Source: Actinomyces naeslundii (GTDB lineage Bacteria > Actinomycetota > Actinomycetes > Actinomycetales > Actinomycetaceae). From it: a DNA stretch of 64,000 bases. Shown piece by piece: positions 1 to 64,000 of the stretch (position 1 is its first letter; every line of letters starts with the position of its first letter). Position numbers and translations under genes: made by a program. The notes beneath the pieces are model-generated. The model searched no databases. It was not told the DNA's origin and was given only the letters and a program-made list of their open reading frames with translations. The DNA is taken from positions 62,001 through 126,000 of the forward strand of contig NZ_MSRR01000013.1 in NCBI RefSeq assembly GCF_001956585.1, in the 5' to 3' direction.

Positions 1-9
1 TCCCCCATC

Positions 10-990
10 ATGGACCTGATGGCCCTGCGCTCCGTCACGGAGCTGCCCATAGCCCAACGCCACATCCTGGACCCAGAGGTCCTGCGGACCGTGGCGGTCG
101 TCGATCGTGTCGGAGACCTGACGCGCTTCAACGTCGCAGAGGTCCCCGAGCTCGCTCAGGTCTCCAGCCCCGAGGACCTGCTGGCCCCCGACGAACGCGG
201 CTGGGCGCTGGGGCACGCGCTGTCCCTGGCCGTTGAGCACGGGCAGCGCCTGTGGCTCAGTGAGGTGACCCCGGCACAGCTCGAGCAGCTGCGGGTGGTT
301 CTGGGCGCGCACCTGGTCCACATCGCCTCCCTGGGCGAGGTCGCGAGGGCTGAGGAGGCCGGAGGAGGCGATCCCGCCGACGACGCCGTGGATGCGCTCG
401 TGGATGAGGTCACCGTCGTCGCCGTGAGCCCACGCCACCTCCTGGACGAGTGGAGCACCGGAACCCCGGCACAGATCGGATTCCTGCGCACCGTCCTGGA
501 GGGCACCGATCCGCTGCGGGTCTCGCGCCACACCCTGGCCGCCCTGCGCGAGGCCGGGGTGGATCTGGTGCCGCGCGCCGAGATCGTCCGGCTCCTGCAC
601 AACCCGCGCTTCCTCGCCTACGCGACAGTGTTCATCTACTCCTCGCTGCGGGCGCTGCCGGCAACCTTCGCCCCCGGATTCCGCGGCAACCCCTGGGTGC
701 TGTGGACCATCGACATCGTCACCGCCGTGCCCTACACGTGGGGCATCATCGCAATGGTCGCGGGTCGACGACGACGTATCCGCTTCACCGGCTTCCTCGT
801 CACCCTCATCACCTTCATCGCACCCTACGTGTACTTCTTCTTCGCGGGCAGCCACGGCGACGGCAACCGCTACCCCGGCTGGGTCATCATGGTGGTCATC
901 GGCCTGGTGCTGGCCACTGTCCTGCTGGAGGGCGGGCGCTGGCTGCGGGATGTGGCGGTCGCTCGAGGCCTGCGCACCTGGGCCGGCTGA
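10..990 (+). CDS. Hypothetical membrane protein, start possibly outside window
   Basis: I do not recognise this protein. The first ~195 residues are acidic and look soluble. The C-terminal third has about four hydrophobic segments (roughly residues 201-215, 227-247, 255-278 and 292-312), with an Arg-rich loop (GRRRRIRF) after the second, so it is probably anchored through its C-terminal half. The reading frame is open leftwards to base 1 (three more sense codons), so the ATG at 10 may be internal and the real start may lie before the window. A GC-rich hairpin follows the stop. The next gene is convergent. Function unknown. Confidence 0.6.
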   Translation: MDLMALRSVTELPIAQRHILDPEVLRTVAVVDRVGDLTRFNVAEVPELAQVSSPEDLLAPDERGWALGHALSLAVEHGQRLWLSEVTPAQLEQLRVVLGAHLVHIASLGEVARAEEAGGGDPADDAVDALVDEVTVVAVSPRHLLDEWSTGTPAQIGFLRTVLEGTDPLRVSRHTLAALREAGVDLVPRAEIVRLLHNPRFLAYATVFIYSSLRALPATFAPGFRGNPWVLWTIDIVTAVPYTWGIIAMVAGRRRRIRFTGFLVTLITFIAPYVYFFFAGSHGDGNRYPGWVIMVVIGLVLATVLLEGGRWLRDVAVARGLRTWAG

Positions 991-1014
991 GAGACCTCCG
1001 ACGCGCAAGGAAAC

Positions 1015-1040
1015 GGCCACCCGCCTCACGGTGGGTGGCC
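1015..1040 (+). terminator. Hairpin after the first gene
   Basis: GGCCACCC (1015-1022) pairs with GGGTGGCC (1033-1040) around a 10-nt loop, 25 nt after the stop of the first gene. There is no T-tract, so termination is inferred from position and stem strength. Confidence 0.45.
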
Positions 1041-1089
1041 GCTGTGCGAAACTGGGCACCTGCCGGATGGCACGCCCGCAGCTGCGCCG

Positions 1090-1839
1090 CTAGAAGTCGG
1101 TACCGGCGACCGCCGTCTCCGGCTCAGCACCACGGATCGAGCGCAGGAGCCCGGCGAGCAGGAACCATCCGCCGAAGACGACGATGACCGCGACCAGGCT
1201 GAGGGGACGGTGTGGGTAGATCGCCACGAGCCAGCAGGTGGCCAGGAACCATACCGCCACCGCGCCGATGTTGAGGGTACGGAAGCGCTTGACGCGGGCC
1301 GGGTGCGCGTAGTGCGTGGGCACCAGGGTGAGCACCACGAAGATGAGGGTGACGATGATGTTGAAGACCGCCGGGGTCTGCAGCACGTAGAACATGAGCG
1401 CCACGATGTTCCAGGCCGCCGGGAAGCCCACGAAGTAGTAGTCGGTGGACTTCCACTGCTTGTTGGCGTAGCAGAACATCGACGAGCTCAGGATGAGGGC
1501 CATGAGCAGGCCCGCCACCGGCCTGGGCCCCATCGGCAGCGCCACGTACATGAACACCGCCGGGATGAAGGTCCAGGTGAGGTAGTCGACGACGATGTCC
1601 ACAATGCCGCCGTCGAACCAGGGGATGATCTCGGAGACCTTGGCACGGCGGGCCAGGGTGCCATCGACGCCGTCGACGACGAGGGCGACGAGCAACCAGA
1701 CCCACATCCAGGTGAACTCCCGACGGGGGTTGATGGTGGCGAGCATCGCCAGGCTGGCCCATACCAGTCCCGACATGGTCAAGATGTGCACTGCCCAGGC
1801 GGCGACACGGGCCCGTGCCGGGTGCTGCGCCGTCGACAC
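1090..1839 (-). CDS. CDP-alcohol phosphatidyltransferase, phosphatidylcholine synthase-like
   Basis: Integral membrane enzyme of the CDP-alcohol phosphatidyltransferase family, which transfers a phosphatidyl group from CDP-diacylglycerol to an alcohol. The signature DG..DG..AR....G...D...D is present: DGVDGTLARR, then WFDGGIVDIVVDYLTW a few residues on. The variant WFDG..(D)..VDYLT resembles bacterial phosphatidylcholine synthases (Pcs), which use choline, and the 249-residue length and multiple membrane segments fit. The substrate is inferred, not shown. I chose the GTG at 1839 over the upstream ATG at 1932 because GAGAGG lies about 8 nt before it and the extra upstream residues are hydrophilic and atypical. 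It stands alone, downstream of the WD40 gene and separated from it by a strong terminator. Confidence 0.8.
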   Translation of the reverse strand: MSTAQHPARARVAAWAVHILTMSGLVWASLAMLATINPRREFTWMWVWLLVALVVDGVDGTLARRAKVSEIIPWFDGGIVDIVVDYLTWTFIPAVFMYVALPMGPRPVAGLLMALILSSSMFCYANKQWKSTDYYFVGFPAAWNIVALMFYVLQTPAVFNIIVTLIFVVLTLVPTHYAHPARVKRFRTLNIGAVAVWFLATCWLVAIYPHRPLSLVAVIVVFGGWFLLAGLLRSIRGAEPETAVAGTDF

Positions 1840-1969
1840 AAACGTCCCCTCTCGGTGGATGACACTGACGGCGGGAAGTCTATGCGGTTCACAGCCACGA
1901 CACATATCCGCAGGGAAGCGCTTCTCCGGCACGCCCCGGCGCCGGCCGGCGCACCCCCGGTCCGAGAAC

Positions 1970-2010
1970 CGCGTGTGGCCCCGTACCTAGGAGGTACGGG
2001 GCCACACGCG
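1970..2010. terminator. Perfect 19-bp hairpin terminator
   Basis: Bases 1970-1988 are perfectly complementary to 1992-2010 around a 3-nt loop. It lies 38 nt after the stop of the WD40 gene (minus strand) and before the Pcs-like gene, so it most likely ends the WD40 transcript. Confidence 0.75.
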
Positions 2011-2048
2011 GACTACGACGCGCCCCGAAGGCGCTCACAGGAGATGAC

Positions 2049-5000
2049 TCACATGCTCACGTTGCGGAAGTCGAAGGGGTAGATCCCCATGGGGTTCCAG
2101 TGGGCGTTGAGACGTGCACCGGTGGCAGCCTCGTGAGCCCACAGCTCGCTGGTGATGACGACGCCGCCGCCCTCCAGCTCGCTGAGCCCCAGTCGGTGGT
2201 GACCGTCGACGTAGTCGTCGGCCTGCTCCACCGGGTAGAGGGCCAGGTCGGCAGCCGGGATGGAGAGCACGGCGAGCTGCTCGTCAAGGCCGGCCAGGTC
2301 GTTACCGGAGATGCCGTAGCGGCTCGCCAGCTCGTTGACGTCGCGGCGTGCGATGGCGGCGACGAACTCCTGGACCTCGGTGTAGATCCGACGGCGCAGC
2401 TCCTCGTCCCCCCAGGGGACGGGGGTGGGCTCCGCAGGCTCCTCCTCAGCGGCTTCAGCGGCCTCGGGGGCCTCAACGGCCTCCGTGCTCTCTGCGGGCT
2501 TCGCGGGCTCCTCAGACTCCGCGGCCTCCACTGGCACCTCAGGCGTCTGAGAGCTCTCCGAGTTCTCCGCCTGCTCCGCGTTCGCCACGTCGATCTGCTC
2601 GACGGGACCCTCGGGCGCCGCGTGGTCCTCAGGATCGTCCTCGGGCGTTGAGACGGTGGGCGCGGCGACGGGCTCAGAGCCTTCGGCCTCGGCGACAGGC
2701 GGCACCGCGCCCTCGGCGGGGACCGCGTGCCGGGGCATCTCCGCCTGCACCGGCTCACCGAGCTCCTTGGAGAGGTCCAGAGTGGTCTGGTCACTCTCGC
2801 TGCCGGCGTCGCCGATCGGAGCGGGCTCGGACTGGTCCGGGGCGACGGTCTCACCGGTGGGCGCGGCGACGGGCTCGTCGCCGGCGTGCTCGACGGCGGG
2901 GATCGCCACCGGCTCGTAGGCCGACTCGGCCGTCCCGGAGGACGACGCCACCTGGGTCGGTGCGGCAGCGTCGGAGGCGGCCTCGACCTCGCCCTCGACA
3001 ACCACGTCCGCATCCGGCTCAGCCGGGGTCTGGGCCGTGGCGGCCGCGTGCCGGGCCCGGCGCGAGGCGGCGGAGCCGGTCTGGGGCGCCGGGGTTGCGG
3101 GCGTGTTGATGACGGCCTCGCTGGTGCTGTCGTCGTCAGGCTCAGCACCGGCCGCAGAGGGGGTCTGCGCTGCCGATACCCCGATCTCACCGGGCTGATC
3201 ACCCTCGTCGACCGGTACGGGGCTCTGCTCCTCGACGGGGGCCGTGGTGGGAGCCACCGGCATCGCAACCATCGACGGCGTCGTCGCGGCCGGAGGAGCG
3301 GTCACCTCACCGTCCACGAGTCCCTGATCCACGGGGAAGGGCTGGACGAGGAGGGTCTCACCCGTCGGAGCGGCGACCGGCTCGGTCTCGGCCGGTGCGG
3401 CCGGCTGCTCGACGGCGTCTGCGACCACAGCGGCGTCTGCCGGCGTGTGCGCGGCCGTGTGCCGGGCACGGGCGGCAGAGTCCTCCGCCTCGGGGGCGGA
3501 GACAGGTGTGACGATCTCGGCCTCGGCGGACACGGGCTCCTCGATCTGCCCCTCCTCCGCTGCGGGCTCCGCAATCGCCTCGGGGACCGGCTCGCCGTCC
3601 GTCTCGGCAGGGGCGTCCTCGACGGTCTCGGGCACCGGCGCCGAGGCGGCCTCTTCGTGAGCCGACTGAGCCGGCACGCCCTCGCCTGCTGGAGCGGCCT
3701 GAGAAGCAGGCCGGTCAGCGGCAGCATCGGGCTGCGCAGGAGCCGGCTCGGAGATCGAGCCAGCTGAAACGGCGGAGTCCTGCTCAGCCGGTTGCTCAGC
3801 GGAGTCGTCGGCCACCTCCGTCACCTCGCCGGCCTCAACGGCCTCAGGCGCCGGCGACGTCTCGGAAGTCCCCTCCGCTGCCGGGCCCTCGCCCTCCGGG
3901 ATCGCCGGAGAAGGCTCCGCGACGGTCTCGGGCAGCGGGTCGGGGTTGATGTACTGACGCCGCTCGACACCCACACGAGTGAGCTGGCCGGCGAGGATCT
4001 CAGGACGGCCGAGGTAGTCCCAGACCTCACCGGGACCCGAGCGCAGGCTCAGGGAGGGGGCGTCGAGGATGGCCACCCCGCCGTCGGGCAAGAAGCACAG
4101 GAACAGCCCGGTCATCTCGCCGGTGGTGGCGTCCCACAGGCGCACCGTTCCGTCCTCGGAGCCGGTGAGGATCCGGGCGCCGTCAGGACTCCACTGCGCA
4201 TCGGTGACGCCGAAGCGGTGGCCGGCCAGGGACAGGACGATCTTGCCGGAGACCTCGTCCCAGACGCGCACGACGCCGTCGTCGAAGCCGGCCAGCACCC
4301 GGGCGCCGTCAGGGCTCCAGGCGTAGGAGCGGACCATGGCGCCCTCATCGCGCAGCGTCACGAGCTCGCCGGAGGTGATGACGTCCCAGACGTGGGCGGC
4401 GCCGTCGGCACTGCCGGTGACGACACGGGGACCGCCCTGGGTCCACACGACGTCGCGCACCCAGTTACCGGTGTAGGTGTGGATGACCTCGCCGGTGTCC
4501 GCGTCCCAGATGCGGGCGGTCCCGTCCTGGGAGCCGGTCAGAACGCGCTGACCGTTGGGGCTCCAGGCCACCGAGGTGATCATGTCGCTGTGGCCCTCGA
4601 GGGTAAGGATGCGTTCGCCGCGGGCGGCGTCCCAGATCGCGGCGCGATCGTCTCCCAGGCCGGTGAGGATGCGCTCGCTGTCCGGGCTCCAGGAGACGTC
4701 GTTGACGTCGTCCTCGCCGGCGGTCAGGGCCTGGACGACGTCGCCGGTGGAGGCGTCAAGGATGAGGACGCGCGGTGAGAGGTAGGAGGATGTGGCCAGG
4801 CGGGTGCCGTCGGGACTCCAGACGACCTCGCTCAGCTCGCGGGCGCCGTTGTCCACCGTCAGCCGCGGCTCGCCGGTCGTGGCGTCCCAGACGCGGTTGC
4901 CGCCGTTCTTGGCGCCGATGGTCAGCTTCGTGCCGTCAGGGCTCCAGGAGACGGTCTCGACGGAGTTGCCGGGCCCCAGGACGAGCAGGGGCTGACCGGT

Positions 5001-5984
5001 AGCGGCGTCCCAGACGCGCACGGTGTCGTCGTGCGAGCCAGTGGCCACGCGGCGCGAGTCCGGGCTCCAGGCCAGGGCGCAGGCCCACTGGCTGTGGCCG
5101 CGCAGGCTGAGCAGCTCCTCGCCGGTGGCGGCGTCCCAGATGTGGGCGGTGGTGCCGGAGATGTCGTCGGTGATGATGCGGCTGCCGTCGGGACTCCAGG
5201 AGACCACGCTCACCCAGCGGCGCTCGCGGCCGTGGAGGCTGAGGACCTCCTCGCCGGTGGCGGCGTCCCAGACCCGGGGCTCGGCGGAGTCGAAGGCGGT
5301 GATGATGCGGCGCGAGTCCGGGCTCCACGACAGTCCAGTCATCGGCTCGATCGGGCCGACGTGGGTCGGCCTGCCGTCGGGGCCCACAGTGGCGCCGCGC
5401 CCCACGAAGGCCATGGGGCCCACGCGCAGCAGCTCGGTGCCGGTGGTGACGTCCCAGACCCGGGCGGTGCCGTCATCGGAGGCGGTGGCCACGCGGGTCC
5501 CGTCCGGGCTCCACGACACCGCGGTGAGGTGCTCCGTATGACCGGACAGTGTGCGCACCACCTGGCCGCTGGAGGCGTCCCAGATGCGGGCCGAGGCGTC
5601 GTCGAAGCTGGTGAGGATGCGGGTGGAGTCGGGACTCCAGGCCACTGCCCCGCCGACGCCGGAGCCGCCGACCCCCAGGGTCAGCAGGTCGGCACCGGTG
5701 GTCGCGTCCCAGATGCGCACGCTGTGGTCCTCCGCCGCGGTGAGCAGACGCGTGCCGTCGGGACTCCAGGCCACCGCACTGATGGACAGACTGGGACCTG
5801 CGAGCGCGAACAGCTCGGTGCCGCGGTTCGCGTCCCAGACCCGGGCCGTGCCGTCGTGCGATCCGGACAGGAGCCGCGTCCCATCCGGGCTCCAGGCCAC
5901 ACCCCACAACGCGTCGAAGTGGCCGGCATACAGTGACACCTCGCGAGGGTCGATCGTCCCCGAGGTCTCTGAAGGCACAGTCAT
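2049..5984 (-). CDS. Giant WD40 protein: 14 repeats, Ala/Pro/Glu-rich linker, unknown C-terminal domain
   Basis: 1311 residues in three parts. Residues ~15-640 hold 14 WD40 units, each with an SPDG-like turn and ending in (V/I)WD, e.g. GSHDGTARVWD and GSEDGTVRLWD; 14 suggests two seven-bladed propellers, a scaffold for protein binding. A short cap follows (LPDGGVAILD...WDYLGR), of a type seen after WD40 arrays in other bacterial proteins. Residues ~690-1185 are low complexity (Ala, Pro, Glu) with repeated EPVAAPTGET-like units. The last ~125 residues are a compact domain (RRIYTEVQEFVAAIARRDVN... to NHWNPMG-like end) that I cannot assign; an NTF2-like fold is a guess. No kinase, NACHT or protease part is present and no signal peptide is visible, so it is probably cytoplasmic. 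Leaderless start: TAGACT (5991-5996), 6 nt, ATG. The gene stands alone. Confidence 0.85.
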   Translation of the reverse strand: MTVPSETSGTIDPREVSLYAGHFDALWGVAWSPDGTRLLSGSHDGTARVWDANRGTELFALAGPSLSISAVAWSPDGTRLLTAAEDHSVRIWDATTGADLLTLGVGGSGVGGAVAWSPDSTRILTSFDDASARIWDASSGQVVRTLSGHTEHLTAVSWSPDGTRVATASDDGTARVWDVTTGTELLRVGPMAFVGRGATVGPDGRPTHVGPIEPMTGLSWSPDSRRIITAFDSAEPRVWDAATGEEVLSLHGRERRWVSVVSWSPDGSRIITDDISGTTAHIWDAATGEELLSLRGHSQWACALAWSPDSRRVATGSHDDTVRVWDAATGQPLLVLGPGNSVETVSWSPDGTKLTIGAKNGGNRVWDATTGEPRLTVDNGARELSEVVWSPDGTRLATSSYLSPRVLILDASTGDVVQALTAGEDDVNDVSWSPDSERILTGLGDDRAAIWDAARGERILTLEGHSDMITSVAWSPNGQRVLTGSQDGTARIWDADTGEVIHTYTGNWVRDVVWTQGGPRVVTGSADGAAHVWDVITSGELVTLRDEGAMVRSYAWSPDGARVLAGFDDGVVRVWDEVSGKIVLSLAGHRFGVTDAQWSPDGARILTGSEDGTVRLWDATTGEMTGLFLCFLPDGGVAILDAPSLSLRSGPGEVWDYLGRPEILAGQLTRVGVERRQYINPDPLPETVAEPSPAIPEGEGPAAEGTSETSPAPEAVEAGEVTEVADDSAEQPAEQDSAVSAGSISEPAPAQPDAAADRPASQAAPAGEGVPAQSAHEEAASAPVPETVEDAPAETDGEPVPEAIAEPAAEEGQIEEPVSAEAEIVTPVSAPEAEDSAARARHTAAHTPADAAVVADAVEQPAAPAETEPVAAPTGETLLVQPFPVDQGLVDGEVTAPPAATTPSMVAMPVAPTTAPVEEQSPVPVDEGDQPGEIGVSAAQTPSAAGAEPDDDSTSEAVINTPATPAPQTGSAASRRARHAAATAQTPAEPDADVVVEGEVEAASDAAAPTQVASSSGTAESAYEPVAIPAVEHAGDEPVAAPTGETVAPDQSEPAPIGDAGSESDQTTLDLSKELGEPVQAEMPRHAVPAEGAVPPVAEAEGSEPVAAPTVSTPEDDPEDHAAPEGPVEQIDVANAEQAENSESSQTPEVPVEAAESEEPAKPAESTEAVEAPEAAEAAEEEPAEPTPVPWGDEELRRRIYTEVQEFVAAIARRDVNELASRYGISGNDLAGLDEQLAVLSIPAADLALYPVEQADDYVDGHHRLGLSELEGGGVVITSELWAHEAATGARLNAHWNPMGIYPFDFRNVSM

Positions 5985-6302
5985 GGTTGAAGTCTAGAGA
6001 TCTCTGCGAGGTATCTGCGGCATCTTGAGCCGATTGCGAGCAGTTACCTGAGTGATATCTGGCAAATCCGCGGCTGAGAGGGCGCCACGCCGGGCGCACG
6101 ACACGCTGAGGCGCCGCCTTCCGCGCTACTGCGCTCCGTTCGAGCGGGTACGGAAGGAGCGTTGCGCGGTCGGCAACGAATGACTCGCCAACCGCTTCGA
6201 TATCTTCCTGAGACACCCGGACATTAATTGACGACCGCCGTCGGGAAGCCTCCTCCAACCTGAGTTGGAAGCGCGCCGCGATCCGCCCTCCTTAGGGTGG
6301 AT
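5985..6302. other. Intergenic region between divergent genes
   Basis: About 320 bases without a convincing gene. It holds the -10 of the WD40 gene (TAGACT, 5991-5996, minus strand) and at the far end a plus-strand TAGGGT (6293-6298) that could drive the small ORF starting at 6303. I see nothing else recognisable. Confidence 0.5.
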
Positions 6303-6542
6303 ATGGATCGGCAGAGAATCATTCGGCGGCCTGATGTGCCTTCAGCCATGATCACGCAGGCTGGAGCCATGACTGCGATCACGACCTCCCGCCCCATGAT
6401 CCGCGGGCTCGCCTCCGACGGCGAACCCCTCGGACGTCGTTGGCTCAAGAACATCCTGACCGCCGCCCTCGCCGGCATTCTCTATCTGGTGCTCATCGGC
6501 GTCCCGCGCACAGCGTCCACGCTGATCACCGGTAGGAACTGA
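6303..6542 (+). CDS. Possible small single-span membrane protein
   Basis: Short reading frame of up to 79 residues with one strong hydrophobic segment near the C-terminus (NILTAALAGILYLVLIGV) after a basic stretch (LGRRWLK). A TAGGGT -10-like element lies just upstream (6293-6298). The start is uncertain: ATG at 6303 sits only 4 nt from the -10, and the internal ATG at 6369 has GGAG unusually close (2 nt). No family is recognised; it could also be a chance frame. Confidence 0.35.
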   Translation: MDRQRIIRRPDVPSAMITQAGAMTAITTSRPMIRGLASDGEPLGRRWLKNILTAALAGILYLVLIGVPRTASTLITGRN

Positions 6543-6708
6543 AGCGCGCCGCCCTGCTGCTCCGAGTCCTTCTTCCTTCTCGCCGCTGACACTGCGCGGG
6601 GACATCCCACGCGTGCGGGTGCAGGTTTCCTGTCCTCGTAGGCGTCAGATGTCCCGGTACGTGTAGAAGGCCTCCGGCAAGAGCGGAGTTGAGGCGCGCA
6701 GGCGACGC

Positions 6709-6906
6709 TCAGTCGCCAGCGCCGTGGAAGACGGCCTCAAGGTTGTTGCCGTCAGGGTCGAGCACGAAGGCCCCGTAGTAGCCGGGGTGGTAGTGCGAAC
6801 GCTCCCCGGGCGCGCCGTTGTCGGTTCCTCCCGCCGCGAGCGCCGCCTCGTAGAAGGCCTTGGAGACCGCCGGATCACTGACACTCACAGAGGCATGATC
6901 GATCAT
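6709..6906 (-). pseudogene. VOC/glyoxalase-family remnant with internal deletion
   Basis: The 65-residue product begins like a VOC (glyoxalase/bleomycin-resistance) protein, MIDHASVSVSDPAVSKAFYE, and ends like the C-terminal metal-site strand of one, YYGAFVLDPDGNNLEAVFHG. Family members of this type are about 120-130 residues; here roughly 55-60 central residues are missing and the two ends are joined in frame. It cannot make the usual four beta-alpha-beta-beta-beta modules, so it is probably a decayed gene. It lies downstream of purL on the same strand, beyond that gene's terminator. Confidence 0.7.
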
Positions 6907-6981
6907 GCACCCAGGCTAGCGGTGCGCACCTGGACGCGTAAGACCCGGCCGTCTCTTTCCAAATCCCCCGGACGTCGAGCC

Positions 6982-7034
6982 GGCATTCTTCGCGGAGCCC
7001 TGCGGAAATGCCTTAGGGCTCGGCGAAGAATGCC
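6982..7034 (-). terminator. Large two-step hairpin after purL
   Basis: A 12-bp stem (6982-6993 with 7023-7034) continues, after one mismatch, into a 7-bp stem (6995-7001 with 7015-7021) and a 13-nt loop. It begins 27 nt after the purL stop and most likely ends the purL transcript. Confidence 0.7.
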
Positions 7035-7060
7035 CGGTTCGGTGCGCAGTGGAGGGGCGC

Positions 7061-9421
7061 TCAGAACAGGGCCGGCAGGACGCCCTCGACGTCGGCCCCG
7101 AGCTCGGCCAGGTCCAGGACGAGGGGACGCCCGGCACCGCCGTCGGCGAGCAGGTCGCTGCCGGCCACGACGAGCAGGTCGCCGCCGGTGGTGCCCAGGC
7201 GCGCCACGGCGACGTCCTCGGCCTCGGCGGCCGCAGTCACGGCGGGCACGAGCTCCTCACGCACGGCAACGATCGCACGGGCCCCGGACTCGGAGAACAG
7301 GGCGGTGAAGTCGTCCACGCCCTCCTCTTGGATGGCGGTCAGGTCCACGCTTGCTCCGACGCCGCAGCGCAGGCAGGAGTCCACGAGCGCCTGGATGAGG
7401 CCGCCGGCGGAGCAGTCGTGGGCGGCGTGAACCAGTGACTCGCCGCCGCGGCCCTCCGCGTCGCTCAGGGCCAGCAGGACCCGCCCGAGCGCCATCTCCG
7501 CCTCGAGGTCAACGCGCGGAGGCAGCCCACCGAGGTGGTCGTGGACCACACGGGACCAGGCCGAGCCGTCGAGCTCGTCGGCGGTGGTCCCCAGAGCCAT
7601 GATGGCCAGACCCTCCTCGTGCCAGCCCGAGGGGTTGGCCCGGCGCACGTCGTCCATGACACCCAGGACGCCGACGACGGGCGTGGGGTTGATCGAGGAG
7701 TCGAGCTGCCCCTTGACCTTGCCGTGGGAGTTGTAGAGGGACACGTTGCCGCCAGTGACCGGCACGCCCATGACGGCGCAGGCGTCGGCCAGGCCGGTAA
7801 TGGCCTCGACGAGCTGCCACATGGCGTCGGGGTCCTCCGGCGAGCCGAAGTTGAGGCAGTCGGTGACGGCCAGGGGCCGGGCGCCCACGGTGCACACGTT
7901 GCGGTAGGACTCGGCCAGGGCCTGGGCGGCGCCGGTGGCGGGGTCGAGCTTGGTGAAGCGGCCGTTGGCGTCGGTGGAGATGGCCACGCCGCGACCGGTG
8001 GCCTCGTCGACGCGAATGACACCGGCGTCGTCGGGCTGGCACAGGGCGGTGTCTCCACGCACGAACCGGTCGTACTGGTCGGTGACCCAGGCGGTGGAGG
8101 CCTGGTTGGGGCTGGTCACGACGGCGCGCACCTGCTCGGCGAGCTCGGCGGCGGATCCGGGGCGGTCCAGGCGCTCGGCGGTGTCCGCGTTGAGCTCGTC
8201 CTGCCAGGCGGGGCGGGTGTAGGGGCGCTCGTAGGTGGGCCCCTCATGGGCCACGGTGCGCGGGTCGACGTCGACGATCCGCTCCCCGAAGTGGTCGATG
8301 GTCAGGCGGCCCGAGCCGTTGACCTCCCCGATGACGGCGGCCTCGACGTCCCACTTGTCGATGACGGCCATGAACTCCTCGAGCTTGTCGGGCGCGACAA
8401 CGGCCATCATGCGCTCCTGGGACTCGCTCATGAGGATCTCGCCGGCAGTCAGGGTGGGGTCGCGCAGGAGCACCTTCTCCAGGTCGACGTGCATGCCACC
8501 GTCGCCGTTGGAGGCCAGCTCGGAGGTGGCGCAGGAGATGCCGGCGGCGCCCAGATCCTGGATGCCGAGCACGAGCCCGGCGCCGAACAGGTCGAGGCAG
8601 CACTCGATGAGGACCTTCTCCATGAAGGGGTCGCCCACCTGGACGCTGGGGCGCTTGGCGGGCATGCCGTCCTCGAAGGACTCGGACGCCAGGATGGAGG
8701 CCCCACCGATCCCGTCGCCGCCGGTGCGCGCCCCGAAGAGCACCACCTTGTTGCCGGCGCCGGTGGCGTTGGCCAGGTGGATGTCCTCATGGCGCAGCAC
8801 GCCCACACACAGAGCATTGACCAGCGGGTTCTCCTGGTAGGAGGAGTCGAACTCGGTCTCTCCGCCGATATTGGGCAGCCCCAGGGAGTTGCCGTAGGTA
8901 CCCACGCCGGCCACCACGCCGTGGACGACGCGCGCGGTGTCGGAGTGGTCGACGGCGCCGAAGCGCAGCTGGTCCATGACGGCCACGGGCCGCGCCCCCA
9001 TGGAGATGATGTCGCGCACGATCCCGCCCACGCCGGTGGCGGCCCCCTGGTAGGGCTCGACGTAGCTGGGGTGGTTGTGCGACTCGACCTTGTAGGTCAC
9101 GGCCCAGCCGTCACCGATGTCGACGACGCCGGCGTTCTCCCCCATGCCGACCAGGAGGTGCTCGCGCATCTCTGGAGTGGTCTTAGCCCCGAACTGGCGC
9201 AGGTGGATCTTGGAGGACTTGTAGGAGCAGTGCTCGGACCACATGACCGAGTACATGGCCAGCTCGGCGTTCGTGGGGCGCCGGCCCAGCAGCTCGCGGA
9301 TGGACTCGTACTCGTCAGCCTTGAGCCCCAGCTCCTTCCAGGGCATCTCCCGTTCGGGAGTCGCGGCGGCATCGGCAACGGTGTCGGGGTGGTGGGCTGG
9401 GATCGCGGACTCGGGCGCCAT
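7061..9421 (-). CDS. purL: Phosphoribosylformylglycinamidine synthase subunit PurL
   Basis: Large synthetase subunit of the PurLQS complex; it converts FGAR and ammonia (from glutamine through PurQ) to FGAM with ATP in step 4 of de novo purine synthesis, in the cytoplasm. 786 residues, typical of the small-type PurL that works with PurS and PurQ. Recognisable segments include [20 protein letters not shown] near the N-terminus, [19 protein letters not shown], the [14 protein letters not shown] region and DCSAGGL. Start chosen at ATG 9421 with GGAG 6-7 nt upstream; an upstream ATG at 9487 would add an atypical Arg/Pro-rich stretch. In many actinobacteria purS, purQ and purL are adjacent; here purQ is 4.1 kb away and a plus-strand gene block intervenes, so purL has its own promoter in the gap shared with the divergent glycosyltransferase. 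Confidence 0.97.
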
Positions 9422-9632
9422 GGGTGCTCCTGGTCGAAGAGGGAGTGCGGCCGGGCCAAGCCTACCCGCGCCCCCACGGTGCCTCATCTCACCACTCGCC
9501 TTGGCCCGCCGCTGTCCGCGCCCGGTCCTAGCGTCGCGGAATTCGGCCGAAAAACATTGAGAAATGGAAACGAGGCGCCACGCCCACTCTCAAAGTGCTG
9601 CGACTCACACGATTTCGGGGGAAGATCATGGC

Positions 9633-11045
9633 ATGAGAGACATCGACGTCGCCCCACTGCCCCTGTCGCACCTGGAGAGCCACCTGGACGAGGTGGCCGT
9701 CAGACGGCTGCACACGAGTCTGGCCGGCGCCGAGGCCCTCCTGGAAGGACGCACCGTGTGGACGGTGACGCCGTCGGCCGCCGCCGGTTCAGGGCCGGCG
9801 GAGACGGTCGCCCCCCTCGTGGGCTACGCCCTGGGCGCCGGCCTCGACGTGCGTTGGCTGAGCCTGGACGCCCCCGAGGAGTTCACCCAGATCGCCAACC
9901 GCCTGCACGCCGGCATTCATGGAGACCGCGGCGATGGCGGCAAGCTCGGGGACAAGCAGCGCGACATCTACGAGCACGTCCTGTCCTCCAACGCGGAGAA
10001 CATCGTCGATGAGGTCCGCCCCGACGACGTCGTCATCCTCCACGACCCGCCCACGGCCGGCCTGGCCAAGGCCCTCAAGGCCGTGGGTGCCACCGTGATC
10101 TGGCGCTGCCACGCCGGGGCCGAAGGGGCGGGAGAGGCCGCCGACTACGCCTGGGCCTTCCTGGACCGCTACCTGGAGGACGTGGACCTCGTCGTCGTCT
10201 CCCGCCCCGAGTACCGGCCGCCCTACATCGAGGCCGAGCGCTGCGCGGTCCTGGCGCCCTCCATCGACGCCGACTCCCCCAAGAACCGGGTCCTGGATCT
10301 GGACGAGGCCTGGTCGGTGGCGCGACTGTCCGGCATCTTCGCCGGTGAACCGCCCTTCGAGGCCGTGCCCTTCCTGCGTCACGACGGGCGCGCCGACGCC
10401 TTCCGCGGTCTGACCGATGACCCAGTCCTGGCCGGCGGACCGGTACCGCTGGGCGCCCGAGTCATTACCCAGGTCAACCGCTGGGACCGCCTTAAGGGCG
10501 GCCTGGAGCTGGTGGAGGCCTTCGCCGACAACATCGCCCTGCTGCCCGAGGACGCCCACCTGCTGCTGGTCGGCCCGACCCCGGACGGGTCCGAGTCGCA
10601 GGCGACCCTGACGCAGATCGTGGAGCGCTGCTCAGTGCTGCCCGAGTCGGTCGCCTCACGGATCCACGTGGCAGCGGCGAGCATGGAGGACCGGGAGGTC
10701 AACGCCACTGTTGTCAATGCCGTCCAGCGGGTCAGCTCGGTGGTCACCCAGCGCTCCCTCATCGAGGCCTTCGGCCTGACGGTGGCCGAGGCGATGTGGA
10801 AGAAGGCCCCGGTGGTAGCCTCCGCTGTCGGCGGCATCCGTGACCAGATCGACGACGGCGTCGACGGCGTCCTGGTTGACCCGACCGACGGCGTCGCCTG
10901 GGCCGAGGCCGTGCGCGACCTGTTGCTCTTCCCCGAGCGGGCCCAGGAGATGGGGCTGGCCGCGCACGAGTCCGTGCGCCGGGAGTTCCTGTCCAACCGC
11001 CACCTGCAGGACCTCCTGCAGATCGTGGCCGACCTGGTGGGCTAG
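9633..11045 (+). CDS. Trehalose synthase-type glycosyltransferase (GT4, TreT-like)
   Basis: GT-B fold glycosyltransferase of family 4, 470 residues. Features shared with TreT-like trehalose synthases: HDPPTAGLAKAL and VIWRCHAG in the N-terminal domain, VNRWDRLKGGLELVEAF at the start of the second domain, then TQRSLIEAFGLTVAEAMWKK with the E-x7-E pair and PVVASAVGGI. TreT makes trehalose from glucose and an NDP-glucose; that specificity is inferred. Start chosen at ATG 9633 because GGGGGAAG lies about 8 nt upstream; the in-frame ATG at 9564 lacks a site. It is divergent from purL and monocistronic as far as I can see. Confidence 0.8.
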   Translation: MRDIDVAPLPLSHLESHLDEVAVRRLHTSLAGAEALLEGRTVWTVTPSAAAGSGPAETVAPLVGYALGAGLDVRWLSLDAPEEFTQIANRLHAGIHGDRGDGGKLGDKQRDIYEHVLSSNAENIVDEVRPDDVVILHDPPTAGLAKALKAVGATVIWRCHAGAEGAGEAADYAWAFLDRYLEDVDLVVVSRPEYRPPYIEAERCAVLAPSIDADSPKNRVLDLDEAWSVARLSGIFAGEPPFEAVPFLRHDGRADAFRGLTDDPVLAGGPVPLGARVITQVNRWDRLKGGLELVEAFADNIALLPEDAHLLLVGPTPDGSESQATLTQIVERCSVLPESVASRIHVAAASMEDREVNATVVNAVQRVSSVVTQRSLIEAFGLTVAEAMWKKAPVVASAVGGIRDQIDDGVDGVLVDPTDGVAWAEAVRDLLLFPERAQEMGLAAHESVRREFLSNRHLQDLLQIVADLVG

Positions 11046-11238
11046 CGGCTGACCGACTGACGGCACCGGCAGGCCCGAGCAGATCCGGCTCGGGACAGGC
11101 CTCGTTCCCACTCGGTCCGGAGGACCGGCAACAATGCGGTTCGCCGCCCCGAAAGAGATGACATCACTATCTACAAACATTCATGAGTACATGTGGATAT
11201 TTGTGCTAGGGTGAAGTCATCGACCTGAGGAGGAGCGC

Positions 11239-11574
11239 GTGGGAGCAGCGGAGGCGATTGATGTCGATGTGGCGTTACGAGCCCTGGCCGACGGGAACCG
11301 TCGGGCGATCCTGAGGGTGATCCGCTCAGGCCCGCAGCCTGTCGGCGTCGTCGCGCAGGCGGTTGGACTGTCGCAGCAAACCGCCTCACATCACCTTCGA
11401 ACCCTTCAGAAGGCGGGCCTGGCAACCGTCAGCGCCGATCACACGCGCCGCCTGTACGCGCTCAACACGGATGGACTGGCGGCGGTGCGCTCCTACCTCG
11501 ACGACTTCTGGCCCGGAAGGCTGGCGGCCCTCAAGTCCGCCGTCGAGCAGCGAGAGGAGAGGCGGCATGGCTGA
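11239..11574 (+). CDS. ArsR-family transcriptional regulator
   Basis: 111-residue winged-helix protein. The HTH reads LADGNRRAILRVIRSG, then VVAQAVGLSQQTASHHLRTL as recognition helix and a wing with HTRRLYALN. No Cys pair typical of metal-sensing ArsR proteins is visible, so it belongs to the non-metal class usually paired with an SRPBCC protein. It is in fact followed by one, with an 8-nt overlap, so the two are cotranscribed. GTG start at 11239 with GAGGAG just upstream; a TAGGGT -10 candidate lies at about 11208-11213. It probably represses its own operon; the signal is unknown. Confidence 0.85.
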   Translation: MGAAEAIDVDVALRALADGNRRAILRVIRSGPQPVGVVAQAVGLSQQTASHHLRTLQKAGLATVSADHTRRLYALNTDGLAAVRSYLDDFWPGRLAALKSAVEQREERRHG

Positions 11575-12001
11575 GTTCCGGGACTCCATTGAGATCGAGG
11601 CACCCCCGCAGGCGGTGTTCGAGTACCTCACCACCAACGAGGGCATGACGGCGTGGATGGGGCAGTACGCCGATCTCGATCCGTCGCCGGGCGGCCGGTT
11701 CGCGGTCGACATCGCCGGCTATCCCGTGCGGGGCGAGTACCTCGTTGTCGAGCCGTGCAAGCGCGTGGTGGTCTCCTGGGGGTTCGCCGGCAATGACGAC
11801 CTGCCCGCGGGCGCATCCACGGTCGAGTTCCTCCTGATCCCGATCACTGGCGGCACGCGCGTGGACCTGCACCACACCGACCTGCCGGAGCCCGAGGTCC
11901 GCGGGCACGCGCACGGATGGGCCCACTTCATGCCCCGCCTCAAGGTCGCCGGTGCGGGCGGGGACGCCGGACCGGACCACTGGCAGCCGCTGACCGACTG
12001 A
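11567..12001 (+). CDS. SRPBCC (AHSA1-like) protein
   Basis: 144-residue protein of the START/SRPBCC helix-grip superfamily. The N-terminus IEIEAPPQAVFEYLTTNEGM, GGRFAVDIAGYPVRGEYLVVEP and the C-terminal HGWAHFMPRLK match the AHSA1/activator-of-Hsp90-like subfamily commonly encoded beside ArsR regulators. These proteins bind small hydrophobic ligands; ligand and role are unknown here. ATG at 11567 follows AGGAGAGG and overlaps the ArsR stop by 8 nt, so translation is coupled. A TfoX-N gene follows after 21 nt with its own GGAGGAG site. Confidence 0.85.
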   Translation: MAEFRDSIEIEAPPQAVFEYLTTNEGMTAWMGQYADLDPSPGGRFAVDIAGYPVRGEYLVVEPCKRVVVSWGFAGNDDLPAGASTVEFLLIPITGGTRVDLHHTDLPEPEVRGHAHGWAHFMPRLKVAGAGGDAGPDHWQPLTD

Positions 12002-12022
12002 TCGCCGAGGGGAGGAGAAGCC

Positions 12023-12403
12023 GTGTCAGTGATGACGCCCGAGCAGCACCGCCTCGTTCAGCGCGTCCGCGCACTGGTCGATGACGAACCGGATGTGCGG
12101 GAGGTCTCCATGTTCGGAGGCCGAGCGATCATGGTCAACGACAAGATGATCGTCAGCGCGGGGAAGAGCGGGGACCTCTTGGTGCGTGCCGATGCCGAGC
12201 GCCATGAGGCGCTCCTGGACGAACCGGGTGCGACGCAGGCTCAGATGGGTGCCGGGCGAGACATGGGGCCCGGGTGGATCACCGTTGCACCCGAGGCCAT
12301 CGCCGACGACGAGAAGCTTGCCTTCTGGGTCGACGTCGCCAGGGACCACAACCGCACCCTTACCGGCGGGGAATCGGGAGGCACGAGGTCCAAGAGAGCA
12401 TGA
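12023..12403 (+). CDS. TfoX N-terminal domain protein
   Basis: 126 residues matching the TfoX/Sxy N-terminal domain: VREVSMFGGRAIMVNDKMIV, then DLLVRADAERHEALL and GRDMGPGWITVAPEAI. Stand-alone TfoX-N proteins are widespread in actinobacteria and of unknown biochemical role; the competence regulator TfoX of proteobacteria has an extra C-terminal domain that is missing here. GTG start at 12023 with GGGGAGGAG upstream; a second in-frame start (ATG 12032) is possible. It probably belongs to the ArsR operon. After its TGA the same frame stays open to about 12481. Confidence 0.8.
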   Translation: MSVMTPEQHRLVQRVRALVDDEPDVREVSMFGGRAIMVNDKMIVSAGKSGDLLVRADAERHEALLDEPGATQAQMGAGRDMGPGWITVAPEAIADDEKLAFWVDVARDHNRTLTGGESGGTRSKRA

Positions 12404-12497
12404 GGGCCTTCCAAGAACCGCGCCGAACCTCTCAAGGCGTGGCTCGACAAGCACGTGGCACAGCGAAGCCATGAACCACTTCACTGAGGAGCAGCAC

Positions 12498-12878
12498 ATG
12501 ACCACTGACAACAAGACCACTTCCGACAGCGCTTTAGGTATCGCTACCGCCTATCACGAGGCGTGGACCGGCGGCGACCTTGACAAAGCGGTGAGCTTCA
12601 TGGCCGACGACGTGGTCGTTCACGCGCCAGGAAAAGAGCTCAACGGCAAGGAGGAGTACCGCGCATACCTCGGCGGATTCATGAAGGTCATGGAGGGACA
12701 CACACCTCACGCCGCCTTCGGTGACGACAGCACTGCTGTGCTCTACTACTTTCCCCACACTCCCTCGACCCGATCCGCTCCAGTCAGCGAGTGTTTTCTC
12801 GTTGAGTCAGGGGTGATCAAGGAGAGCCATTTAGTCTTCGATAGACTGTCTTACGCTCCGCCCTCCGAGCCTCAGTGA
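12498..12878 (+). CDS. SnoaL-like / NTF2-fold protein
   Basis: 126-residue protein with the SnoaL-like polyketide cyclase layout: an N-terminal helix ATAYHEAWTGGDLDKAVSFM, then MADDVVVHAPGKELNGKEEYRAYLGGF-like motif split over strand and helix, and C-terminal strands. NTF2-like folds of this type are often small ligand-binding proteins or isomerases; the substrate is unknown. ATG 12498 was chosen because GAGGAG (12486-12491) is well placed; the frame extends further up to 12186, but that part overlaps the TfoX gene and lacks family similarity. Confidence 0.75.
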   Translation: MTTDNKTTSDSALGIATAYHEAWTGGDLDKAVSFMADDVVVHAPGKELNGKEEYRAYLGGFMKVMEGHTPHAAFGDDSTAVLYYFPHTPSTRSAPVSECFLVESGVIKESHLVFDRLSYAPPSEPQ

Positions 12879-13091
12879 ATATCTCGTTTCACAGCAGCGG
12901 ATCTGGAATGCGACTCTCAGGAGCACGCGCGCGAGGATAATTCACAGAGGCAGTGACTACCCGTGTCCGCCCGACCGGAGACCGCTCGCCTCGTCATGCG
13001 CCGACCCTGGGCGCTCCACGATCCAGCATCCCCTTGGCCGCGACCTACACGGCTCAAGATCTCAGGGGACTTCATCACACCGTGAGCGGAG

Positions 13092-13100
13092 TTATCCACA
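13092..13100 (+). promoter_or_regulatory. DnaA box (perfect match)
   Basis: TTATCCACA, identical to the consensus. A looser copy, GTGTCCACA, starts 13 nt further on. Confidence 0.55.
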
Positions 13101-13455
13101 GGTCGTGTCCACAGGCTTGTGCAGGGTTGTGTGGGTTCTTGGGATGTCGCCACTCCCCCTGTGCACAAGACCCATTCGAGACCTCCAACTCGGGTGAGCG
13201 ATCCCACTGGGGACTTCCCACAAACCCGGCGGCGGACCTTGGGACATCATCGCTATAGACAGAGTTTTGGCTGAAAATACAGGGAAACCAGCCGATCAGT
13301 CAGGCCCTGTCCGCGAGATTCCAACGGCCACGACCTCGGCGGCAGCGACTGCACATTCTTCAGCGTCGTGCAACTCGAGCGTGACCACTCCGAGGGGGGC
13401 CGGACAGTGAGGCACCCCGCCCTCTCCACAGTTCTACACAGGCTCGACGGCGACC

Positions 13456-13464
13456 TGTGGATAA
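13456..13464 (-). promoter_or_regulatory. DnaA box (perfect match)
   Basis: TTATCCACA on the minus strand (TGTGGATAA on plus), 59 nt before the purQ stop, in opposite orientation to the other perfect box. Confidence 0.55.
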
Positions 13465-13522
13465 CTCGGAGGGGCGGGGTGTTGTTGTTCTCAGCCCTGA
13501 CGGCTGTCAGGCGCAGGCGCGG

Positions 13523-14233
13523 TCAGACGGCCAGCAGGGAGTCGATGGCGGAGCGGAAGACCCCCAGTCCATCAGTACCGGTGCGCGGACCGGCCTGCGA
13601 GCTGGGACCGAATCCGGGCTCAACCGCGTGCTCGGGATGAGGCATGAGGCCGACGACGTTGCCGCGCTCGTTGCGCACACCGGCGATGTCGCGGGCCGAG
13701 CCGTTGGGGTTGCCCACGTAGCGGAAGACGACGAGCCCCTCGCCCTCGAGGCGATCGAGCTCCTCGGGTGCGGCGATGAAGTTGCCCTCGCCGTTCTTCA
13801 TGGGGACGACGATCTCCTCCCCATCGGTGAATCGACTGGTCCAGGCGGTCTGCGTGTTCTCCACGCGCAGCCGCTGCTCAACACAGATGAAGCGCTGATC
13901 CGCGTTGCGCAGGAGCGCCCCGGGCAGGAGGTGGGCCTCGGCGAGGATCTGGAAGCCGTTGCAGATGCCGAGCACCGGCATGCCGCGCTCGGCGGCGGCC
14001 ACAACCTCCTCCATGACGGGGGCGAAGCGGGCGATGGCGCCGCAGCGCAGGTAGTCGCCGTAGGAGAAGCCTCCGGGCACGACGACGGCGTCGACCCCGT
14101 GCAAGTCGGCGTCCTTGTGCCACAGACTCACCGGCTCGGCCCCAGCCAGGCGCACGGCGCGGGCGGCGTCGACGTCGTCGAGGGTGCCGGGGAAGGTGAT
14201 GACACCGATGCGGGCGGAAGGAGACTCACTCAC
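13523..14233 (-). CDS. purQ: Phosphoribosylformylglycinamidine synthase subunit PurQ
   Basis: Glutamine amidotransferase subunit of FGAM synthase; it hydrolyses glutamine and passes ammonia to PurL. 236 residues, class I amidotransferase: oxyanion strand [16 protein letters not shown], nucleophile Cys in [11 protein letters not shown], and the His/Glu pair in [10 protein letters not shown]. The start overlaps no other gene and lies 3 nt after the purS stop, so purS and purQ are cotranscribed. purL, its partner, is 4.1 kb away instead of next door. The gene's 3' end faces the DnaA-box region. Confidence 0.97.
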
Positions 14234-14236
14234 GGC

Positions 14237-14491
14237 TCAGGCCTCCTCGTCAGCGGTCACGGAGACGACATCCTCGATGATCGGGTTGGACAGGAGGGTG
14301 TCGGCGGCCTCGCGAGCGGCGGCCAGGTGCTCCTCGGTGACGGGGCCGTCCACGGTCAGCTCGAAGCGGCGCCCCTGACGCACACCGGTGAACTGGTCGA
14401 ATCCGAGGCGAGGAAGGCTCCCGACGACTGCCTTGCCCTGGGGGTCAAGAATCTCGGGCTTGGGCATGACCTCGACGACAATGCGTCCCAT
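14237..14491 (-). CDS. purS: Phosphoribosylformylglycinamidine synthase subunit PurS
   Basis: 84-residue small subunit that bridges PurQ and PurL. MGRIVVEVMPKPEILDPQGK and the middle LPRLGFDQFTGVRQGRRFEL are family hallmarks. A GGAGCACCC site precedes the ATG. It is the first gene of a purS-purQ pair; the gene upstream on the same strand is an unknown membrane protein ending at 14580, 89 nt away. Confidence 0.95.
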   Translation of the reverse strand: MGRIVVEVMPKPEILDPQGKAVVGSLPRLGFDQFTGVRQGRRFELTVDGPVTEEHLAAAREAADTLLSNPIIEDVVSVTADEEA

Positions 14492-14579
14492 GGGTGCTCC
14501 TCAGATAAGGCGGGAAGAGTGTGCCTCCAAGACTACCCGGACTTGGCCGGGAGCATTCATTCAGCCGGCTCACGCCGGA

Positions 14580-16310
14580 TCAGACCTGCCCGAGCCACTC
14601 TCCGGCCAGGCGGATCGCGACGATCCCGCCCAGCGTCAGGGCAGCGGTGGCGATGAGCCAGCTCGGCCCCAGGATGAGGGCGACGACGGCGCAGACCACC
14701 GCACTGGCGAGCATGAAGCCGCCCACCGCACCGGCCACTCCGGCCGGGGCGTGGGTCGACTGGTCGACGGTGGAGGTTCCCATGATCGGCTTGGGGCCGG
14801 AGTCCACGGTGGGAGCGGTCTCGTCGCCGCGCACAGAGGTGCCCAGCAGGAGCGGTCCGCGAGCGCGGGCCACCAACCGGTCGGGGTCGTTGACCTTGAC
14901 GGTCCCGGTGGTCAGGCCCGCAGCGGCGTCGAGCACACCGGGCTTCCAGCGCTCGGCCTCTCGGCGCACAGGGGTGCCTCCGGCCCAGGCCAGATAGCCG
15001 GCGGCCGCCACCAGTCCGGCCCCGCCGAGGACCGCAACGAGCCACGGCGGGATCCACAGCTGGCCGACCTCGGCGTTGCGGGCCAGGTTCATGGCCGAGA
15101 CAGTGGCCAGGACCAGGCCCAGCAGGGCGAAGACCACTCCGACCAGGCGCTGCCTGCGCACAGCCGCGGGCCACGGGGAACGCGTACGGGCGCCGGAGCT
15201 CTTAGCGGGTCCGCGCCCCACCCCCCAGTCGGTGCCGGAGGAGGGACGCCGCTGGCCGCGCCCCTTGGCCGGGCCTCGACCCACGCCCCAGTCGGTACCG
15301 CCGCCCTGAGCCTTGATCTCCTCGGAGTCGAGGGCATTGGTGGCTGCCTCCCAGGCACTGGACTCGGCCAGGATGCTGACGTCCTCCTCGGACCCGAGCT
15401 CGCCTGGCGCGCCCGTGGGCGGGCTCGCTGATATGCCGGTGGCCGTGGCACCGGTCTGGGAAGCCGTCGTGGGGGCGCCACCGGACGAGGCACTGGGTCG
15501 TGTCTGGTACCCGGAGCCGCCTGTGGACGGACTTCCAGCGTCGGGAGCCGGGGCGGAGGCGGGAGTGGGCTGTGACGGCGCGCCGGCCCCGGAGTCGCCA
15601 CTGGGTACGGCAGTGGGTCTGCCCTGGGAGATGGTGAAGACGCGGGTGGTGGCGCCCCCTGATCGGGGCGCGTCGCTGCCCGTCCCATCGACAGCGGTGG
15701 GGCGCACGACGGGCCGCGAGGAACGGCTGTCGTTGACGACACCGGCAACGGCCCGGTCCTGCTGGGCGGCAGCGGCTGCGGAGCCGGGGGCACTGGCGGC
15801 ACTGTTGCCGGTGGGTGGGACGGAAGCACTCGTCGGGCCGGGCTCCCCATGAGCCTCGGAGTCCTCGACGGGGCTGCCGACGGGGCGCAGGGTGACCGGG
15901 GACGCGGGAGAGCCCGCGGACACGGCGGAGTCGGCCCATCCGGAGTCGTCACCTGCGACGTCGGCCAGGTCGATGGCGATGGCGGCGTCAACGGCGTCGG
16001 CGGTTCCCGAGGCAATGGCCTGGGCGGCGGCCGAGCGCATGTCCTCCTCAGTCATGACCGCAGCGCCGCCCGCGCCTCGGGCACCGGAGACACCATCGGC
16101 CGAGCCCGAGGCGGACGCGGCCGAGGCCCCCGTCGCGGCCGACGCGGTCGAGGCGGAAGAAGCCGGGTTGTTGGCGGAGCGCACGGTCTCAAGGCGCCCG
16201 CTGCCGCCGGGCCGGGTGGAGGAGTTCTTCGGACGCGGGGTCCGCTTGGGCATGATGCCCCAGTTGACGGGCCCCTGCTCGTTGTCGGGACGTCGGTCAC
16301 GGGGGGTCAT
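14580..16310 (-). CDS. Unknown membrane protein with long disordered N-terminus and WG motifs
   Basis: 576 residues, no family recognised. Residues 1-~370 are Ala/Ser/Pro/Gly-rich and probably disordered. The motif GTDWGVGRGPAK occurs twice, about 15 residues apart just before the first membrane segment, and a related NWGIMPKRTPRPK lies near the N-terminus. The last ~200 residues carry about four hydrophobic helices in two pairs (QRLVGVVFALLGLVLATV and onward; VAGAVGGFMLASAVVCAVV and onward). The start overlaps the upstream membrane-protein gene by 4 nt (ATGA), and that gene in turn overlaps purC, so all three form one transcript. A role beside purine synthesis is not evident; the pairing may simply be conserved synteny. 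Confidence 0.7.
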   Translation of the reverse strand: MTPRDRRPDNEQGPVNWGIMPKRTPRPKNSSTRPGGSGRLETVRSANNPASSASTASAATGASAASASGSADGVSGARGAGGAAVMTEEDMRSAAAQAIASGTADAVDAAIAIDLADVAGDDSGWADSAVSAGSPASPVTLRPVGSPVEDSEAHGEPGPTSASVPPTGNSAASAPGSAAAAAQQDRAVAGVVNDSRSSRPVVRPTAVDGTGSDAPRSGGATTRVFTISQGRPTAVPSGDSGAGAPSQPTPASAPAPDAGSPSTGGSGYQTRPSASSGGAPTTASQTGATATGISASPPTGAPGELGSEEDVSILAESSAWEAATNALDSEEIKAQGGGTDWGVGRGPAKGRGQRRPSSGTDWGVGRGPAKSSGARTRSPWPAAVRRQRLVGVVFALLGLVLATVSAMNLARNAEVGQLWIPPWLVAVLGGAGLVAAAGYLAWAGGTPVRREAERWKPGVLDAAAGLTTGTVKVNDPDRLVARARGPLLLGTSVRGDETAPTVDSGPKPIMGTSTVDQSTHAPAGVAGAVGGFMLASAVVCAVVALILGPSWLIATAALTLGGIVAIRLAGEWLGQV

Positions 16311-16993
16311 GAGATCACCTGTCCCAGGATGGAGGCGAGTCCCAGGGCCACGAGGACGAAGCCGGTGGCGCCGAGGAGGAGCTGGCCGACACGGATGAGG
16401 GTCTCGCCGGTGGAGGTTCCGGCCAGGCGCTCGTCGGCAGCGCGCCCGAAGGCAGTCGCGGCAAGCGCGGTGGTCACCGGCCCGGAGACCACGTCAAGGG
16501 TGGTTAGCTCGCGCCGGCCAGTCGGCTCGGGGACCAGCACCTTGGTCCCCGGCACGGTGAGCGTGGTCAGGTCGGTTCCGGGCTGAGCAGCGCCGGCACC
16601 CTCAGGCCCCGAGCCCCGTTGCGAAGACTGGGGGCCCTTGTCCGCCTTGCCCTTGGCGCTCTTGGCACTCTTGGCGGATTCGGCCCGCTGCCGGGCCTGG
16701 GCTGCGCGGACCCGGTTGCGCTCCAGGCGCAGGCGGGGGGCGTTGACCACCAGGGAGCGGGCGGAGACCCGCAGAGAGGCGAGCATGCCCAGCCCCACCA
16801 GGATGAGGGCGGTGCCGCCCAGGACGCGGGAGGTGCCGGTGACTCCGAGGGCGGAGGTGATGGCAGCCGACAGCGCCAGAACGATCGTCAGGACGATGAG
16901 GCAGACGAGGACGTAGAACCCCGGTCCCGGTTTGAAGCCGCGGGCGGCCAGGCCCGTATCAGGGACGTCCAACGAGGGCGAGGTGGTGCTCAT
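16307..16993 (-). CDS. Unknown membrane protein downstream of purC
   Basis: 228 residues, no family recognised. Two N-terminal membrane segments (about residues 25-48 and 55-72), a long hydrophilic middle with a Lys/Ala run ([13 protein letters not shown]), and one C-terminal segment ([19 protein letters not shown]). Its ATG overlaps the purC stop by 4 nt and its stop overlaps the next membrane-protein gene by 4 nt, a tightly coupled three-gene arrangement. Likely a partner of that neighbour; function unknown. Confidence 0.7.
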
Positions 16994-17940
16994 GACAGCT
17001 CCAGGGGACGGCCGGTAAGTCGTTCATAGGCCTCGAGGTAACGGGACCGGGTCCTCTCGACGACGACGTCGGGCAGCGCCGGGGGCTCCTGGTCTCCGCC
17101 GCGGTCCCAGCCGGAGGCCGGCGAGGTGAGCCAGTCGCGCACGTACTGCTTGTCGAAGGAGGGCGTCGCCTGGCCGGGTGCCCAGGCATCGGCCGGCCAG
17201 AAGCGGGAGGAGTCGGGGGTGAGGACCTCATCGCCCAGGACCAGGGTGCCATCGGCGTCCGTGCCGAGCTCGAACTTGGTGTCGGCCAGGATGATGCCGC
17301 GCTCACCGGCGATCCGGGCGGCCCGCGTGTAGAGGGCCAGGGTCGTCTCGCGCAGGGCGGTGGCGGCAGCCTCGCCCACCATCTGGGTGACGCGCGCGAA
17401 GGTGACGTTCTCGTCGTGCTCGCCGAGCTCGGCCTTGGCGGCGGGGGTGAAGATCGGCTCGGGCAGACGGGAGGCCTCGGTCAGGCCCTCGGGCAGGGGC
17501 ACGCCGCACACGGACCGGCTCTCCCGGTACTCGGCCAGGCCGGAACCGGTGAGGTAACCGCGGGCCACGCACTCCACCGGGTACATCTCCAGCCGCCGGC
17601 AGATCATGGCGCGCCCGGAGACCTGGGCGGGGACGTCGAGGGAGACGAGGTGGCCCGGAACGACGTCGGCGAGCTGCTCGAACCACCAGGCGCTCAGGGC
17701 GGTCAGGACCCTGCCCTTGTCCGGGATCGGGGTGGACAGGATGTGGTCGTAGGCACTGATGCGGTCCGAGGCGACCACGAGGAGCACATCCTGCCCGGCC
17801 CAGGGGCCCTCAGCGGTGGGGGAGTATATGTCTCTCACCTTGCCGCTGGAACGGTGCTCCCAGCCTGGAATGGCGGGGGCCTGGGAGGCGGGTGCTGAGG
17901 CTCCGAGGCTGACGGAGACGGAGCTCGCGGACTGAGTCAT
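16990..17940 (-). CDS. purC: SAICAR synthetase PurC
   Basis: Phosphoribosylaminoimidazole-succinocarboxamide synthase; it joins CAIR and aspartate with ATP in the purine pathway. 316 residues, a little longer than many bacterial forms, close to actinobacterial and yeast-type enzymes. Motifs: [10 protein letters not shown] near the N-terminus, [24 protein letters not shown] and [10 protein letters not shown]. The first ~22 residues (Ser/Ala-rich) precede the conserved domain; GGGAGC upstream supports the ATG at 17940. It is the first gene of a unit with two membrane-protein genes and possibly purSQ. Confidence 0.96.
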
Positions 17941-18224
17941 GCTCCCATCCTGCCATCGGCAGGGTGCCCTGTGCCCAATTCCGGGCCGCCAGGTCGCCGA
18001 CGCGATTCACCGCACAGCACAACTCACTTGTCGCAGTATCACGCCAATTCATCCGGGTCGCCCGCAGGAGGGCAGCGCGATGGGCCGGAGCAAATCCGAC
18101 CGGTGGGAAGAGGACGAATCGGAGGGCCGACCGACCCCCCGAACAGGTCGACAGGACGTTGACGTGGGCCAACACCGCCGCCGCTGCGTGCCGCACTCGC
18201 CCGTCGCGGCAACGCTCACCAACC

Positions 18225-19511
18225 TTACGAAAGGATCACAGATGTGTCCTTGGTCTCGGAAGAAGTGCGGGCGATATCGGTACGGTACTGAGCGCCCTCA
18301 AGGCTGATGCGCTCAACGGCCTCGTAGGCGCGCGCCCGAGCCTCCTCCACGGTGGGTCCCAGAGCGACGATGGACAGGACGCGCCCACCGGTGGCCACCA
18401 GCTCGCCGTGCTCGGTGGTGCCGGTGCCGGCGTGCAGGACGTGGACGTCGTCGAGCTCCTCGGCAGCCTCGATCCCGGTGACGGTGCCGCCGGTCGTCAC
18501 GGTACCGGGGTAGCCGGGGGCGGCGATAACGACGTCGACGGCGCACTGCTCGGACCATGTGGGTTCGGGGGCCTCGGCGAGGCGGCCGGTGGCGGCGGCG
18601 TGAAGCAGCTCGGGCAGGGAGGAGGTCAGGCGGGCCAGGACGGCCTGGGTCTCAGGGTCGCCGAAGCGGACGTTGAACTCGACGACGCGCAGTCCGCGGC
18701 TGGTCAGGGCCAGACCGCAGTAGAGCAGGCCGATGAAGCCGGCACCGCGGCGAGCCATCTCGTCGACGACGGGCTGGGCGACCTCGCGCACCACCTGCTC
18801 GGTCAGGTCCGCCGGAGCCCATGGCAGGGGCGAGTAGGCGCCCATACCGCCGGTGTTGGGGCCGGCATCGTCGTCGAGGAGCCGCTTGAAGTCCTGGGCG
18901 GGGGCCAGGGGGCGGACGGTGGCACCGTCGCACACGCAGAACAGGGAGGCTTCAGGGCCGTCGAGATAGTCCTCGACGACGACGCGGCCGCCGCCGCGGG
19001 TCAGGCAGGCACGGCCATGGGCCAGGGCCACAGGGCGCTCATCGGTGACGACGACGCCCTTGCCGGCGGCCAGGCCGTCCTCCTTGACGACGTAAGGGGC
19101 CCCGAAGCGGTCCAGGGCGGCGGTCAGCTCGGCCTCGGTGGCGCATACGGCGGCCTCGGCGGTGGGCACGCCGGCAGCGGCCATGACCTCCTTGGCGAAG
19201 GCCTTCGAGCCCTCCAGACGAGCCGCCTCGGCGCTAGGACCGAAGCAGGGGATCCCGGCGTCGCGCACGGCGTCGGCGACGCCCGCCACCAATGGCGCCT
19301 CGGGACCCACGACGACGAGGTCTGCCTCCATCTGGGTGGCCAGGGCAACGACCTCCTCGGGAGCACAGGGGTCGATGTTGAGGTTCGTGGCGATGGCCGC
19401 GGTCCCAGGATTACCGGGGGCGACGACGAGCTCGGTGGTCTGCGGGTCACGGGCGAGGGCACGGGCCAGGGCGTGCTCGCGCGCGCCGGAGCCGAGAAGC
19501 AGGATCTTCAC
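18225..19511 (-). CDS. purD: Phosphoribosylamine-glycine ligase PurD
   Basis: GAR synthetase, step 2 of purine synthesis; ATP-grasp ligase, 428 residues. N-terminus MKILLLGSGAREHALARAL is diagnostic; the ATP-grasp part has VVKEDGLAAGKGVVV and the C-terminal EFNVRFGDPETQ metal-binding segment. GTG start at 19511 is leaderless: TAGGCT (19518-19523, minus strand) lies 6 nt before it and there is no Shine-Dalgarno site. It lies 284 nt upstream of purC on the same strand and is divergent from the SCO0854-like gene. Confidence 0.97.
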   Translation of the reverse strand: MKILLLGSGAREHALARALARDPQTTELVVAPGNPGTAAIATNLNIDPCAPEEVVALATQMEADLVVVGPEAPLVAGVADAVRDAGIPCFGPSAEAARLEGSKAFAKEVMAAAGVPTAEAAVCATEAELTAALDRFGAPYVVKEDGLAAGKGVVVTDERPVALAHGRACLTRGGGRVVVEDYLDGPEASLFCVCDGATVRPLAPAQDFKRLLDDDAGPNTGGMGAYSPLPWAPADLTEQVVREVAQPVVDEMARRGAGFIGLLYCGLALTSRGLRVVEFNVRFGDPETQAVLARLTSSLPELLHAAATGRLAEAPEPTWSEQCAVDVVIAAPGYPGTVTTGGTVTGIEAAEELDDVHVLHAGTGTTEHGELVATGGRVLSIVALGPTVEEARARAYEAVERISLEGAQYRTDIARTSSETKDTSVILS

Positions 19512-19682
19512 GGTCTCAGCCTAGATGATGGAAACCGCATCACGCCTGGAATCGCGGGCACCGCGCGTCCACGCACTGAACCGGCCCAAGCGGTTTCTCG
19601 GGAAAACCAGATCGCAGCCGGGTACGCTCAAGCCGGTTTCGGGGCGCGGAGTCCCTGGACGGCGAGGTGTCAGGAGGCTCAG

Positions 19683-21992
19683 GTGGAAGTCGATCAGTCC
19701 CCTGCGACGACGGCGGTCGGCACACAAGCCGGGGCTGCGGCCAAGGTTGCCCCGGCTACTGAGGCCGCCACAGCGATCAACGCAGTGACGATCCGCCGGC
19801 TCGGAGCGGTTCACCTCCCGCCGGCCACCGGCCGGCCAACGCCGTCGCACTCCGCCCCTTCGCGGGCGGAGACTCCCACGCCGGAACGGGGCACCGATGC
19901 GGGTATCGAGACGGCCCTGACCACCATGCGGGCACTGGGATACGTGCTCTCCGCACCGGCCCGGAAGGCTCTCGCCTCTCCCGAGGCCGCCTGGGCTCTG
20001 GTCAATGCCACAGCCCGCCTTTCCTCCGGCTCACCGGCCGCCGAGTACCACCCCTTCTACCCCGACTTCCCCGTCCAGGTCCGCGACGCCTCCGAGGCCA
20101 CGCTGCTGGTCAATGCCGCCCTGCACTACCTGGGCGACGTCGTCGGGGCCAGGATCCTGCCCGCCTACTGGCCCAGCCCCCGCGTGCCCCTGCCGGAGGA
20201 CGACAGCGTCCTCACTGAGCTGGACCTGGCCACAGAGCAGGACCTGGAGCGGATCGTGGTCGACCTCTTCGCCCAGGCGACCCCCTTCAGCGCCCAGGAC
20301 CGCGCGGACCTGACGGCTCTGCGCGATCACGGTCCCAGTCGAGCACCGCACGTCGCCGTCAAGGAGAACCTCGCCGTCCTCACCGTCGCCTTCCCCGGCC
20401 TGGACTTCTCCGCCTCCTACCGCACCGTCACCGACGTGCTGCGCCTGGCGGTCGCCATGGCGGGCGGCGACGTCTCCCTGGCCGAGCCGTGCCGGTTCCC
20501 CTCCTTCTCCCGCGCGCAACGGCGCCGGCTGCTGGGACTGCTCGACGCCGTCGGGCAGGTCCAGGACAGCCGGGACAGCGCCGAGGAGATGGCTCGGCGC
20601 TCAGAGCGGTGGAAGCGACTGGCCCGCCACCTGCGGGCCGGCGACTACGCGCGTCGCTTCCCGCGCGCCACCGAGCTCCTGCGCCAGGTCGCCTCCGGGA
20701 GCGCCGAGCCGGGGTTCGGCTCCCGCCTGGAGGAGGCGCTCGCACGCCGCGACGTCGAGGGCGCCCTCCACCTGCTGGTCGCTCGCCCCGGGGTCTTCGC
20801 CCGCCGCCTCAACCACCTGCTGCGGCTGTGCGGGGACAACGCCACCCGCAAGCGCGTGGTCGCCGAGTTCGCGCGAATCGCGCCCAAGGTCTCCCTTCCC
20901 GTGCTGGTCCGCCTGTGGGAGTACTTCTCCTCCCCCGGACCCGATGCGCTGCCCTGGCGGGTCGTCACCATCAAATCGGGCACGGGTATCAAGACGACGC
21001 TCATCCCGTCCACCCGGCACCCCGGCCACGCCGACGCTGCGGTGGTTCGCACCGTTGAGGAGGCCTTGCGCATGCGGGCGAGCCTCGGGCGGATCACCGT
21101 CGACCAGCAGCTTTACGAGGGCCACACGGTGCCGTTGGGGCAGCGCTCGGCCTCACCGGGCCTACGCACGGCGGGGCGAGGCACCCGGCTGCCCCTGCCC
21201 GAGGGCGAGACGATTCGCTTCTTCCTGCACTGGCGCGATCTGCCCGAGGCCCCGAGGGGCTCTGCCTCCGCAAACAGCCGGGGGATCCGTGTGGACCTGG
21301 ACCTGTCGGCCTTCTTCGTGTCCGAGGACCTCACTCGCACCGAGCAGATCGCCTACTACAACCTGCGCTCGACCGCGGCCGTGCACTCCGGCGACCTCAC
21401 TTCCGCACCCGACGGGGCGGCCGAGTTCATCGACGTCACCCTCCCCGAGGCGCTGAGGCAGGGCTGGCGCTACGTCGTCATGACGGTCCACTCCTTCTCC
21501 CACCACCCCCTGAGCGAGGTGCCCGAGTGCTGGGCAGGGGCAATGGCCCGCGGCGCGGACCCGCAGCGCGGCGAGGTCTTTGAAGCATCCACCGTCATGC
21601 AGCGCCTCGACCTGACCTCACCCGGGTTCAACGCGACCCCGTTCGTCATCGATCTCGCCGAGCGCCGGCTCATCTGGTGGGACCTGGCCGTAGAGGTGGG
21701 CGAGCACCAGGTGGCGAACCTGGACCACAGCACCAACCGAGTCCTGGCTCACCTGCTTGATCTGTTGGAGGGCCGGCGCATGCCGCTGGCGCACCTGCTC
21801 ACCCTGCTGGCCGACGCCGTCGTCGAGGACCCTGATGCGGCCCGGCTGGTCTTCGGCGAAGGCGGGATCATGCCGTGGCAGACCGAGCGGATCCTGGCCC
21901 TGCTTGCGCCTGCGGAGGCGACAGCAGACAAGATGACGGAGAAACGGATCGGGGATGCAGCTACGACGACAGACACGGAGCGGTCTGGGTAG
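19683..21992 (+). CDS. MXAN_6230/SCO0854-like protein with TerD-like module
   Basis: 769 residues. The N-terminal part (IETALTTMRALGYVLSAP...; PSFSRAQRRRLLGLLDAVG; later LPVLVRLWEYFSS) resembles the MXAN_6230/SCO0854 family of large cytoplasmic proteins. From about residue 533 a TerD-like stretch follows (RVDLDLSAFFVSEDL, HSGDLTSAPDGAAEFIDV), then WWDLAVEVGEHQVANLDH and a helical end. TerD domains bind calcium and occur in stress and phage-defence-linked gene sets; the function of this family is unknown. No Cys-rich RING end is visible. Start at GTG 19683, with AGGAGG at 19672-19677; a longer frame reaching back over purD is not credible. Its 3' part (from 20990) is duplicated at 36720. Divergent from purD. 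Confidence 0.7.
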   Translation: MEVDQSPATTAVGTQAGAAAKVAPATEAATAINAVTIRRLGAVHLPPATGRPTPSHSAPSRAETPTPERGTDAGIETALTTMRALGYVLSAPARKALASPEAAWALVNATARLSSGSPAAEYHPFYPDFPVQVRDASEATLLVNAALHYLGDVVGARILPAYWPSPRVPLPEDDSVLTELDLATEQDLERIVVDLFAQATPFSAQDRADLTALRDHGPSRAPHVAVKENLAVLTVAFPGLDFSASYRTVTDVLRLAVAMAGGDVSLAEPCRFPSFSRAQRRRLLGLLDAVGQVQDSRDSAEEMARRSERWKRLARHLRAGDYARRFPRATELLRQVASGSAEPGFGSRLEEALARRDVEGALHLLVARPGVFARRLNHLLRLCGDNATRKRVVAEFARIAPKVSLPVLVRLWEYFSSPGPDALPWRVVTIKSGTGIKTTLIPSTRHPGHADAAVVRTVEEALRMRASLGRITVDQQLYEGHTVPLGQRSASPGLRTAGRGTRLPLPEGETIRFFLHWRDLPEAPRGSASANSRGIRVDLDLSAFFVSEDLTRTEQIAYYNLRSTAAVHSGDLTSAPDGAAEFIDVTLPEALRQGWRYVVMTVHSFSHHPLSEVPECWAGAMARGADPQRGEVFEASTVMQRLDLTSPGFNATPFVIDLAERRLIWWDLAVEVGEHQVANLDHSTNRVLAHLLDLLEGRRMPLAHLLTLLADAVVEDPDAARLVFGEGGIMPWQTERILALLAPAEATADKMTEKRIGDAATTTDTERSG

Positions 21993-22066
21993 CCTGGTCC
22001 GTGTCCGGCCATGAGGGTGCTTCCTTCTGCTCTTTCACAGCATCCCAGCGCCCTCGCTCTCCGGAC

Positions 22067-22103
22067 GCAGCCGGGTGGGCCGTCAACGGCTCCACCCGGC
22101 TGC
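22067..22103. terminator. Bidirectional hairpin between convergent genes
   Basis: A 13-bp stem (22067-22079 with 22091-22103, one G-T pair) sits between the convergent SCO0854-like and VOC genes. An equivalent, stronger hairpin is present in copy B at 37339-37374. Confidence 0.65.
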
Positions 22104-22113
22104 TGTGCGAGGA

Positions 22114-22887
22114 TCAGAAGGTGGTGAGCAGGAAGCGCGCACCATGCGGGTCGGCAACCTCCACCATGCGTCCGAACGTGAAGTCGATGGGCTCGACGAT
22201 GACGGCTCCCCCGAGCTCGCGCACCCGCCGGGCTGCGGCGTCCGCGTCCTCAACCCCGAAGTAGATTCGCCAGCACGAGGGGGCCTCCTCACCGAAGTAG
22301 CCGGCCCGACCGACGCCGCTGACAGATCTACCCCCGACGACGCTGGTGTAGAAGTCCTGCTCCTGGTCGGCGATGGTCAGCCGGCGGGTGGACCACCCAG
22401 CGACCTCCCGATAAAAGCGCTCGGACACCTCCAGGTCGCCGGCCAGGACGTCGAACCACACCGGCATCCCGGCCTGGTAGGGGTAGGGCCCCTCGAAGTC
22501 CTCACCCTCCAGGAGCCCGACGACGTTACCGTCGGGATCGGAGGCGAGGGCATAGGCCATGGTCTCAGTGACGCGAGTGGGCTCCACAACGACACTCCCT
22601 CCGACCCTCTCAGCGGCTCCGGCGGCGGTGCGGACGTCATCGACCATGAAGCTCACCCGCCAGCCGGGGTCCCCGTGCGCCTCCTCGGCGGGCTCGAAGG
22701 AACCGATGAGCCGACCGTCGTGATGCACCTCGATGGTCAGCGGCTCGCCCGGTTCGGCAGGGGTGATCTCCCAGCCGAGAAGGTCCCGGTAGAACGCGGC
22801 CGAGGCGTCAATGTCCGGTGTGTACAGCTCGATCCAGCAGGGAAAGCCGGCAAGGCGCTCGGCGGGCAGGGCGGTGGTGTCGGTCAT
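22114..22887 (-). CDS. VOC-family protein, two-domain (copy A)
   Basis: 257 residues, two tandem VOC/glyoxalase modules. Module 1 starts FPCWIELYTPDIDASAAFYR and ends ALASDPDGNVVGLLEGEDF; module 2 starts MPVWFDVLAGDLEVSERFYR and ends MVEVADPHGARFLLTTF. This layout is typical of actinobacterial CFP-30/hydroxylase-like VOC proteins; substrate unknown. AAGGAG precedes the ATG. It follows the AraC-type regulator on the same strand, 135 nt downstream, so the regulator may control it. A near-identical copy is at 37386-38174. Confidence 0.85.
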   Translation of the reverse strand: MTDTTALPAERLAGFPCWIELYTPDIDASAAFYRDLLGWEITPAEPGEPLTIEVHHDGRLIGSFEPAEEAHGDPGWRVSFMVDDVRTAAGAAERVGGSVVVEPTRVTETMAYALASDPDGNVVGLLEGEDFEGPYPYQAGMPVWFDVLAGDLEVSERFYREVAGWSTRRLTIADQEQDFYTSVVGGRSVSGVGRAGYFGEEAPSCWRIYFGVEDADAAARRVRELGGAVIVEPIDFTFGRMVEVADPHGARFLLTTF

Positions 22888-23021
22888 CAGTGGCTCCTTA
22901 CGTATCCAGCCGCATGTCGAGGGACGTCATACGCTCCACGACGGTAGACCGGCCGGTACGCCGCGAACGACTCCGATCCTGCTCTCTTGAGCGGTTCCCC
23001 TTGAGCCGCCTCAGACGGCCA

Positions 23022-23849
23022 TCAGACCACCATCGCCGCCAGGGCCACGAGGACCGCGGGATCCCAGGGGAGGGCGGCGCGCACCGGAAGAGTGACGGGG
23101 CCGGCGACTGGAGTCTCGGGGACACGCAGCCGCGCCACGAGAGGGCTCGCGGGGGCCAGGTGCTCGTGGACGCTGGCGCCGTCGGGGAGGATGGTGGCAA
23201 GGATCCAGGGGGCTCCCGGCACCACGGGCAGCTCGACCTCATCGATGTGTCGACGCAGTGTCCCGGTGGCCGGCAGCCCGCTGGGAACCGGCCGGGGAAA
23301 GGTCCCGACCCACTGGTAGGGGGCAGGTCCGAGCGCGCGGCGCATCTCCTCGGGGACCTGCGGACGGACGCGGATCCTCCCCGCCGCCGGCACCAGGAGG
23401 CTCACGGTCGGCAGGGTTCGTTCGGCGATCCGGTCGGCGATACGGCGCAGGGCGCCGGGTGGGGTTCCGACGTCGCGCAGAAAGCGGCGGCTGAAGGTAC
23501 CCACCGAGGTGTAGCCGACCTCGTGACAGGTCTCGGCCACGCCCAGGCGGTGGGTGACGAGGAGGTGCTTGGCCTCGTGCAGTCGCCAGGCAGCCAGGTA
23601 GTCCATGGGCGAGGTACCGACGGCGGCTGTGAAGACCCGAGTGAGGTGGGAAGGGCTGTAGGCCAGGTACGCCGAGAGGTCCTCGATGGTGACACGATCG
23701 CGGAAACGGGTGCGCAGGTAGTGGGAGGCTCGCAGCGCCAGATCGGCGGCGGCCTCGTCGAGCGGCTGACCCGTCTGAGCGCCGTCGACGGCTGTGACCG
23801 AGCGGGAGGGGCCCGGCGACATGAGCCCGTCAGGTGGGTACTGGCGCAT
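23022..23849 (-). CDS. AraC-family regulator (copy A)
   Basis: 275 residues. The double HTH is N-terminal: VTIEDLSAYLAYSPSHLTRV (first HTH), WRLHEAKHLLVTHRLGVAET, then VGYTSVGTFSRRFLRDVGTP (second HTH). The C-terminal ~150 residues form an effector domain I cannot assign. Leaderless start: TAACGT (23856-23861, minus strand), 6 nt, ATG. Upstream, divergent and 204 nt away, is the small PQ-rich membrane gene. The copy at 38309-39136 is of the same length. Confidence 0.85.
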   Translation of the reverse strand: MRQYPPDGLMSPGPSRSVTAVDGAQTGQPLDEAAADLALRASHYLRTRFRDRVTIEDLSAYLAYSPSHLTRVFTAAVGTSPMDYLAAWRLHEAKHLLVTHRLGVAETCHEVGYTSVGTFSRRFLRDVGTPPGALRRIADRIAERTLPTVSLLVPAAGRIRVRPQVPEEMRRALGPAPYQWVGTFPRPVPSGLPATGTLRRHIDEVELPVVPGAPWILATILPDGASVHEHLAPASPLVARLRVPETPVAGPVTLPVRAALPWDPAVLVALAAMVV

Positions 23850-24053
23850 GACAACACGTTACACAGTGGTGATCTCCGAAACGACGACTCGCGTCCCTGG
23901 GTACGGAACATCTGCACAGCCCGCTCACGGCGAAGAGGCCGGGGCCCCCGCATCGAGGGATCCACAAGCTGATATGCCGAAACAGGCCGCTCTGAAGGAA
24001 ACCTGACTTGCTACGCTACGACGACAACTGAAGCACACCCAGAAAACGGATCG

Positions 24054-24659
24054 ATGTCGACTCCCCAGAATCAGCCCCCGTACCAGCAGCCGTACCAGCC
24101 TCCCTATCAGGCTGTGCCTCCCTACGGACAGCAGCGCCCTCGTCCCACCCATGCGGGGAAGCTGGTTGCAGCGATCATCCTGTTCATCACCGGCCCATTA
24201 CTGGGAGCGTTCATCGCGGGAATCGGTTCCGTCATCGTCGCCGCCAGCATCGCCACCAGTGGAGACGTCATCACCAACGGACAGCAGGTCAGCCTGAGCA
24301 GCAACGAGGAACGGACCCTCTACGTACCGGAGGACGCCATCGTCAGCACCTGCACCGTCACCGCCCCTGACGGCAAGGAGGTCCCCGTCTCCCGCAGCAC
24401 CGGATCGCATATCTCCAACAACAACGGCGACTACGAATCCGCCCTGACATTCAAAACCGCGAAAGCGGGAAACTACCGCGTCTCATGCGACGACCTGAGC
24501 GACACCGATACGGTCCTCGTGGGCGCCGGGCTCACCTTCCGCCCATTCATGTGGTCGCTCATGGCAGGGATCTGCGCCGGCGCGGTCTGCTGGATCATTG
24601 CAGCCGTCCTCCTCATCCGACGCCACCGGGCCCTCGCCGCGCAGACTCAAGCGGGCTGA
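24054..24659 (+). CDS. Small PQ-rich membrane protein
   Basis: 201 residues. A short Gln/Pro/Tyr-rich N-terminus (about 30 residues, NQPPYQQPYQPPYQ) precedes a membrane segment (KLVAAIILFITGPLLGAFIAG and onward), an extracellular-looking domain of about 110 residues with two Cys residues (STCTV and RVSCDD), a second segment (LMAGICAGAVCWIIAAVLLI) and a short basic end. No family recognised; the cytoplasmic Pro/Gln tail plus membrane pair resembles many actinobacterial cell-surface proteins. A truncated copy of its 5' end survives at 39324. Confidence 0.7.
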   Translation: MSTPQNQPPYQQPYQPPYQAVPPYGQQRPRPTHAGKLVAAIILFITGPLLGAFIAGIGSVIVAASIATSGDVITNGQQVSLSSNEERTLYVPEDAIVSTCTVTAPDGKEVPVSRSTGSHISNNNGDYESALTFKTAKAGNYRVSCDDLSDTDTVLVGAGLTFRPFMWSLMAGICAGAVCWIIAAVLLIRRHRALAAQTQAG

Positions 24660-24730
24660 CTCCGACGCGGAACCGCAAGGACACTTTGACCCGAGAGGCA
24701 TAGCCCTCACAGAAGATCGCGAGCAGTCAC

Positions 24731-26299
24731 TTAGTACGATGAGTCGATATGCCACTCGTCGATAGCGCTATTGGACGACCGCACCCGTGAGGGCAGCGCA
24801 GGCGTCCCCGTTCCAGGAAGAACGATGCCCAACGTCTCTGCGACATATGCCCGAAGATCGACGGCGTGAGGACCAGGCCTGCGAGGTTTCCCCTCCTCCG
24901 GGACCATCGCGCCCGCCCGGCGCGACCACACTTTCGCACAAGAGACGCCCGGAGGTTTCTCACCCTCCATCAGAATTACACTCCCCATCGGGATCAGTAT
25001 ATTTGCGACGTCACCTAATTCATCCCGATCATGCAACATCTCCCCCTCCACAAGATCTAGATAGATTCGCTTTAAGGCATTTTGATATCGACACAAACGA
25101 AAACACATCAAACCCGCCAACACCGGGACTTTTATGCCGCGAAACATGAATAGATACATAACAATTAACCACACAATGCACGCACACATTGTAGGCCACG
25201 CACCACCCACCCCAAACTTAAGGACCGCCACAAAGCTCGGCAATACAAAAGCAGCAATAGAAACTGAAATAAAATTAAAGATGGCCGCAAATCTTGCAAA
25301 AGGTTTACTGAGAATAACATTAGGAACGTCTTCCACCATCAACCACACAAATAAACAGCAAACCATCCCGTACAGTATTGCGAATCCGACAGCGCCCACC
25401 CCCGCACAGGCCCACCACGCGAGCCCGAACATCACTGCACTAATCGCAAATGTGACAGCATAACCACCCACCGCCCTCGGCACCGACACACGCCCACGAC
25501 AAGTCATCCATTTAGAGACGCACCCCCATCGCACCCACGAGACCACATTCTGCAGCGCCACAGCATAGTCTCGAACCACACCATTTCCACTCGGTCGCGA
25601 AAGCAGAGGCAATAGAGCGATCACGCCGGACGTGAATATTAGAACTATACCAACAAAAACATCGCCATCGACCTGAATCCCGCAGTATTGAGCCGCAAAA
25701 ACACTTACCCAAAACGCCACAACCAGGGCACCAAAACATGCAGTCAGCACACGCATAAGATCAGCAGCAATATCCTCCCTTCGAGCATCATCGAAAACAT
25801 CAATCAACCACATCATCCCAACACGCCGCACACCCTCGCCTGCAGGGCGTTTATGCTGCCTCCACGAAAGTGCAGCAAGAGCGACCTCCGCACCAGCGAC
25901 GACAGCACCGACATCCACGACATCCGATCTAAAACTAGAGCCTGACAAACGGAGTGCCAGATCTAAGAATTCTCCCAGAAAGGAGTCACCAAAGTTTCCC
26001 GTCACTAATTTTACCAATAACACACAAAATAATGCCGTAATGAGTGACGCACTTACAGAAAGAAACAGGACTCCAGATCCTGACTTAATTCTTGATTTTA
26101 CTTCTCGATAATCCACATACCCAGCGCGGTCCTTAGCGCCACCATCAAACTGGCCGCCTCTCACTAGAGACCCAGAAAATCGAGAATGGCGCCCGTCGCC
26201 TGCGTTGACAGCAGAACCCCCGAGGAAATACTGACAGTAATGACAGCAACCATGTGATTCGGACTTCTTCTCTGAAGATCTCCAAGACATGATACTCAT
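24731..26299 (-). CDS. Unknown multi-spanning membrane protein, low GC
   Basis: 522 residues, no family recognised. After a Cys/His-bearing N-terminus (HGCCHYCQYF) there are about eight to ten hydrophobic segments, e.g. VLFLSVSASLITALFCVLLV, VAFWVSVFAAQYCGIQV, MFGLAWWACAGVGAVGFAILYG and MCACIVWLIVMYLFMF. The last ~110 residues look soluble. Base composition is clearly lower in GC than the flanking core genes, suggesting transfer. The start is uncertain: two ATGs (26299 and 26290) are close and neither has a strong ribosome site. It belongs to the accessory block next to the IS21-like element. Confidence 0.6.
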   Translation of the reverse strand: MSIMSWRSSEKKSESHGCCHYCQYFLGGSAVNAGDGRHSRFSGSLVRGGQFDGGAKDRAGYVDYREVKSRIKSGSGVLFLSVSASLITALFCVLLVKLVTGNFGDSFLGEFLDLALRLSGSSFRSDVVDVGAVVAGAEVALAALSWRQHKRPAGEGVRRVGMMWLIDVFDDARREDIAADLMRVLTACFGALVVAFWVSVFAAQYCGIQVDGDVFVGIVLIFTSGVIALLPLLSRPSGNGVVRDYAVALQNVVSWVRWGCVSKWMTCRGRVSVPRAVGGYAVTFAISAVMFGLAWWACAGVGAVGFAILYGMVCCLFVWLMVEDVPNVILSKPFARFAAIFNFISVSIAAFVLPSFVAVLKFGVGGAWPTMCACIVWLIVMYLFMFRGIKVPVLAGLMCFRLCRYQNALKRIYLDLVEGEMLHDRDELGDVANILIPMGSVILMEGEKPPGVSCAKVWSRRAGAMVPEEGKPRRPGPHAVDLRAYVAETLGIVLPGTGTPALPSRVRSSNSAIDEWHIDSSY

Positions 26300-26515
26300 G
26301 TTACTCTGAAATAATTACGGTGACAGTCGTTTGGAACCAGCAGCACCCCTGCACAACATCAGGTTGCACAGACGAACACCATAGTTTTTCGGCTGTCGAG
26401 TACACGAACGTGTCAGCGACGATAGTGTCCTACAGCAGCTGATGCTCCAGCCCGCCTCTGGCAGTCCTTATTCGACTAGCATCAGCTGACGCTCGGATCC
26501 CTGCTCTGAGTACCG
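26300..26515. other. Intergenic region, nothing recognised
   Basis: About 215 bases of lower-GC sequence between the low-GC membrane gene and a PH-like gene remnant. I see no gene, repeat or terminator. Confidence 0.4.
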
Positions 26516-26650
26516 CTATCTCTGACGAGGTACCGCCAAGCCAATGTCTCCTCTCGCTTTCTGTATGCCCGCATCTGGAATGGGAATATAGCGGCCGGTC
26601 TCACGGGCGGCATAGAGCGCGACACCCCAGAGCCAGATCACTTCGCAGCG
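26516..26650 (-). pseudogene. C-terminal remnant of a PH-like membrane protein gene
   Basis: The last 44 codons (RCEVIWLWGVALYAARETGR...GLAVPRQR, then TAG) match the C-terminus of the paralogous proteins at 39471-40733 and 40760-42061 (RCEAIWLWGVAHGVTRESGR and QCESIWLWGVTHGVAEEHGR). The rest of the gene is absent; its upstream frame runs without similarity into the IS21-like element, so it was probably truncated by an insertion or rearrangement. Confidence 0.7.
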
Positions 26651-26794
26651 TCCTCCACTATTGCCCATGACCAGCGCTCCGGGATACTTGGGGTGTGAGA
26701 CGACGTCGTCACAGACTGGCGGGCTCTCGTTGGCAAAACAGGTCGCTTCCGGACCAGCCATTCCACGGTGGTCGGCTTGTTGTACCGGCAAGGG

Positions 26795-26886
26795 TGGTTG
26801 TGACAACTTGGTTCGGCCCCGTTGTGACGGCCTGATCTGGCCCCGCGTGCGACTTGCCGGGGTGTTGACGGTCTGAACTGGCCCCA
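26795..26886 (+). repeat. Left terminal repeats of the IS21-like element
   Basis: Two related units: GTGACGGCCTGATCTGGCCC (from 26824) and GTTGACGGTCTGAACTGGCC (from 26864). The outermost 45 nt (26801-26845) pair with the right end as an imperfect inverted repeat. Confidence 0.7.
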
Positions 26887-26942
26887 CCCCTTCACGCTGG
26901 TCCCCATCACTGGGAACCAGTCGCGAGGGCAAGGGAGCCAAG

Positions 26943-28610
26943 ATGGGATCACGAGTGCAGCTGTACGCCGACATCCGCCACGACGCGCGAGTCGATGGCC
27001 TGTCCATCCGCGAGCTCGCCCGCAAACACGGAGTCCACCGCCGCACCGTCCGCCAGGCACTCGCCGCAGCCGAACCCCCACCCCGCAAGAAACCGGTCCG
27101 CACAGCACCGCGCCTGGACCCGTACAAGCCGGCGATCGACGAGATGCTCACCTATGACCTGACCGCGCCGCGCAAGCAGCGCCATACCGCGACCAGGATC
27201 CTGGCCCGGCTGCGCGACGAGCACGGCGCCACCGACCTGTCCTACTCCACGGTGCGGGACTACGTCCGGGTCAGGCGCGCGCAGATCGATCTGGAGGCCG
27301 GGCGCCGGGTGGAGGCGATGGTGCCGCAGGACCACGCCCCCGGCGCGGAGGCCGAGGTCGACTTCGGCGAGGTCTACGTCATCCTGGACGGCGTCAAGAC
27401 CAAGTGCCACATGTTCGTCTACCGCCTGTCCCACTCCGGCAAGGCCATCCACCGCGTCTACCCGACCGGCGGACAGGAGGCCTTCCTCGAAGGACACATC
27501 GAGGCCTTCCACGCCCTGGGCGGCATCCCCACCCGCCACATCCGCTACGACAACCTCACCTCCGCCGTCGTCCAGGTCATCCACGGCGGCGACCGGCTAC
27601 GCGACGAGAACGAACGCTGGGTGCTGTTCCGCTCCCACTACGGCTTCGACGCGTTCTACTGCCAGCCCGGCATCGACGGCGCCCACGAGAAAGGCGGCGT
27701 CGAGGGCGAGGTCGGATGGTTCCGCCGCAACCACCTCACCCCCATGCCCGAAGTCGCCACCCTGGACGAACTCAACGACAAGATCCGCGCCTGAGAGCAC
27801 GACGACAACACCCGCCGCATCACCGGCCACGCCAACACGATCGGGCAGGACCACCACGCCGAGCTGCCCCACCTGGCACCGTTGCCGGCCGACGACTTCG
27901 ACCCCGGCCTGATCCTCCACCCCCGCGTCGACCGCTCCGCCCTGATCACCGTCCGCATGGTCAAGTACTCCGTCCCCGCGCACCTCATCGGCCAACGCGT
28001 CCGCGTGTCCCTGCGGGCCTCGTGCGTGGTCGTGTTCGAGGGCCGCACCGTCCTCGCCACCCACCCTCGCCTCGGCACCCGTGGCGTGACCCGGGTCGAG
28101 CTGGACCACTACCTCGAAGTGCTGCGGCACAAGCCCGGCGCGTTCCGCGGCTCCACCGCCCTCGCGCAGGCCCGCGCCGCCGGAGCATTCACCGCGGCCC
28201 ACGACGCGTTCTGGGCCGCGGCCCGCAAGACCAGCGGCGACGTGGCCGGAACCCAAGCGTTGATCGACGTGCTCCTGCTCCACCGATCCCTCCCGTCCGA
28301 CGCGGTGATCGCCGGCATCACCTCGGCCCTGTCGGTGGGCGCGATCAGCCCCGACGTCGTCGCCGTCGAAGCCCGCCGCCATGCCACCACCCACACACCC
28401 GCCCCAGCCAGCCAGACCAGGGGCGGGACGGTCGTGAACCTGCCACCCCGACGCCCCACCAACCCGCACCAGGTCATCGCGCACCTGCCCGAAGACACCC
28501 GGCCCCTGCCCACCGTCACCGCCTACGACGAACTCCTGTGCCGACGCCAACCCGATCCCGCCCCGGCCCCCGCCGAGACTCACCACCACACCCCGACAGG
28601 AACCCCATGA
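26943..28610 (+). pseudogene. istA: IS21-family transposase IstA, interrupted by an in-frame TGA
   Basis: IstA is the DDE transposase of IS21 elements. N-terminal HTH with LSIRELARKHGVHRRTVRQAL, then the catalytic core: AEVDFGEVYV (first Asp), HIRYDNLTSAVV (second Asp region) and HEKGGVEGEVGWFRRNHLTP (Glu). At 27792-27794 the frame reads TGA just after KIRA, where IS21 relatives have a sense codon, most simply TGG; the frame then stays open to 28610 with normal IstA C-terminal sequence (RRITGHANTIG; VRMVKYSVPAHLIG). A shorter 283-residue product can still be made, but the C-terminal part is lost, so the element is probably no longer self-mobile unless the stop is read through. The end overlaps istB by 4 nt (ATGA). 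Confidence 0.85.
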
Positions 28611-29422
28611 CCACCACCAGCACCAGCCGTCCCGAGAGCCTTCGCCGTCGTCAGGGCCTCACCGAGCAAGCCGCGCAGGCCGCGATCGACCAAGCCTGCC
28701 GCCGGCTTCGGCTGCCCACGATCCGCGCCGTCGTCGACGACGCCGTGACGGCCGCCACCAAGGAACAACTCACCTACCAGGGCTTCCTCGCCGAACTCCT
28801 CCTGGCCGAGGTCGACGACCGCGACCGCCGCTCCACCCTGCGTCGCATCAAGAGCGCCGGCTTCCCCCGCGAGAAATGGCTCGCCGACTTCGACTTCACC
28901 GCGAACCCCAACATCAACCCGGCCACCATCAACGAGCTCGCCACCGGCGACTGGATCCGCCGCGGCGACCCGCTGTGCCTGATCGGGGGCTCCGGCACCG
29001 GCAAGTCCCACCTGCTCATCGCGCTCGGCACCGCCGCCGCCGAGCAGGGCTACCGCGTCCGATACACCCTCGCCACCCGGCTCGTGAACGAGCTCGTCGA
29101 AGCCGCCGACGAGAAACAACTCACCAAGACCATCAACCGCTACGGCCGCGTCGACCTCCTCGTAATTGACGAGCTCGGCTACCTGGAACTCGACCGGCGA
29201 GGCGCCGAACTGCTGTTCCAGGTCCTCACCGAACGAGAGGAGAAGAACGCCATCGCGATCGCCTCCAACCAGTCCTTCTCCGCCTGGACCGACACCTTCA
29301 CCGACCCCCGCATGTGCGCAGCAATCGTCGACCGCCTCACCTACAACGCCACCATCATCGAAACCGGCACAAACTCCTACCGCCTCGCCCACACCCGAGC
29401 CCGGGCATCTGTGATGGGGTGA
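28607..29422 (+). CDS. istB: IS21-family ATPase helper IstB
   Basis: 271 residues, AAA+ ATPase that assists IstA in target choice and strand transfer. Walker A LIGGSGTGKSHLLIALG, Walker B VDLLVIDELGYLELD, sensor region IAIASNQSFSAW and arginine-finger region DRLTYNATIIET. Intact. ATG overlaps the istA stop by 4 nt, so translation is coupled. Unlike normal IS21 elements, no terminal repeat follows; the convergent copA gene ends only 25 nt downstream. Confidence 0.93.
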   Translation: MTTTSTSRPESLRRRQGLTEQAAQAAIDQACRRLRLPTIRAVVDDAVTAATKEQLTYQGFLAELLLAEVDDRDRRSTLRRIKSAGFPREKWLADFDFTANPNINPATINELATGDWIRRGDPLCLIGGSGTGKSHLLIALGTAAAEQGYRVRYTLATRLVNELVEAADEKQLTKTINRYGRVDLLVIDELGYLELDRRGAELLFQVLTEREEKNAIAIASNQSFSAWTDTFTDPRMCAAIVDRLTYNATIIETGTNSYRLAHTRARASVMG

Positions 29423-29447
29423 ACAACGACCGGCTGGGCTCTTGGGG

Positions 29448-31925
29448 TCAGCGGTGACGGCGCAACCGCAGCGAGTTGGTGATCACGCTGACCGAACTGA
29501 GGGCCATGGCGGCGGCCGCGATGACGGGCGACAGCAGCCAGCCAAAGGCCGGGTAGAGGGCGCCGGCGGCCAGCGGGATACCGACCACGTTGTACACGAA
29601 CGCGAAGACCAGGTTCTGGCGGATGTTGCGCATCGTGTCGACCGACAGGTCGCGGGCCTTGACCAGGGCGGCCAGGTCACCGCCGAGCAGGGTCACGTCG
29701 GCGCTCTCGATGGCCACGTCGGTGCCGGTGCCCATGGCCACACCCACGTCGGCCACGGCGAGGGCGGGGGCGTCGTTGACGCCGTCGCCGGCCATAACGA
29801 CCGTGTGGCCCTGGGCCTGCAGGGCCTGCACGTGGCCGTGCTTCTGGTCGGGCAGGACGTCGGCGACGACCTGGTCGATGCGCAGCTCGTCGGCGATGGC
29901 CCGGGCGGTGGTGGCATTGTCGCCGGTGAGCATGACGACCTTCATCCCGCGCCGACGCAGGTCCTCGATCGCGCCGGCGGTGGTCGCCTTGAGCGGGTCG
30001 GCGATGGCCAGCACACTGGCGGGCCTGCCGTCGACGGCCACGACGATCGCGGTCGCGCCACGGCGACGGTAGGCCTCCACCACGGCGTCCAGGGCATGGG
30101 TGTCGACGTGCTGGCTGCCCAGGAAGGCGGGGCTGCCGACGAGCACGTGCTGACCGTCGACGGTGGCGCTGACACCGCCACCCGGGTGGGCGGCGAAATC
30201 GCTGGCCGCCGGCACCGTGCGTCCCGTCTGGCGGGCAGCATCGACCACCGCCCTGGCGAGGGGGTGTTCGGAGCCGGCCTCCACAGCCGCGGCGAGCAGC
30301 AGTGTCCGGGCATCCTCGTGGCCGTCGACGCCCTGCTGGTCGACCAGGCTGGGGCGGCCCTGGGTGAGGGTACCGGTCTTGTCGACGACGAGGGTGTCGA
30401 CCTTCTGCAGTCGTTCGAGGGCCTCGGCGTTCTTGACCAGCACGCCCTCGCTGGCGCCGCGCCCGACCCCGACCATGATCGACATTGGCGTGGCCAGACC
30501 CAGCGCACACGGGCAGGCGATGATCAGCACGCTGACGGCGGCCACGATCGCGAACGGCAGCCGCGGCTGCGGCCCGATCGCCAGCCACAACCCGAAGGTG
30601 GCCAGGGCGACGGCGATCACGACCGGCACGAACACCGCCGAGATCTTGTCGACCAGTCCCTGGATCGGAGCACGGGACCGCTGCGCCTGGGAGACCAGGT
30701 CGACGATCCGGGCCAGGGTCGAGTCGGCGCCCAGGCCAGTGGCCTCCACCACCAGGCTGCCGCCCTGGATGATCGTGCCGCCGATGACCCGGTCACCGGG
30801 GCTCTTGTCGACCGGAACCGGCTCGCCGGTGATCATCGACTCGTCCACATACGCGTGACCATCGACCACGGTGCCGTCGGCCGGCACCTTCTCGCCCGGC
30901 CGCACCCGGCACCGATCGCCCAGCTGCAGCTCGGCGGCCGGCACGTCGGTCTCGGTGCCGTCGGCCCCGATGCGGTGCGCGGTGGCCGGTGACAGGTCGA
31001 GCAGGGTGCGGATCGCACCGGAGGTCTGGTCGCGGGCCCGCAGCTCGAGGACCTGGCCGAGCAGCACCAGGGTGATGATGACTGCCGCGGCCTCGAAGTA
31101 GGTGCCGACCCGGCCGTCCATCGCCCGCATCCCGGACGGGAACAACCCCGGCGCCAGCACCGCGACCACGCTGTACAGCCACGCGGCACCGACACCCAAC
31201 GACACCAGGGTGAACATGTTCAGGTGACGGCTGACCACCGACTTCGCGCCGCGCACGAAGAACGGCCACCCAGCCCACCACACCACCGGCGTCGACAGGG
31301 CCAGCTCGAGCCACGGCGCGACGCTGCCGGGCAGCGCACGCCCCAGCACCATGGGAACCATCACCATCGCCACCAGCGGCACGCTCAGCACCGCCGCCAC
31401 CCGGAACCGGCGACGCATGTCGACGAGCTCCTGGTTCGGGCCGTCGTCGAGCCCGGCCGAGACCCGCTCCAGCGCCATGCCACAGATCGGGCAGTCACCG
31501 GGGCCGTCGCTGCGGACCTCGGGGTGCATCGGGCAGGTCCAGTCCCCTGCAGCGACCGCACCGGCCACCACCGCCGGCTCGCCGGTGGGGTGCTGGTGGT
31601 CGTGGTGCTGTGCGGCCGGCGCGTCCCCACCGTCGGCGGGTTGCAGGAACATCCCGCACTTGGGGCAGCGTCCCGGGTGGTCGCTGGTCACCTCGGGGTG
31701 CATCGGGCAGAGCCACGTGCCCTTGTCGTGGGTGTCGTGCTGCTGGGCATGTCCGTTCTGGCGGCCGTGTCCGTGCTGGTGGGTGGCGGGTGCAGCGTCG
31801 GCATCGACGAGGAACATGCCGCACTCGGGGCAGCGGCCGGGCTGGTCGCTGGTCACCTCGGGGTGCATCGGGCACGTGTAGCGGGTGGTGTGGTCGTGGG
31901 TGGCGGTGGCTGCCGGGTGGTTCAT
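29448..31925 (-). CDS. copA: Copper-exporting P1B-type ATPase with three heavy-metal binding repeats
   Basis: 825 residues. The N-terminus has three heavy-metal-binding (YHS-like) repeats with the core CPMHPEV..D.PG.CP.CGM (residues 16-40, 71-95 and 129-151), separated by His-rich linkers such as [11 protein letters not shown]. Then come the P1B ATPase parts: membrane site [11 protein letters not shown] (around residue 470), phosphorylation site DKTGTLTQG (around 514), [10 protein letters not shown] and [19 protein letters not shown] and the SEHP motif mark it as a Cu(I)/heavy-metal pump; copper is inferred from CPC and the neighbours. GAGGAG precedes the ATG. It is the second gene of a minus-strand unit with the small His-rich membrane protein. 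Confidence 0.93.
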
Positions 31926-31970
31926 GGGTTGCTCCTCGAGACGGTGCTGCCGGTGGATGGCGGGCGGTGG

Positions 31971-32285
31971 TCAGTGCTGGGATCCGTGGTCCATCATGCG
32001 CATCATCAGCCACATCATGAGCATGCAGCTGATGGCGGGCACGAGGGCGGCCAGGACACCGCCGGCGGCGAGGCTGGCACGTCCGGCCCACAGGTAGCCG
32101 GCGACCACGAGCAGCATCGGTGCGCACATCAGCAGGTGCATCCAGTGGTGGGACTTGCCGTGCTGGTGGGAGTTGCCGTGCTGGTGGGTGGTGCTGGTGG
32201 GGTCCTGGTCGGTCATTGGGCCGGTAAGGGGCTGGCGGGGGGCCTCGCCGAAGGAGCGGGGGGCCTGGTCGGGGCTCGTGTACAT
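31971..32285 (-). CDS. Small His-rich membrane protein (DUF2933-like)
   Basis: 104 residues. His-rich N-terminal part (HQHGNSHQHGKSHHWMH) followed by two hydrophobic segments (LLMCAPMLLVVAGYLWAG and a Met-rich one, LVPAISCMLMMWLMMRMM). Small His/Met-rich membrane proteins of this kind occur beside copper pumps and may pass or buffer Cu ions; the exact family and role are inferred. ATG at 32285 is preferred (AAGGAC 6 nt upstream) over 32216, which lacks a site. It is 45 nt upstream of copA on the same strand and has a copper-type operator at 32369-32385. Confidence 0.65.
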   Translation of the reverse strand: MYTSPDQAPRSFGEAPRQPLTGPMTDQDPTSTTHQHGNSHQHGKSHHWMHLLMCAPMLLVVAGYLWAGRASLAAGGVLAALVPAISCMLMMWLMMRMMDHGSQH

Positions 32286-32368
32286 GGCGTGTCCTTGTCT
32301 GCTCGGGGAAGGGGTTTTCCTTCCACTTCCACGGTGACGGGGCGAGGTCAATGAGCTCGCGAGGTTTG

Positions 32369-32385
32369 GTGAAGGTCTGGTCAAG
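32369..32385. promoter_or_regulatory. Candidate CopR-type operator, copA unit
   Basis: GTGAAGGTCTGGTCAAG, a direct repeat GT(G/C)AAG-N5-GTCAAG on an 11-nt period, 84 nt upstream of the His-rich membrane protein start. OmpR-family regulators typically bind such paired direct repeats; two related copies precede the other copper units. Confidence 0.6.
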
Positions 32386-32472
32386 CTCTGCAGACGGCGA
32401 TGGTGAGGCTGCCGCAAGGGGGCAGCCGCGCCATCAGGGCAGGCGTGGGTGGCCGACATCGGCCGGGAGATG

Positions 32473-33957
32473 TCAGTAGCGCAGGGTCGTCATCATGCCG
32501 AGTTCGGCGTGGTAGATGTTGTGGCAGTGCAGCATCCAGGTGCCGGGGTTGTCGGCCTGCAGGTCGGCCTCGACGGTCTCCATGGGGCGGATCAGGACGG
32601 TGTCCTTGCGCAGCCCGTCGCTGCCGGGCAGGGCCCAAGTGTGGCCGTGGATGTGCATGGGGTGGGCCATCATCGTCATGTTCGTCATCCGCAGCCGCAC
32701 GCGCTGGCCGCGGCTGAGCGCCAGTGGGGTGTCCTCGCCGAAGCGTTTGCCGTTGAGGCCCCACGCGTAGGGCTTCATCTGGCCGTTGAGTGCCACGTCG
32801 AGGGTGGTGTCGGGCTTGCGGTCGGGCAGTCGGGCGCTGTCGGCGGGCTTGAGCTGGGTGGTCAGCAGGGCCTTGCCGTCGAGTTCTGCGATGCGGGTGT
32901 CCGGGGCCGGGACGTTGCCGGAGCCGGTGCGCACGATGGCGCGGGCCAGGGTGCCCTTCTTGCCCTCGGGCGCGGCCTGCAGCACGAACACGCCGTCGCC
33001 GAGGGTGATGGTCGCATCCAGTCGTTCTCCCATCGCGAGGTAGACGGCGCTGGCCTGGGTGGGGGTCACAGGGAACCCGTCGGTGTGGGTGACGGTGAGT
33101 CGATGGCCCTGCAGGGCGAGCTTGAAGATGGTGTCGGAGGAGGCGTTGACGACGCGCAGTCGTACCTTCTGCCCGGGCTTGGCGGTCAGGGTGCGGGGCG
33201 CGGCGGGGACGCGGCCGTTGACGAGGTAGTGGGGGTAGGTGACGTCCCCGGCGTCACCCAAGGGTGACATGCCGTGGTCCATGCCGCCCATGTCGTGGTT
33301 CATGCCGCTGGACACGGTGCCGTTCTGGGCCTTGAACGCGGCGAGGATGTCATCGGGTGAGGTGCCCACGCCATCGGCCCAGTCGTCGAGGGTGATGATC
33401 CACTCGTGGTCGTAGCGGCCGGGTTCAGCGGGGTCGTCGATGACCAGCGGCCGGTACAGGCCGCGGTCGATCTGCACCCCGGTGTGGGGGTGGAAGAAGT
33501 AGGTGCCGGGGTCGGGGGCGACGAACTGGTAGGTGAAGCTGCTGCCGGCCTCGATGGGTTGCTGGGTGACGCCGGGCACGCCGTCGCTTGGCTGGCGCAG
33601 CGCGATGCCGTGCCAGTGGACGGAGGTGCTGGTGGGAAGCTTGTTCTCGACGCGGACCTGCAGCAGGTCTCCGGCGCGGGCCCGCAGGACGGGGGCGTCG
33701 AGGGTCTCGTCGTAGGCCCAAGTCCTGGCTGTGACGCCGCCCAGATCGAGGGTGACCGGCCGGGGCGTGAGGACGTGGTTGACGGTCTTCGTGCCGGGGG
33801 CTGCGACCAGCGGGGTCTGGCTGGGGATCGTCAATGGGGAGTTCGGCGCGGCGGGTGCTGCGGCCGGGGTGTTCTTGGCGCCGCAGGCGCTCAAGGCCCC
33901 TGCCGAGGCCAGGCCGAGACCGGTGAACAGGACGTGGCGGCGGGAAAGTGTGTTCAT
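32473..33957 (-). CDS. Multicopper oxidase, Tat-exported lipoprotein
   Basis: 494 residues. Tat signal SRRHVLFTGLGLASAGALSACG with a lipobox-like Cys, so it should be exported folded and lipid-anchored. All four copper-site clusters are present: HWHG (about residue 110), FFHPHTG (about 155), HPMHIHGHTW (about 429) and MLHCHNIYHAELGMM (about 475), the last with the type 1 Cys, His and Met ligands. Such CueO-like enzymes oxidise Cu(I) to the less toxic Cu(II) at the cell surface. AAGGAC precedes the ATG. It has its own operator at 34002-34018 and lies downstream of the sensor kinase on the same strand. Confidence 0.92.
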   Translation of the reverse strand: MNTLSRRHVLFTGLGLASAGALSACGAKNTPAAAPAAPNSPLTIPSQTPLVAAPGTKTVNHVLTPRPVTLDLGGVTARTWAYDETLDAPVLRARAGDLLQVRVENKLPTSTSVHWHGIALRQPSDGVPGVTQQPIEAGSSFTYQFVAPDPGTYFFHPHTGVQIDRGLYRPLVIDDPAEPGRYDHEWIITLDDWADGVGTSPDDILAAFKAQNGTVSSGMNHDMGGMDHGMSPLGDAGDVTYPHYLVNGRVPAAPRTLTAKPGQKVRLRVVNASSDTIFKLALQGHRLTVTHTDGFPVTPTQASAVYLAMGERLDATITLGDGVFVLQAAPEGKKGTLARAIVRTGSGNVPAPDTRIAELDGKALLTTQLKPADSARLPDRKPDTTLDVALNGQMKPYAWGLNGKRFGEDTPLALSRGQRVRLRMTNMTMMAHPMHIHGHTWALPGSDGLRKDTVLIRPMETVEADLQADNPGTWMLHCHNIYHAELGMMTTLRY

Positions 33958-34001
33958 GTCCTTGAGCCTGTCGGGCCCGGATGAAGCCCCGGCAGGGGTT
34001 G

Positions 34002-34018
34002 GTCAAGATCTGGTCAAG
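34002..34018. promoter_or_regulatory. Candidate CopR-type operator, multicopper oxidase
   Basis: GTCAAGATCTGGTCAAG, two perfect GTCAAG half-sites on an 11-nt period, 45 nt upstream of the oxidase start and overlapping the 3' end of the kinase gene. Confidence 0.65.
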
Positions 34019-35123
34019 AAGTCACGGTGGGCAGGGTCAGCGCGAAGGTTGCGCCGTGGCCGGGGCCGTCGCTGTGGGCCGTCAGGTCACCGCCGTGGGC
34101 GCGGGCAATGGCCCTGGAGATCGCCAGGCCGACACCGGTTCCACCGTCGACGTCGCGAGTGCGGGTGCCCTCGACGCGGTAGAAGCGTTCGAAGACGTGG
34201 GTGAGGGCCTCGGTGGGGATGCCGACGCCGTTGTCGGTGACGCGGACCACGGCCCGGTCGTGCTCGTGTCTCATCGCGACCTCGACCCGGTTGCCGCCCA
34301 CCGTGTGTTGCAGGGCGTTGCGCAGCAGGTTGTCCAGGACTTGCCCGATGCGAGCGGCATCCACGTCGACGCGCAGGCCGGGAACGGTCTGGGCGTGCAG
34401 CGTCACCCCGGCGGCGTCGTAGGCGTGCCGGGCTGCGGCGACGCTGGCCGTCACGATCTGGTCGAGGTCCTGGTGGCTCAGCGACAGTGGGATGCTGCCT
34501 TCCTCGGCGCGGGAGACCTCAGAGATGTCGGCGGCCAGGGCGGCCAGCCGCTGGTTCTGCCGTAGCAGGATCTCGACGTTTGCGGGGGTGAAGTCGACCA
34601 CACCGTCCTGCAGTCCTTCGAGGGTGACCTGGGTGGCGGCCAGCGGGGTGCGCAGCTCATGGCCCAGGTCGGTGAGCATGCGTCGTCGGGTCTGCTCCGT
34701 GGAGGCGATCTGGCTGGCCATGTGGTTAAAGGCGTCGGCGACCTGGGCCAGCTCGGGGCTGGCCGAGGTCATCATGACGGGTTGGTCGTAGTGTCCGGCG
34801 GCGACATGTTGGGCGCCGTCCACGAGGGCTTCGACCCCGCGCGACAGGTTCCGGTTGAGGACGGTGGCGACCCCGAGGGCGGCGAGCATCGCGGTGCCCA
34901 GACCCACGGCCAGTGACACCAGGCCCGCGTCGTGGAAGGCCTGCTGAGCGTGCTCGACGACATCGGGCTGGGCGTGGCCGGCTTCGAGCATGTGCATCCG
35001 GAACCATGCCGGGCCGACCAGCAGTGCCGTCAGCACCGTGGTGGCGGCCATCGCCGCCACCACGGCCATCTGGGTCCACAGCAGTCGGCGTCCCCAACTG
35101 CCGCGCGGGTTGCGCGGCATCAC
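34014..35123 (-). CDS. Sensor histidine kinase, copper-type
   Basis: 369 residues. Two N-terminal membrane segments flank a short outer loop (about 45 residues, with HMLEAGHAQPDVVEHAQQ), then HAMP, the dimerisation helix with the phospho-acceptor His in LGHELRTPLAATQVTL, and the ATPase domain with N-box DNLLRNALQH and G-boxes VTDNGVGIP and GTGVGLAISRAIARAHGG. It should sense copper outside the cytoplasm, by analogy with CusS/CopS; this is inferred from the neighbours. The start overlaps the response regulator stop by 4 nt. Confidence 0.9.
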   Translation of the reverse strand: MMPRNPRGSWGRRLLWTQMAVVAAMAATTVLTALLVGPAWFRMHMLEAGHAQPDVVEHAQQAFHDAGLVSLAVGLGTAMLAALGVATVLNRNLSRGVEALVDGAQHVAAGHYDQPVMMTSASPELAQVADAFNHMASQIASTEQTRRRMLTDLGHELRTPLAATQVTLEGLQDGVVDFTPANVEILLRQNQRLAALAADISEVSRAEEGSIPLSLSHQDLDQIVTASVAAARHAYDAAGVTLHAQTVPGLRVDVDAARIGQVLDNLLRNALQHTVGGNRVEVAMRHEHDRAVVRVTDNGVGIPTEALTHVFERFYRVEGTRTRDVDGGTGVGLAISRAIARAHGGDLTAHSDGPGHGATFALTLPTVTS

Positions 35124-35836
35124 TGCCCTTGGCCCATCCGGTAGCCGACGCCGCGCACCGTCTGCACGAACCGGGGCTGGGAGGGGTCGTCACCGAGCTT
35201 CTTGCGCAGGTGCGCGATGTGCACGTCGACCAGGTGGTCGTCGCCGACCCAGTCCTCGCCCCACACGGCGTCGGTGAGCTGGCGGCGGTTCAGCACCCAG
35301 CCGGGGTGTTCCGCCAGGGCCTGCAACAGGTCGAACTCGGTACGGGTCAGCTCCACCGGTGACGCGTCGAGCTCCACCCGACGCGACGACGGGTCCAGGG
35401 TGAGGGCGCCGATGCGGTGCACCACCGCGGCCGTGGCGCCCGTACTTCCGGCGCGGGGGCGTCTCAGCAGCACCTGGATGCGAGCCACCAGCTCACGCGG
35501 GCTGAACGGTTTGGTCATGTAGTCGTCCGCGCCGACCGACAACCCGATCAGCTTGTCGACCTCGTCGGCGCGGGCCGTGAGCATCAACACGTAGCAGTCG
35601 CTGAAGGTGCGCAGCTGGCGGCACACCTCCACCCCGTCCATGCCCGGCAGGCCCAGGTCCAGCACCACCACGTCGGGGGCCGTGGCCCGGACAAGGTCAA
35701 GCGCGGCCAGCCCGTCCCCGCAGGTCTGGGCCGACATGCCGGCCCGCTCGAGGTAGTTCTTCACCGTGCCCGACAGCACCGGCTCGTCGTCGACGACCAG
35801 GACACTCGGTACAACCGCAACAGAAGCGCTGTTCAT
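35120..35836 (-). CDS. OmpR-family response regulator, copper-type
   Basis: 238 residues. Receiver domain with acidic pair VVDDEP, phospho-acceptor Asp in VVVLDLGLPGMDGV and Lys in YMTKPFSPRE; C-terminal winged helix with RTEFDLLQALAEHPGWVLNR and VDVHIAHLRKKLG, ending VRGVGYRMG. It likely binds the GTCAAG-N5-GTCAAG sites before the three copper units. GAGG precedes the ATG. It is 32 nt downstream of the Met-rich membrane gene and overlaps the kinase gene by 4 nt. Confidence 0.93.
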   Translation of the reverse strand: MNSASVAVVPSVLVVDDEPVLSGTVKNYLERAGMSAQTCGDGLAALDLVRATAPDVVVLDLGLPGMDGVEVCRQLRTFSDCYVLMLTARADEVDKLIGLSVGADDYMTKPFSPRELVARIQVLLRRPRAGSTGATAAVVHRIGALTLDPSSRRVELDASPVELTRTEFDLLQALAEHPGWVLNRRQLTDAVWGEDWVGDDHLVDVHIAHLRKKLGDDPSQPRFVQTVRGVGYRMGQGQ

Positions 35837-35867
35837 GACACCACCTCACCACGGACCCGGCCGGGGA

Positions 35868-36587
35868 TCAATTCGACGGGGCGGAGCTGGGCATCATCGT
35901 CGAGTGGTCCATGTCCGTCATGCCACCCATGTCGTGGTTCATGCCGGACATGCTGCCCATGTCGTGCTGCACCGAGGCCGGCGCCTTCGGCGAATAGCCC
36001 ATGACGGCAGGGTCGAGCATGCCGAAGATCATCGCGACGTGGGCCACCACCAGGAACACCGCCACCATCGCCACGTGCAGGCGCAGGCGCCCGGTCTCGT
36101 CGCGGCCCAAGAGCTCGGCCTCCAGCAGGCTGATCACCAGCATCGGCACGCCACCGGCCAGGTACGACAGGACAGCGATCACGTCCGCGGGGCCACGCCA
36201 GCCACCATTGACCGTCAGCGGAACCACGGCAGTGATAAGCAGGTGCAGGCCGATGAACACCCACACCGGCCCGGCCAGCAACCCGGCCCAGTGGCCCACC
36301 TTCGTCACCCATCCCGGCGCCGGACGCTCACCCCGACGAGCCAACAGCATCACCAACTCGGTGATCGCGAGCGTCTCGGCCAGCACGACCGGAAGCGCCA
36401 TGAACAACAGCAGGTTCCACGGCTGACGCACGGCCAACAGCCCCATGTAGTGGGTCATCGGCATGCCCTCCATCCCCGACCCGGAGGTCAGGTCAGGGGC
36501 GGCCAGGGCCAGGGCGGCAGCTGCGATGGTGCCGACACCCAGGGCAACCAGCGGCACGGTACGGGAAGAGTTCTCGTTCGAGGTCAT
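35868..36587 (-). CDS. Met-rich multi-spanning membrane protein, copper operon
   Basis: 239 residues with about five to six membrane segments, e.g. TVPLVALGVGTIAAAALALA near the N-terminus, LLLFMALPVVLAETLAITEL and VAMVAVFLVVAHVAMIFGML. The C-terminus is rich in Met, His and Asp (HDMGSMSGMNHDMGGMTDMD), a likely copper-binding tail. I do not recognise the family; the tail and position point to copper handling. Start ATG 36587 is preferred to 36626 because the extra 13 residues are unlike a membrane N-terminus. It is the first gene of the regulator/kinase unit. Confidence 0.65.
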   Translation of the reverse strand: MTSNENSSRTVPLVALGVGTIAAAALALAAPDLTSGSGMEGMPMTHYMGLLAVRQPWNLLLFMALPVVLAETLAITELVMLLARRGERPAPGWVTKVGHWAGLLAGPVWVFIGLHLLITAVVPLTVNGGWRGPADVIAVLSYLAGGVPMLVISLLEAELLGRDETGRLRLHVAMVAVFLVVAHVAMIFGMLDPAVMGYSPKAPASVQHDMGSMSGMNHDMGGMTDMDHSTMMPSSAPSN

Positions 36588-36632
36588 GGCCACAAGCCTC
36601 GAAGCCCCACACCAAGGTCGGGGCAAGGGAAT

Positions 36633-36649
36633 GTGAAGATTCGGTCAAG
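36633..36649. promoter_or_regulatory. Candidate CopR-type operator, regulator unit
   Basis: GTGAAGATTCGGTCAAG, the third copy of the direct-repeat motif, 46 nt upstream of the first gene of the regulatory unit. It suggests autoregulation. Confidence 0.6.
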
Positions 36650-36667
36650 CCGGTCTCCGGGTAGACA

Positions 36668-36718
36668 TGGGGCCAGAACAGACCGTCACCATGGGGCCAA
36701 TCGAAGTTGACAGAGCCA
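36668..36718 (-). repeat. Right terminal repeat of the IS21-like element
   Basis: Reverse complement of this stretch matches the left end (36 of 45 identical over 36668-36712). The homology with copy A of the duplicated block begins two bases later, at 36720, so the element's end abuts the truncated gene exactly. Confidence 0.65.
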
Positions 36719-36719
36719 C

Positions 36720-37263
36720 CAAGACGACGCTCATCCCCTCCACCCGTCGTCCCGGCCCCGCCGACGCCGCGGTGGTTCGCACCGTCGAGGAGGCCCTGCA
36801 CCGGCGGGCACACCTGGGGCGGATCACCGTTGATCAGCGGCTCTATGAGGGCTACACGGCTCCGTTGGGACTACGTTCGGCCTCACCGGGCCTGCGCACG
36901 GCGGGGCGTGGAACCCGGCTGCCTCTGCCCGAGGGCGAGACGATCCGCTTCTTCCTGCACTGGCGCGACCTGGCCGTGGGCGTGGGCGAGCACCAGGTGG
37001 CGAACCTGGATCACAGCAGCAACCGGGCCCTGGCGCATCTGCTCGACCTGCTGGAGGGTCGGCGCATGCCGCTGGCGCACCTGCTGGGGCTCTTGGCCGA
37101 CGACGTCGTCGAGGACCCCGATAAGGCCCAGCTGGTCTTCGGCGAAGGCAGGATCCTGCCGTGGCAGACCGAGCGGCTCCTAGCGCTGCTGGACCCCGAG
37201 AGAGTCACGGCGGACGCGGTCTCCGAAGCGGACGGGGGCGCCGAGGACCGGCAGGCGGGGTAA
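36720..37263 (+). pseudogene. Truncated SCO0854-like gene (copy B) lacking the TerD-like module
   Basis: Matches the 19683-21992 gene from base 20990 onward (KTTLIPSTRRPGPADAAVVR; LYEGYTAPLG; GEHQVANLDHSSNRALAHLL). The first ~435 residues are missing, cut at the IS21-like right end. Inside, 444 bp (148 codons) corresponding to about 21238-21681 of copy A are deleted in frame, removing just the TerD-like stretch. An open frame remains from 36667, starting within the IS end, but the product is unlikely to function as the parent does. Confidence 0.8.
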
Positions 37264-37338
37264 CACTGGGCAGTGTCCAGCCATGAGGGTGCTTCCTTCC
37301 GCATTTTCACAGCATCCAGCGCTCTCGCTCTCCGGACA

Positions 37339-37374
37339 CGGCCGGGCGGGGTCATCAGTGACCCCGCCCGGCCG
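37339..37374. terminator. Bidirectional 16-bp hairpin (copy B)
   Basis: 37339-37354 pairs perfectly with 37359-37374 around a TCAG loop, between the convergent SCO0854-like remnant and VOC gene. Confidence 0.7.
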
Positions 37375-37385
37375 CTGTGTGCGGG

Positions 37386-38174
37386 TCAGAAGGTGGTGAG
37401 CAGGAAGCGCGCCCCGTACGGATCAGCAACCTCCACCATGCGCCCGAACGTGAAGTCGATGGGCTCGACGACGATGGTTCCCCCGAGCTCGCGCACCCGC
37501 TGAGCGGCGGCGTCTGCGTCCTTGACCCCGAAGTAGATGCGCCAGCGCGAGGGGGCCTCCTCACCCCCGAAATAGCCTGCCCGGCCCACACCGCTCACAG
37601 ATCTGCCCCCGACGACGCTCGTGTAGAAGGACTGCTCCTGGTCGTCAATGGTCAGCCGGCGGGTGGGCCACCCGGCGGCCTCCCGGTAGAAGCGCTCAGC
37701 CAGTTCCAGGTCGCTGGCCAGGACGTCGAACCACACCGGCATCCCGGCCTGGTAGGGGTAGGGTCCCTCGAAATCCTCATCTTCCAGGAGCCCGATGACG
37801 TTACCGTCGGGATCGGAGGCGAGGGCGTAGGCCATGGTCTCAGTGACGCGAGTGGGTTCCACAACGACACTCCCTCCGGTTCTCTCCGCGGCTCCGGCGG
37901 CGGTGCGGACGTCGTCGACCATGAAGCTCACCCGCCAGCCTGAACCACCGGGGGCCTGGGCGGCAGATTCGAAGGAGCCGATGAGCCGGCCGCCGTGATG
38001 CACCTCGGTGGTCAGCGGTTCGTCCGGCTCACTGCGGGTGATCTCCCAGCCGAGGAGGTCCCGGTAGAACGCGGCCGAGGCGTCGATGTCCGGTGTGTAC
38101 AGCTCGATCCAGCAGGGAAAGCCGGCAAGGCGCTCGGCGGGCACAGGCAGGGCATTGGCGGTGATGTCGGTCAT
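37386..38174 (-). CDS. VOC-family protein, two-domain (copy B)
   Basis: 262 residues, intact paralogue of the 22114-22887 product with two VOC modules (FPCWIELYTPDIDASAAFYR; MPVWFDVLASDLELAERFYR). Differences are scattered substitutions and a few extra residues near the N-terminus (ITANALPVPAERL) and after GYFGGEE. Both copies look functional, unlike the other genes of the duplicated block. It follows the copy-B AraC gene on the same strand. Substrate unknown. Confidence 0.85.
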   Translation of the reverse strand: MTDITANALPVPAERLAGFPCWIELYTPDIDASAAFYRDLLGWEITRSEPDEPLTTEVHHGGRLIGSFESAAQAPGGSGWRVSFMVDDVRTAAGAAERTGGSVVVEPTRVTETMAYALASDPDGNVIGLLEDEDFEGPYPYQAGMPVWFDVLASDLELAERFYREAAGWPTRRLTIDDQEQSFYTSVVGGRSVSGVGRAGYFGGEEAPSRWRIYFGVKDADAAAQRVRELGGTIVVEPIDFTFGRMVEVADPYGARFLLTTF

Positions 38175-38308
38175 CAGTGGCTCCTTACTCCAGCTGCATG
38201 TCGAGGGACGTCATAACGCTCCACGACGGTAGACCGGTCGGCGCACCGCTAACGACTCCGATCCTGCTCTCTTGAGCGGTGCCCCTTTCAGGCCGACTCA
38301 GACGACCA

Positions 38309-39136
38309 TCAGACCACCATCGCTGCCAGGGCCACAAGGACCGCGGGATCCCAGGGGAGGGCGGCGCGCACCGGCAGGGTGACGGGGCCGGCGACGGGAA
38401 CCTCGGGGACGGGCAGTCGCGCGACGAGCGGGCTCGCGGGGGCCAGGTGCTCGTAGACGCTGGCACCGTCGGGAAGAACGGTGGCGAGGATCCAGGGAGC
38501 GTCCGGGACCACGGGCAGCTCCACCTCGTCAATACCACGACGCAGTGTCCCGGTGGCCGGCAGCCCGCTGGGGACGGGGCGGGGAAAGGTGCCGACCCAC
38601 TGGTAGGGGGCAGGTCCGAGCGCACGGCGCATCTTCTCCGGAACTTCCGGGCGTACGCGGATCCTCCCCGCCGCCGGTACCAGGAGGCTTACGGCCGGCA
38701 GGGTTTGCTCGGCGATCCGGTCGGCGATGCGACGCAGGGCGCCAGGCGGGGTTCCGACGTCGCGCAGGAAGCGCCGGCTGAAGGTACCCACCGAGGTGTA
38801 GCCGACCTCGTGACAGGTCTCGGCCACGCCCATCCGGTGGGCGACGAGGAGGTGCTTGGCCTTGTGCAGTCGCCAGGCAGCCAGGTAGTCCATGGGCGAG
38901 GTTCCGACGGCGGCCGTGAAGACCCGGGTGAGGTGGGAGGGGCTGTAGGCGAGGTGCGCCGAGAGGTCTCCGATGGTGACACGATCGCGAAAATGGGTGC
39001 GCAGGTACCGAGTGGCTCGCAGCGCCAGGTCGGCGACGGCCTCGTCGATCGTCTGACCCATCTGTGCGCCGTCGGCCGCTGGAGCCACGTGGGAGGAGCC
39101 TGGCGACATGAACCCATCAGGTGAGTACTCGCGCAT
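38309..39136 (-). CDS. AraC-family regulator (copy B)
   Basis: 275 residues, intact and the same length as copy A (23022-23849). N-terminal double HTH: VTIGDLSAHLAYSPSHLTRV and VGYTSVGTFSRRFLRDVGTP. The leaderless layout is kept: TAACGT (39143-39148, minus strand), 6 nt, ATG. Its DNA-recognition helices are nearly identical to copy A, so both may bind the same sites. Confidence 0.85.
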   Translation of the reverse strand: MREYSPDGFMSPGSSHVAPAADGAQMGQTIDEAVADLALRATRYLRTHFRDRVTIGDLSAHLAYSPSHLTRVFTAAVGTSPMDYLAAWRLHKAKHLLVAHRMGVAETCHEVGYTSVGTFSRRFLRDVGTPPGALRRIADRIAEQTLPAVSLLVPAAGRIRVRPEVPEKMRRALGPAPYQWVGTFPRPVPSGLPATGTLRRGIDEVELPVVPDAPWILATVLPDGASVYEHLAPASPLVARLPVPEVPVAGPVTLPVRAALPWDPAVLVALAAMVV

Positions 39137-39323
39137 GACGCCACGTTACACAGCGGTGACCTCCGAAACGACGACGAGATAGGACCCCACCCACTCGGGC
39201 GGAGGAGCTGGGGCTCTGGCATCGAAGATTCCGCTGGCTGATACGCCGACACAGGCCACTTCCGCGGGAAGCCTGACTTCCTACGCTGTCATCGCAACCG
39301 ACGCACTCCCCAGGAATGGGTCG

Positions 39324-39395
39324 ATGCCGATTCCCCAGAATCAGTCCCCGTGTCAGCCTCAGTACCAGACGGCGTCCTCGTACGGGTACCCCTCG
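39324..39395 (+). pseudogene. 5' remnant of the PQ-rich membrane protein gene
   Basis: The first ~25 codons (MPIPQNQSPCQPQYQ) match the start of the gene at 24054 (MSTPQNQPPYQQPYQ), after a matching upstream region. Similarity stops near 39395 and the membrane segments are absent. Confidence 0.7.
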
Positions 39396-39470
39396 CTCGC
39401 GTTCCGCACGCACCGAGTTGGTCCAGGACATCATGCCCACTCGGCGTCGACGAACGCCCGGCGTTCCGGT

Positions 39471-40733
39471 TCAAGCGGACTGATCTCGCCGCGGGATCAT
39501 CAAACCGATGCTCTTTTCGAGTATCTCGCGTTCTTGTTGCATGCCCTCATCCTGCACGGCGATATACCGGCCGCTCTCTCGGGTGACTCCATGGGCGACA
39601 CCCCAGAGCCAGATGGCTTCACAGCGGGCGACCAACTGCTCCTGCCTCCGACGAAAGTTCCCCCATGTGACACCGGCACCGTCCAGTGCGATCTGCCTCC
39701 CGTTGGCATGCACGACAAAGATCCTGTCCCCGACGACGAACAGGTCGGAGCGGGACTCCGGCCAGGCGCAGGTCCTCCTCCCGGCACGAATTCCTCGGTC
39801 ATCCACGACTACTCGCTGGAAGCATCCATAGATCTTGTATATGGGGTAGGCCATTAATACGGGAGCAAGAACAAGAAACAGTATCGCGTAGAGTCGATCC
39901 GAGTCACTCACCGAGGTTGTTTCATAGAATAGCTGCTGAACGCTAATGAGGATGAACAGTACCCCCAATCCGATAAGGAAGAGTCCACCGTTGCAGAGAT
40001 GTTCTTTGATTCTGCGCCAGACTGGGGTGCAGAACACAACACGACTCTTTCTCATCATCTTGTCGGCCCCATGATTCTGACGAGCCTCCACCAGCCGAGG
40101 ATCCTCGTGAACCGACTCAGCGTCAGAGACGATCCAGCCGTGTCGTCGGACATAATTCAACATGGCCCGGAGAGCAGCAGAGCCCCTGTTGCTGGAATCA
40201 TCCAGCGTCATGCCGAGAACACAACCTGGAAGCCTGATGAGATCGTCACGATCACCATTCACGAGTACGATCCGAGTTCGATCGATTCCTCCTTCGGATC
40301 CAGGCGCAGTCATATCAAGCGTCGAAAGCGTGAACCTTGAGAGCACTGACGTCCAAGGACGTCGCTCAGTGAACAGAAGACGCCGCATCTCAACACCGGA
40401 CTCGCTCAGAACAGATCTACGTCGCGTAACATTTATCCCCCAGATCGTCGGAATGCTGAGCATCATAAGAACATACATGTCATCGGAGCGATAGAAGCCG
40501 CTCATCAGCGAGCCCAGCAATTGCGCCCCCGTTGACGCCATCCAGGCGACTCCCACGACGGCCGCCGCCATCGCGACGTACCGAACGAGCACTGAGCGCC
40601 TCAGTATCAGGCGTCCATCTGAGGTCTCAGTCGTCCACCCCCGCAGCGACTTGTTCCTGACTGGGCGCCTGCTTCCGGAACCTCCAGAGGTGTTCCCGGC
40701 GCCACCAGAACGGCTCGTAAAAGATATCATCAC
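39471..40733 (-). CDS. Duplicated 2-TM plus PH-like membrane protein
   Basis: 420 residues with an internally repeated plan: two membrane segments then a PH-like beta domain, twice. First half: RYVAMAAAVVGVAWMAS and an adjoining segment, then TVLSESG-like SVLSESGVEMRRLLFTERRP. Second half: GGLFLIGLGVLFILISVQQL and AILFLVLAPVLMAYPIY, then VVVDDRGIRAGRRTCAWPES and DLFVVGDRIFVVHANGRQIA. The conserved end RCEAIWLWGVAHGVTRESGR is shared with the paralogue at 40760 and the remnant at 26516. Assignment to the bacterial PH superfamily is my inference. GTG 40733 or ATG 40730 may start it, after GGAGAGG. Lower GC than the core genes. Confidence 0.65.
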   Translation of the reverse strand: MMISFTSRSGGAGNTSGGSGSRRPVRNKSLRGWTTETSDGRLILRRSVLVRYVAMAAAVVGVAWMASTGAQLLGSLMSGFYRSDDMYVLMMLSIPTIWGINVTRRRSVLSESGVEMRRLLFTERRPWTSVLSRFTLSTLDMTAPGSEGGIDRTRIVLVNGDRDDLIRLPGCVLGMTLDDSSNRGSAALRAMLNYVRRHGWIVSDAESVHEDPRLVEARQNHGADKMMRKSRVVFCTPVWRRIKEHLCNGGLFLIGLGVLFILISVQQLFYETTSVSDSDRLYAILFLVLAPVLMAYPIYKIYGCFQRVVVDDRGIRAGRRTCAWPESRSDLFVVGDRIFVVHANGRQIALDGAGVTWGNFRRRQEQLVARCEAIWLWGVAHGVTRESGRYIAVQDEGMQQEREILEKSIGLMIPRRDQSA

Positions 40734-40759
40734 ACGTCACCCTCTCCCAGGAAATGCAA

Positions 40760-42061
40760 TCAACCATTGAATGTGGCCGATGATCTCAATCCTGCACGTA
40801 TCTCAAACACTTCTCTGTCTCGTTGCATGTCTTCGTCCTGAAGACGGATATATCGGCCATGCTCTTCTGCGACACCATGAGTCACTCCCCAGAGCCATAT
40901 GGATTCACACTGAGCTATCGCCCTCTCTTGCCGTTTTTTAAAACCACCGATCCCCAGCCCCGTCGCAGGCAGGGGAACGGGCGAACCATCGCGCCCCGCT
41001 AAGAAGACTCGATCACCTGCGACATACAAGTCAGAGCGGGACTCCGGCCACGGAATAACCCGTCCCTTGACTTGAATCCCCGCCCGGCGGACCAACGTCC
41101 TCCGAAAGCAGGACACTATTCCCACCAATAGAATCACCGCGGGAATAGCACCAAGGATGAGTAGAGTCACTCCGAGCATTACAAGCCAAACATCGCGAGC
41201 GTCATCCCTGAGCACGTCCTGCGCTCCCGCGAGGGGGAGTGCAGCCATGAAGAACATGATCACGCCCCAACTACACATCATTTCCTTCAGCTTCCGCACA
41301 GCGGGAGCACAGTAGGTCAACTCCTTTCGATTCGCGATCGCCGTCCTATCTATCTCTCCGCGAGCCCGTACCATCTCAGGATCCGCCTGAAGATTACCGA
41401 GATCGGAGACCACCCAGCCCCTCTCCTCGGCGAATGACCAAATCCGCTCAATCATGTATTCGCCTTCCACCCAGGATACGCTTCCCGGTAGTCTAATAAG
41501 GTCGTCTAGCGCCCCATTGATCAACATCAATCGATTTCGGTAGATAAGCACTCCATACGGACAGTGCCTACCGATTTCGATAGTGGAGAAGGTTATTTTC
41601 GATCGAGTTGCGGGCCAGGGGCGCAACTCTGCGAAGAGCAGTCCCCGCATCTCAATGCCCGATTCGCTAAGAACAGTTCGGCGCCGCAATGTGTTCACCG
41701 CCCACGCGAGCGCCCCTACAGTAAGGCAGAGAAGAAGGTGAGTATCTTCCGGCGAAAGAGAATCACTCAGGCGCATATTAAGAAGGAACAGCCACGCAAT
41801 AGAGATGACTATCACTGCCACCGCAGCCAATCTCACTATCGTCGACCTGCGCAGGATCAGCTTGCAGTCGCCCTCATGAATACACTTGAGAGTAGCCCAA
41901 CCTCTAAAGGGGTTCTTGAGGCGCACAAAGGAACCGTCTGGGGTATAGCGACCAATACCATCTTCGCCTAGAATGCCGCGGACATTACTTACGTAGAAGT
42001 TTTCTCGACGTTCCACTCTCACCACCTCCGCATGGCGCACCGCGGTTCGATGCAGCACCAT
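40760..42061 (-). CDS. Paralogous 2-TM plus PH-like membrane protein
   Basis: 433 residues from ATG 42061. Same layout as its downstream neighbour: LAAVAVIVISIAWLFLLNM and a second segment, TVLSESGIEMRGLLFAELRP, then MFFMAALPLAGA, LVMLGVTLLILGAIPAVILL, AGIQVKGRVIPWPESRSDLY and the shared end QCESIWLWGVTHGVAEEHGR. ATG 42061 is preferred to GTG 42094 because a TATAGT -10 (42093-42098, minus) overlaps the earlier codon and a G-rich stretch precedes the later one. Clearly lower GC than the flanking core. Function unknown. Confidence 0.65.
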   Translation of the reverse strand: MVLHRTAVRHAEVVRVERRENFYVSNVRGILGEDGIGRYTPDGSFVRLKNPFRGWATLKCIHEGDCKLILRRSTIVRLAAVAVIVISIAWLFLLNMRLSDSLSPEDTHLLLCLTVGALAWAVNTLRRRTVLSESGIEMRGLLFAELRPWPATRSKITFSTIEIGRHCPYGVLIYRNRLMLINGALDDLIRLPGSVSWVEGEYMIERIWSFAEERGWVVSDLGNLQADPEMVRARGEIDRTAIANRKELTYCAPAVRKLKEMMCSWGVIMFFMAALPLAGAQDVLRDDARDVWLVMLGVTLLILGAIPAVILLVGIVSCFRRTLVRRAGIQVKGRVIPWPESRSDLYVAGDRVFLAGRDGSPVPLPATGLGIGGFKKRQERAIAQCESIWLWGVTHGVAEEHGRYIRLQDEDMQRDREVFEIRAGLRSSATFNG

Positions 42062-42164
42062 AGATGCCCCACCCGCCCGCCGTATTATTTCCACTATATT
42101 CCTTTACATCACAGGAATCTGCCCGTCACGATGGGCACCACTCACCACCTCGGTGCGACAGAGA

Positions 42165-42204
42165 GACGGGGGCTCCCACCGGCGAACCGGTGGGAGCCCC
42201 CGTC
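42165..42204 (-). terminator. Perfect 18-bp hairpin after pckG
   Basis: 42165-42182 pairs with 42187-42204 around a CGAA tetraloop, 34 nt after the pckG stop. Very stable; no T-tract is needed to suggest termination. Confidence 0.8.
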
Positions 42205-42237
42205 AGAGTCCTTCGCAGGGAAGGCTCTCAGCCGTGA

Positions 42238-44085
<1,848 letters not shown>

Positions 44086-44328
44086 GCGAGTCCCTTCCTT
44101 GGGTATGTTGATCCGGTGAGCGCGCCGTTGGAGACCCGCTCGGTCGAGGGCAATCCTCCCCCACGTGGCGCCCGAGGTCACATCGCCGAAGGTCCTAACT
44201 CGGCCACTCGGCCCGGCCACACCGGCATGTGATCGGCCACATTCGGGAGGATGACGGCTTTTGCCGCCTTTGAAACGACATCGTTCCGCCCTCAGTGAAG
44301 GTCCAGTGCGAGCGTGTAGCGTGCCCGC
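44086..44328. other. Divergent promoter region pckG / LppM-like gene
   Basis: 242 bases. The plus-strand -10 TAGCGT lies at 44317-44322, six bases before the LppM-like ATG. I see no gene or other clear element. Confidence 0.5.
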
Positions 44329-45168
44329 ATGTCCGTCGCGCCGTCTCCCGCGTCCAGCCCCACGCGTTCCTTCGTGCGCCCCCGGGCCCGTCTGCTGTTT
44401 GGTGCCGCCGCTCGGTCAACCATCGTGGCCGCCTGCTGTCTGGCACTGAGCGCCTGCACCGCTCACATGGACATGACCATCAGCTCCCAGGGCTCCTACG
44501 ACGTCGCCCTGGAGATGCGGGACACGACCGGCGCCGTCTTCCCCCAGGGCAAGACCCCCGACTGCTCCGCCTACTCCGACCCGGCCGCCCTGGGCGTACC
44601 TGAGGGAACCACGATCAAGGCCGAGCCGATCACCGGCGACGACGGGCTCGGCTGCCAGGTGAGCATCAGGGGCGTCAAGGTTCCCCAGGCCTCGTCCGCC
44701 GAGCCGAACACGATCGTCGTGCGCGACGGCGACCTCTACAAGGTGACGATCCAGCCCTTCTCATCCGACCCCTCACAGGAGACCGGCGGGGCCGACGGCG
44801 CAGCCGGGGCCACGCCGGAGGCCGCAGCTGCGCCGTCGGGAGGCCAGGGCGAGCCCCAGCCGAGCAGCACCTCCTTCAGGGGCGTCGTCGACACCAAGGT
44901 CTCAGTCACTTTTCCCGGCGCGGTGACGCAGTCCGGCGGAGGCAAGGTCTCAGGCACCACGGTCACGTGGGACGACCCCGACACCGTGGCCAAGGGCGTC
45001 AGCGCCTCGGGTTACGCGCAGAACTCCAGGGGCGTGTCCTGGTGGAGCAGGTCGGGGATCTGGCTGTCCGCCGGCCTCGTGACAGTCGGTGGAGCCCTGG
45101 CGGCGGTCGTTCTGCGGCGGCGCCCCACAAGGCACATGTCACGCCGGCGGTGCACGCGCAAGGACTAG
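44329..45168 (+). CDS. LppM-like lipoprotein with C-terminal membrane segment (paralogue 1)
   Basis: 279 residues. A long basic N-terminus leads into a lipoprotein signal with lipobox LSACTA. The outer domain resembles LppM (DUF3153): [19 protein letters not shown] at its start and [19 protein letters not shown] at its end, the strand that recurs in all six paralogues. A Pro/Ala-rich insert of about 40 residues interrupts the domain. A C-terminal helix ([21 protein letters not shown]) with a basic tail follows. Leaderless: TAGCGT (44317-44322), 6 nt, ATG. LppM of mycobacteria is surface-exposed and implicated in host interaction; a role here is unknown. Confidence 0.8.
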
Positions 45169-45222
45169 CCACTGAAGGCGGGTACTCCCCTGCAAGGAGC
45201 TGCGCCGCTTTAGACTCAAAGC

Positions 45223-46215
45223 ATGAATGATGCCTCTCGCAACGTCCCGCGGCCAGTGGCCTGGGCGGCACTGGCCGCCCTCACCCTGATCCTGGCCGGC
45301 TGCGGAGTCCACTACGACTTCGTCATCCATGACAACGAGACCGCCGACTTGACCTACATCATGTGGGACTCATCCGACCTGCACCTCATCACCAAGGAGA
45401 CCTGCACAGAGAAGGACCTGGGGAAGTCCTCCCCGCTCCCCGAAGGCGTCGAGGCGACCTACACCTACACGTCCCACAACAGCAATCCGGCCTGTCAGGT
45501 CACCGCCAAGGCGGTTCCACTCAGCAAGCTTCAGACTGACACCTGGACGATCAAGCACAAGGACGGGCAGTACATCTTCGACCTGTCACCAGGCTCACTG
45601 AGCAAGCTCGGCTCGAAGAACCCGCAGCTCCCCTCCCAGAACATCGGGGGCAGCACCAAGGTCGCCGTGTCCGTGACCTTCCCCGGCGAGGTGACGAAGT
45701 CCAACGGGAGGAGCGAGGGCAACAAGGTCACCTGGGACAATGCGCTGGAGAGCTCAGACAGCCTGCACGCCGAAGGCGAGGACGGGAGGTTCCACCTGCG
45801 GTGGTGGATGGTTGCCATAGCCAGTGGCATCGTCCTCCTCATCATCGTGGGGGTTGTGATCTACCTTCTGCGAGTCCGGCGCGCCCAGCAGATGAGTCAG
45901 GCTTCCCCATACGGCGGGGTCCCGCAGGATGCCGGGGCTGCCGGCGCGATCCCGTCAGACGTCTACATCAGCGGGCCGTACCAGTCACCTCTTCCCTGCG
46001 CCCAGCAGCCGACGCCGGGGCCGACCCAGGTCTATCCCGTTGCCGATCTTCAAGCCGGTTACTCCCCGTACGTCGCCCCGGGTCCGGGTGCCGTCGCCTT
46101 TCCACCCCAGGACACGGGATACGCGGGACACTCAGCAGGCCCCGGCTACGCGCAGATGCCTTACCAGGAAGGAACCGGCCACTCGGACTTCCGGCCGCCC
46201 CAGGACCGACCCTGA
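45223..46215 (+). CDS. LppM-like lipoprotein with C-terminal membrane segment (paralogue 2)
   Basis: 330 residues. Lipobox LILAGCGVH; outer domain DFVIHDNETADLTYIMWD to VSVTFPGEVTKSNGRSEGN; one membrane helix (WMVAIASGIVLLIIVGVVIYLL) and a cytoplasmic Pro/Gly/Gln/Tyr-rich tail of about 110 residues. Two Cys (CTEKDLG, CQVTAK) match positions in the other paralogues, probably a disulfide. Leaderless: TAGACT (45211-45216), 6 nt, ATG. Spaced 54 nt from paralogue 1. Confidence 0.8.
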   Translation: MNDASRNVPRPVAWAALAALTLILAGCGVHYDFVIHDNETADLTYIMWDSSDLHLITKETCTEKDLGKSSPLPEGVEATYTYTSHNSNPACQVTAKAVPLSKLQTDTWTIKHKDGQYIFDLSPGSLSKLGSKNPQLPSQNIGGSTKVAVSVTFPGEVTKSNGRSEGNKVTWDNALESSDSLHAEGEDGRFHLRWWMVAIASGIVLLIIVGVVIYLLRVRRAQQMSQASPYGGVPQDAGAAGAIPSDVYISGPYQSPLPCAQQPTPGPTQVYPVADLQAGYSPYVAPGPGAVAFPPQDTGYAGHSAGPGYAQMPYQEGTGHSDFRPPQDRP

Positions 46216-46301
46216 GACCAAGGCGGACGGACAAAGCCGGCTACCACCACATTGCTACGCAAACGGCCGCCGAGGGCCCAGGTAACGGTTAGGGTGACGT
46301 C

Positions 46302-47246
46302 ATGAGCTGTGCCGTCACCACCAGGAGACTCCATGCCGCACTGAGTGCACTGGCTGTCCTCACCTTCATCGCTGTGATGGCTCTAGTCTCTCCTCCAGGG
46401 CAAGCGGCAGACGAGCTGAATATCACTATCGAAATGAAAGTCACCGTCAAGAGCGATGACAATTTTGAGGCATCCTTCGTCATCACCGACCAGACGGACT
46501 ACAGCGTGGTTCCCCCCATCACAGAGGGCAGTTGCACCCTGAACTACTTCCTCCTGGAGCCGAATATCTTCGCCAATGCTGAGACGAAATTCGACGACGG
46601 GAAGGACAAACGAGTCTGCACCATAACGAGGAAGGGGAAGATCTCTGAGACCAACGGCGCGATCAGCCACAAGGACGGCGAGTACTCCATCGACACCAGC
46701 TCCCTGAACGGAAAGGAGCCATCACCGAAGTTGCGACTGTCCTATGCCGCCACATTCCCCGGGGAGGTGACCCAGAGCGATGGCGGAGAAGTCGAGGGCA
46801 ACGAGAGAAACACCGTCAGCTTCACCGATTTCACGGGCCGCGTGGTCAAGGGCAAGGACCGTCCCGCCTCCGCGCTGACGACCAGCAAGCTCCTGCCCTG
46901 GATCATCGGCGGCGTCGGATCGCTCGTGGTCATCGGACTCATCACGATGGCAGTCGTTGTACGACGCCGTCAGCGGAGCAGCCCGCCCCAGCCAGGACCA
47001 CACCCGCAAGCCTTCCCCGTTCCGGGCCCCGCATCGCAGGTGTTCCATCCCAATCAGCCGGAACCTCAGCAGTTCCCCGCGCAGTCCACGCCTCATCATC
47101 CGTACCAGCAGCAGTACCAGCAATACCTCGGACAACCGTCGCAGCCCAGCGCCCCCGATGGGACGGGCGACAGCACCTATCCTCCCGTTCCGACGCAGGC
47201 GCCTCCGCAGCACAGCGGGTGGCCCCCACCGCAGCAGCCTCAGTGA
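46302..47246 (+). CDS. LppM-like membrane protein (paralogue 3)
   Basis: 314 residues. Signal peptide of the ordinary type (AVLTFIAVMALVSPPGQA), no lipobox. Domain from ITIEMKVTVKSDDNFEASFV to ATFPGEVTQSDGGEVEGN, with Cys pair (GSCTLNYF and RVCTITRKGK). One membrane helix (LLPWIIGGVGSLVVIGLITM) and a Pro/Gln-rich tail of ~90 residues. Leaderless: TAGGGT (46290-46295), 6 nt, ATG. It has its own -10, so each gene of this row can be transcribed alone. Confidence 0.8.
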   Translation: MSCAVTTRRLHAALSALAVLTFIAVMALVSPPGQAADELNITIEMKVTVKSDDNFEASFVITDQTDYSVVPPITEGSCTLNYFLLEPNIFANAETKFDDGKDKRVCTITRKGKISETNGAISHKDGEYSIDTSSLNGKEPSPKLRLSYAATFPGEVTQSDGGEVEGNERNTVSFTDFTGRVVKGKDRPASALTTSKLLPWIIGGVGSLVVIGLITMAVVVRRRQRSSPPQPGPHPQAFPVPGPASQVFHPNQPEPQQFPAQSTPHHPYQQQYQQYLGQPSQPSAPDGTGDSTYPPVPTQAPPQHSGWPPPQQPQ

Positions 47247-47318
47247 CAGCCCACGCCGGGGAGCGATCCCCATGAAGCCCCGGTTACAACCCGGCATCGA
47301 AACCGCTACTGTGGGCCC

Positions 47319-48224
47319 ATGACACCTGCAGCCACCCGCCGCATCCCTGCGCCCTTATCCGCATTGACGGCTCTCGCGGCCCTCGCCCTGTCCGCGACCC
47401 TTGCGTTGGTCACGACTCCCAGTCACGCCGCCCCTCAGGCAGACTTCGACGTCAAGCTCACCATGAACGTCGACGTCACCATCAAGTCCAACGACACCTA
47501 CAACGTCCACATGGACATGATCGACTCCTCAACCGGCGTCGAGGCACTGACCGAAGACTCCTGCTCCGCAGAGAGCTTCAACGAGATCAGCTCCGATGAC
47601 TACTACAAGAACGCCAAGTTCACCTTCAAGGAGGAAGGCGACACCCGCACCTGCACCATTGAGGGATCCGGGAAGATTGCCGACGCCAAGGGAATCACCC
47701 ACGAGAAGGGCGAGTACATCGTCGATGCCACGTCGGGCGGCAGCTCTAGCACTGCCGATTCGGTACCGGGTCTTGAGCTGAACTACTCGGTGACCTTCCC
47801 CGGCAAGGTCACTGAGGCCGACGGCGGCAAGGTCGAGGGCAACAAGGTCACCTTCACCGACTCGATGAACCACAAGGTGAAGGGCAAGGACGGCTCCATC
47901 CCCATCTGGGTGTGGATCCTTGTCGGCGTGGGAGCCCTGGCCGTGGTCGGCGGTGCTGCCGCCTTCTTCATCATCCGCAGCAAGAAGAACAAGAGCCAGC
48001 CCTCCTATGGTGCTCCCGTTCAGGGCTACGACCCGAACCAGGCCTTCCCCGGCCAGCCCGGTCAGCAGGCGGGTTACGGTGCTCCTCAGGCCCAGCCCGG
48101 CCAGCAGGCGGGTTACGGTGCCCCTCAGGCCCAGCCCGGCCAGCAGGCGGGCTACGGCACCCCTCAGGCCCAGCCCGGACAGTCGCCTTACGGCGGACCC
48201 CAGCCCGGACAGGGCACCTACTGA
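47319..48224 (+). CDS. LppM-like membrane protein (paralogue 4)
   Basis: 301 residues. Ordinary signal peptide ending PSHAAPQ; domain from VKLTMNVDVTIKSNDTYNVH to SVTFPGKVTEADGGKVEGNK; Cys pair DSCSAESF and RTCTIEGSGK. Membrane helix IPIWVWILVGVGALAVVGGA, basic stop, then a tail with a 13-residue repeat (QQAGYGAPQAQPG), three copies. Leaderless: TACTGT (47307-47312), 6 nt, ATG. A strong hairpin and T-rich tract follow. Confidence 0.8.
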   Translation: MTPAATRRIPAPLSALTALAALALSATLALVTTPSHAAPQADFDVKLTMNVDVTIKSNDTYNVHMDMIDSSTGVEALTEDSCSAESFNEISSDDYYKNAKFTFKEEGDTRTCTIEGSGKIADAKGITHEKGEYIVDATSGGSSSTADSVPGLELNYSVTFPGKVTEADGGKVEGNKVTFTDSMNHKVKGKDGSIPIWVWILVGVGALAVVGGAAAFFIIRSKKNKSQPSYGAPVQGYDPNQAFPGQPGQQAGYGAPQAQPGQQAGYGAPQAQPGQQAGYGTPQAQPGQSPYGGPQPGQGTY

Positions 48225-48256
48225 CACCTGATTCACACTGATTCACACCATGCCAC

Positions 48257-48290
48257 CGGGGCTCCGGAGTCTTACGACTCCGGAGCCCCG
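48257..48290 (+). terminator. Intrinsic terminator with T-rich tail
   Basis: 15-bp perfect stem (48257-48271 with 48276-48290), TTAC loop, then a T-rich run to about 48317. Ends the transcript of paralogue 4. Confidence 0.85.
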
Positions 48291-48400
48291 CACCTTCTTT
48301 CAGCCTTTTTCTTTTCTCCGCTGTTATCCCAGGTTATATCGGCTGCCCCTTTCCGTACGTTCGCCTGTATCACCTCCGACAATCGTCTAGGGTGATGCCC

Positions 48401-49276
48401 ATGGCAGCAACTACTCCCCTGCGTCCCAGCCTGCGCGCACTGACATTCATCCCACTTCTTGCGTCCCTCGCACTTGTTTCCCCTGCGGGCAACGCATTGA
48501 CGCCCGCCTCAACAAGTCAAGACAGCCGAGGCTCCTACACCGTTGATATCACGATTAACAAGGACGACACCTATGACTACAAGGTGGCCGTCGCTCGAAA
48601 CGAGAAGAACTCTTCATCATCGGACGATCTGAAGGAGAGCTGCGAAGAGTCGACCGGTTCAGGATCCTTGGCGAACGCCAAGGCGACCTACTCCGAATCC
48701 GGTGGGCGTCCCACCTGCACCTTCACCGGGAAGGAGAAGATCTCCGAGAGCAATGACCTCATTGAGCACGTGGGTGACGAGTACGTCTTCGACACCGAGA
48801 GCGGAGACCTCTCCCGCGCCGATGACGACCTGGATTTCTCCCTGTCAGTCACCTTCCCCGGAAAAGTCACCAACTCCGACGGCGGGAAGATCGACGGAAC
48901 CACCGTCACCTTCAAAGAGCCCGGTGAGTACCGGGTGACCGGCAAGGACACTCCCGCCTTCCCATGGGTCTGGGTGATCCTCGGAGTGCTGGTGGTCGCA
49001 GCTGCCGGAGGCGGTGCCTTCTGGTACCTGAACAACCGCAAGAAGGCGACTCAGCAGCAGACGTATCAGGTGCCCCCGACCGCAGATGCGGGATACGCAC
49101 TCGGGCAGCCGCCGTCCCCTGCTCCCGGGCAGGCACCGGCACCCGGTTCGGTACCCCCACCGGCCTCGGCCCCAACCGGTCCGGACTACGTGCAGCAGGG
49201 ACACGACAGTGCGGCGGGCCCCGGCCCCGTTGTCCCTCCTTCTGACAACCAGCCAGGCTCACCGACCACCCACTGA
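48401..49276 (+). CDS. LppM-like membrane protein (paralogue 5)
   Basis: 291 residues. Signal peptide to SPAGNALTP; domain YTVDITINKDDTYDYKVAVA to SVTFPGKVTNSDGGKIDGTT; Cys pair ESCEEST and PTCTFTGKEK. Membrane helix WVWVILGVLVVAAAGGGAFW and a Pro-rich tail. Start chosen at ATG 48401: TAGGGT (48388-48393) lies 7 nt before it, the leaderless spacing of the paralogues; in-frame GTG 48392 and ATG 48395 are too close to the -10. A hairpin with TTTT follows. Confidence 0.8.
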   Translation: MAATTPLRPSLRALTFIPLLASLALVSPAGNALTPASTSQDSRGSYTVDITINKDDTYDYKVAVARNEKNSSSSDDLKESCEESTGSGSLANAKATYSESGGRPTCTFTGKEKISESNDLIEHVGDEYVFDTESGDLSRADDDLDFSLSVTFPGKVTNSDGGKIDGTTVTFKEPGEYRVTGKDTPAFPWVWVILGVLVVAAAGGGAFWYLNNRKKATQQQTYQVPPTADAGYALGQPPSPAPGQAPAPGSVPPPASAPTGPDYVQQGHDSAAGPGPVVPPSDNQPGSPTTH

Positions 49277-49284
49277 AGTCGACC

Positions 49285-49338
49285 ACGGCGGCCCTGAGCA
49301 ACATGCCAGCCATGCACTGCGCTCAGGGCCGCCGTTTT
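49285..49338 (+). terminator. Intrinsic terminator after paralogue 5
   Basis: 15-bp stem (49285-49299 with 49321-49335), 21-nt loop, then TTTT. Between the convergent paralogue 5 and purA genes. Confidence 0.75.
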
Positions 49339-49433
49339 CATGCAACGAAGTCAGTGGCGCCTGCCCTCCGTTCACACAGATTTGAGGCGGGAGAGGCACC
49401 GTCCCACCCTTCGGCGCACCCCGCCGACAGGCG

Positions 49434-50735
<1,302 letters not shown>

Positions 50736-50848
50736 TCAGTGACGGCGTGCCGGTGGACACACCGCCCTCAAGCCTACCGGAGCCCGAGGACAAAGATCCC
50801 GATGACGATCCAGTCCCAACCGACCGAGGAGACGATACGGTGGGGTGC

Positions 50849-51883
50849 ATGCCTCATGTCACCGTCCGCCCCATCTCCGCACCGCGCTCTGCGCTGGCGT
50901 TCCTCTTCGTCCTGACCGTAGTCGCCGCCCTGGCTCTGGCCGGCGCACCTGGGCACGCCCTTCCCTTGGCTGAGGACGACGTCAGCATGACGGTGTCCAG
51001 TGAGATCGTGGTCAAGGAAGACGAGACCTATACCGCGAAGTTCACGATGTCGGAGCGCGGGTCCACCCCGACGCTGAGCAAGAGCATCTGCAACAAGGAA
51101 ACGTTCGACGCCGACGAGTCGAACGCCAAGGACGTCACGGTCGAGTTCAAGGACGAGGGCGACACTCGCAGCTGTATCCTGCAGGGATCCGGTTCGGTCT
51201 CAGACTCATCGAGCAGCGTCTCGCACAGCGGGGACGAGTTCACCGTCACAACCCCCGACTTCAACGATCAGTCCTCCAGCACCACCTTCAACATCACTCA
51301 GGCGGTGACCTTCCCCGGCGAGGTCACCGAAGCCGACGGCGGCAAGGTTGACGGCACCAAGGTCTCCTTCAACGATGGGGACTCTCACCAGGTCAAGGGG
51401 AAGGACAAAGCCGCTGCCGGCGCGACGCCTAGCAGCTCTCAGGAGAGCACAGGAAGGAGCAGCTCCACTCCCACCTGGGCGTGGTTGCTGATGGGAGCAA
51501 TCCCAGCGGCCGCTATCGGTGGAGGCGTCGCGGTTGCCATGAGCCAGCGGAAGAAGAAGCATCAGACCCAGTTCGCTTCCTACGCGACTCCCGCTCAGGG
51601 CTATGACCCCAACCAGGCCCTCTTCAGCCAGCCGGGTCAGCCCTACCAGCCGGGTCAGCCCTACCAGCAGCCTTACAACGGCCAACCGGGTCAGCCCTAC
51701 CAGCCAGGTGACGCAGGGCCGGCACCCCACCCCTACCAGCAGCCTTACAACGGCCAACCGGGCCAGTTCAGCCAGCCGGGTCAGCCCTACCAGCCGGGTG
51801 ACGCAGGGCCGGCACCCCACCCCTACCAGCAGCCTTACAACGGCCAACCGGGTCAGTTCGGCCAGCCGGACCAGAGGCTCTAA
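50849..51883 (+). CDS. LppM-like membrane protein (paralogue 6)
   Basis: 344 residues, separated from the other paralogues by purA. Signal peptide to GAPGHALPLA; domain MTVSSEIVVKEDETYTAKFT to AVTFPGEVTEADGGKVDGTK; Cys pair SICNKETF and RSCILQGSGS. Membrane helix WAWLLMGAIPAAAIGGGVAV, basic stop, then a ~105-residue tail of PGQPYQP and PYQQPYNGQ repeats. Leaderless: TACGGT (50836-50841), 7 nt, ATG at 50849; the frame runs further upstream to 50747 but that part lacks the signal peptide. A terminator hairpin follows. Confidence 0.8.
   Translation: MPHVTVRPISAPRSALAFLFVLTVVAALALAGAPGHALPLAEDDVSMTVSSEIVVKEDETYTAKFTMSERGSTPTLSKSICNKETFDADESNAKDVTVEFKDEGDTRSCILQGSGSVSDSSSSVSHSGDEFTVTTPDFNDQSSSTTFNITQAVTFPGEVTEADGGKVDGTKVSFNDGDSHQVKGKDKAAAGATPSSSQESTGRSSSTPTWAWLLMGAIPAAAIGGGVAVAMSQRKKKHQTQFASYATPAQGYDPNQALFSQPGQPYQPGQPYQQPYNGQPGQPYQPGDAGPAPHPYQQPYNGQPGQFSQPGQPYQPGDAGPAPHPYQQPYNGQPGQFGQPDQRL
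51660..51870 (+). repeat. Repeats encoding the PGQPYQP tail
   Basis: Near-identical blocks encoding QQPYNGQPGQ...GDAGPAPHPY recur two to three times. Copies differ by small insertions (an extra QFSQPGQ unit), so length changes by slippage or recombination are likely. Confidence 0.7.
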
Positions 51884-51900
51884 GGACTGCCAGCAACTGT

Positions 51901-51934
51901 GATGGTCCCGGAATCTCCTGATTCCGGGACCATC
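51901..51934. terminator. Perfect 15-bp bidirectional hairpin
   Basis: 51901-51915 pairs with 51920-51934 around a TCCT loop, between convergent paralogue 6 and the DUF624 gene. Confidence 0.75.
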
Positions 51935-51978
51935 ATGCTAGACGGGCGGCAAGCAGGCGTCGCTCACCCCGAACCGAG

Positions 51979-52641
51979 TCACCCGCTTCGGGGCGCCGGC
52001 ACCGGAGCACCGAGCGCCGTCATCGTGGAGCGCTGGAGCAGGGCGATGAGGTAGGCCTGGAAGGCCGGTCCGATGAGGACCATGAACCATGCAACCGCGG
52101 CCCGCGCAGCCGGCAGCTCCCGGAAGGCCGCCACCGGCGCAACCGTGATCACCAGAGCGAGTGCCGTGATCCCAAGGCGCCCCACCGCGAGCCGAACCGC
52201 GTTGGACAGGTGCCGCATGAGCGGCGCATCGAAGAAGGCCACCAGCGCCACCAACCAGATGAGGACCGCGGCCAGGAGGACTCCCCCAGCCAGCACCACC
52301 CCGGACAGCGCACCACTCACGGTGCCGTGCTGGCCCTCCGGGGAGGAGCCTGCCAGGACCAGGTACTCCCAGCCGCCGAGGGTCACCAGTACGAGCACCG
52401 GCAGCCACCAGGTCAGGGACTGGCTCAGGTTGAGGCGGAAGGAACGCCACCAGGTGGTAACGACCGCCGGGTCGCCGTCGGCCGCCATCTCACCGGCGAC
52501 ACGGGCGCAGGCCGTCAGTGAGGCGCCTGCCGTCACCACCGGCAGGCAGCCGGCCAGGGTGAGGACGTTGAGGATGACGACGTCGGCCGCTGCGGACCAG
52601 GCCCGGTAGGCCGGACTGTCGGGGCCGGGGAACAGCGCCAC
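51979..52641 (-). CDS. DUF624 (YesL-like) membrane protein
   Basis: 220 residues, about five membrane segments. N-terminus AADVVILNVLTLAGCLPVVT and the following TWWRSFRLNLSQSL match DUF624/YesL proteins, which are commonly encoded next to sugar ABC importers and whose function is unknown. GTG start with AAGGAG upstream. It lies after the two permeases on the same strand, but a hairpin separates them, so it may be transcribed partly or fully on its own. Confidence 0.8.
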   Translation of the reverse strand: MALFPGPDSPAYRAWSAAADVVILNVLTLAGCLPVVTAGASLTACARVAGEMAADGDPAVVTTWWRSFRLNLSQSLTWWLPVLVLVTLGGWEYLVLAGSSPEGQHGTVSGALSGVVLAGGVLLAAVLIWLVALVAFFDAPLMRHLSNAVRLAVGRLGITALALVITVAPVAAFRELPAARAAVAWFMVLIGPAFQAYLIALLQRSTMTALGAPVPAPRSG

Positions 52642-52687
52642 GGAATCTCCTTCATGCGGGCTCGAGCAGTAACAGGGGAAAATGATA

Positions 52688-52730
52688 CGGGCGGTTCTCG
52701 GTGCCCACGGTGGGGCCCGAGAACCGCCCG
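52688..52730 (-). terminator. Hairpin after the permease genes
   Basis: 14-bp stem (52688-52701 with 52717-52730), 15-nt loop, 23 nt after the stop of the second permease gene. Confidence 0.7.
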
Positions 52731-52752
52731 ATTCAGGACTCGTGCGCAGGCA

Positions 52753-53658
52753 TCAGCCCTTGACCGCTCCTGCGGCGACGCCCTCGATGATGTGCTTCTG
52801 ACCGAAGAGGTAGAAGGCCACGATCGGGACGATGGCGAAGACGAGCATGGCCATCTGGGCACCCATGTCACGGTTTCCGTTGGAGCCGACGAGCGACTGG
52901 ATGACGATCGGGATCGTCTTGTAACGATCGTCCTGACCGATGACGAGGTTGGGCAGGAGGAAGTCGTTCCACACCCACATGGCGTTGAGGATTGCCACGG
53001 TGACCGCCGTCGGCTTGAGCAACGGCATGACCACCTTGAAGTAGGTCTGCAGCGGGGAGCAGCCGTCCATGTAGGCGGCCTCCTCGATCTCCATGGGGAT
53101 CGACTTGATGAAGCCGGCGAACAGGAAGACGGACAGCCCGCCGCCGAATCCGAGGTAGAGGACGATCATGCCCCAGGGCGTGGCCAGGCCGAGCATGTCG
53201 GCGACCTTGACGGTGGGGAACATGACCATCTGGAACGGAGCGATCATGGAGAAGGCGAAGGCGTAGTAGATCGCCGAGGTCCACCAGGTCTTGATGCGGG
53301 TGATGTAGTAGGCGGTCATCGCCGTCAGGAACACGATGACGACGACGGAGCCCACCGTGATGAACAGCGACCAGCCCATGGCGCTGGCGAAGCCCGACAG
53401 GGCCAGGCCGGTGGCGTAGTTGTCCAGGCCGGCGAAGGTCTTGGGGGTCGGCAGGGCGAAGGGGCTGTCGGAGATGTAGAACTTGCCCTTGAAGGAGTTG
53501 ATGAGGATGAAGGCCAGGGGGATGACCCATACGAAGGCCAGGATCCCCAGCACGCCCACGAGAGCGTTCTGTCCGGGTGTGTGCGCAGCGGTCTTCCGAC
53601 TCGCGTTGCGAGTGGGGGCGGCGGATCCGGGGACGTGGGTCTGGACGGCGGTGCTCAC
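52753..53658 (-). CDS. Sugar ABC transporter permease (MalG type)
   Basis: 301 residues, six membrane segments. The ATPase-contact loop (EAA motif) reads EEAAYMDGCSPLQTYFKVVM. Family: carbohydrate-uptake CUT1 permeases. Its start overlaps the other permease's stop by 4 nt. No ATPase gene is nearby, so a shared MsiK-type ATPase is likely. Substrate unknown; the DUF624 neighbour suggests an oligosaccharide or plant/host glycan breakdown product. Confidence 0.92.
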   Translation of the reverse strand: MSTAVQTHVPGSAAPTRNASRKTAAHTPGQNALVGVLGILAFVWVIPLAFILINSFKGKFYISDSPFALPTPKTFAGLDNYATGLALSGFASAMGWSLFITVGSVVVIVFLTAMTAYYITRIKTWWTSAIYYAFAFSMIAPFQMVMFPTVKVADMLGLATPWGMIVLYLGFGGGLSVFLFAGFIKSIPMEIEEAAYMDGCSPLQTYFKVVMPLLKPTAVTVAILNAMWVWNDFLLPNLVIGQDDRYKTIPIVIQSLVGSNGNRDMGAQMAMLVFAIVPIVAFYLFGQKHIIEGVAAGAVKG

Positions 53659-54500
53659 GCGTCGACCTCCTTGGAACGAGTGGCGCGCAGCTGGATGAGC
53701 GCGATGGCGGCGACGATGAGGAAGAAGACGACGGCCTCGGCCTGGGCGACGCCCTCCTGGCCGATCTTCTTGTACATCGTGTTGACAATGCTGAGCGCGG
53801 CCATCTGGGTCTGCTTGGCCGGTGCCCCGTTGGTCAGAGCGAGGTTCTGGTCGTACATCTTGAAGGTGTTGGCCAGGGTGAGGAACAGGCAGATGGTGAT
53901 CGAGGGCATGATCATCGGCAGCGTCACGTTGCGCAGCGTCTGCCAGCGACTAGCGCCGTCGATCTGGGAGGCCTCGATGAGCTCGGGCGGCACGTTCTGC
54001 AGACCGGCGATGTAGATGACCATCATGTAGCCCATAAGCTGCCAGTTGACGAGCATGACCAGGCCGGCCAGTCCCAGTCGCCAGTCATTGACGATCGTCT
54101 GGCCCCAGCGCTGGAGGATCGCATTGAGCATGACCTGCCAGGTGTAGCCCAGGACGATGCCGCCGATGAGATTGGGCATGAAGAAGACAGCGCGGAAGAA
54201 GTTGGTGCCGCGCAGCTTGCGGGTCAGGAAGTAGGCCAGGGCGAAGGCGCCCAGGTTCACCGTGACGATCGAGATGACCGAGACGACGGCGGTGAAGACG
54301 AGCGCCTGAGGGAAGTCGCTGCGCTCCCCCAGGGCCCTGGCGTAGTTGTCAGTACCGACGAACCGCGCGTTGGTCAGAGTGCTGAACTTGGTGAAGGAGA
54401 GATAGAGCCCCATGAAGAAGGGGACGATGAACGCGATCATGAAGGCCAACAGGGTCGGCCCCGCAAAAACTGGGAAGAACTTTTTCAGTGCCTTGGTCAT
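53655..54500 (-). CDS. Sugar ABC transporter permease (MalF type)
   Basis: 281 residues, six membrane segments (FAGPTLLAFMIAFIVPFFMG first). EAA loop EASQIDGASRWQTLRNVTLP. Pairs with the MalG-type permease. ATG 54500 was chosen for the GAGG site upstream; the upstream extension to 54548 (GRPGGCRSHLEAD) lacks family similarity. It lies 194 nt downstream of the binding-protein gene, the same order as in many CUT1 operons. Confidence 0.92.
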   Translation of the reverse strand: MTKALKKFFPVFAGPTLLAFMIAFIVPFFMGLYLSFTKFSTLTNARFVGTDNYARALGERSDFPQALVFTAVVSVISIVTVNLGAFALAYFLTRKLRGTNFFRAVFFMPNLIGGIVLGYTWQVMLNAILQRWGQTIVNDWRLGLAGLVMLVNWQLMGYMMVIYIAGLQNVPPELIEASQIDGASRWQTLRNVTLPMIMPSITICLFLTLANTFKMYDQNLALTNGAPAKQTQMAALSIVNTMYKKIGQEGVAQAEAVVFFLIVAAIALIQLRATRSKEVDA

Positions 54501-54694
54501 ATCTGCCTCGAGGTGCGACCGGCACCCGCCGGGACGGCCGGGTACCAAAGGGCTCCCGCCGGGGCGGCAACGCGCAAGCCGATTGGCTCCGGGCGCGCCG
54601 CCCCGGACGGAAAGGGTATGGGGAGATGAGTCGCCACCACGCCGCCGTCGACGGACTCAGGCGGTCCCGGTCGGGCTGAGGCGACTCGACGGTG

Positions 54695-56038
54695 TCAGCT
54701 CTCCTTAGCCGACTTCTTCTCGGAGGCCCAGGTGGTCACGAAGAAGTCCTTGACCTTCGCCCAGTCAGCGCTGCCGGAAGCGTACTGAGCCAGGTGCTGG
54801 CCGAGCTGGTCCTTGAAGTCCTGGCTCGGGAAGGTCGGGAAGACCCACTTGACGGGCGTGAGGTCCTTGTTGGTGATGGCCGCAGCGACCTCCTTGCCCA
54901 GCGGGTCGGAGGGGGCCAGCTCGGCGTAGGCCTTGTAGGGCGCGATGATGCTGAGCTTCTCGGCGGCGAGCTTGGAGCCCTCGGCGTCGGTGAACAGCCA
55001 GGTGAGGAAATCCTTGGTGGCCTTCTGGTCACCTTCAGCGGCCTGGGAGTTGATCGTCAGGTAGTTCTCGGTACCGATGGCGATGTTGGCCTTGTCCTCA
55101 CCGGACACGCCGACATAGATCGGCAGGAAGTGGACGTCCTCAGCCTTGACCGTGTTGCCGGAGACCTCGGAGATCTGCGACCAGCCCCAGTTGCCGTTCT
55201 GGACCATGGCGGCCTTGCCCAGGGCGAAGTCGGCCATGGAGTCGGTGACCGTCTTGGCGCTGGCCTCGGTGGGCTTGATCGTGGAGTTGTTGAGGTAGAG
55301 GTCGAAGATCTTCTTGTAGTTGTCCGAGTAGGTCAGCTTGATCTCGTCGAGGTCGTCGACCTTGTCGTCGCGGTACTCGTAGTAGACGGGGTAGTTGGCC
55401 AGGTGGGTCTGCCAGCGCCAGTCCTCGCCGGGAGACAGCGAGGTCGCGGCAAAGACACCCTCGATACCGAGGTCGGCCTTCTTGGCCTGCATGTCCTCGA
55501 CGACCTCCTTGAGCTTGTCGAAGCCCTTGATCTGGTCAACGGCGGTGGCCTTGGCGCCCTCCATGGCGAAGTACTTTTTGAGGATGGCGGCGTTGTAGAT
55601 GATGCCGTAGCCCTCGATGGCCAGCGGCACGCCCACGACCTTGTCCTCATCCCCCTTGAGGGCCAGGGACGCGTCCGTCATCTGCTTGGTGAAGTCGGCG
55701 TCGGACAGGTCGGAGGCGTACTCCTTCCAGTTGCCGTAGCCCACGGGGCCGTTGAGGTTGAACAGCGTGGGCGGGTTGGACTTGGCGACCTCGGACTTCA
55801 GAGTCTGCTCGTAGGTGCCGGAAGCGGCAGTGACGACCTTGACGGCGACACCGGTCTTCTTCGTGTAGGCAGCCGCAATGTCCTTGAAGGCCTGCTCCGA
55901 CTCGGGCTTGAAGTTGAGGAAGTAGACACCTCCATCGCCGTCGGAACCGGACGAGCTCTTCGAGCAGGCCGCCAGAGTCGCGGCGACAGCGAACACGGCG
56001 GTTCCGCCCAGCATGGAGCGGCGGGAGATGAGTCGCAT
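54695..56038 (-). CDS. Sugar ABC transporter substrate-binding lipoprotein
   Basis: 447 residues, family 1 extracellular solute-binding protein. Signal peptide with twin Arg (RLISRRSMLGG) and lipobox TLAACSKS, so it is exported, possibly by Tat, and lipid-anchored. AFKDIAAAYTKKTGVAVKVV and GIIYNAAILKKYFAMEG are typical. ATG 56038 follows AGGAGG; the 59-residue upstream extension is Arg-rich and not credible. First gene of the importer operon. The substrate is not evident. Confidence 0.92.
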   Translation of the reverse strand: MRLISRRSMLGGTAVFAVAATLAACSKSSSGSDGDGGVYFLNFKPESEQAFKDIAAAYTKKTGVAVKVVTAASGTYEQTLKSEVAKSNPPTLFNLNGPVGYGNWKEYASDLSDADFTKQMTDASLALKGDEDKVVGVPLAIEGYGIIYNAAILKKYFAMEGAKATAVDQIKGFDKLKEVVEDMQAKKADLGIEGVFAATSLSPGEDWRWQTHLANYPVYYEYRDDKVDDLDEIKLTYSDNYKKIFDLYLNNSTIKPTEASAKTVTDSMADFALGKAAMVQNGNWGWSQISEVSGNTVKAEDVHFLPIYVGVSGEDKANIAIGTENYLTINSQAAEGDQKATKDFLTWLFTDAEGSKLAAEKLSIIAPYKAYAELAPSDPLGKEVAAAITNKDLTPVKWVFPTFPSQDFKDQLGQHLAQYASGSADWAKVKDFFVTTWASEKKSAKES

Positions 56039-56445
56039 TGGGAGTCCTCCTTTGGACACATGGGACAGGTACGGACGAGGCGTCCGCGAGGTGCGACTGC
56101 CGTGTCGCCGGCGGCGGACCCGTCGGCTCAACGGCGACGACCAATCATGGCACATTCTCGCCCAGATTGCTGCAAGGCTTGCAACCAGTGACCCAGGTCT
56201 CTTCATCGACGCCAAGGTCGACGTCGCTGTCGATCGCTTTATTTCGCACTAATCCAGCCCATTCCACCTCCCGTCAGGACCAGCGACGCAGGAGTGCACT
56301 CCCTGCAAGAATGTAACCACTCGGCCGTTTCAGCGTCGGACGCCGGCAGGGTCAGCCCTCCCGTCACCTCGGTACGCGGACACGACGCGGCTCCGACACC
56401 ATGATGGCGCCGGAGCCACGTACAGCGATCAGTCGCCGCTCAGTC
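56039..56445. other. Intergenic region upstream of the sugar importer
   Basis: About 400 bases without a convincing gene. It should hold the promoter and operator of the importer (minus strand); I cannot define a repressor site. A weak 7-bp hairpin (56389-56395 with 56411-56417) lies on the fba side. Confidence 0.4.
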
Positions 56446-56468
56446 CTTCACCCCTGCGCGGGGTGAGG
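56446..56468 (-). terminator. Hairpin just after fba
   Basis: TCACCCC (56448-56454) pairs with GGGGTGA (56460-56466), starting 3-5 nt after the fba stop. Short but GC-rich; no T-tract. Confidence 0.45.
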
Positions 56469-56470
56469 GC

Positions 56471-57520
56471 TCACTTGCGGGCGGAGCCGACGGAGCCGAG
56501 GCGCTCGCAGGCCTCGACGACGCGGGCGGCCATGCCCTCCTCGGCGGCCTTGCCCCAGGCGCGCGGGTCGTACTGCTTCTTGTTGCCGACCTCGCCGTCG
56601 ACCTTGAGGACGCCCTCGTAGTTGGTGTACATCCAGCCGGCGACCGGGCGGGTGTAGGCGTACTGGGTGTCGGTGTCGACGTTCATCTTGATGACGCCGT
56701 TGCGCACCGCGGTGGCGATCTCCTCGTCGGTGGAGCCGGAGCCGCCGTGCATGACCAGGTCGAAGGGCGAGTTCTTGTCGCCGACCTTGGAGGACAGGCG
56801 GTCGCCGAGGCGCTTGGCGACCTCGTCCTGGATCTCGCCGAGGATCTCCGGGCGGAGCTTGACGTGACCGGGCTTGTAGGAGCCGTGGACGTTGCCGAAG
56901 GTCAGAGCGGTGATGTAGCGGCCGTTCTCGCCCAGGCCGAGGGCCTCGACGGCCTTCCAGGCGTCGTCGGCGGTGGTGTAGAGGTTGGCGTTCTCCTCGC
57001 CCTTGATGCCGTCTTCCTCGCCACCCACGGCACCGATCTCGATCTCGAGAACGACGTTGGCGGCCTTGGCGCGCTTGAGCATGTCGACGGCGATCTCGAT
57101 GTTGTCGTCGAGGGCCTCGGCGGAGCCGTCCCACATGTGGGAGTTGAACATCGGCAGCTCGCCGTTCTTGACCTGCTCGGCCTCGATCTCCATGAGCGGG
57201 TGGATCCAGTCGGCCAGGAGCTTCTTGGGGCAGTGGTCGGTGTGCAGACCGATGGTGACGGGGTAGAGGTCACCCACGGCGCGGGCGTAGGCGGTGAAGG
57301 CGATCGAGCCCTTGACGCGGTCGAGGCGCGAGGACCCGGACCAGTAGGCGGCACCACCGTTGGAGATCTGGACGATGCCGTCGGACTCGGCGTCGGCGAA
57401 GCCCTTGAGGGCGGCGGACAGAGTCTGGGACGAGGTGACGTTGATCGCGGGGATGGCGTACTTGCCGGCCTTCGCGCGGTCAAGCATGTCGGCGTAGGAC
57501 TCCGGGGTTGCAATGGCCAC
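56471..57520 (-). CDS. fba: Class II fructose-bisphosphate aldolase
   Basis: 349 residues, Zn-dependent aldolase of glycolysis and gluconeogenesis; cleaves fructose 1,6-bisphosphate to DHAP and G3P. Zn ligands in GLHTDHCPKK and NVHGSYKPG, further motifs EIEIGAVGGEEDG and MHGGSGSTDEEI. GTG start at 57520 with AGGAGG upstream; the frame extends to 57601 without similarity. Monocistronic. Confidence 0.96.
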   Translation of the reverse strand: MAIATPESYADMLDRAKAGKYAIPAINVTSSQTLSAALKGFADAESDGIVQISNGGAAYWSGSSRLDRVKGSIAFTAYARAVGDLYPVTIGLHTDHCPKKLLADWIHPLMEIEAEQVKNGELPMFNSHMWDGSAEALDDNIEIAVDMLKRAKAANVVLEIEIGAVGGEEDGIKGEENANLYTTADDAWKAVEALGLGENGRYITALTFGNVHGSYKPGHVKLRPEILGEIQDEVAKRLGDRLSSKVGDKNSPFDLVMHGGSGSTDEEIATAVRNGVIKMNVDTDTQYAYTRPVAGWMYTNYEGVLKVDGEVGNKKQYDPRAWGKAAEEGMAARVVEACERLGSVGSARK

Positions 57521-57692
57521 TGGGTGCCTCCTGATTTCTGTATGAGTCAGTGGTGCGAGGCCGATTGTTCCACGAATTCGGACCGAGGTGAACCGGATCA
57601 TGGTCCTGGGTGAGTTCCCTGACCTGTTCAGGACCGGTTTGGTTCCGCCGCTCGAGAGACGGGGCGATACAGCGGGCCTCCAGCGCCCGGAG

Positions 57693-58448
57693 TCAGTCGG
57701 GCGCCGGCCCTGCGTGCTGGAGGATCCAGGTGTGCATGGCCACTGCCGCCGCGGCCGCCACGTTGATGGAGCGGGTGGAGCCGTACTGGCCGATGCGCAG
57801 CAGACGGGAGCAGCCAGCGCTCAGCTCAGCGCTGATGCCCTCACCCTCGGAGCCGAAGACCATGAGGCACCGTTCGGGCAGCGTGGCGCCCTCGAGGGGC
57901 TGAGCTCCGGGACCGTTGTCGATGCCTATGACCTCGTAACCGTCTTCTGCAGCCCAGTCGAGCAGCTCGCCGGGCTCGGGGTGGTGGTGCACGTCCAGGT
58001 AGCGGTTGGTGACCATGGCGCCGCGCTTGTTCCAGCGGCGTCGGCCGATGACGTGGACCCCGGCGACGTTGAAGGCATTGGCACTGCGCACGATGGAGCC
58101 GATATTGAGGTCCTGACTGACGTTCTCGATGGCGATGTGCAGCCGGTGGGCGCGGGCGGCCAGGTCGGCGCGGATCGCCGCGATGGTCCAGTAGCGGTAG
58201 CGGTCGACGACGTTGCGCCGGTCGCCTCCCGCGAGCAGCTCGCGATCGTAGCGAGGATCGGCGGGCCAGGCCTCGGGGCCACCGGGCCAGGGTCCGACGC
58301 CGATCTGGCGAACATCGGCCGGCCGGTCCTCCTCCGGGCACAGCGCGGAGGCCCCGGGGGACGCCGAGCACTCAGGGGACGGCGCCGCAGCCCGAGTGGG
58401 CACCACAGGCCGGTGCTCCACCTCGGGCAGGTCGGCAGGCTGATCCAT
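57693..58448 (-). CDS. SpoU-family RNA 2'-O-methyltransferase
   Basis: 251 residues. SPOUT knot methyltransferase that uses S-adenosylmethionine. The three SpoU motifs are present: NVSQDLNIGSIVRSANAFNV, LMVFGSEGEGIS and QYGSTRSINVAAAAAVAMH. tRNA versus rRNA target cannot be told from sequence alone. The first ~50 residues are Pro/Ala-rich. ATG 58448 with GAGGG upstream; a longer frame through pyrE is a shadow. pyrE lies 53 nt upstream on the same strand, so they are probably cotranscribed. Confidence 0.85.
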   Translation of the reverse strand: MDQPADLPEVEHRPVVPTRAAAPSPECSASPGASALCPEEDRPADVRQIGVGPWPGGPEAWPADPRYDRELLAGGDRRNVVDRYRYWTIAAIRADLAARAHRLHIAIENVSQDLNIGSIVRSANAFNVAGVHVIGRRRWNKRGAMVTNRYLDVHHHPEPGELLDWAAEDGYEVIGIDNGPGAQPLEGATLPERCLMVFGSEGEGISAELSAGCSRLLRIGQYGSTRSINVAAAAAVAMHTWILQHAGPAPD

Positions 58449-58501
58449 GCGATCAGAGCCCTCGCCCCGGCGGGCGGATGCCGGCGGGCGCCGTCGGGTG
58501 C

Positions 58502-59071
58502 TCACTCCAGGCCGAGGTCGGCCAGGCCGAGCGCCGCATAGTAGGGCAGGCCGGAGGCCTCGATGCGCTCGCGCGCGCCAGTGGCCCGGTCGACGATGAC
58601 GGCCACGGCCCGCACTTCGGCGCCCGCCTCGCGCAGGGCCTCGACGGCCTCCAAGGGCGAGCCGCCGGTGGTGGAGGTGTCCTCCAGGACCACCACGGCG
58701 CGCCCGGCGACGTCGGGGCCCTCGATACGACGGCGCATGCCATGGTCCTTGGCGGCCTTGCGCACGACGAAGGCGTCCAGGTCCAGGCCGCGCGAGGCGG
58801 CGGCGTGCAGCATGGCGGCGGCCACTGGGTCGGCCCCCATGGTCAGGCCGCCGACAGCGTCGATGTCGTCGGTGCCCAGGCCCGCCTCCTCCAGCATGTC
58901 GAGCATGACGTGGCCGATGAGGGGGGCGGCCTCGTGATGGAGCGTGGCGCGGCGCATGTCCACGTAGAAATCGGACTCGAGGCCGGAGGCGAGAGTGACC
59001 TTGCCTCGGACGACGGACAGCTCGTTGACGAGCTCGGCCAGTCGGGCGATGTGGGAATCGTTGGTGCTCAC
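58502..59071 (-). CDS. pyrE: Orotate phosphoribosyltransferase
   Basis: 189 residues. Makes OMP from orotate and PRPP in pyrimidine synthesis. VVRKAAKDHGMRRRIEG is the flexible catalytic loop, and VVVLEDTSTTGGSPLEAVEA is the PRPP-binding motif. Start GTG 59071: TACCAT (59079-59084, minus strand) lies 7 nt before it, so it is probably leaderless, though a GGAG sits in the spacer. Followed by the SpoU methyltransferase gene. Confidence 0.95.
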   Translation of the reverse strand: MSTNDSHIARLAELVNELSVVRGKVTLASGLESDFYVDMRRATLHHEAAPLIGHVMLDMLEEAGLGTDDIDAVGGLTMGADPVAAAMLHAAASRGLDLDAFVVRKAAKDHGMRRRIEGPDVAGRAVVVLEDTSTTGGSPLEAVEALREAGAEVRAVAVIVDRATGARERIEASGLPYYAALGLADLGLE

Positions 59072-59129
59072 GACTCCGATGGTAGTGGGCTCGAGGGCTC
59101 GTGCGCCGGGTAGACACCCGCCGATGCCG

Positions 59130-59168
59130 GAGCCCGCCCTCTTCCGCGCTCTGCGGAGGGGCGGGCTC
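59130..59168 (-). terminator. Hairpin after tpx
   Basis: 10-bp outer stem GAGCCCGCCC (59130-59139) with GGGCGGGCTC (59159-59168) plus an inner CCGC/GCGG stem, 24 nt after the tpx stop. Confidence 0.65.
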
Positions 59169-59192
59169 TGGACGACTCTGTGGGGAGGAGGG

Positions 59193-59690
59193 TCAGGACA
59201 GGGCAGCCACAGCGGCGTCGTAGTCGGGCTCCTGGCCGACCTCGGGGACCTGCTCGGTGTAGATGACCGTGCCGGACTCGTCGAGGACCACGACGGCGCG
59301 CGACAGCAGGCCGGCCAGCGGGCCGTCAGCCAGGGTGACGCCGTAGTCGGCGCCGAAGGTGGAGCGGAAGGTCGAGCCGGTCACCACGTTGGTGAGGCCC
59401 TCGGCGCCGCAGAAGCGGGAGCCGGCGAAGGGCAGGTCAGCGGAGACGCAGACCACGGTCGTGTTGTCCAGCTCGGAGGCGAGCTTGTTGAACTGCCGCA
59501 CGGAGGCGGCGCACACCCCGGTGTCCACCGACGGGAAGATGTTGAGAACCACGCGCCGACCGGCCAGGGACTGACTGGTCACCGGGGCGAGATCGGCGCC
59601 CACGAGCTCGAAGGCGGGCGCGGTCGAGCCCACAGCGGGCAGCTCGCCGACGGTGCTGACGGGGTCTCCGTGGAAGGTAATGGAAGCCAT
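59193..59690 (-). CDS. tpx: Thiol peroxidase Tpx
   Basis: 165 residues, atypical 2-Cys peroxiredoxin. Peroxidatic Cys in [18 protein letters not shown] and resolving Cys in [15 protein letters not shown], the Tpx signature pair. Reduces peroxides with thioredoxin in the cytoplasm. Monocistronic, between the pyrE unit and the SDR gene on the same strand. Confidence 0.96.
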
Positions 59691-59771
59691 GGTCCGATCG
59701 TTGCAGGTCGCGGCCCTCCTGACCAGCGGAGGCCCTCAGCCCTGGGCGATTCTCCGGAAGGCTCGCCGACT

Positions 59772-60548
59772 CTACTGAGCGTCCCGGTCGGAACGCTCAA
59801 GGTCACCGGCCATTCGGCGCACGAGCCAGCGGGGTGCCAGTCGCAGTATGGCGTTGGCACTGCGGTAGCGCAGGCTCGGGGTACAGATGACCTGGCCGCG
59901 GCGCACCGCAGTGAGTCCGTCACTGACCACGCGCTCGGCGTCCAGCCACAGCAAGTCCTTCCACTGGGTCTCATCGATGCCGGCCGCCGCGTGGAAGCCG
60001 GTGTGGACCAGCCCCGGACACAGCGCCGTGGCGGTCACGCCAGTGCCGGCGAGCTCGACAGCCAGCCCCTCGGTGAACCGGAGCACCCAGGCCTTGTGGG
60101 CCGAGTAGGTACCTACGACATTGTGCGCAGCAACGGAGGAGACGTTGAGAATGGCGCCGCGTCCGCGCCGCACCATGGCGTCGGCCGCCGCGTGGGAGGC
60201 CACCATGACCGCCCGGACCATGACGTCGAGGGCCTGCTCCTCACGGGCCAGGTCTCCCCCGACGAAGGGCTGCCCCAGGCCGAAGCCGGCGTTGTTGACC
60301 AGGAGCCCTACGGGTTTACTCGGCTCGCGCAGACGCTCGGCGACAGTCTCAAGCTCATCACGCTGGGACAGGTCGGCCTGCAGGACCTCCACCTGGACGC
60401 CGGCGAACTGCCGCATCTCCTCAGCCACCTGCCGCAGGCGCTCGGGGGTGCGCGCAACGAGGACGAGGTCATGACGCGCCTGGGCGAGCTGCCAGGCGAA
60501 CTCCAGGCCGAGACCGCTCGTGGCCCCGGTGACAAGCGCTGTTCCCAT
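59772..60548 (-). CDS. Short-chain dehydrogenase/reductase
   Basis: 258 residues, classical SDR. Cofactor loop ALVTGATSGLGLEFAWQLA (TGxxxGxG), NNAGF, catalytic Ser in ILNVSSVAAH and YSAHKAWVLRF with Tyr and Lys. The RTPER after the second strand suggests NADP(H). Substrate unknown; actinobacteria carry many such enzymes. Leaderless: TAATCT (60555-60560, minus strand), 6 nt, ATG. Divergent from xth. Confidence 0.9.
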   Translation of the reverse strand: MGTALVTGATSGLGLEFAWQLAQARHDLVLVARTPERLRQVAEEMRQFAGVQVEVLQADLSQRDELETVAERLREPSKPVGLLVNNAGFGLGQPFVGGDLAREEQALDVMVRAVMVASHAAADAMVRRGRGAILNVSSVAAHNVVGTYSAHKAWVLRFTEGLAVELAGTGVTATALCPGLVHTGFHAAAGIDETQWKDLLWLDAERVVSDGLTAVRRGQVICTPSLRYRSANAILRLAPRWLVRRMAGDLERSDRDAQ

Positions 60549-60617
60549 GACGGCAGATTAAGGATGCTTACTGAGTGATCAATGGGAACCCGCCCTGCCG
60601 CCGGTTACCCTGCTGCC

Positions 60618-61427
60618 ATGCGTCTGGCCACCTGGAACGTCAACTCCATCCGTACCCGCGTCGACCGCGTCCTGGCCTTCCTGGAGCGGGAGAACATCGA
60701 CGCCCTGGCGATGCAGGAGATCAAGTGCCGCCCCGAGCAGTTCCCGGTCGAGCCCTTCGAGGCCGCCGGCTATGAGCTGGCCATCCACGGCCTCAACCAG
60801 TGGAACGGGGTGGCGATCGCCTCACGCGTGGGACTCGATGACGTCGACACCTCCTTCCCGGGCCAGCCCGGATGGGCGGCCAAGCCCGAGGCCGAGCCGG
60901 TCGTCGAGGCCCGGGCACTCGGGGCGACGGTGGGCGCCGACTCAGAATCGAGGCCGGTGCGCCTGTGGAGCCTGTACGTGCCCAACGGCCGCGAGCTCAC
61001 TCATCCGCACTACACGTACAAGCTCGACTGGCTACGGGTGCTGCGCGACGACGTCGCCGCCTGGCTGGAGGCCGAGCCCGACCTGCCGCTGGCGCTGGTG
61101 GGCGACTGGAACGTGGCACCGAGGAATGAGGACGTGTGGGATATGAGTGTCTTCGAGGGCGCGACCCACGTCTCGACGCCGGAGCGGGAGGCCTTTGACG
61201 CCTTCGCCGAGGCGGGCATGAGTGAGGTCACGCGCGAGCGGGTCACCAACTACACGTACTGGGACTACCAGAAGCTGCGCTTCCCGAGGAATGAGGGCAT
61301 GCGCATCGACTTTGTCTACGCCTCGCCGGCTCTGGCCGGCCGTGTCACCGGCGCCGCCATCGACCGCGACGAGCGCAAGAGCAAGGGCGCCTCCGACCAC
61401 GTCCCCGTCATCGTCGAGGTCGACTGA
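60618..61427 (+). CDS. xth: Exodeoxyribonuclease III (AP endonuclease)
   Basis: 269 residues, EEP-fold nuclease for base-excision repair. Metal/catalytic residues in MRLATWNVNSIRTRVDRV, ALAMQEIKCRPEQFP (Glu), LVGDWNVAP (Asp, Asn) and ASDHVPVIVEVD (Asp, His). ATG 60618 is leaderless (TACCCT at 60606-60611, 6 nt). The 12-residue upstream extension is not supported. Confidence 0.95.
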   Translation: MRLATWNVNSIRTRVDRVLAFLERENIDALAMQEIKCRPEQFPVEPFEAAGYELAIHGLNQWNGVAIASRVGLDDVDTSFPGQPGWAAKPEAEPVVEARALGATVGADSESRPVRLWSLYVPNGRELTHPHYTYKLDWLRVLRDDVAAWLEAEPDLPLALVGDWNVAPRNEDVWDMSVFEGATHVSTPEREAFDAFAEAGMSEVTRERVTNYTYWDYQKLRFPRNEGMRIDFVYASPALAGRVTGAAIDRDERKSKGASDHVPVIVEVD

Positions 61428-61615
61428 GGCCGCAGGCCGCGACCAGAACGGCTGAGCACGGAGCCGACACGCGACCTGCACATGACATGGGTCGTCTGTC
61501 ACTCAAAACAGTAGGACACAACCAACGATTCAGTCAAAATATTACTGGAATATTTGTGTAGAAATTAAACTTCAGACCCCTCAGAAACTTGACATATCAG
61601 ACATACGATATCCGT
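61428..61615. other. AT-richer promoter region of the lipoprotein block
   Basis: About 190 bases, more AT-rich than the core. -10 TACGAT at 61604-61609 is 6 nt before the ATG of the following gene. No gene seen. Confidence 0.45.
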
Positions 61616-62335
61616 ATGAAATATAAGACCAAGTCGGTCAGTCGACGCACGGCACTCACCTTCTCCTCCCTTGCCGCACTGACGTTGGTGGCATGCTCGG
61701 GGCAGCAATCCACCTCCGAGCCCAACACGCAGCCGACAACAACTCCACCAGCCGAGAACTCACCCCCCTCTCCGAGTCCCACCGAGGCTCCAACGCCGAC
61801 CAGTTCCTCCTCAGCGACAGACAGCACCACAGCAAGCGCCCCATCGACACCGCCAACAAGTGGCTCCGACGGCGGACCATCATCCGGACCGACTTCGGCA
61901 ACCGGGGCACCGGTGAACACTCAGGGACGAGATCTGACGCTAGAAGATTTCTTTGAACCACCGCGAGAACTTCGACAGGACCTCTTCAACGTGGCTACCA
62001 CGAGCGGCGCAAAAGGAATCGGAGCGGAGCTGGAGGGAAGCCAGGGCGTGCAGGCCGAGCTCCGACTGGAGAACCGATTCCACAAGCTCACCTTCAAAGT
62101 CGGCCAGGCCAACAACTCAAAGTCCTCGGACCTCATCCTGCGAGTGGGCACCTACAGAGATGGCAAGAACGACCAGCTCGTCGACATCCCCTTCAACGTC
62201 GTAAAGCCACTCGAGATTGACGTCTCGAACGTCAACGCGCTGAAGATTGAACTCATTCTACGCCCACCGGAAGGAAAAGATTCCTACATTTCAGGATCGA
62301 TTACAGCCGTCATGTTCGACATGAGGCTCGAGTAA
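61616..62335 (+). CDS. Lipoprotein with NPCBM-like C-terminal domain
   Basis: 239 residues. Signal and lipobox LTLVACSGQQ, then a Ser/Thr/Pro-rich linker of ~80 residues, then a C-terminal domain (from RDLTLEDFFEPPRELRQDLF) with ELRLENRFHKLTFKVGQANN. This resembles NPCBM/NEW2-type carbohydrate-binding modules; weak, by pattern only. Leaderless (TACGAT 61604-61609). It is a paralogue of the lipoprotein at 63491: RDLTLEDF and RELRLSDF, KLTFKVGQANNSKSSD and KVTFTAGQANDAKSSD. Confidence 0.65.
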   Translation: MKYKTKSVSRRTALTFSSLAALTLVACSGQQSTSEPNTQPTTTPPAENSPPSPSPTEAPTPTSSSSATDSTTASAPSTPPTSGSDGGPSSGPTSATGAPVNTQGRDLTLEDFFEPPRELRQDLFNVATTSGAKGIGAELEGSQGVQAELRLENRFHKLTFKVGQANNSKSSDLILRVGTYRDGKNDQLVDIPFNVVKPLEIDVSNVNALKIELILRPPEGKDSYISGSITAVMFDMRLE

Positions 62336-62349
62336 CAGGAGCCACAGAA

Positions 62350-63207
62350 TTGAACATGTTTAGATCTCCATTCAAAAAAAGGAAAACTCGACACACTGAA
62401 ATCGATGACGAGGACGTCAAAGCATCAACTCTGAAGCAAGGAAAATACGCGTCGTATACATTCTGGGTCACCACCATTGGGGTACTGGTTGCCATAGCGG
62501 GGGTAGTTGTCGCGCTTCGGGCATACATTGACCAGTCCACGCAGGCTCCGTCCCCTACTCTCCAGTCTTCATCCGCCCGGCAAGAGCCCTTCACTCCAAC
62601 TGTCAAGCGGGCCAAGCCGGCTGATGACAGCTCCGCACAAACAGGCTTACCGGCGTCGGGCTGCTACGACGGCGACACCCCGACGCCGTGCGACTCGCCG
62701 CACTCGCGGGAGGTGTTCGCCAAACCGGCCGACTCCTCCTGCGATACAGGTGCGCTCATCCTCCACATGGGAGGCTCCCCCGGCATCGATCTCCTCGCCT
62801 CAGGCCTCGACGTCAAACCCCTTGAGAACACGGATGACCGGTGCGTCGTCGAGACGCTATCGGGATTGCCGAGAGCCTCGCTCAAGGACATCTGGGCGTC
62901 CGACAACGATCACAACGGTTACAAGGACGGAGGAGAGTTCCGGCGGTGTTTCAACCGGCAGGGACAGGCGGCCTCCTGCGACGTCGACCACGCCTCCGAG
63001 GAGTTCTACGACGCCCCGGAGGAGGTAGACTGCGGCAAGAAGTACGAGGACTTCTCTGGTCGCCCCGTCGACCACAGCATTCGGGTAACCCGGCAATCCA
63101 GAGACCACCGGATCGTCTGCCGCGCAGAGGTGCAGGTGAGTACCGACAGGCTGACCGCCTCAGTCCGCGACCTTGAGAACGCCGCCCTCCCCATCAAGCA
63201 GAACTGA
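62350..63207 (+). CDS. Membrane protein with septum-formation-like domain
   Basis: 285 residues (from TTG 62350; ATG 62356 is the alternative). Basic cytoplasmic N-terminus (RSPFKKRKTRH), one membrane helix (FWVTTIGVLVAIAGVVVAL), then an outer part containing GCYDGDTPTPCDSPHSREVF, which resembles the PCSEPHDAEV motif of actinobacterial septum-formation-domain proteins. Several Cys pairs suggest disulfides. TTG is favoured by AGGAG 8 nt upstream. It sits between two related lipoproteins; a joint envelope role is inferred. Confidence 0.6.
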   Translation: MNMFRSPFKKRKTRHTEIDDEDVKASTLKQGKYASYTFWVTTIGVLVAIAGVVVALRAYIDQSTQAPSPTLQSSSARQEPFTPTVKRAKPADDSSAQTGLPASGCYDGDTPTPCDSPHSREVFAKPADSSCDTGALILHMGGSPGIDLLASGLDVKPLENTDDRCVVETLSGLPRASLKDIWASDNDHNGYKDGGEFRRCFNRQGQAASCDVDHASEEFYDAPEEVDCGKKYEDFSGRPVDHSIRVTRQSRDHRIVCRAEVQVSTDRLTASVRDLENAALPIKQN

Positions 63208-63490
63208 CCACACGCGAACCAGCGGAACAGCCCACCCAGACAATCCAGATAAATAAGACCGAAGTCCTAGGGGACTACTACCCATCCCAGCGAAGACCGC
63301 ATAAACATACCCCACCGACAGACTGTCAAAATTACCCTCGACATTCAGATTCTCCTACGACAACAACGCTTCATACGCCCCACAAAACATATTATCTTGC
63401 TCGGTCGAAACTGAATACTCTTCTCTTTCTGTTGGATTGGGATCCAGATTCACAGCAGAATTCACTGACCAACGCCGCTATTCTCGCGCC
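63208..63490. other. Intergenic, AT-rich
   Basis: About 280 bases of lower-GC sequence. It ends with TATTCT (63479-63484), the -10 of the next gene. I see no other feature. Confidence 0.4.
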
Positions 63491-64000
63491 ATGAGCTCCT
63501 CGAAACTCTCCTCAGCGCGTCGAATCGCCGCCGTCCTTCTTCCCATCACCGCCCTGTCCCTGACCGCCTGTGGCAGCCTGCCCTTCGGCTCCAAGGACGC
63601 CTCCCCCACCGAGGAGACGAGCACCACCGCCTCTTCCCCCACGCCCACGCCCACCCCTACTCCGTCCGAGTCGGCCTCCGCCACAGCCAGTGCCACCGAG
63701 ATGGCCTCAGCCACCGCCTCGGAGGACCCCTCAGCCTCGGCCTCGGCGGAGGCCACCACGAACGGCCTCACCCCGGAGAACAGCAAGGGGCGCGAGCTCA
63801 GACTCTCGGACTTCCAGGAGCCCTCAGCGACGAGCGACTGGCAGGAGAAGCGCTACGACGTCGCCTCGACTACCAACATCATGGGGATCGGCACCAACCT
63901 CGACTGGCAGAACAAGGGCGAGATCGAGCTGCGTCTGGCCAACAAGTTCCAGAAGGTCACGTTCACCGCCGGTCAGGCCAATGACGCCAAGAGCTCCGAC
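63491..64000 (+). CDS. Lipoprotein with NPCBM-like domain, cut by window end
   Basis: At least 170 residues, open to the last base. Signal and lipobox ALSLTACGSL, a Ser/Thr/Pro/Ala-rich linker, then RELRLSDFQEPSATSDWQEK and ELRLANKFQKVTFTAGQAND, paralogous to the protein at 61616. The 3' end lies beyond the window. Leaderless: TATTCT (63479-63484), 6 nt, ATG 63491. Confidence 0.7.
   Translation, partial: MSSSKLSSARRIAAVLLPITALSLTACGSLPFGSKDASPTEETSTTASSPTPTPTPTPSESASATASATEMASATASEDPSASASAEATTNGLTPENSKGRELRLSDFQEPSATSDWQEKRYDVASTTNIMGIGTNLDWQNKGEIELRLANKFQKVTFTAGQANDAKSSD

Follow-up and report, generated by a model that had tools for sequence, protein, structure and literature searches.

The window (the whole stretch of DNA analysed, 64,000 nucleotides of an Actinomyces naeslundii contig) harbours an istA-istB pair of the IS21 family beside a set of copper-type genes. 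This arrangement raises the question of whether the copper genes are the cargo of one transposon, were once flanked by two insertion sequences, or lie beside a single insertion sequence by chance. A sequence-only reading of the locus had proposed the first of these (a single IstAB-type transposon with copper cargo), and the proposal is strongly supported by the recurrence of the unit at eight sites, by target duplications and by an empty site.

Limits and gene content of the element

As a single unit, the element spans 26795-36718 (9924 bp), with istAB at the left and six copper-type genes on the opposite strand (Table 1). The matching inverted repeats noticed earlier at both ends are real, and their outer limits (26795 and 36718) lie six bases beyond those given in the sequence-only reading. 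The left end begins with TGGTTGTGACAACTT.. at 26795 and the right end with TGGCTCTGTCAACTT.. on the other strand at 36718, and 40 of the outer 50 positions are identical between them. Using an end scan with a TG start and at least 33 of 50 matching positions as the criterion, these two ends were the sole matches in the window, and the same scan yielded no end-like sequence in 312,045 shuffled bases of equal base composition. Inner repeat units at 26825 and 26866 on the left and at 36688 on the right make the ends multi-unit at both sides, and terminal inverted repeats of multiple repeat units are a feature of the IS21 family (repeated units L1/L2 and R1/R2 in the accessible text of PMC10122671). 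Directly inside the left end lies istAB, and the scan showed no end-like repeat between istB and 36718.

Table 1. Features of the element and its right flank (positions in the window)
Feature	Position	Strand	Observations
Left terminal inverted repeat	26795..26844	+	Starts TGG; outer unit and second repeat unit; 40/50 against right end
Third left-end repeat unit	26861..26886	+	24 nt, 88% complementary to 36668-36691
istA, 5' part	26943..27794	+	IS21 transposase; NF033546, 235.6 bits (cut-off 160); ends at in-frame TGA
Remainder of istA frame past the stop	27795..28610	+	Open frame 27882-28610; Mu-transposase C-terminal domain (PF22483)
istB, AAA+ helper ATPase	28607..29422	+	Open; NF038214, 267.8 bits (cut-off 200)
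Cargo junction	29403..29447	.	DNA common with arsenic and other sister elements ends at about 29403, in the istB tail
copA, copper-type P1B ATPase	29448..31925	-	Three HMBD metal-binding domains; TIGR01511, 581.6 bits (cut-off 397)
Small His-rich protein	31971..32459	-	Membrane protein by eye; without family match
Multicopper oxidase	32473..33957	-	PF07732, PF07731, PF00394
Sensor histidine kinase	34014..35123	-	HAMP, HisKA, HATPase_c
Response regulator	35120..35836	-	Winged-helix output domain; PF00072, PF00486
DUF6803 protein	35868..36626	-	Met/His-rich tail; PF20617
Right terminal inverted repeat	36667..36718	-	Two repeat units
Right flank	36719..37263	+	Interior of host gene cut by the element; 98% continuous with genome G016

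The tandem of an IstA DDE transposase and an IstB AAA+ helper, also a feature of the IS21 family, is present, both proteins scoring above the curated cut-offs of their models. The DDE motif, which we take to be D140, D203 and E254, was placed by eye. An in-frame TGA at 27792-27794, missed in the sequence-only reading, cuts istA after 283 codons.

The minus-strand block 29448-36626 consists of six genes, whose families fit a copper resistance determinant. The cargo is predicted to work as a copper defence set on its own, made up of a P-type exporter, a multicopper oxidase, a two-component regulator and two accessory proteins, and would probably protect against copper. Its promoter presumably lies near the right end, the genes being read toward istB. 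The earlier statement that copA begins 25 nt from istB holds for the distance (29422 to 29448) and not for the start, since it is the 3' end of the minus-strand copA that lies there.

Recurrence, target duplications and empty sites

The copper unit is present in nine genomes at eight sites, in Actinomyces, Pauljensenia and Enemella. Beyond the window, copies were found in genomes G034 and G024, Pauljensenia hongkongensis, A. timonensis, A. oris CCUG 34288, A. oris WE8B-23, Enemella dayhoffiae (another family) and A. haliotis (its two ends on two contigs), the two A. oris copies sharing one common site. In a family search of 213 genomes, with two candidates scored per genome (copies may be missed), cargo at about 90% DNA identity or above was found in eight genomes, window included, and always with the ends and istAB; the next-best cargo match among the matches listed had 74% identity. 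The ninth genome, E. dayhoffiae, came from the IstB search described below, and its cargo modules are 87.8-96.6% identical. The check proposed in the sequence-only reading, a search for the same ends bounding the same cargo elsewhere, had a positive outcome in all nine genomes in which the cargo was found at about 88% DNA identity or above.

The outer limits of the ends are identical in all nine copies, and the unit length is 9.6-9.9 kb. Between the window and the G034 and Pauljensenia copies, DNA identity amounts to 99.5 and 99.4% for istAB, 99.2 and 98.9% for the oxidase, and 100 and 98.9% for the right end, respectively. In the window's own genome, neither the element nor its right end was found a second time. 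Among the 124 plasmid records matched, none reached at least 80% query cover, the best place covering 26% and comprising istAB only.

Exact target duplications of 6-9 bp flank the unit at six of the eight sites (9 bp in G034 and G024, 8 bp in P. hongkongensis and A. timonensis, 6 bp in Enemella and A. haliotis); the A. oris site has a 6-bp duplication with one mismatch, and none was found around the window copy. Exact 6-bp agreement between random places occurs at a rate of 0.00065. Short target duplications (6-8 bp in the published relatives compared) are a further feature of the IS21 family that the unit displays, the window copy excepted. Empty sites were sought as well. Nineteen other genomes of the genus strongly match the left flank of the G024 copy. 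In all nine of these relatives that were compared (the window's own genome among them), the site is unoccupied and the flanks meet without the element, with an overlap of 9 nt in seven genomes, 8 nt in another and 5 nt in the last. The G034 site also appears empty in genome G007, the right-flank match being just 41 nt.

In all probability, 26795-36718 is one non-composite transposon, with the copper genes moved by IstAB as cargo. Comparison between genomes shows that the unit, with both its ends, was inherited and inserted as a whole and is present in two families, and IstAB is its probable mover. In the proposed mechanism, IstA (DDE transposase) and IstB (AAA+ helper) would act on the two multi-unit ends, and the whole 9.9-kb unit would move, copper genes included, leaving a target duplication of 6-9 bp. 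Such a mechanism would be that of an IS21 element with a cargo operon placed before its right end. What counts against this explanation is the state of some copies: the window copy has neither a duplication nor an unbroken istA, and full-length open istA (IstA of 555 aa) with open istB is found in two of nine copies, namely G034 and Pauljensenia.

Alternative explanations

Compatible with a single transposon, and rather unlikely, is the explanation that the copper unit has become largely passive, being moved in trans by related intact elements. Six of the nine copies have a broken istA, and a seventh (A. oris WE8B-23) has an open istA that is 24 nt shorter, with the frame kept. An identical in-frame istA stop occurs in the G024 and A. 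oris CCUG 34288 copies though they lie at different sites, as if a broken copy had moved. However, the WE8B-23 copy is without the stop of CCUG 34288 despite their common insertion site, so exchange between copies or repeated mutation could explain the sharing, and the G034 and Pauljensenia copies combine two open genes with clean 9- and 8-bp duplications.

A composite transposon, in which the copper genes once lay between two IS21 copies and only the end of the right copy has survived deletion, is very improbable. Composite transposons are common, and the right end does stand alone, without istAB. Nevertheless, each of the nine copies was seen with one istAB and no further end, which is not the make-up of a composite; a second istAB or a second end pair, as expected if the right end stemmed from a separate deleted IS copy, was seen in none of them. 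The duplications enclose both ends as one unit, which refutes this explanation for the present-day element. Furthermore, the right 92 bases are 97.8-100% identical to the window in all eight other copies, even in Enemella and A. haliotis, where istAB identity to the window is 94.3 and 94.6%, respectively. A composite arrangement may, at most, be the remote origin of the unit. That an IS21 copy came to lie beside resident copper genes by chance, the right repeat being a relic of another element, would suit the window locus with its missing duplication and the broken genes at both flanks, but has practically no probability left, being refuted by eight distinct sites with identical outer limits, by the duplications and by the empty site.

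Relatives with other cargo

In the sequence-only reading, IS21 elements were taken to carry normally no more than istAB, in line with their usual description as plain two-gene insertion sequences (in the accessible text of PMC10122671), whereas many close relatives of the window element do not conform to this. An IstB search was used to collect these relatives, and the best 80 of 258 loci were taken, six copper copies included. Ends were paired if they matched at 29 or more of 50 positions, or at 22 or more with a duplication of at least 6 bp. Both ends could be paired in 47 of the 80 loci, 30 of which have an exact duplication of at least 6 bp; since the loci are redundant, these counts do not represent independent events. 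Measured from where the IstB match stops, the right end lay less than 600 nt away in nine of the paired loci, 600-1500 nt in five, 1500-4000 nt in 14 and more than 4000 nt in 19, so that at least 1.5 kb separates istB from the right end in 33 of the 47. The 33 loci with no passing end pair (partly contig ends or a misfit of the end pattern) were left out, and therefore no statement is made on their cargo.

Various metal-resistance genes are found among these elements. The A. thoenii element (L042) carries arsenic genes (ArsA, ACR3 and a relative of disulfide reductases), and cargo 99% identical to it is present in Actinomyces G027 as well as on a plasmid of Cutibacterium, where arsA, arsD and arsB are annotated. 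A mercuric reductase is carried by a 4.6-kb element (L088), whose cargo is 88-100% identical in 12 of 12 further loci, and, together with an organomercurial lyase, by a 7.2-kb element (L073), whose cargo is at least 99.95% identical in all eight further loci, from Mycobacteriaceae and Rhodococcus; six of the nine loci in the L073 group are flanked by exact 6-9 bp duplications that differ between them. A second copper element (A. jensenii and Nigerium, in part in A. thoenii) has the same gene types in opposite orientation; the A. jensenii genes share 57-78% protein identity with those of the window (five genes compared), and istAB 88-91% DNA identity. A DNA check of the forward copper loci matched three of three to the cargo of their group. 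Small genes, acetyltransferases among them, are carried by other sister elements, and a Gordonia plasmid has an oleate hydratase group within ends that show a 6-bp duplication. Short relatives of about 3 kb also occur, for example in Tsukamurella and Microbacterium. Arsenic, mercury and copper cargo is thus present in paired loci, and near-identical istAB is found with unrelated cargo; therefore, these elements represent a branch of the IS21 family that carries cargo (a "transporter" branch).

Possible modular make-up

The istAB of the A. thoenii arsenic element is 98.6% identical to the window versus 94.6% for the A. haliotis copper element. In the IstB tree (two rows with a stop entered as X, cargo labels assigned by hand, 27 of 81 rows unlabelled), the seven rows with window-type copper cargo do not form one group, and the starred branches force at least two label changes. 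Elements either swapped the left module or gained related copper sets on two occasions.

Ten other elements remain alike for about 45 nt beyond the point where the similarity to the window stops, as far as CTGCCGA (in one element CCGCCGA), and lose their similarity over the next dozen bases or so. Of the nine motif elements with a known right end, seven have CAGCGGCA (reverse complement: TGCCGCTG) immediately inside that end, and CAGCAGCA takes its place in the other two. The CTGCCGA-type motif is also internal in three elements, two of them nearly identical, and a 574-bp segment is 99% alike between elements with different neighbours. The boundary motif is absent from the copper elements, and no empty cassette site was found. 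These patterns hint at a cassette-like capture of cargo at the boundary motif, and this reading stays a hint because a pattern search for the motif, run on 394 genomes of the class, yielded just one match, which has one mismatch and no istB next to it. An identity of the motif with integron attC was considered by eye and dropped.

Tentatively, a modular IS21-type platform may exist in actinobacteria, in which near-identical istAB/left-end modules and exchangeable cargo-plus-right-end modules would be joined at or just after the istB tail, with CTGCCG-bounded cargo in one subgroup hinting at a site-specific step of capture or exchange; we consider this possible, and somewhat doubtful. The cargo types concerned are copper in either orientation, arsenic, acetyltransferase-type genes and oleate hydratase.

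Comparison with known systems

In Tn5053/Tn402 and Tn7, a DDE transposase and an AAA+ partner move large cargo, which in Tn5053 is mercury resistance. Unlike these, the transposition proteins of the window match IS21 models and the duplications are 6-9 bp; no Tni or Tns family match was found among the nine proteins scanned. To our knowledge, the IS21-family element IS21-558 is not a single unit with inner cargo. Work cited in PMC9137128 ties IS21-558 to movement of the resistance gene cfr. The transposases MuA and TnsB are named as relatives of IstA in the accessible text of PMC10122671.

The IS21 insertion sequences IS5376, IS1415, ISLxc1 and ISPve1 have the IstA/IstB pair, repeated-unit ends and short direct repeats in common with the window element. 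Direct repeats measure 6 bp in IS1415 (PMC12915292) and ISLxc1 (PMC2516522), both cargo-free relatives, and 8 and 7 bp in ISPve1 and ISPve1a (PMC3281130), as given in the available parts of these reports. There, IS1415, ISLxc1 and ISPve1 are described as 2.5-2.6 kb in size and without cargo, in contrast to the 9.9 kb and six passenger genes of the window element; a strict IS21 insertion sequence has only istA and istB between its ends, and here six further genes lie between them. A known concept that accommodates such genes is the transporter IS (tIS), which has its own transposase genes and ends and carries genes unrelated to transposition (PMC9330008, PMC3129680, in their accessible parts). 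Like a tIS or unit transposon, the window element has its passenger genes inside one end pair, inserted as one unit. The accessible descriptions of tIS name no IS21-type example, whereas here a whole metal-resistance set is carried and sister elements have other cargo.

No description of cargo-carrying IS21 elements with metal genes was found among the matches listed in the literature searched (titles and the start of abstracts, with few subscription journals). The element is best regarded as a variant of the known transporter-IS kind, apparently undescribed, as judged by the literature searched. Whole metal-defence operons appear to travel between actinobacterial families by means of IS21 machinery, and an annotation ending at "istA, istB" overlooks the mobile unit. 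Moreover, the branch provides a natural series of elements, 3-10 kb long, that differ in cargo and resemble each other in their ends, and these can be used to study how cargo is gained or swapped and how long a unit IstAB can move.

History of the window copy

The copy in the window looks like an old remnant, with an interrupted istA, no duplication and a rearranged left flank. On the right, the element cuts a host gene, and in genome G016 the similarity to this gene's other copy extends across the insertion site. The left flank carries a gene fragment and has no match to the sequence before the site in G016, a rearrangement overlooked by the sequence-only reading; given the missing duplication, the left side underwent rearrangement either upon insertion or later. 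A deletion adjoining the istA side may be one cause, by analogy with ISPve1, an IS21 element for which the accessible text describes one-sided deletions beside the 5' end, along with a near-identical isoform without such deletions (PMC3281130). Recombination between copies may be another, and crossed flank repeats are found in Tsukamurella ocularis, in two copies of a relative element.

Cargo boundary in some istAB elements

In the elements listed for it in the table, the start of the cargo, 3' of istB, is marked by a conserved GCGTGACATNNNTNANCTGCCGA-type boundary, which reappears with a less exact match within the cargo of some of them and is a possible site of cargo capture or exchange. One of the elements concerned, on a plasmid of Gordonia sihwensis, harbours annotated MerR, Vsr and sulfate-permease genes along with a group comprising oleate hydratase, 3-hydroxyacyl-CoA dehydrogenase and TetR.

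Coordinates of the elements, boundaries and repeated blocks (locus coordinates unless in the window)
Feature	Locus	Position	Remark
Short relative, copy 1, 3.07 kb	L059	8052-11117	Tsukamurella ocularis
Short relative, copy 2, 3.07 kb	L061	8052-11117	Tsukamurella ocularis
Host gene block, copy 1	window	20990-24098	
Host gene block, copy 2	window	36720-39368	interrupted by the copper element
istAB element, 9.1 kb	L145	12004-21065	G. sihwensis plasmid; 6-bp duplication
GCGTGACATNNNTNANCTGCCGA-type boundary	L052	5225 and 5851	
GCGTGACATNNNTNANCTGCCGA-type boundary	L053	10810 and 12289	
GCGTGACATNNNTNANCTGCCGA-type boundary	L098	5223 and 5849	
GCGTGACATNNNTNANCTGCCGA-type boundary	L038-L041, L048, L049, L145		further loci
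Doubled left ends	L081	8003/8098	95 nt apart
Doubled right ends	L081	15280/15405	125 nt apart
Adjoining arsenic and copper cargo	L071	10770-20796	Rothia kristinae

Possible recombination, movement and spread of the copies

The flank repeats (6 and 7 bp) of the two T. ocularis copies of the short relative are crossed: the sequence to the left of one copy matches that to the right of the other, an arrangement that inter-copy recombination would produce. An in-frame istA stop is common to the copper copy of Actinomyces G024 and that of A. oris CCUG 34288, which lie at different sites, and is absent from the copy of A. oris WE8B-23, inserted at the same site as that of CCUG 34288; this pattern suggests either that copies were moved in trans or that they exchanged sequence. 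Recent spread is indicated for a 7.2-kb merA/merB element, whose cargo is at least 99.95% identical across nine loci (L073-L081) in Mycobacteriaceae and Rhodococcus. At one of these loci, in Mycolicibacterium chlorophenolicum, the end sequences of the mercury element are doubled on both sides.

Host block and mixed cargo

The host gene block occurring twice in the window, with matching stretches 75-92% alike, comprises the terminal part of a long ORF together with genes for a VOC-like protein and for an HTH regulator (names assigned by eye). Two cargo types adjoin in R. kristinae: the arsenic cargo is 99% identical to that of the sister element in A. thoenii, and approximately 1.3 kb past it lies a partial, forward-oriented copper cargo (opposite to that in the window), 99% identical to that of A. 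jensenii.
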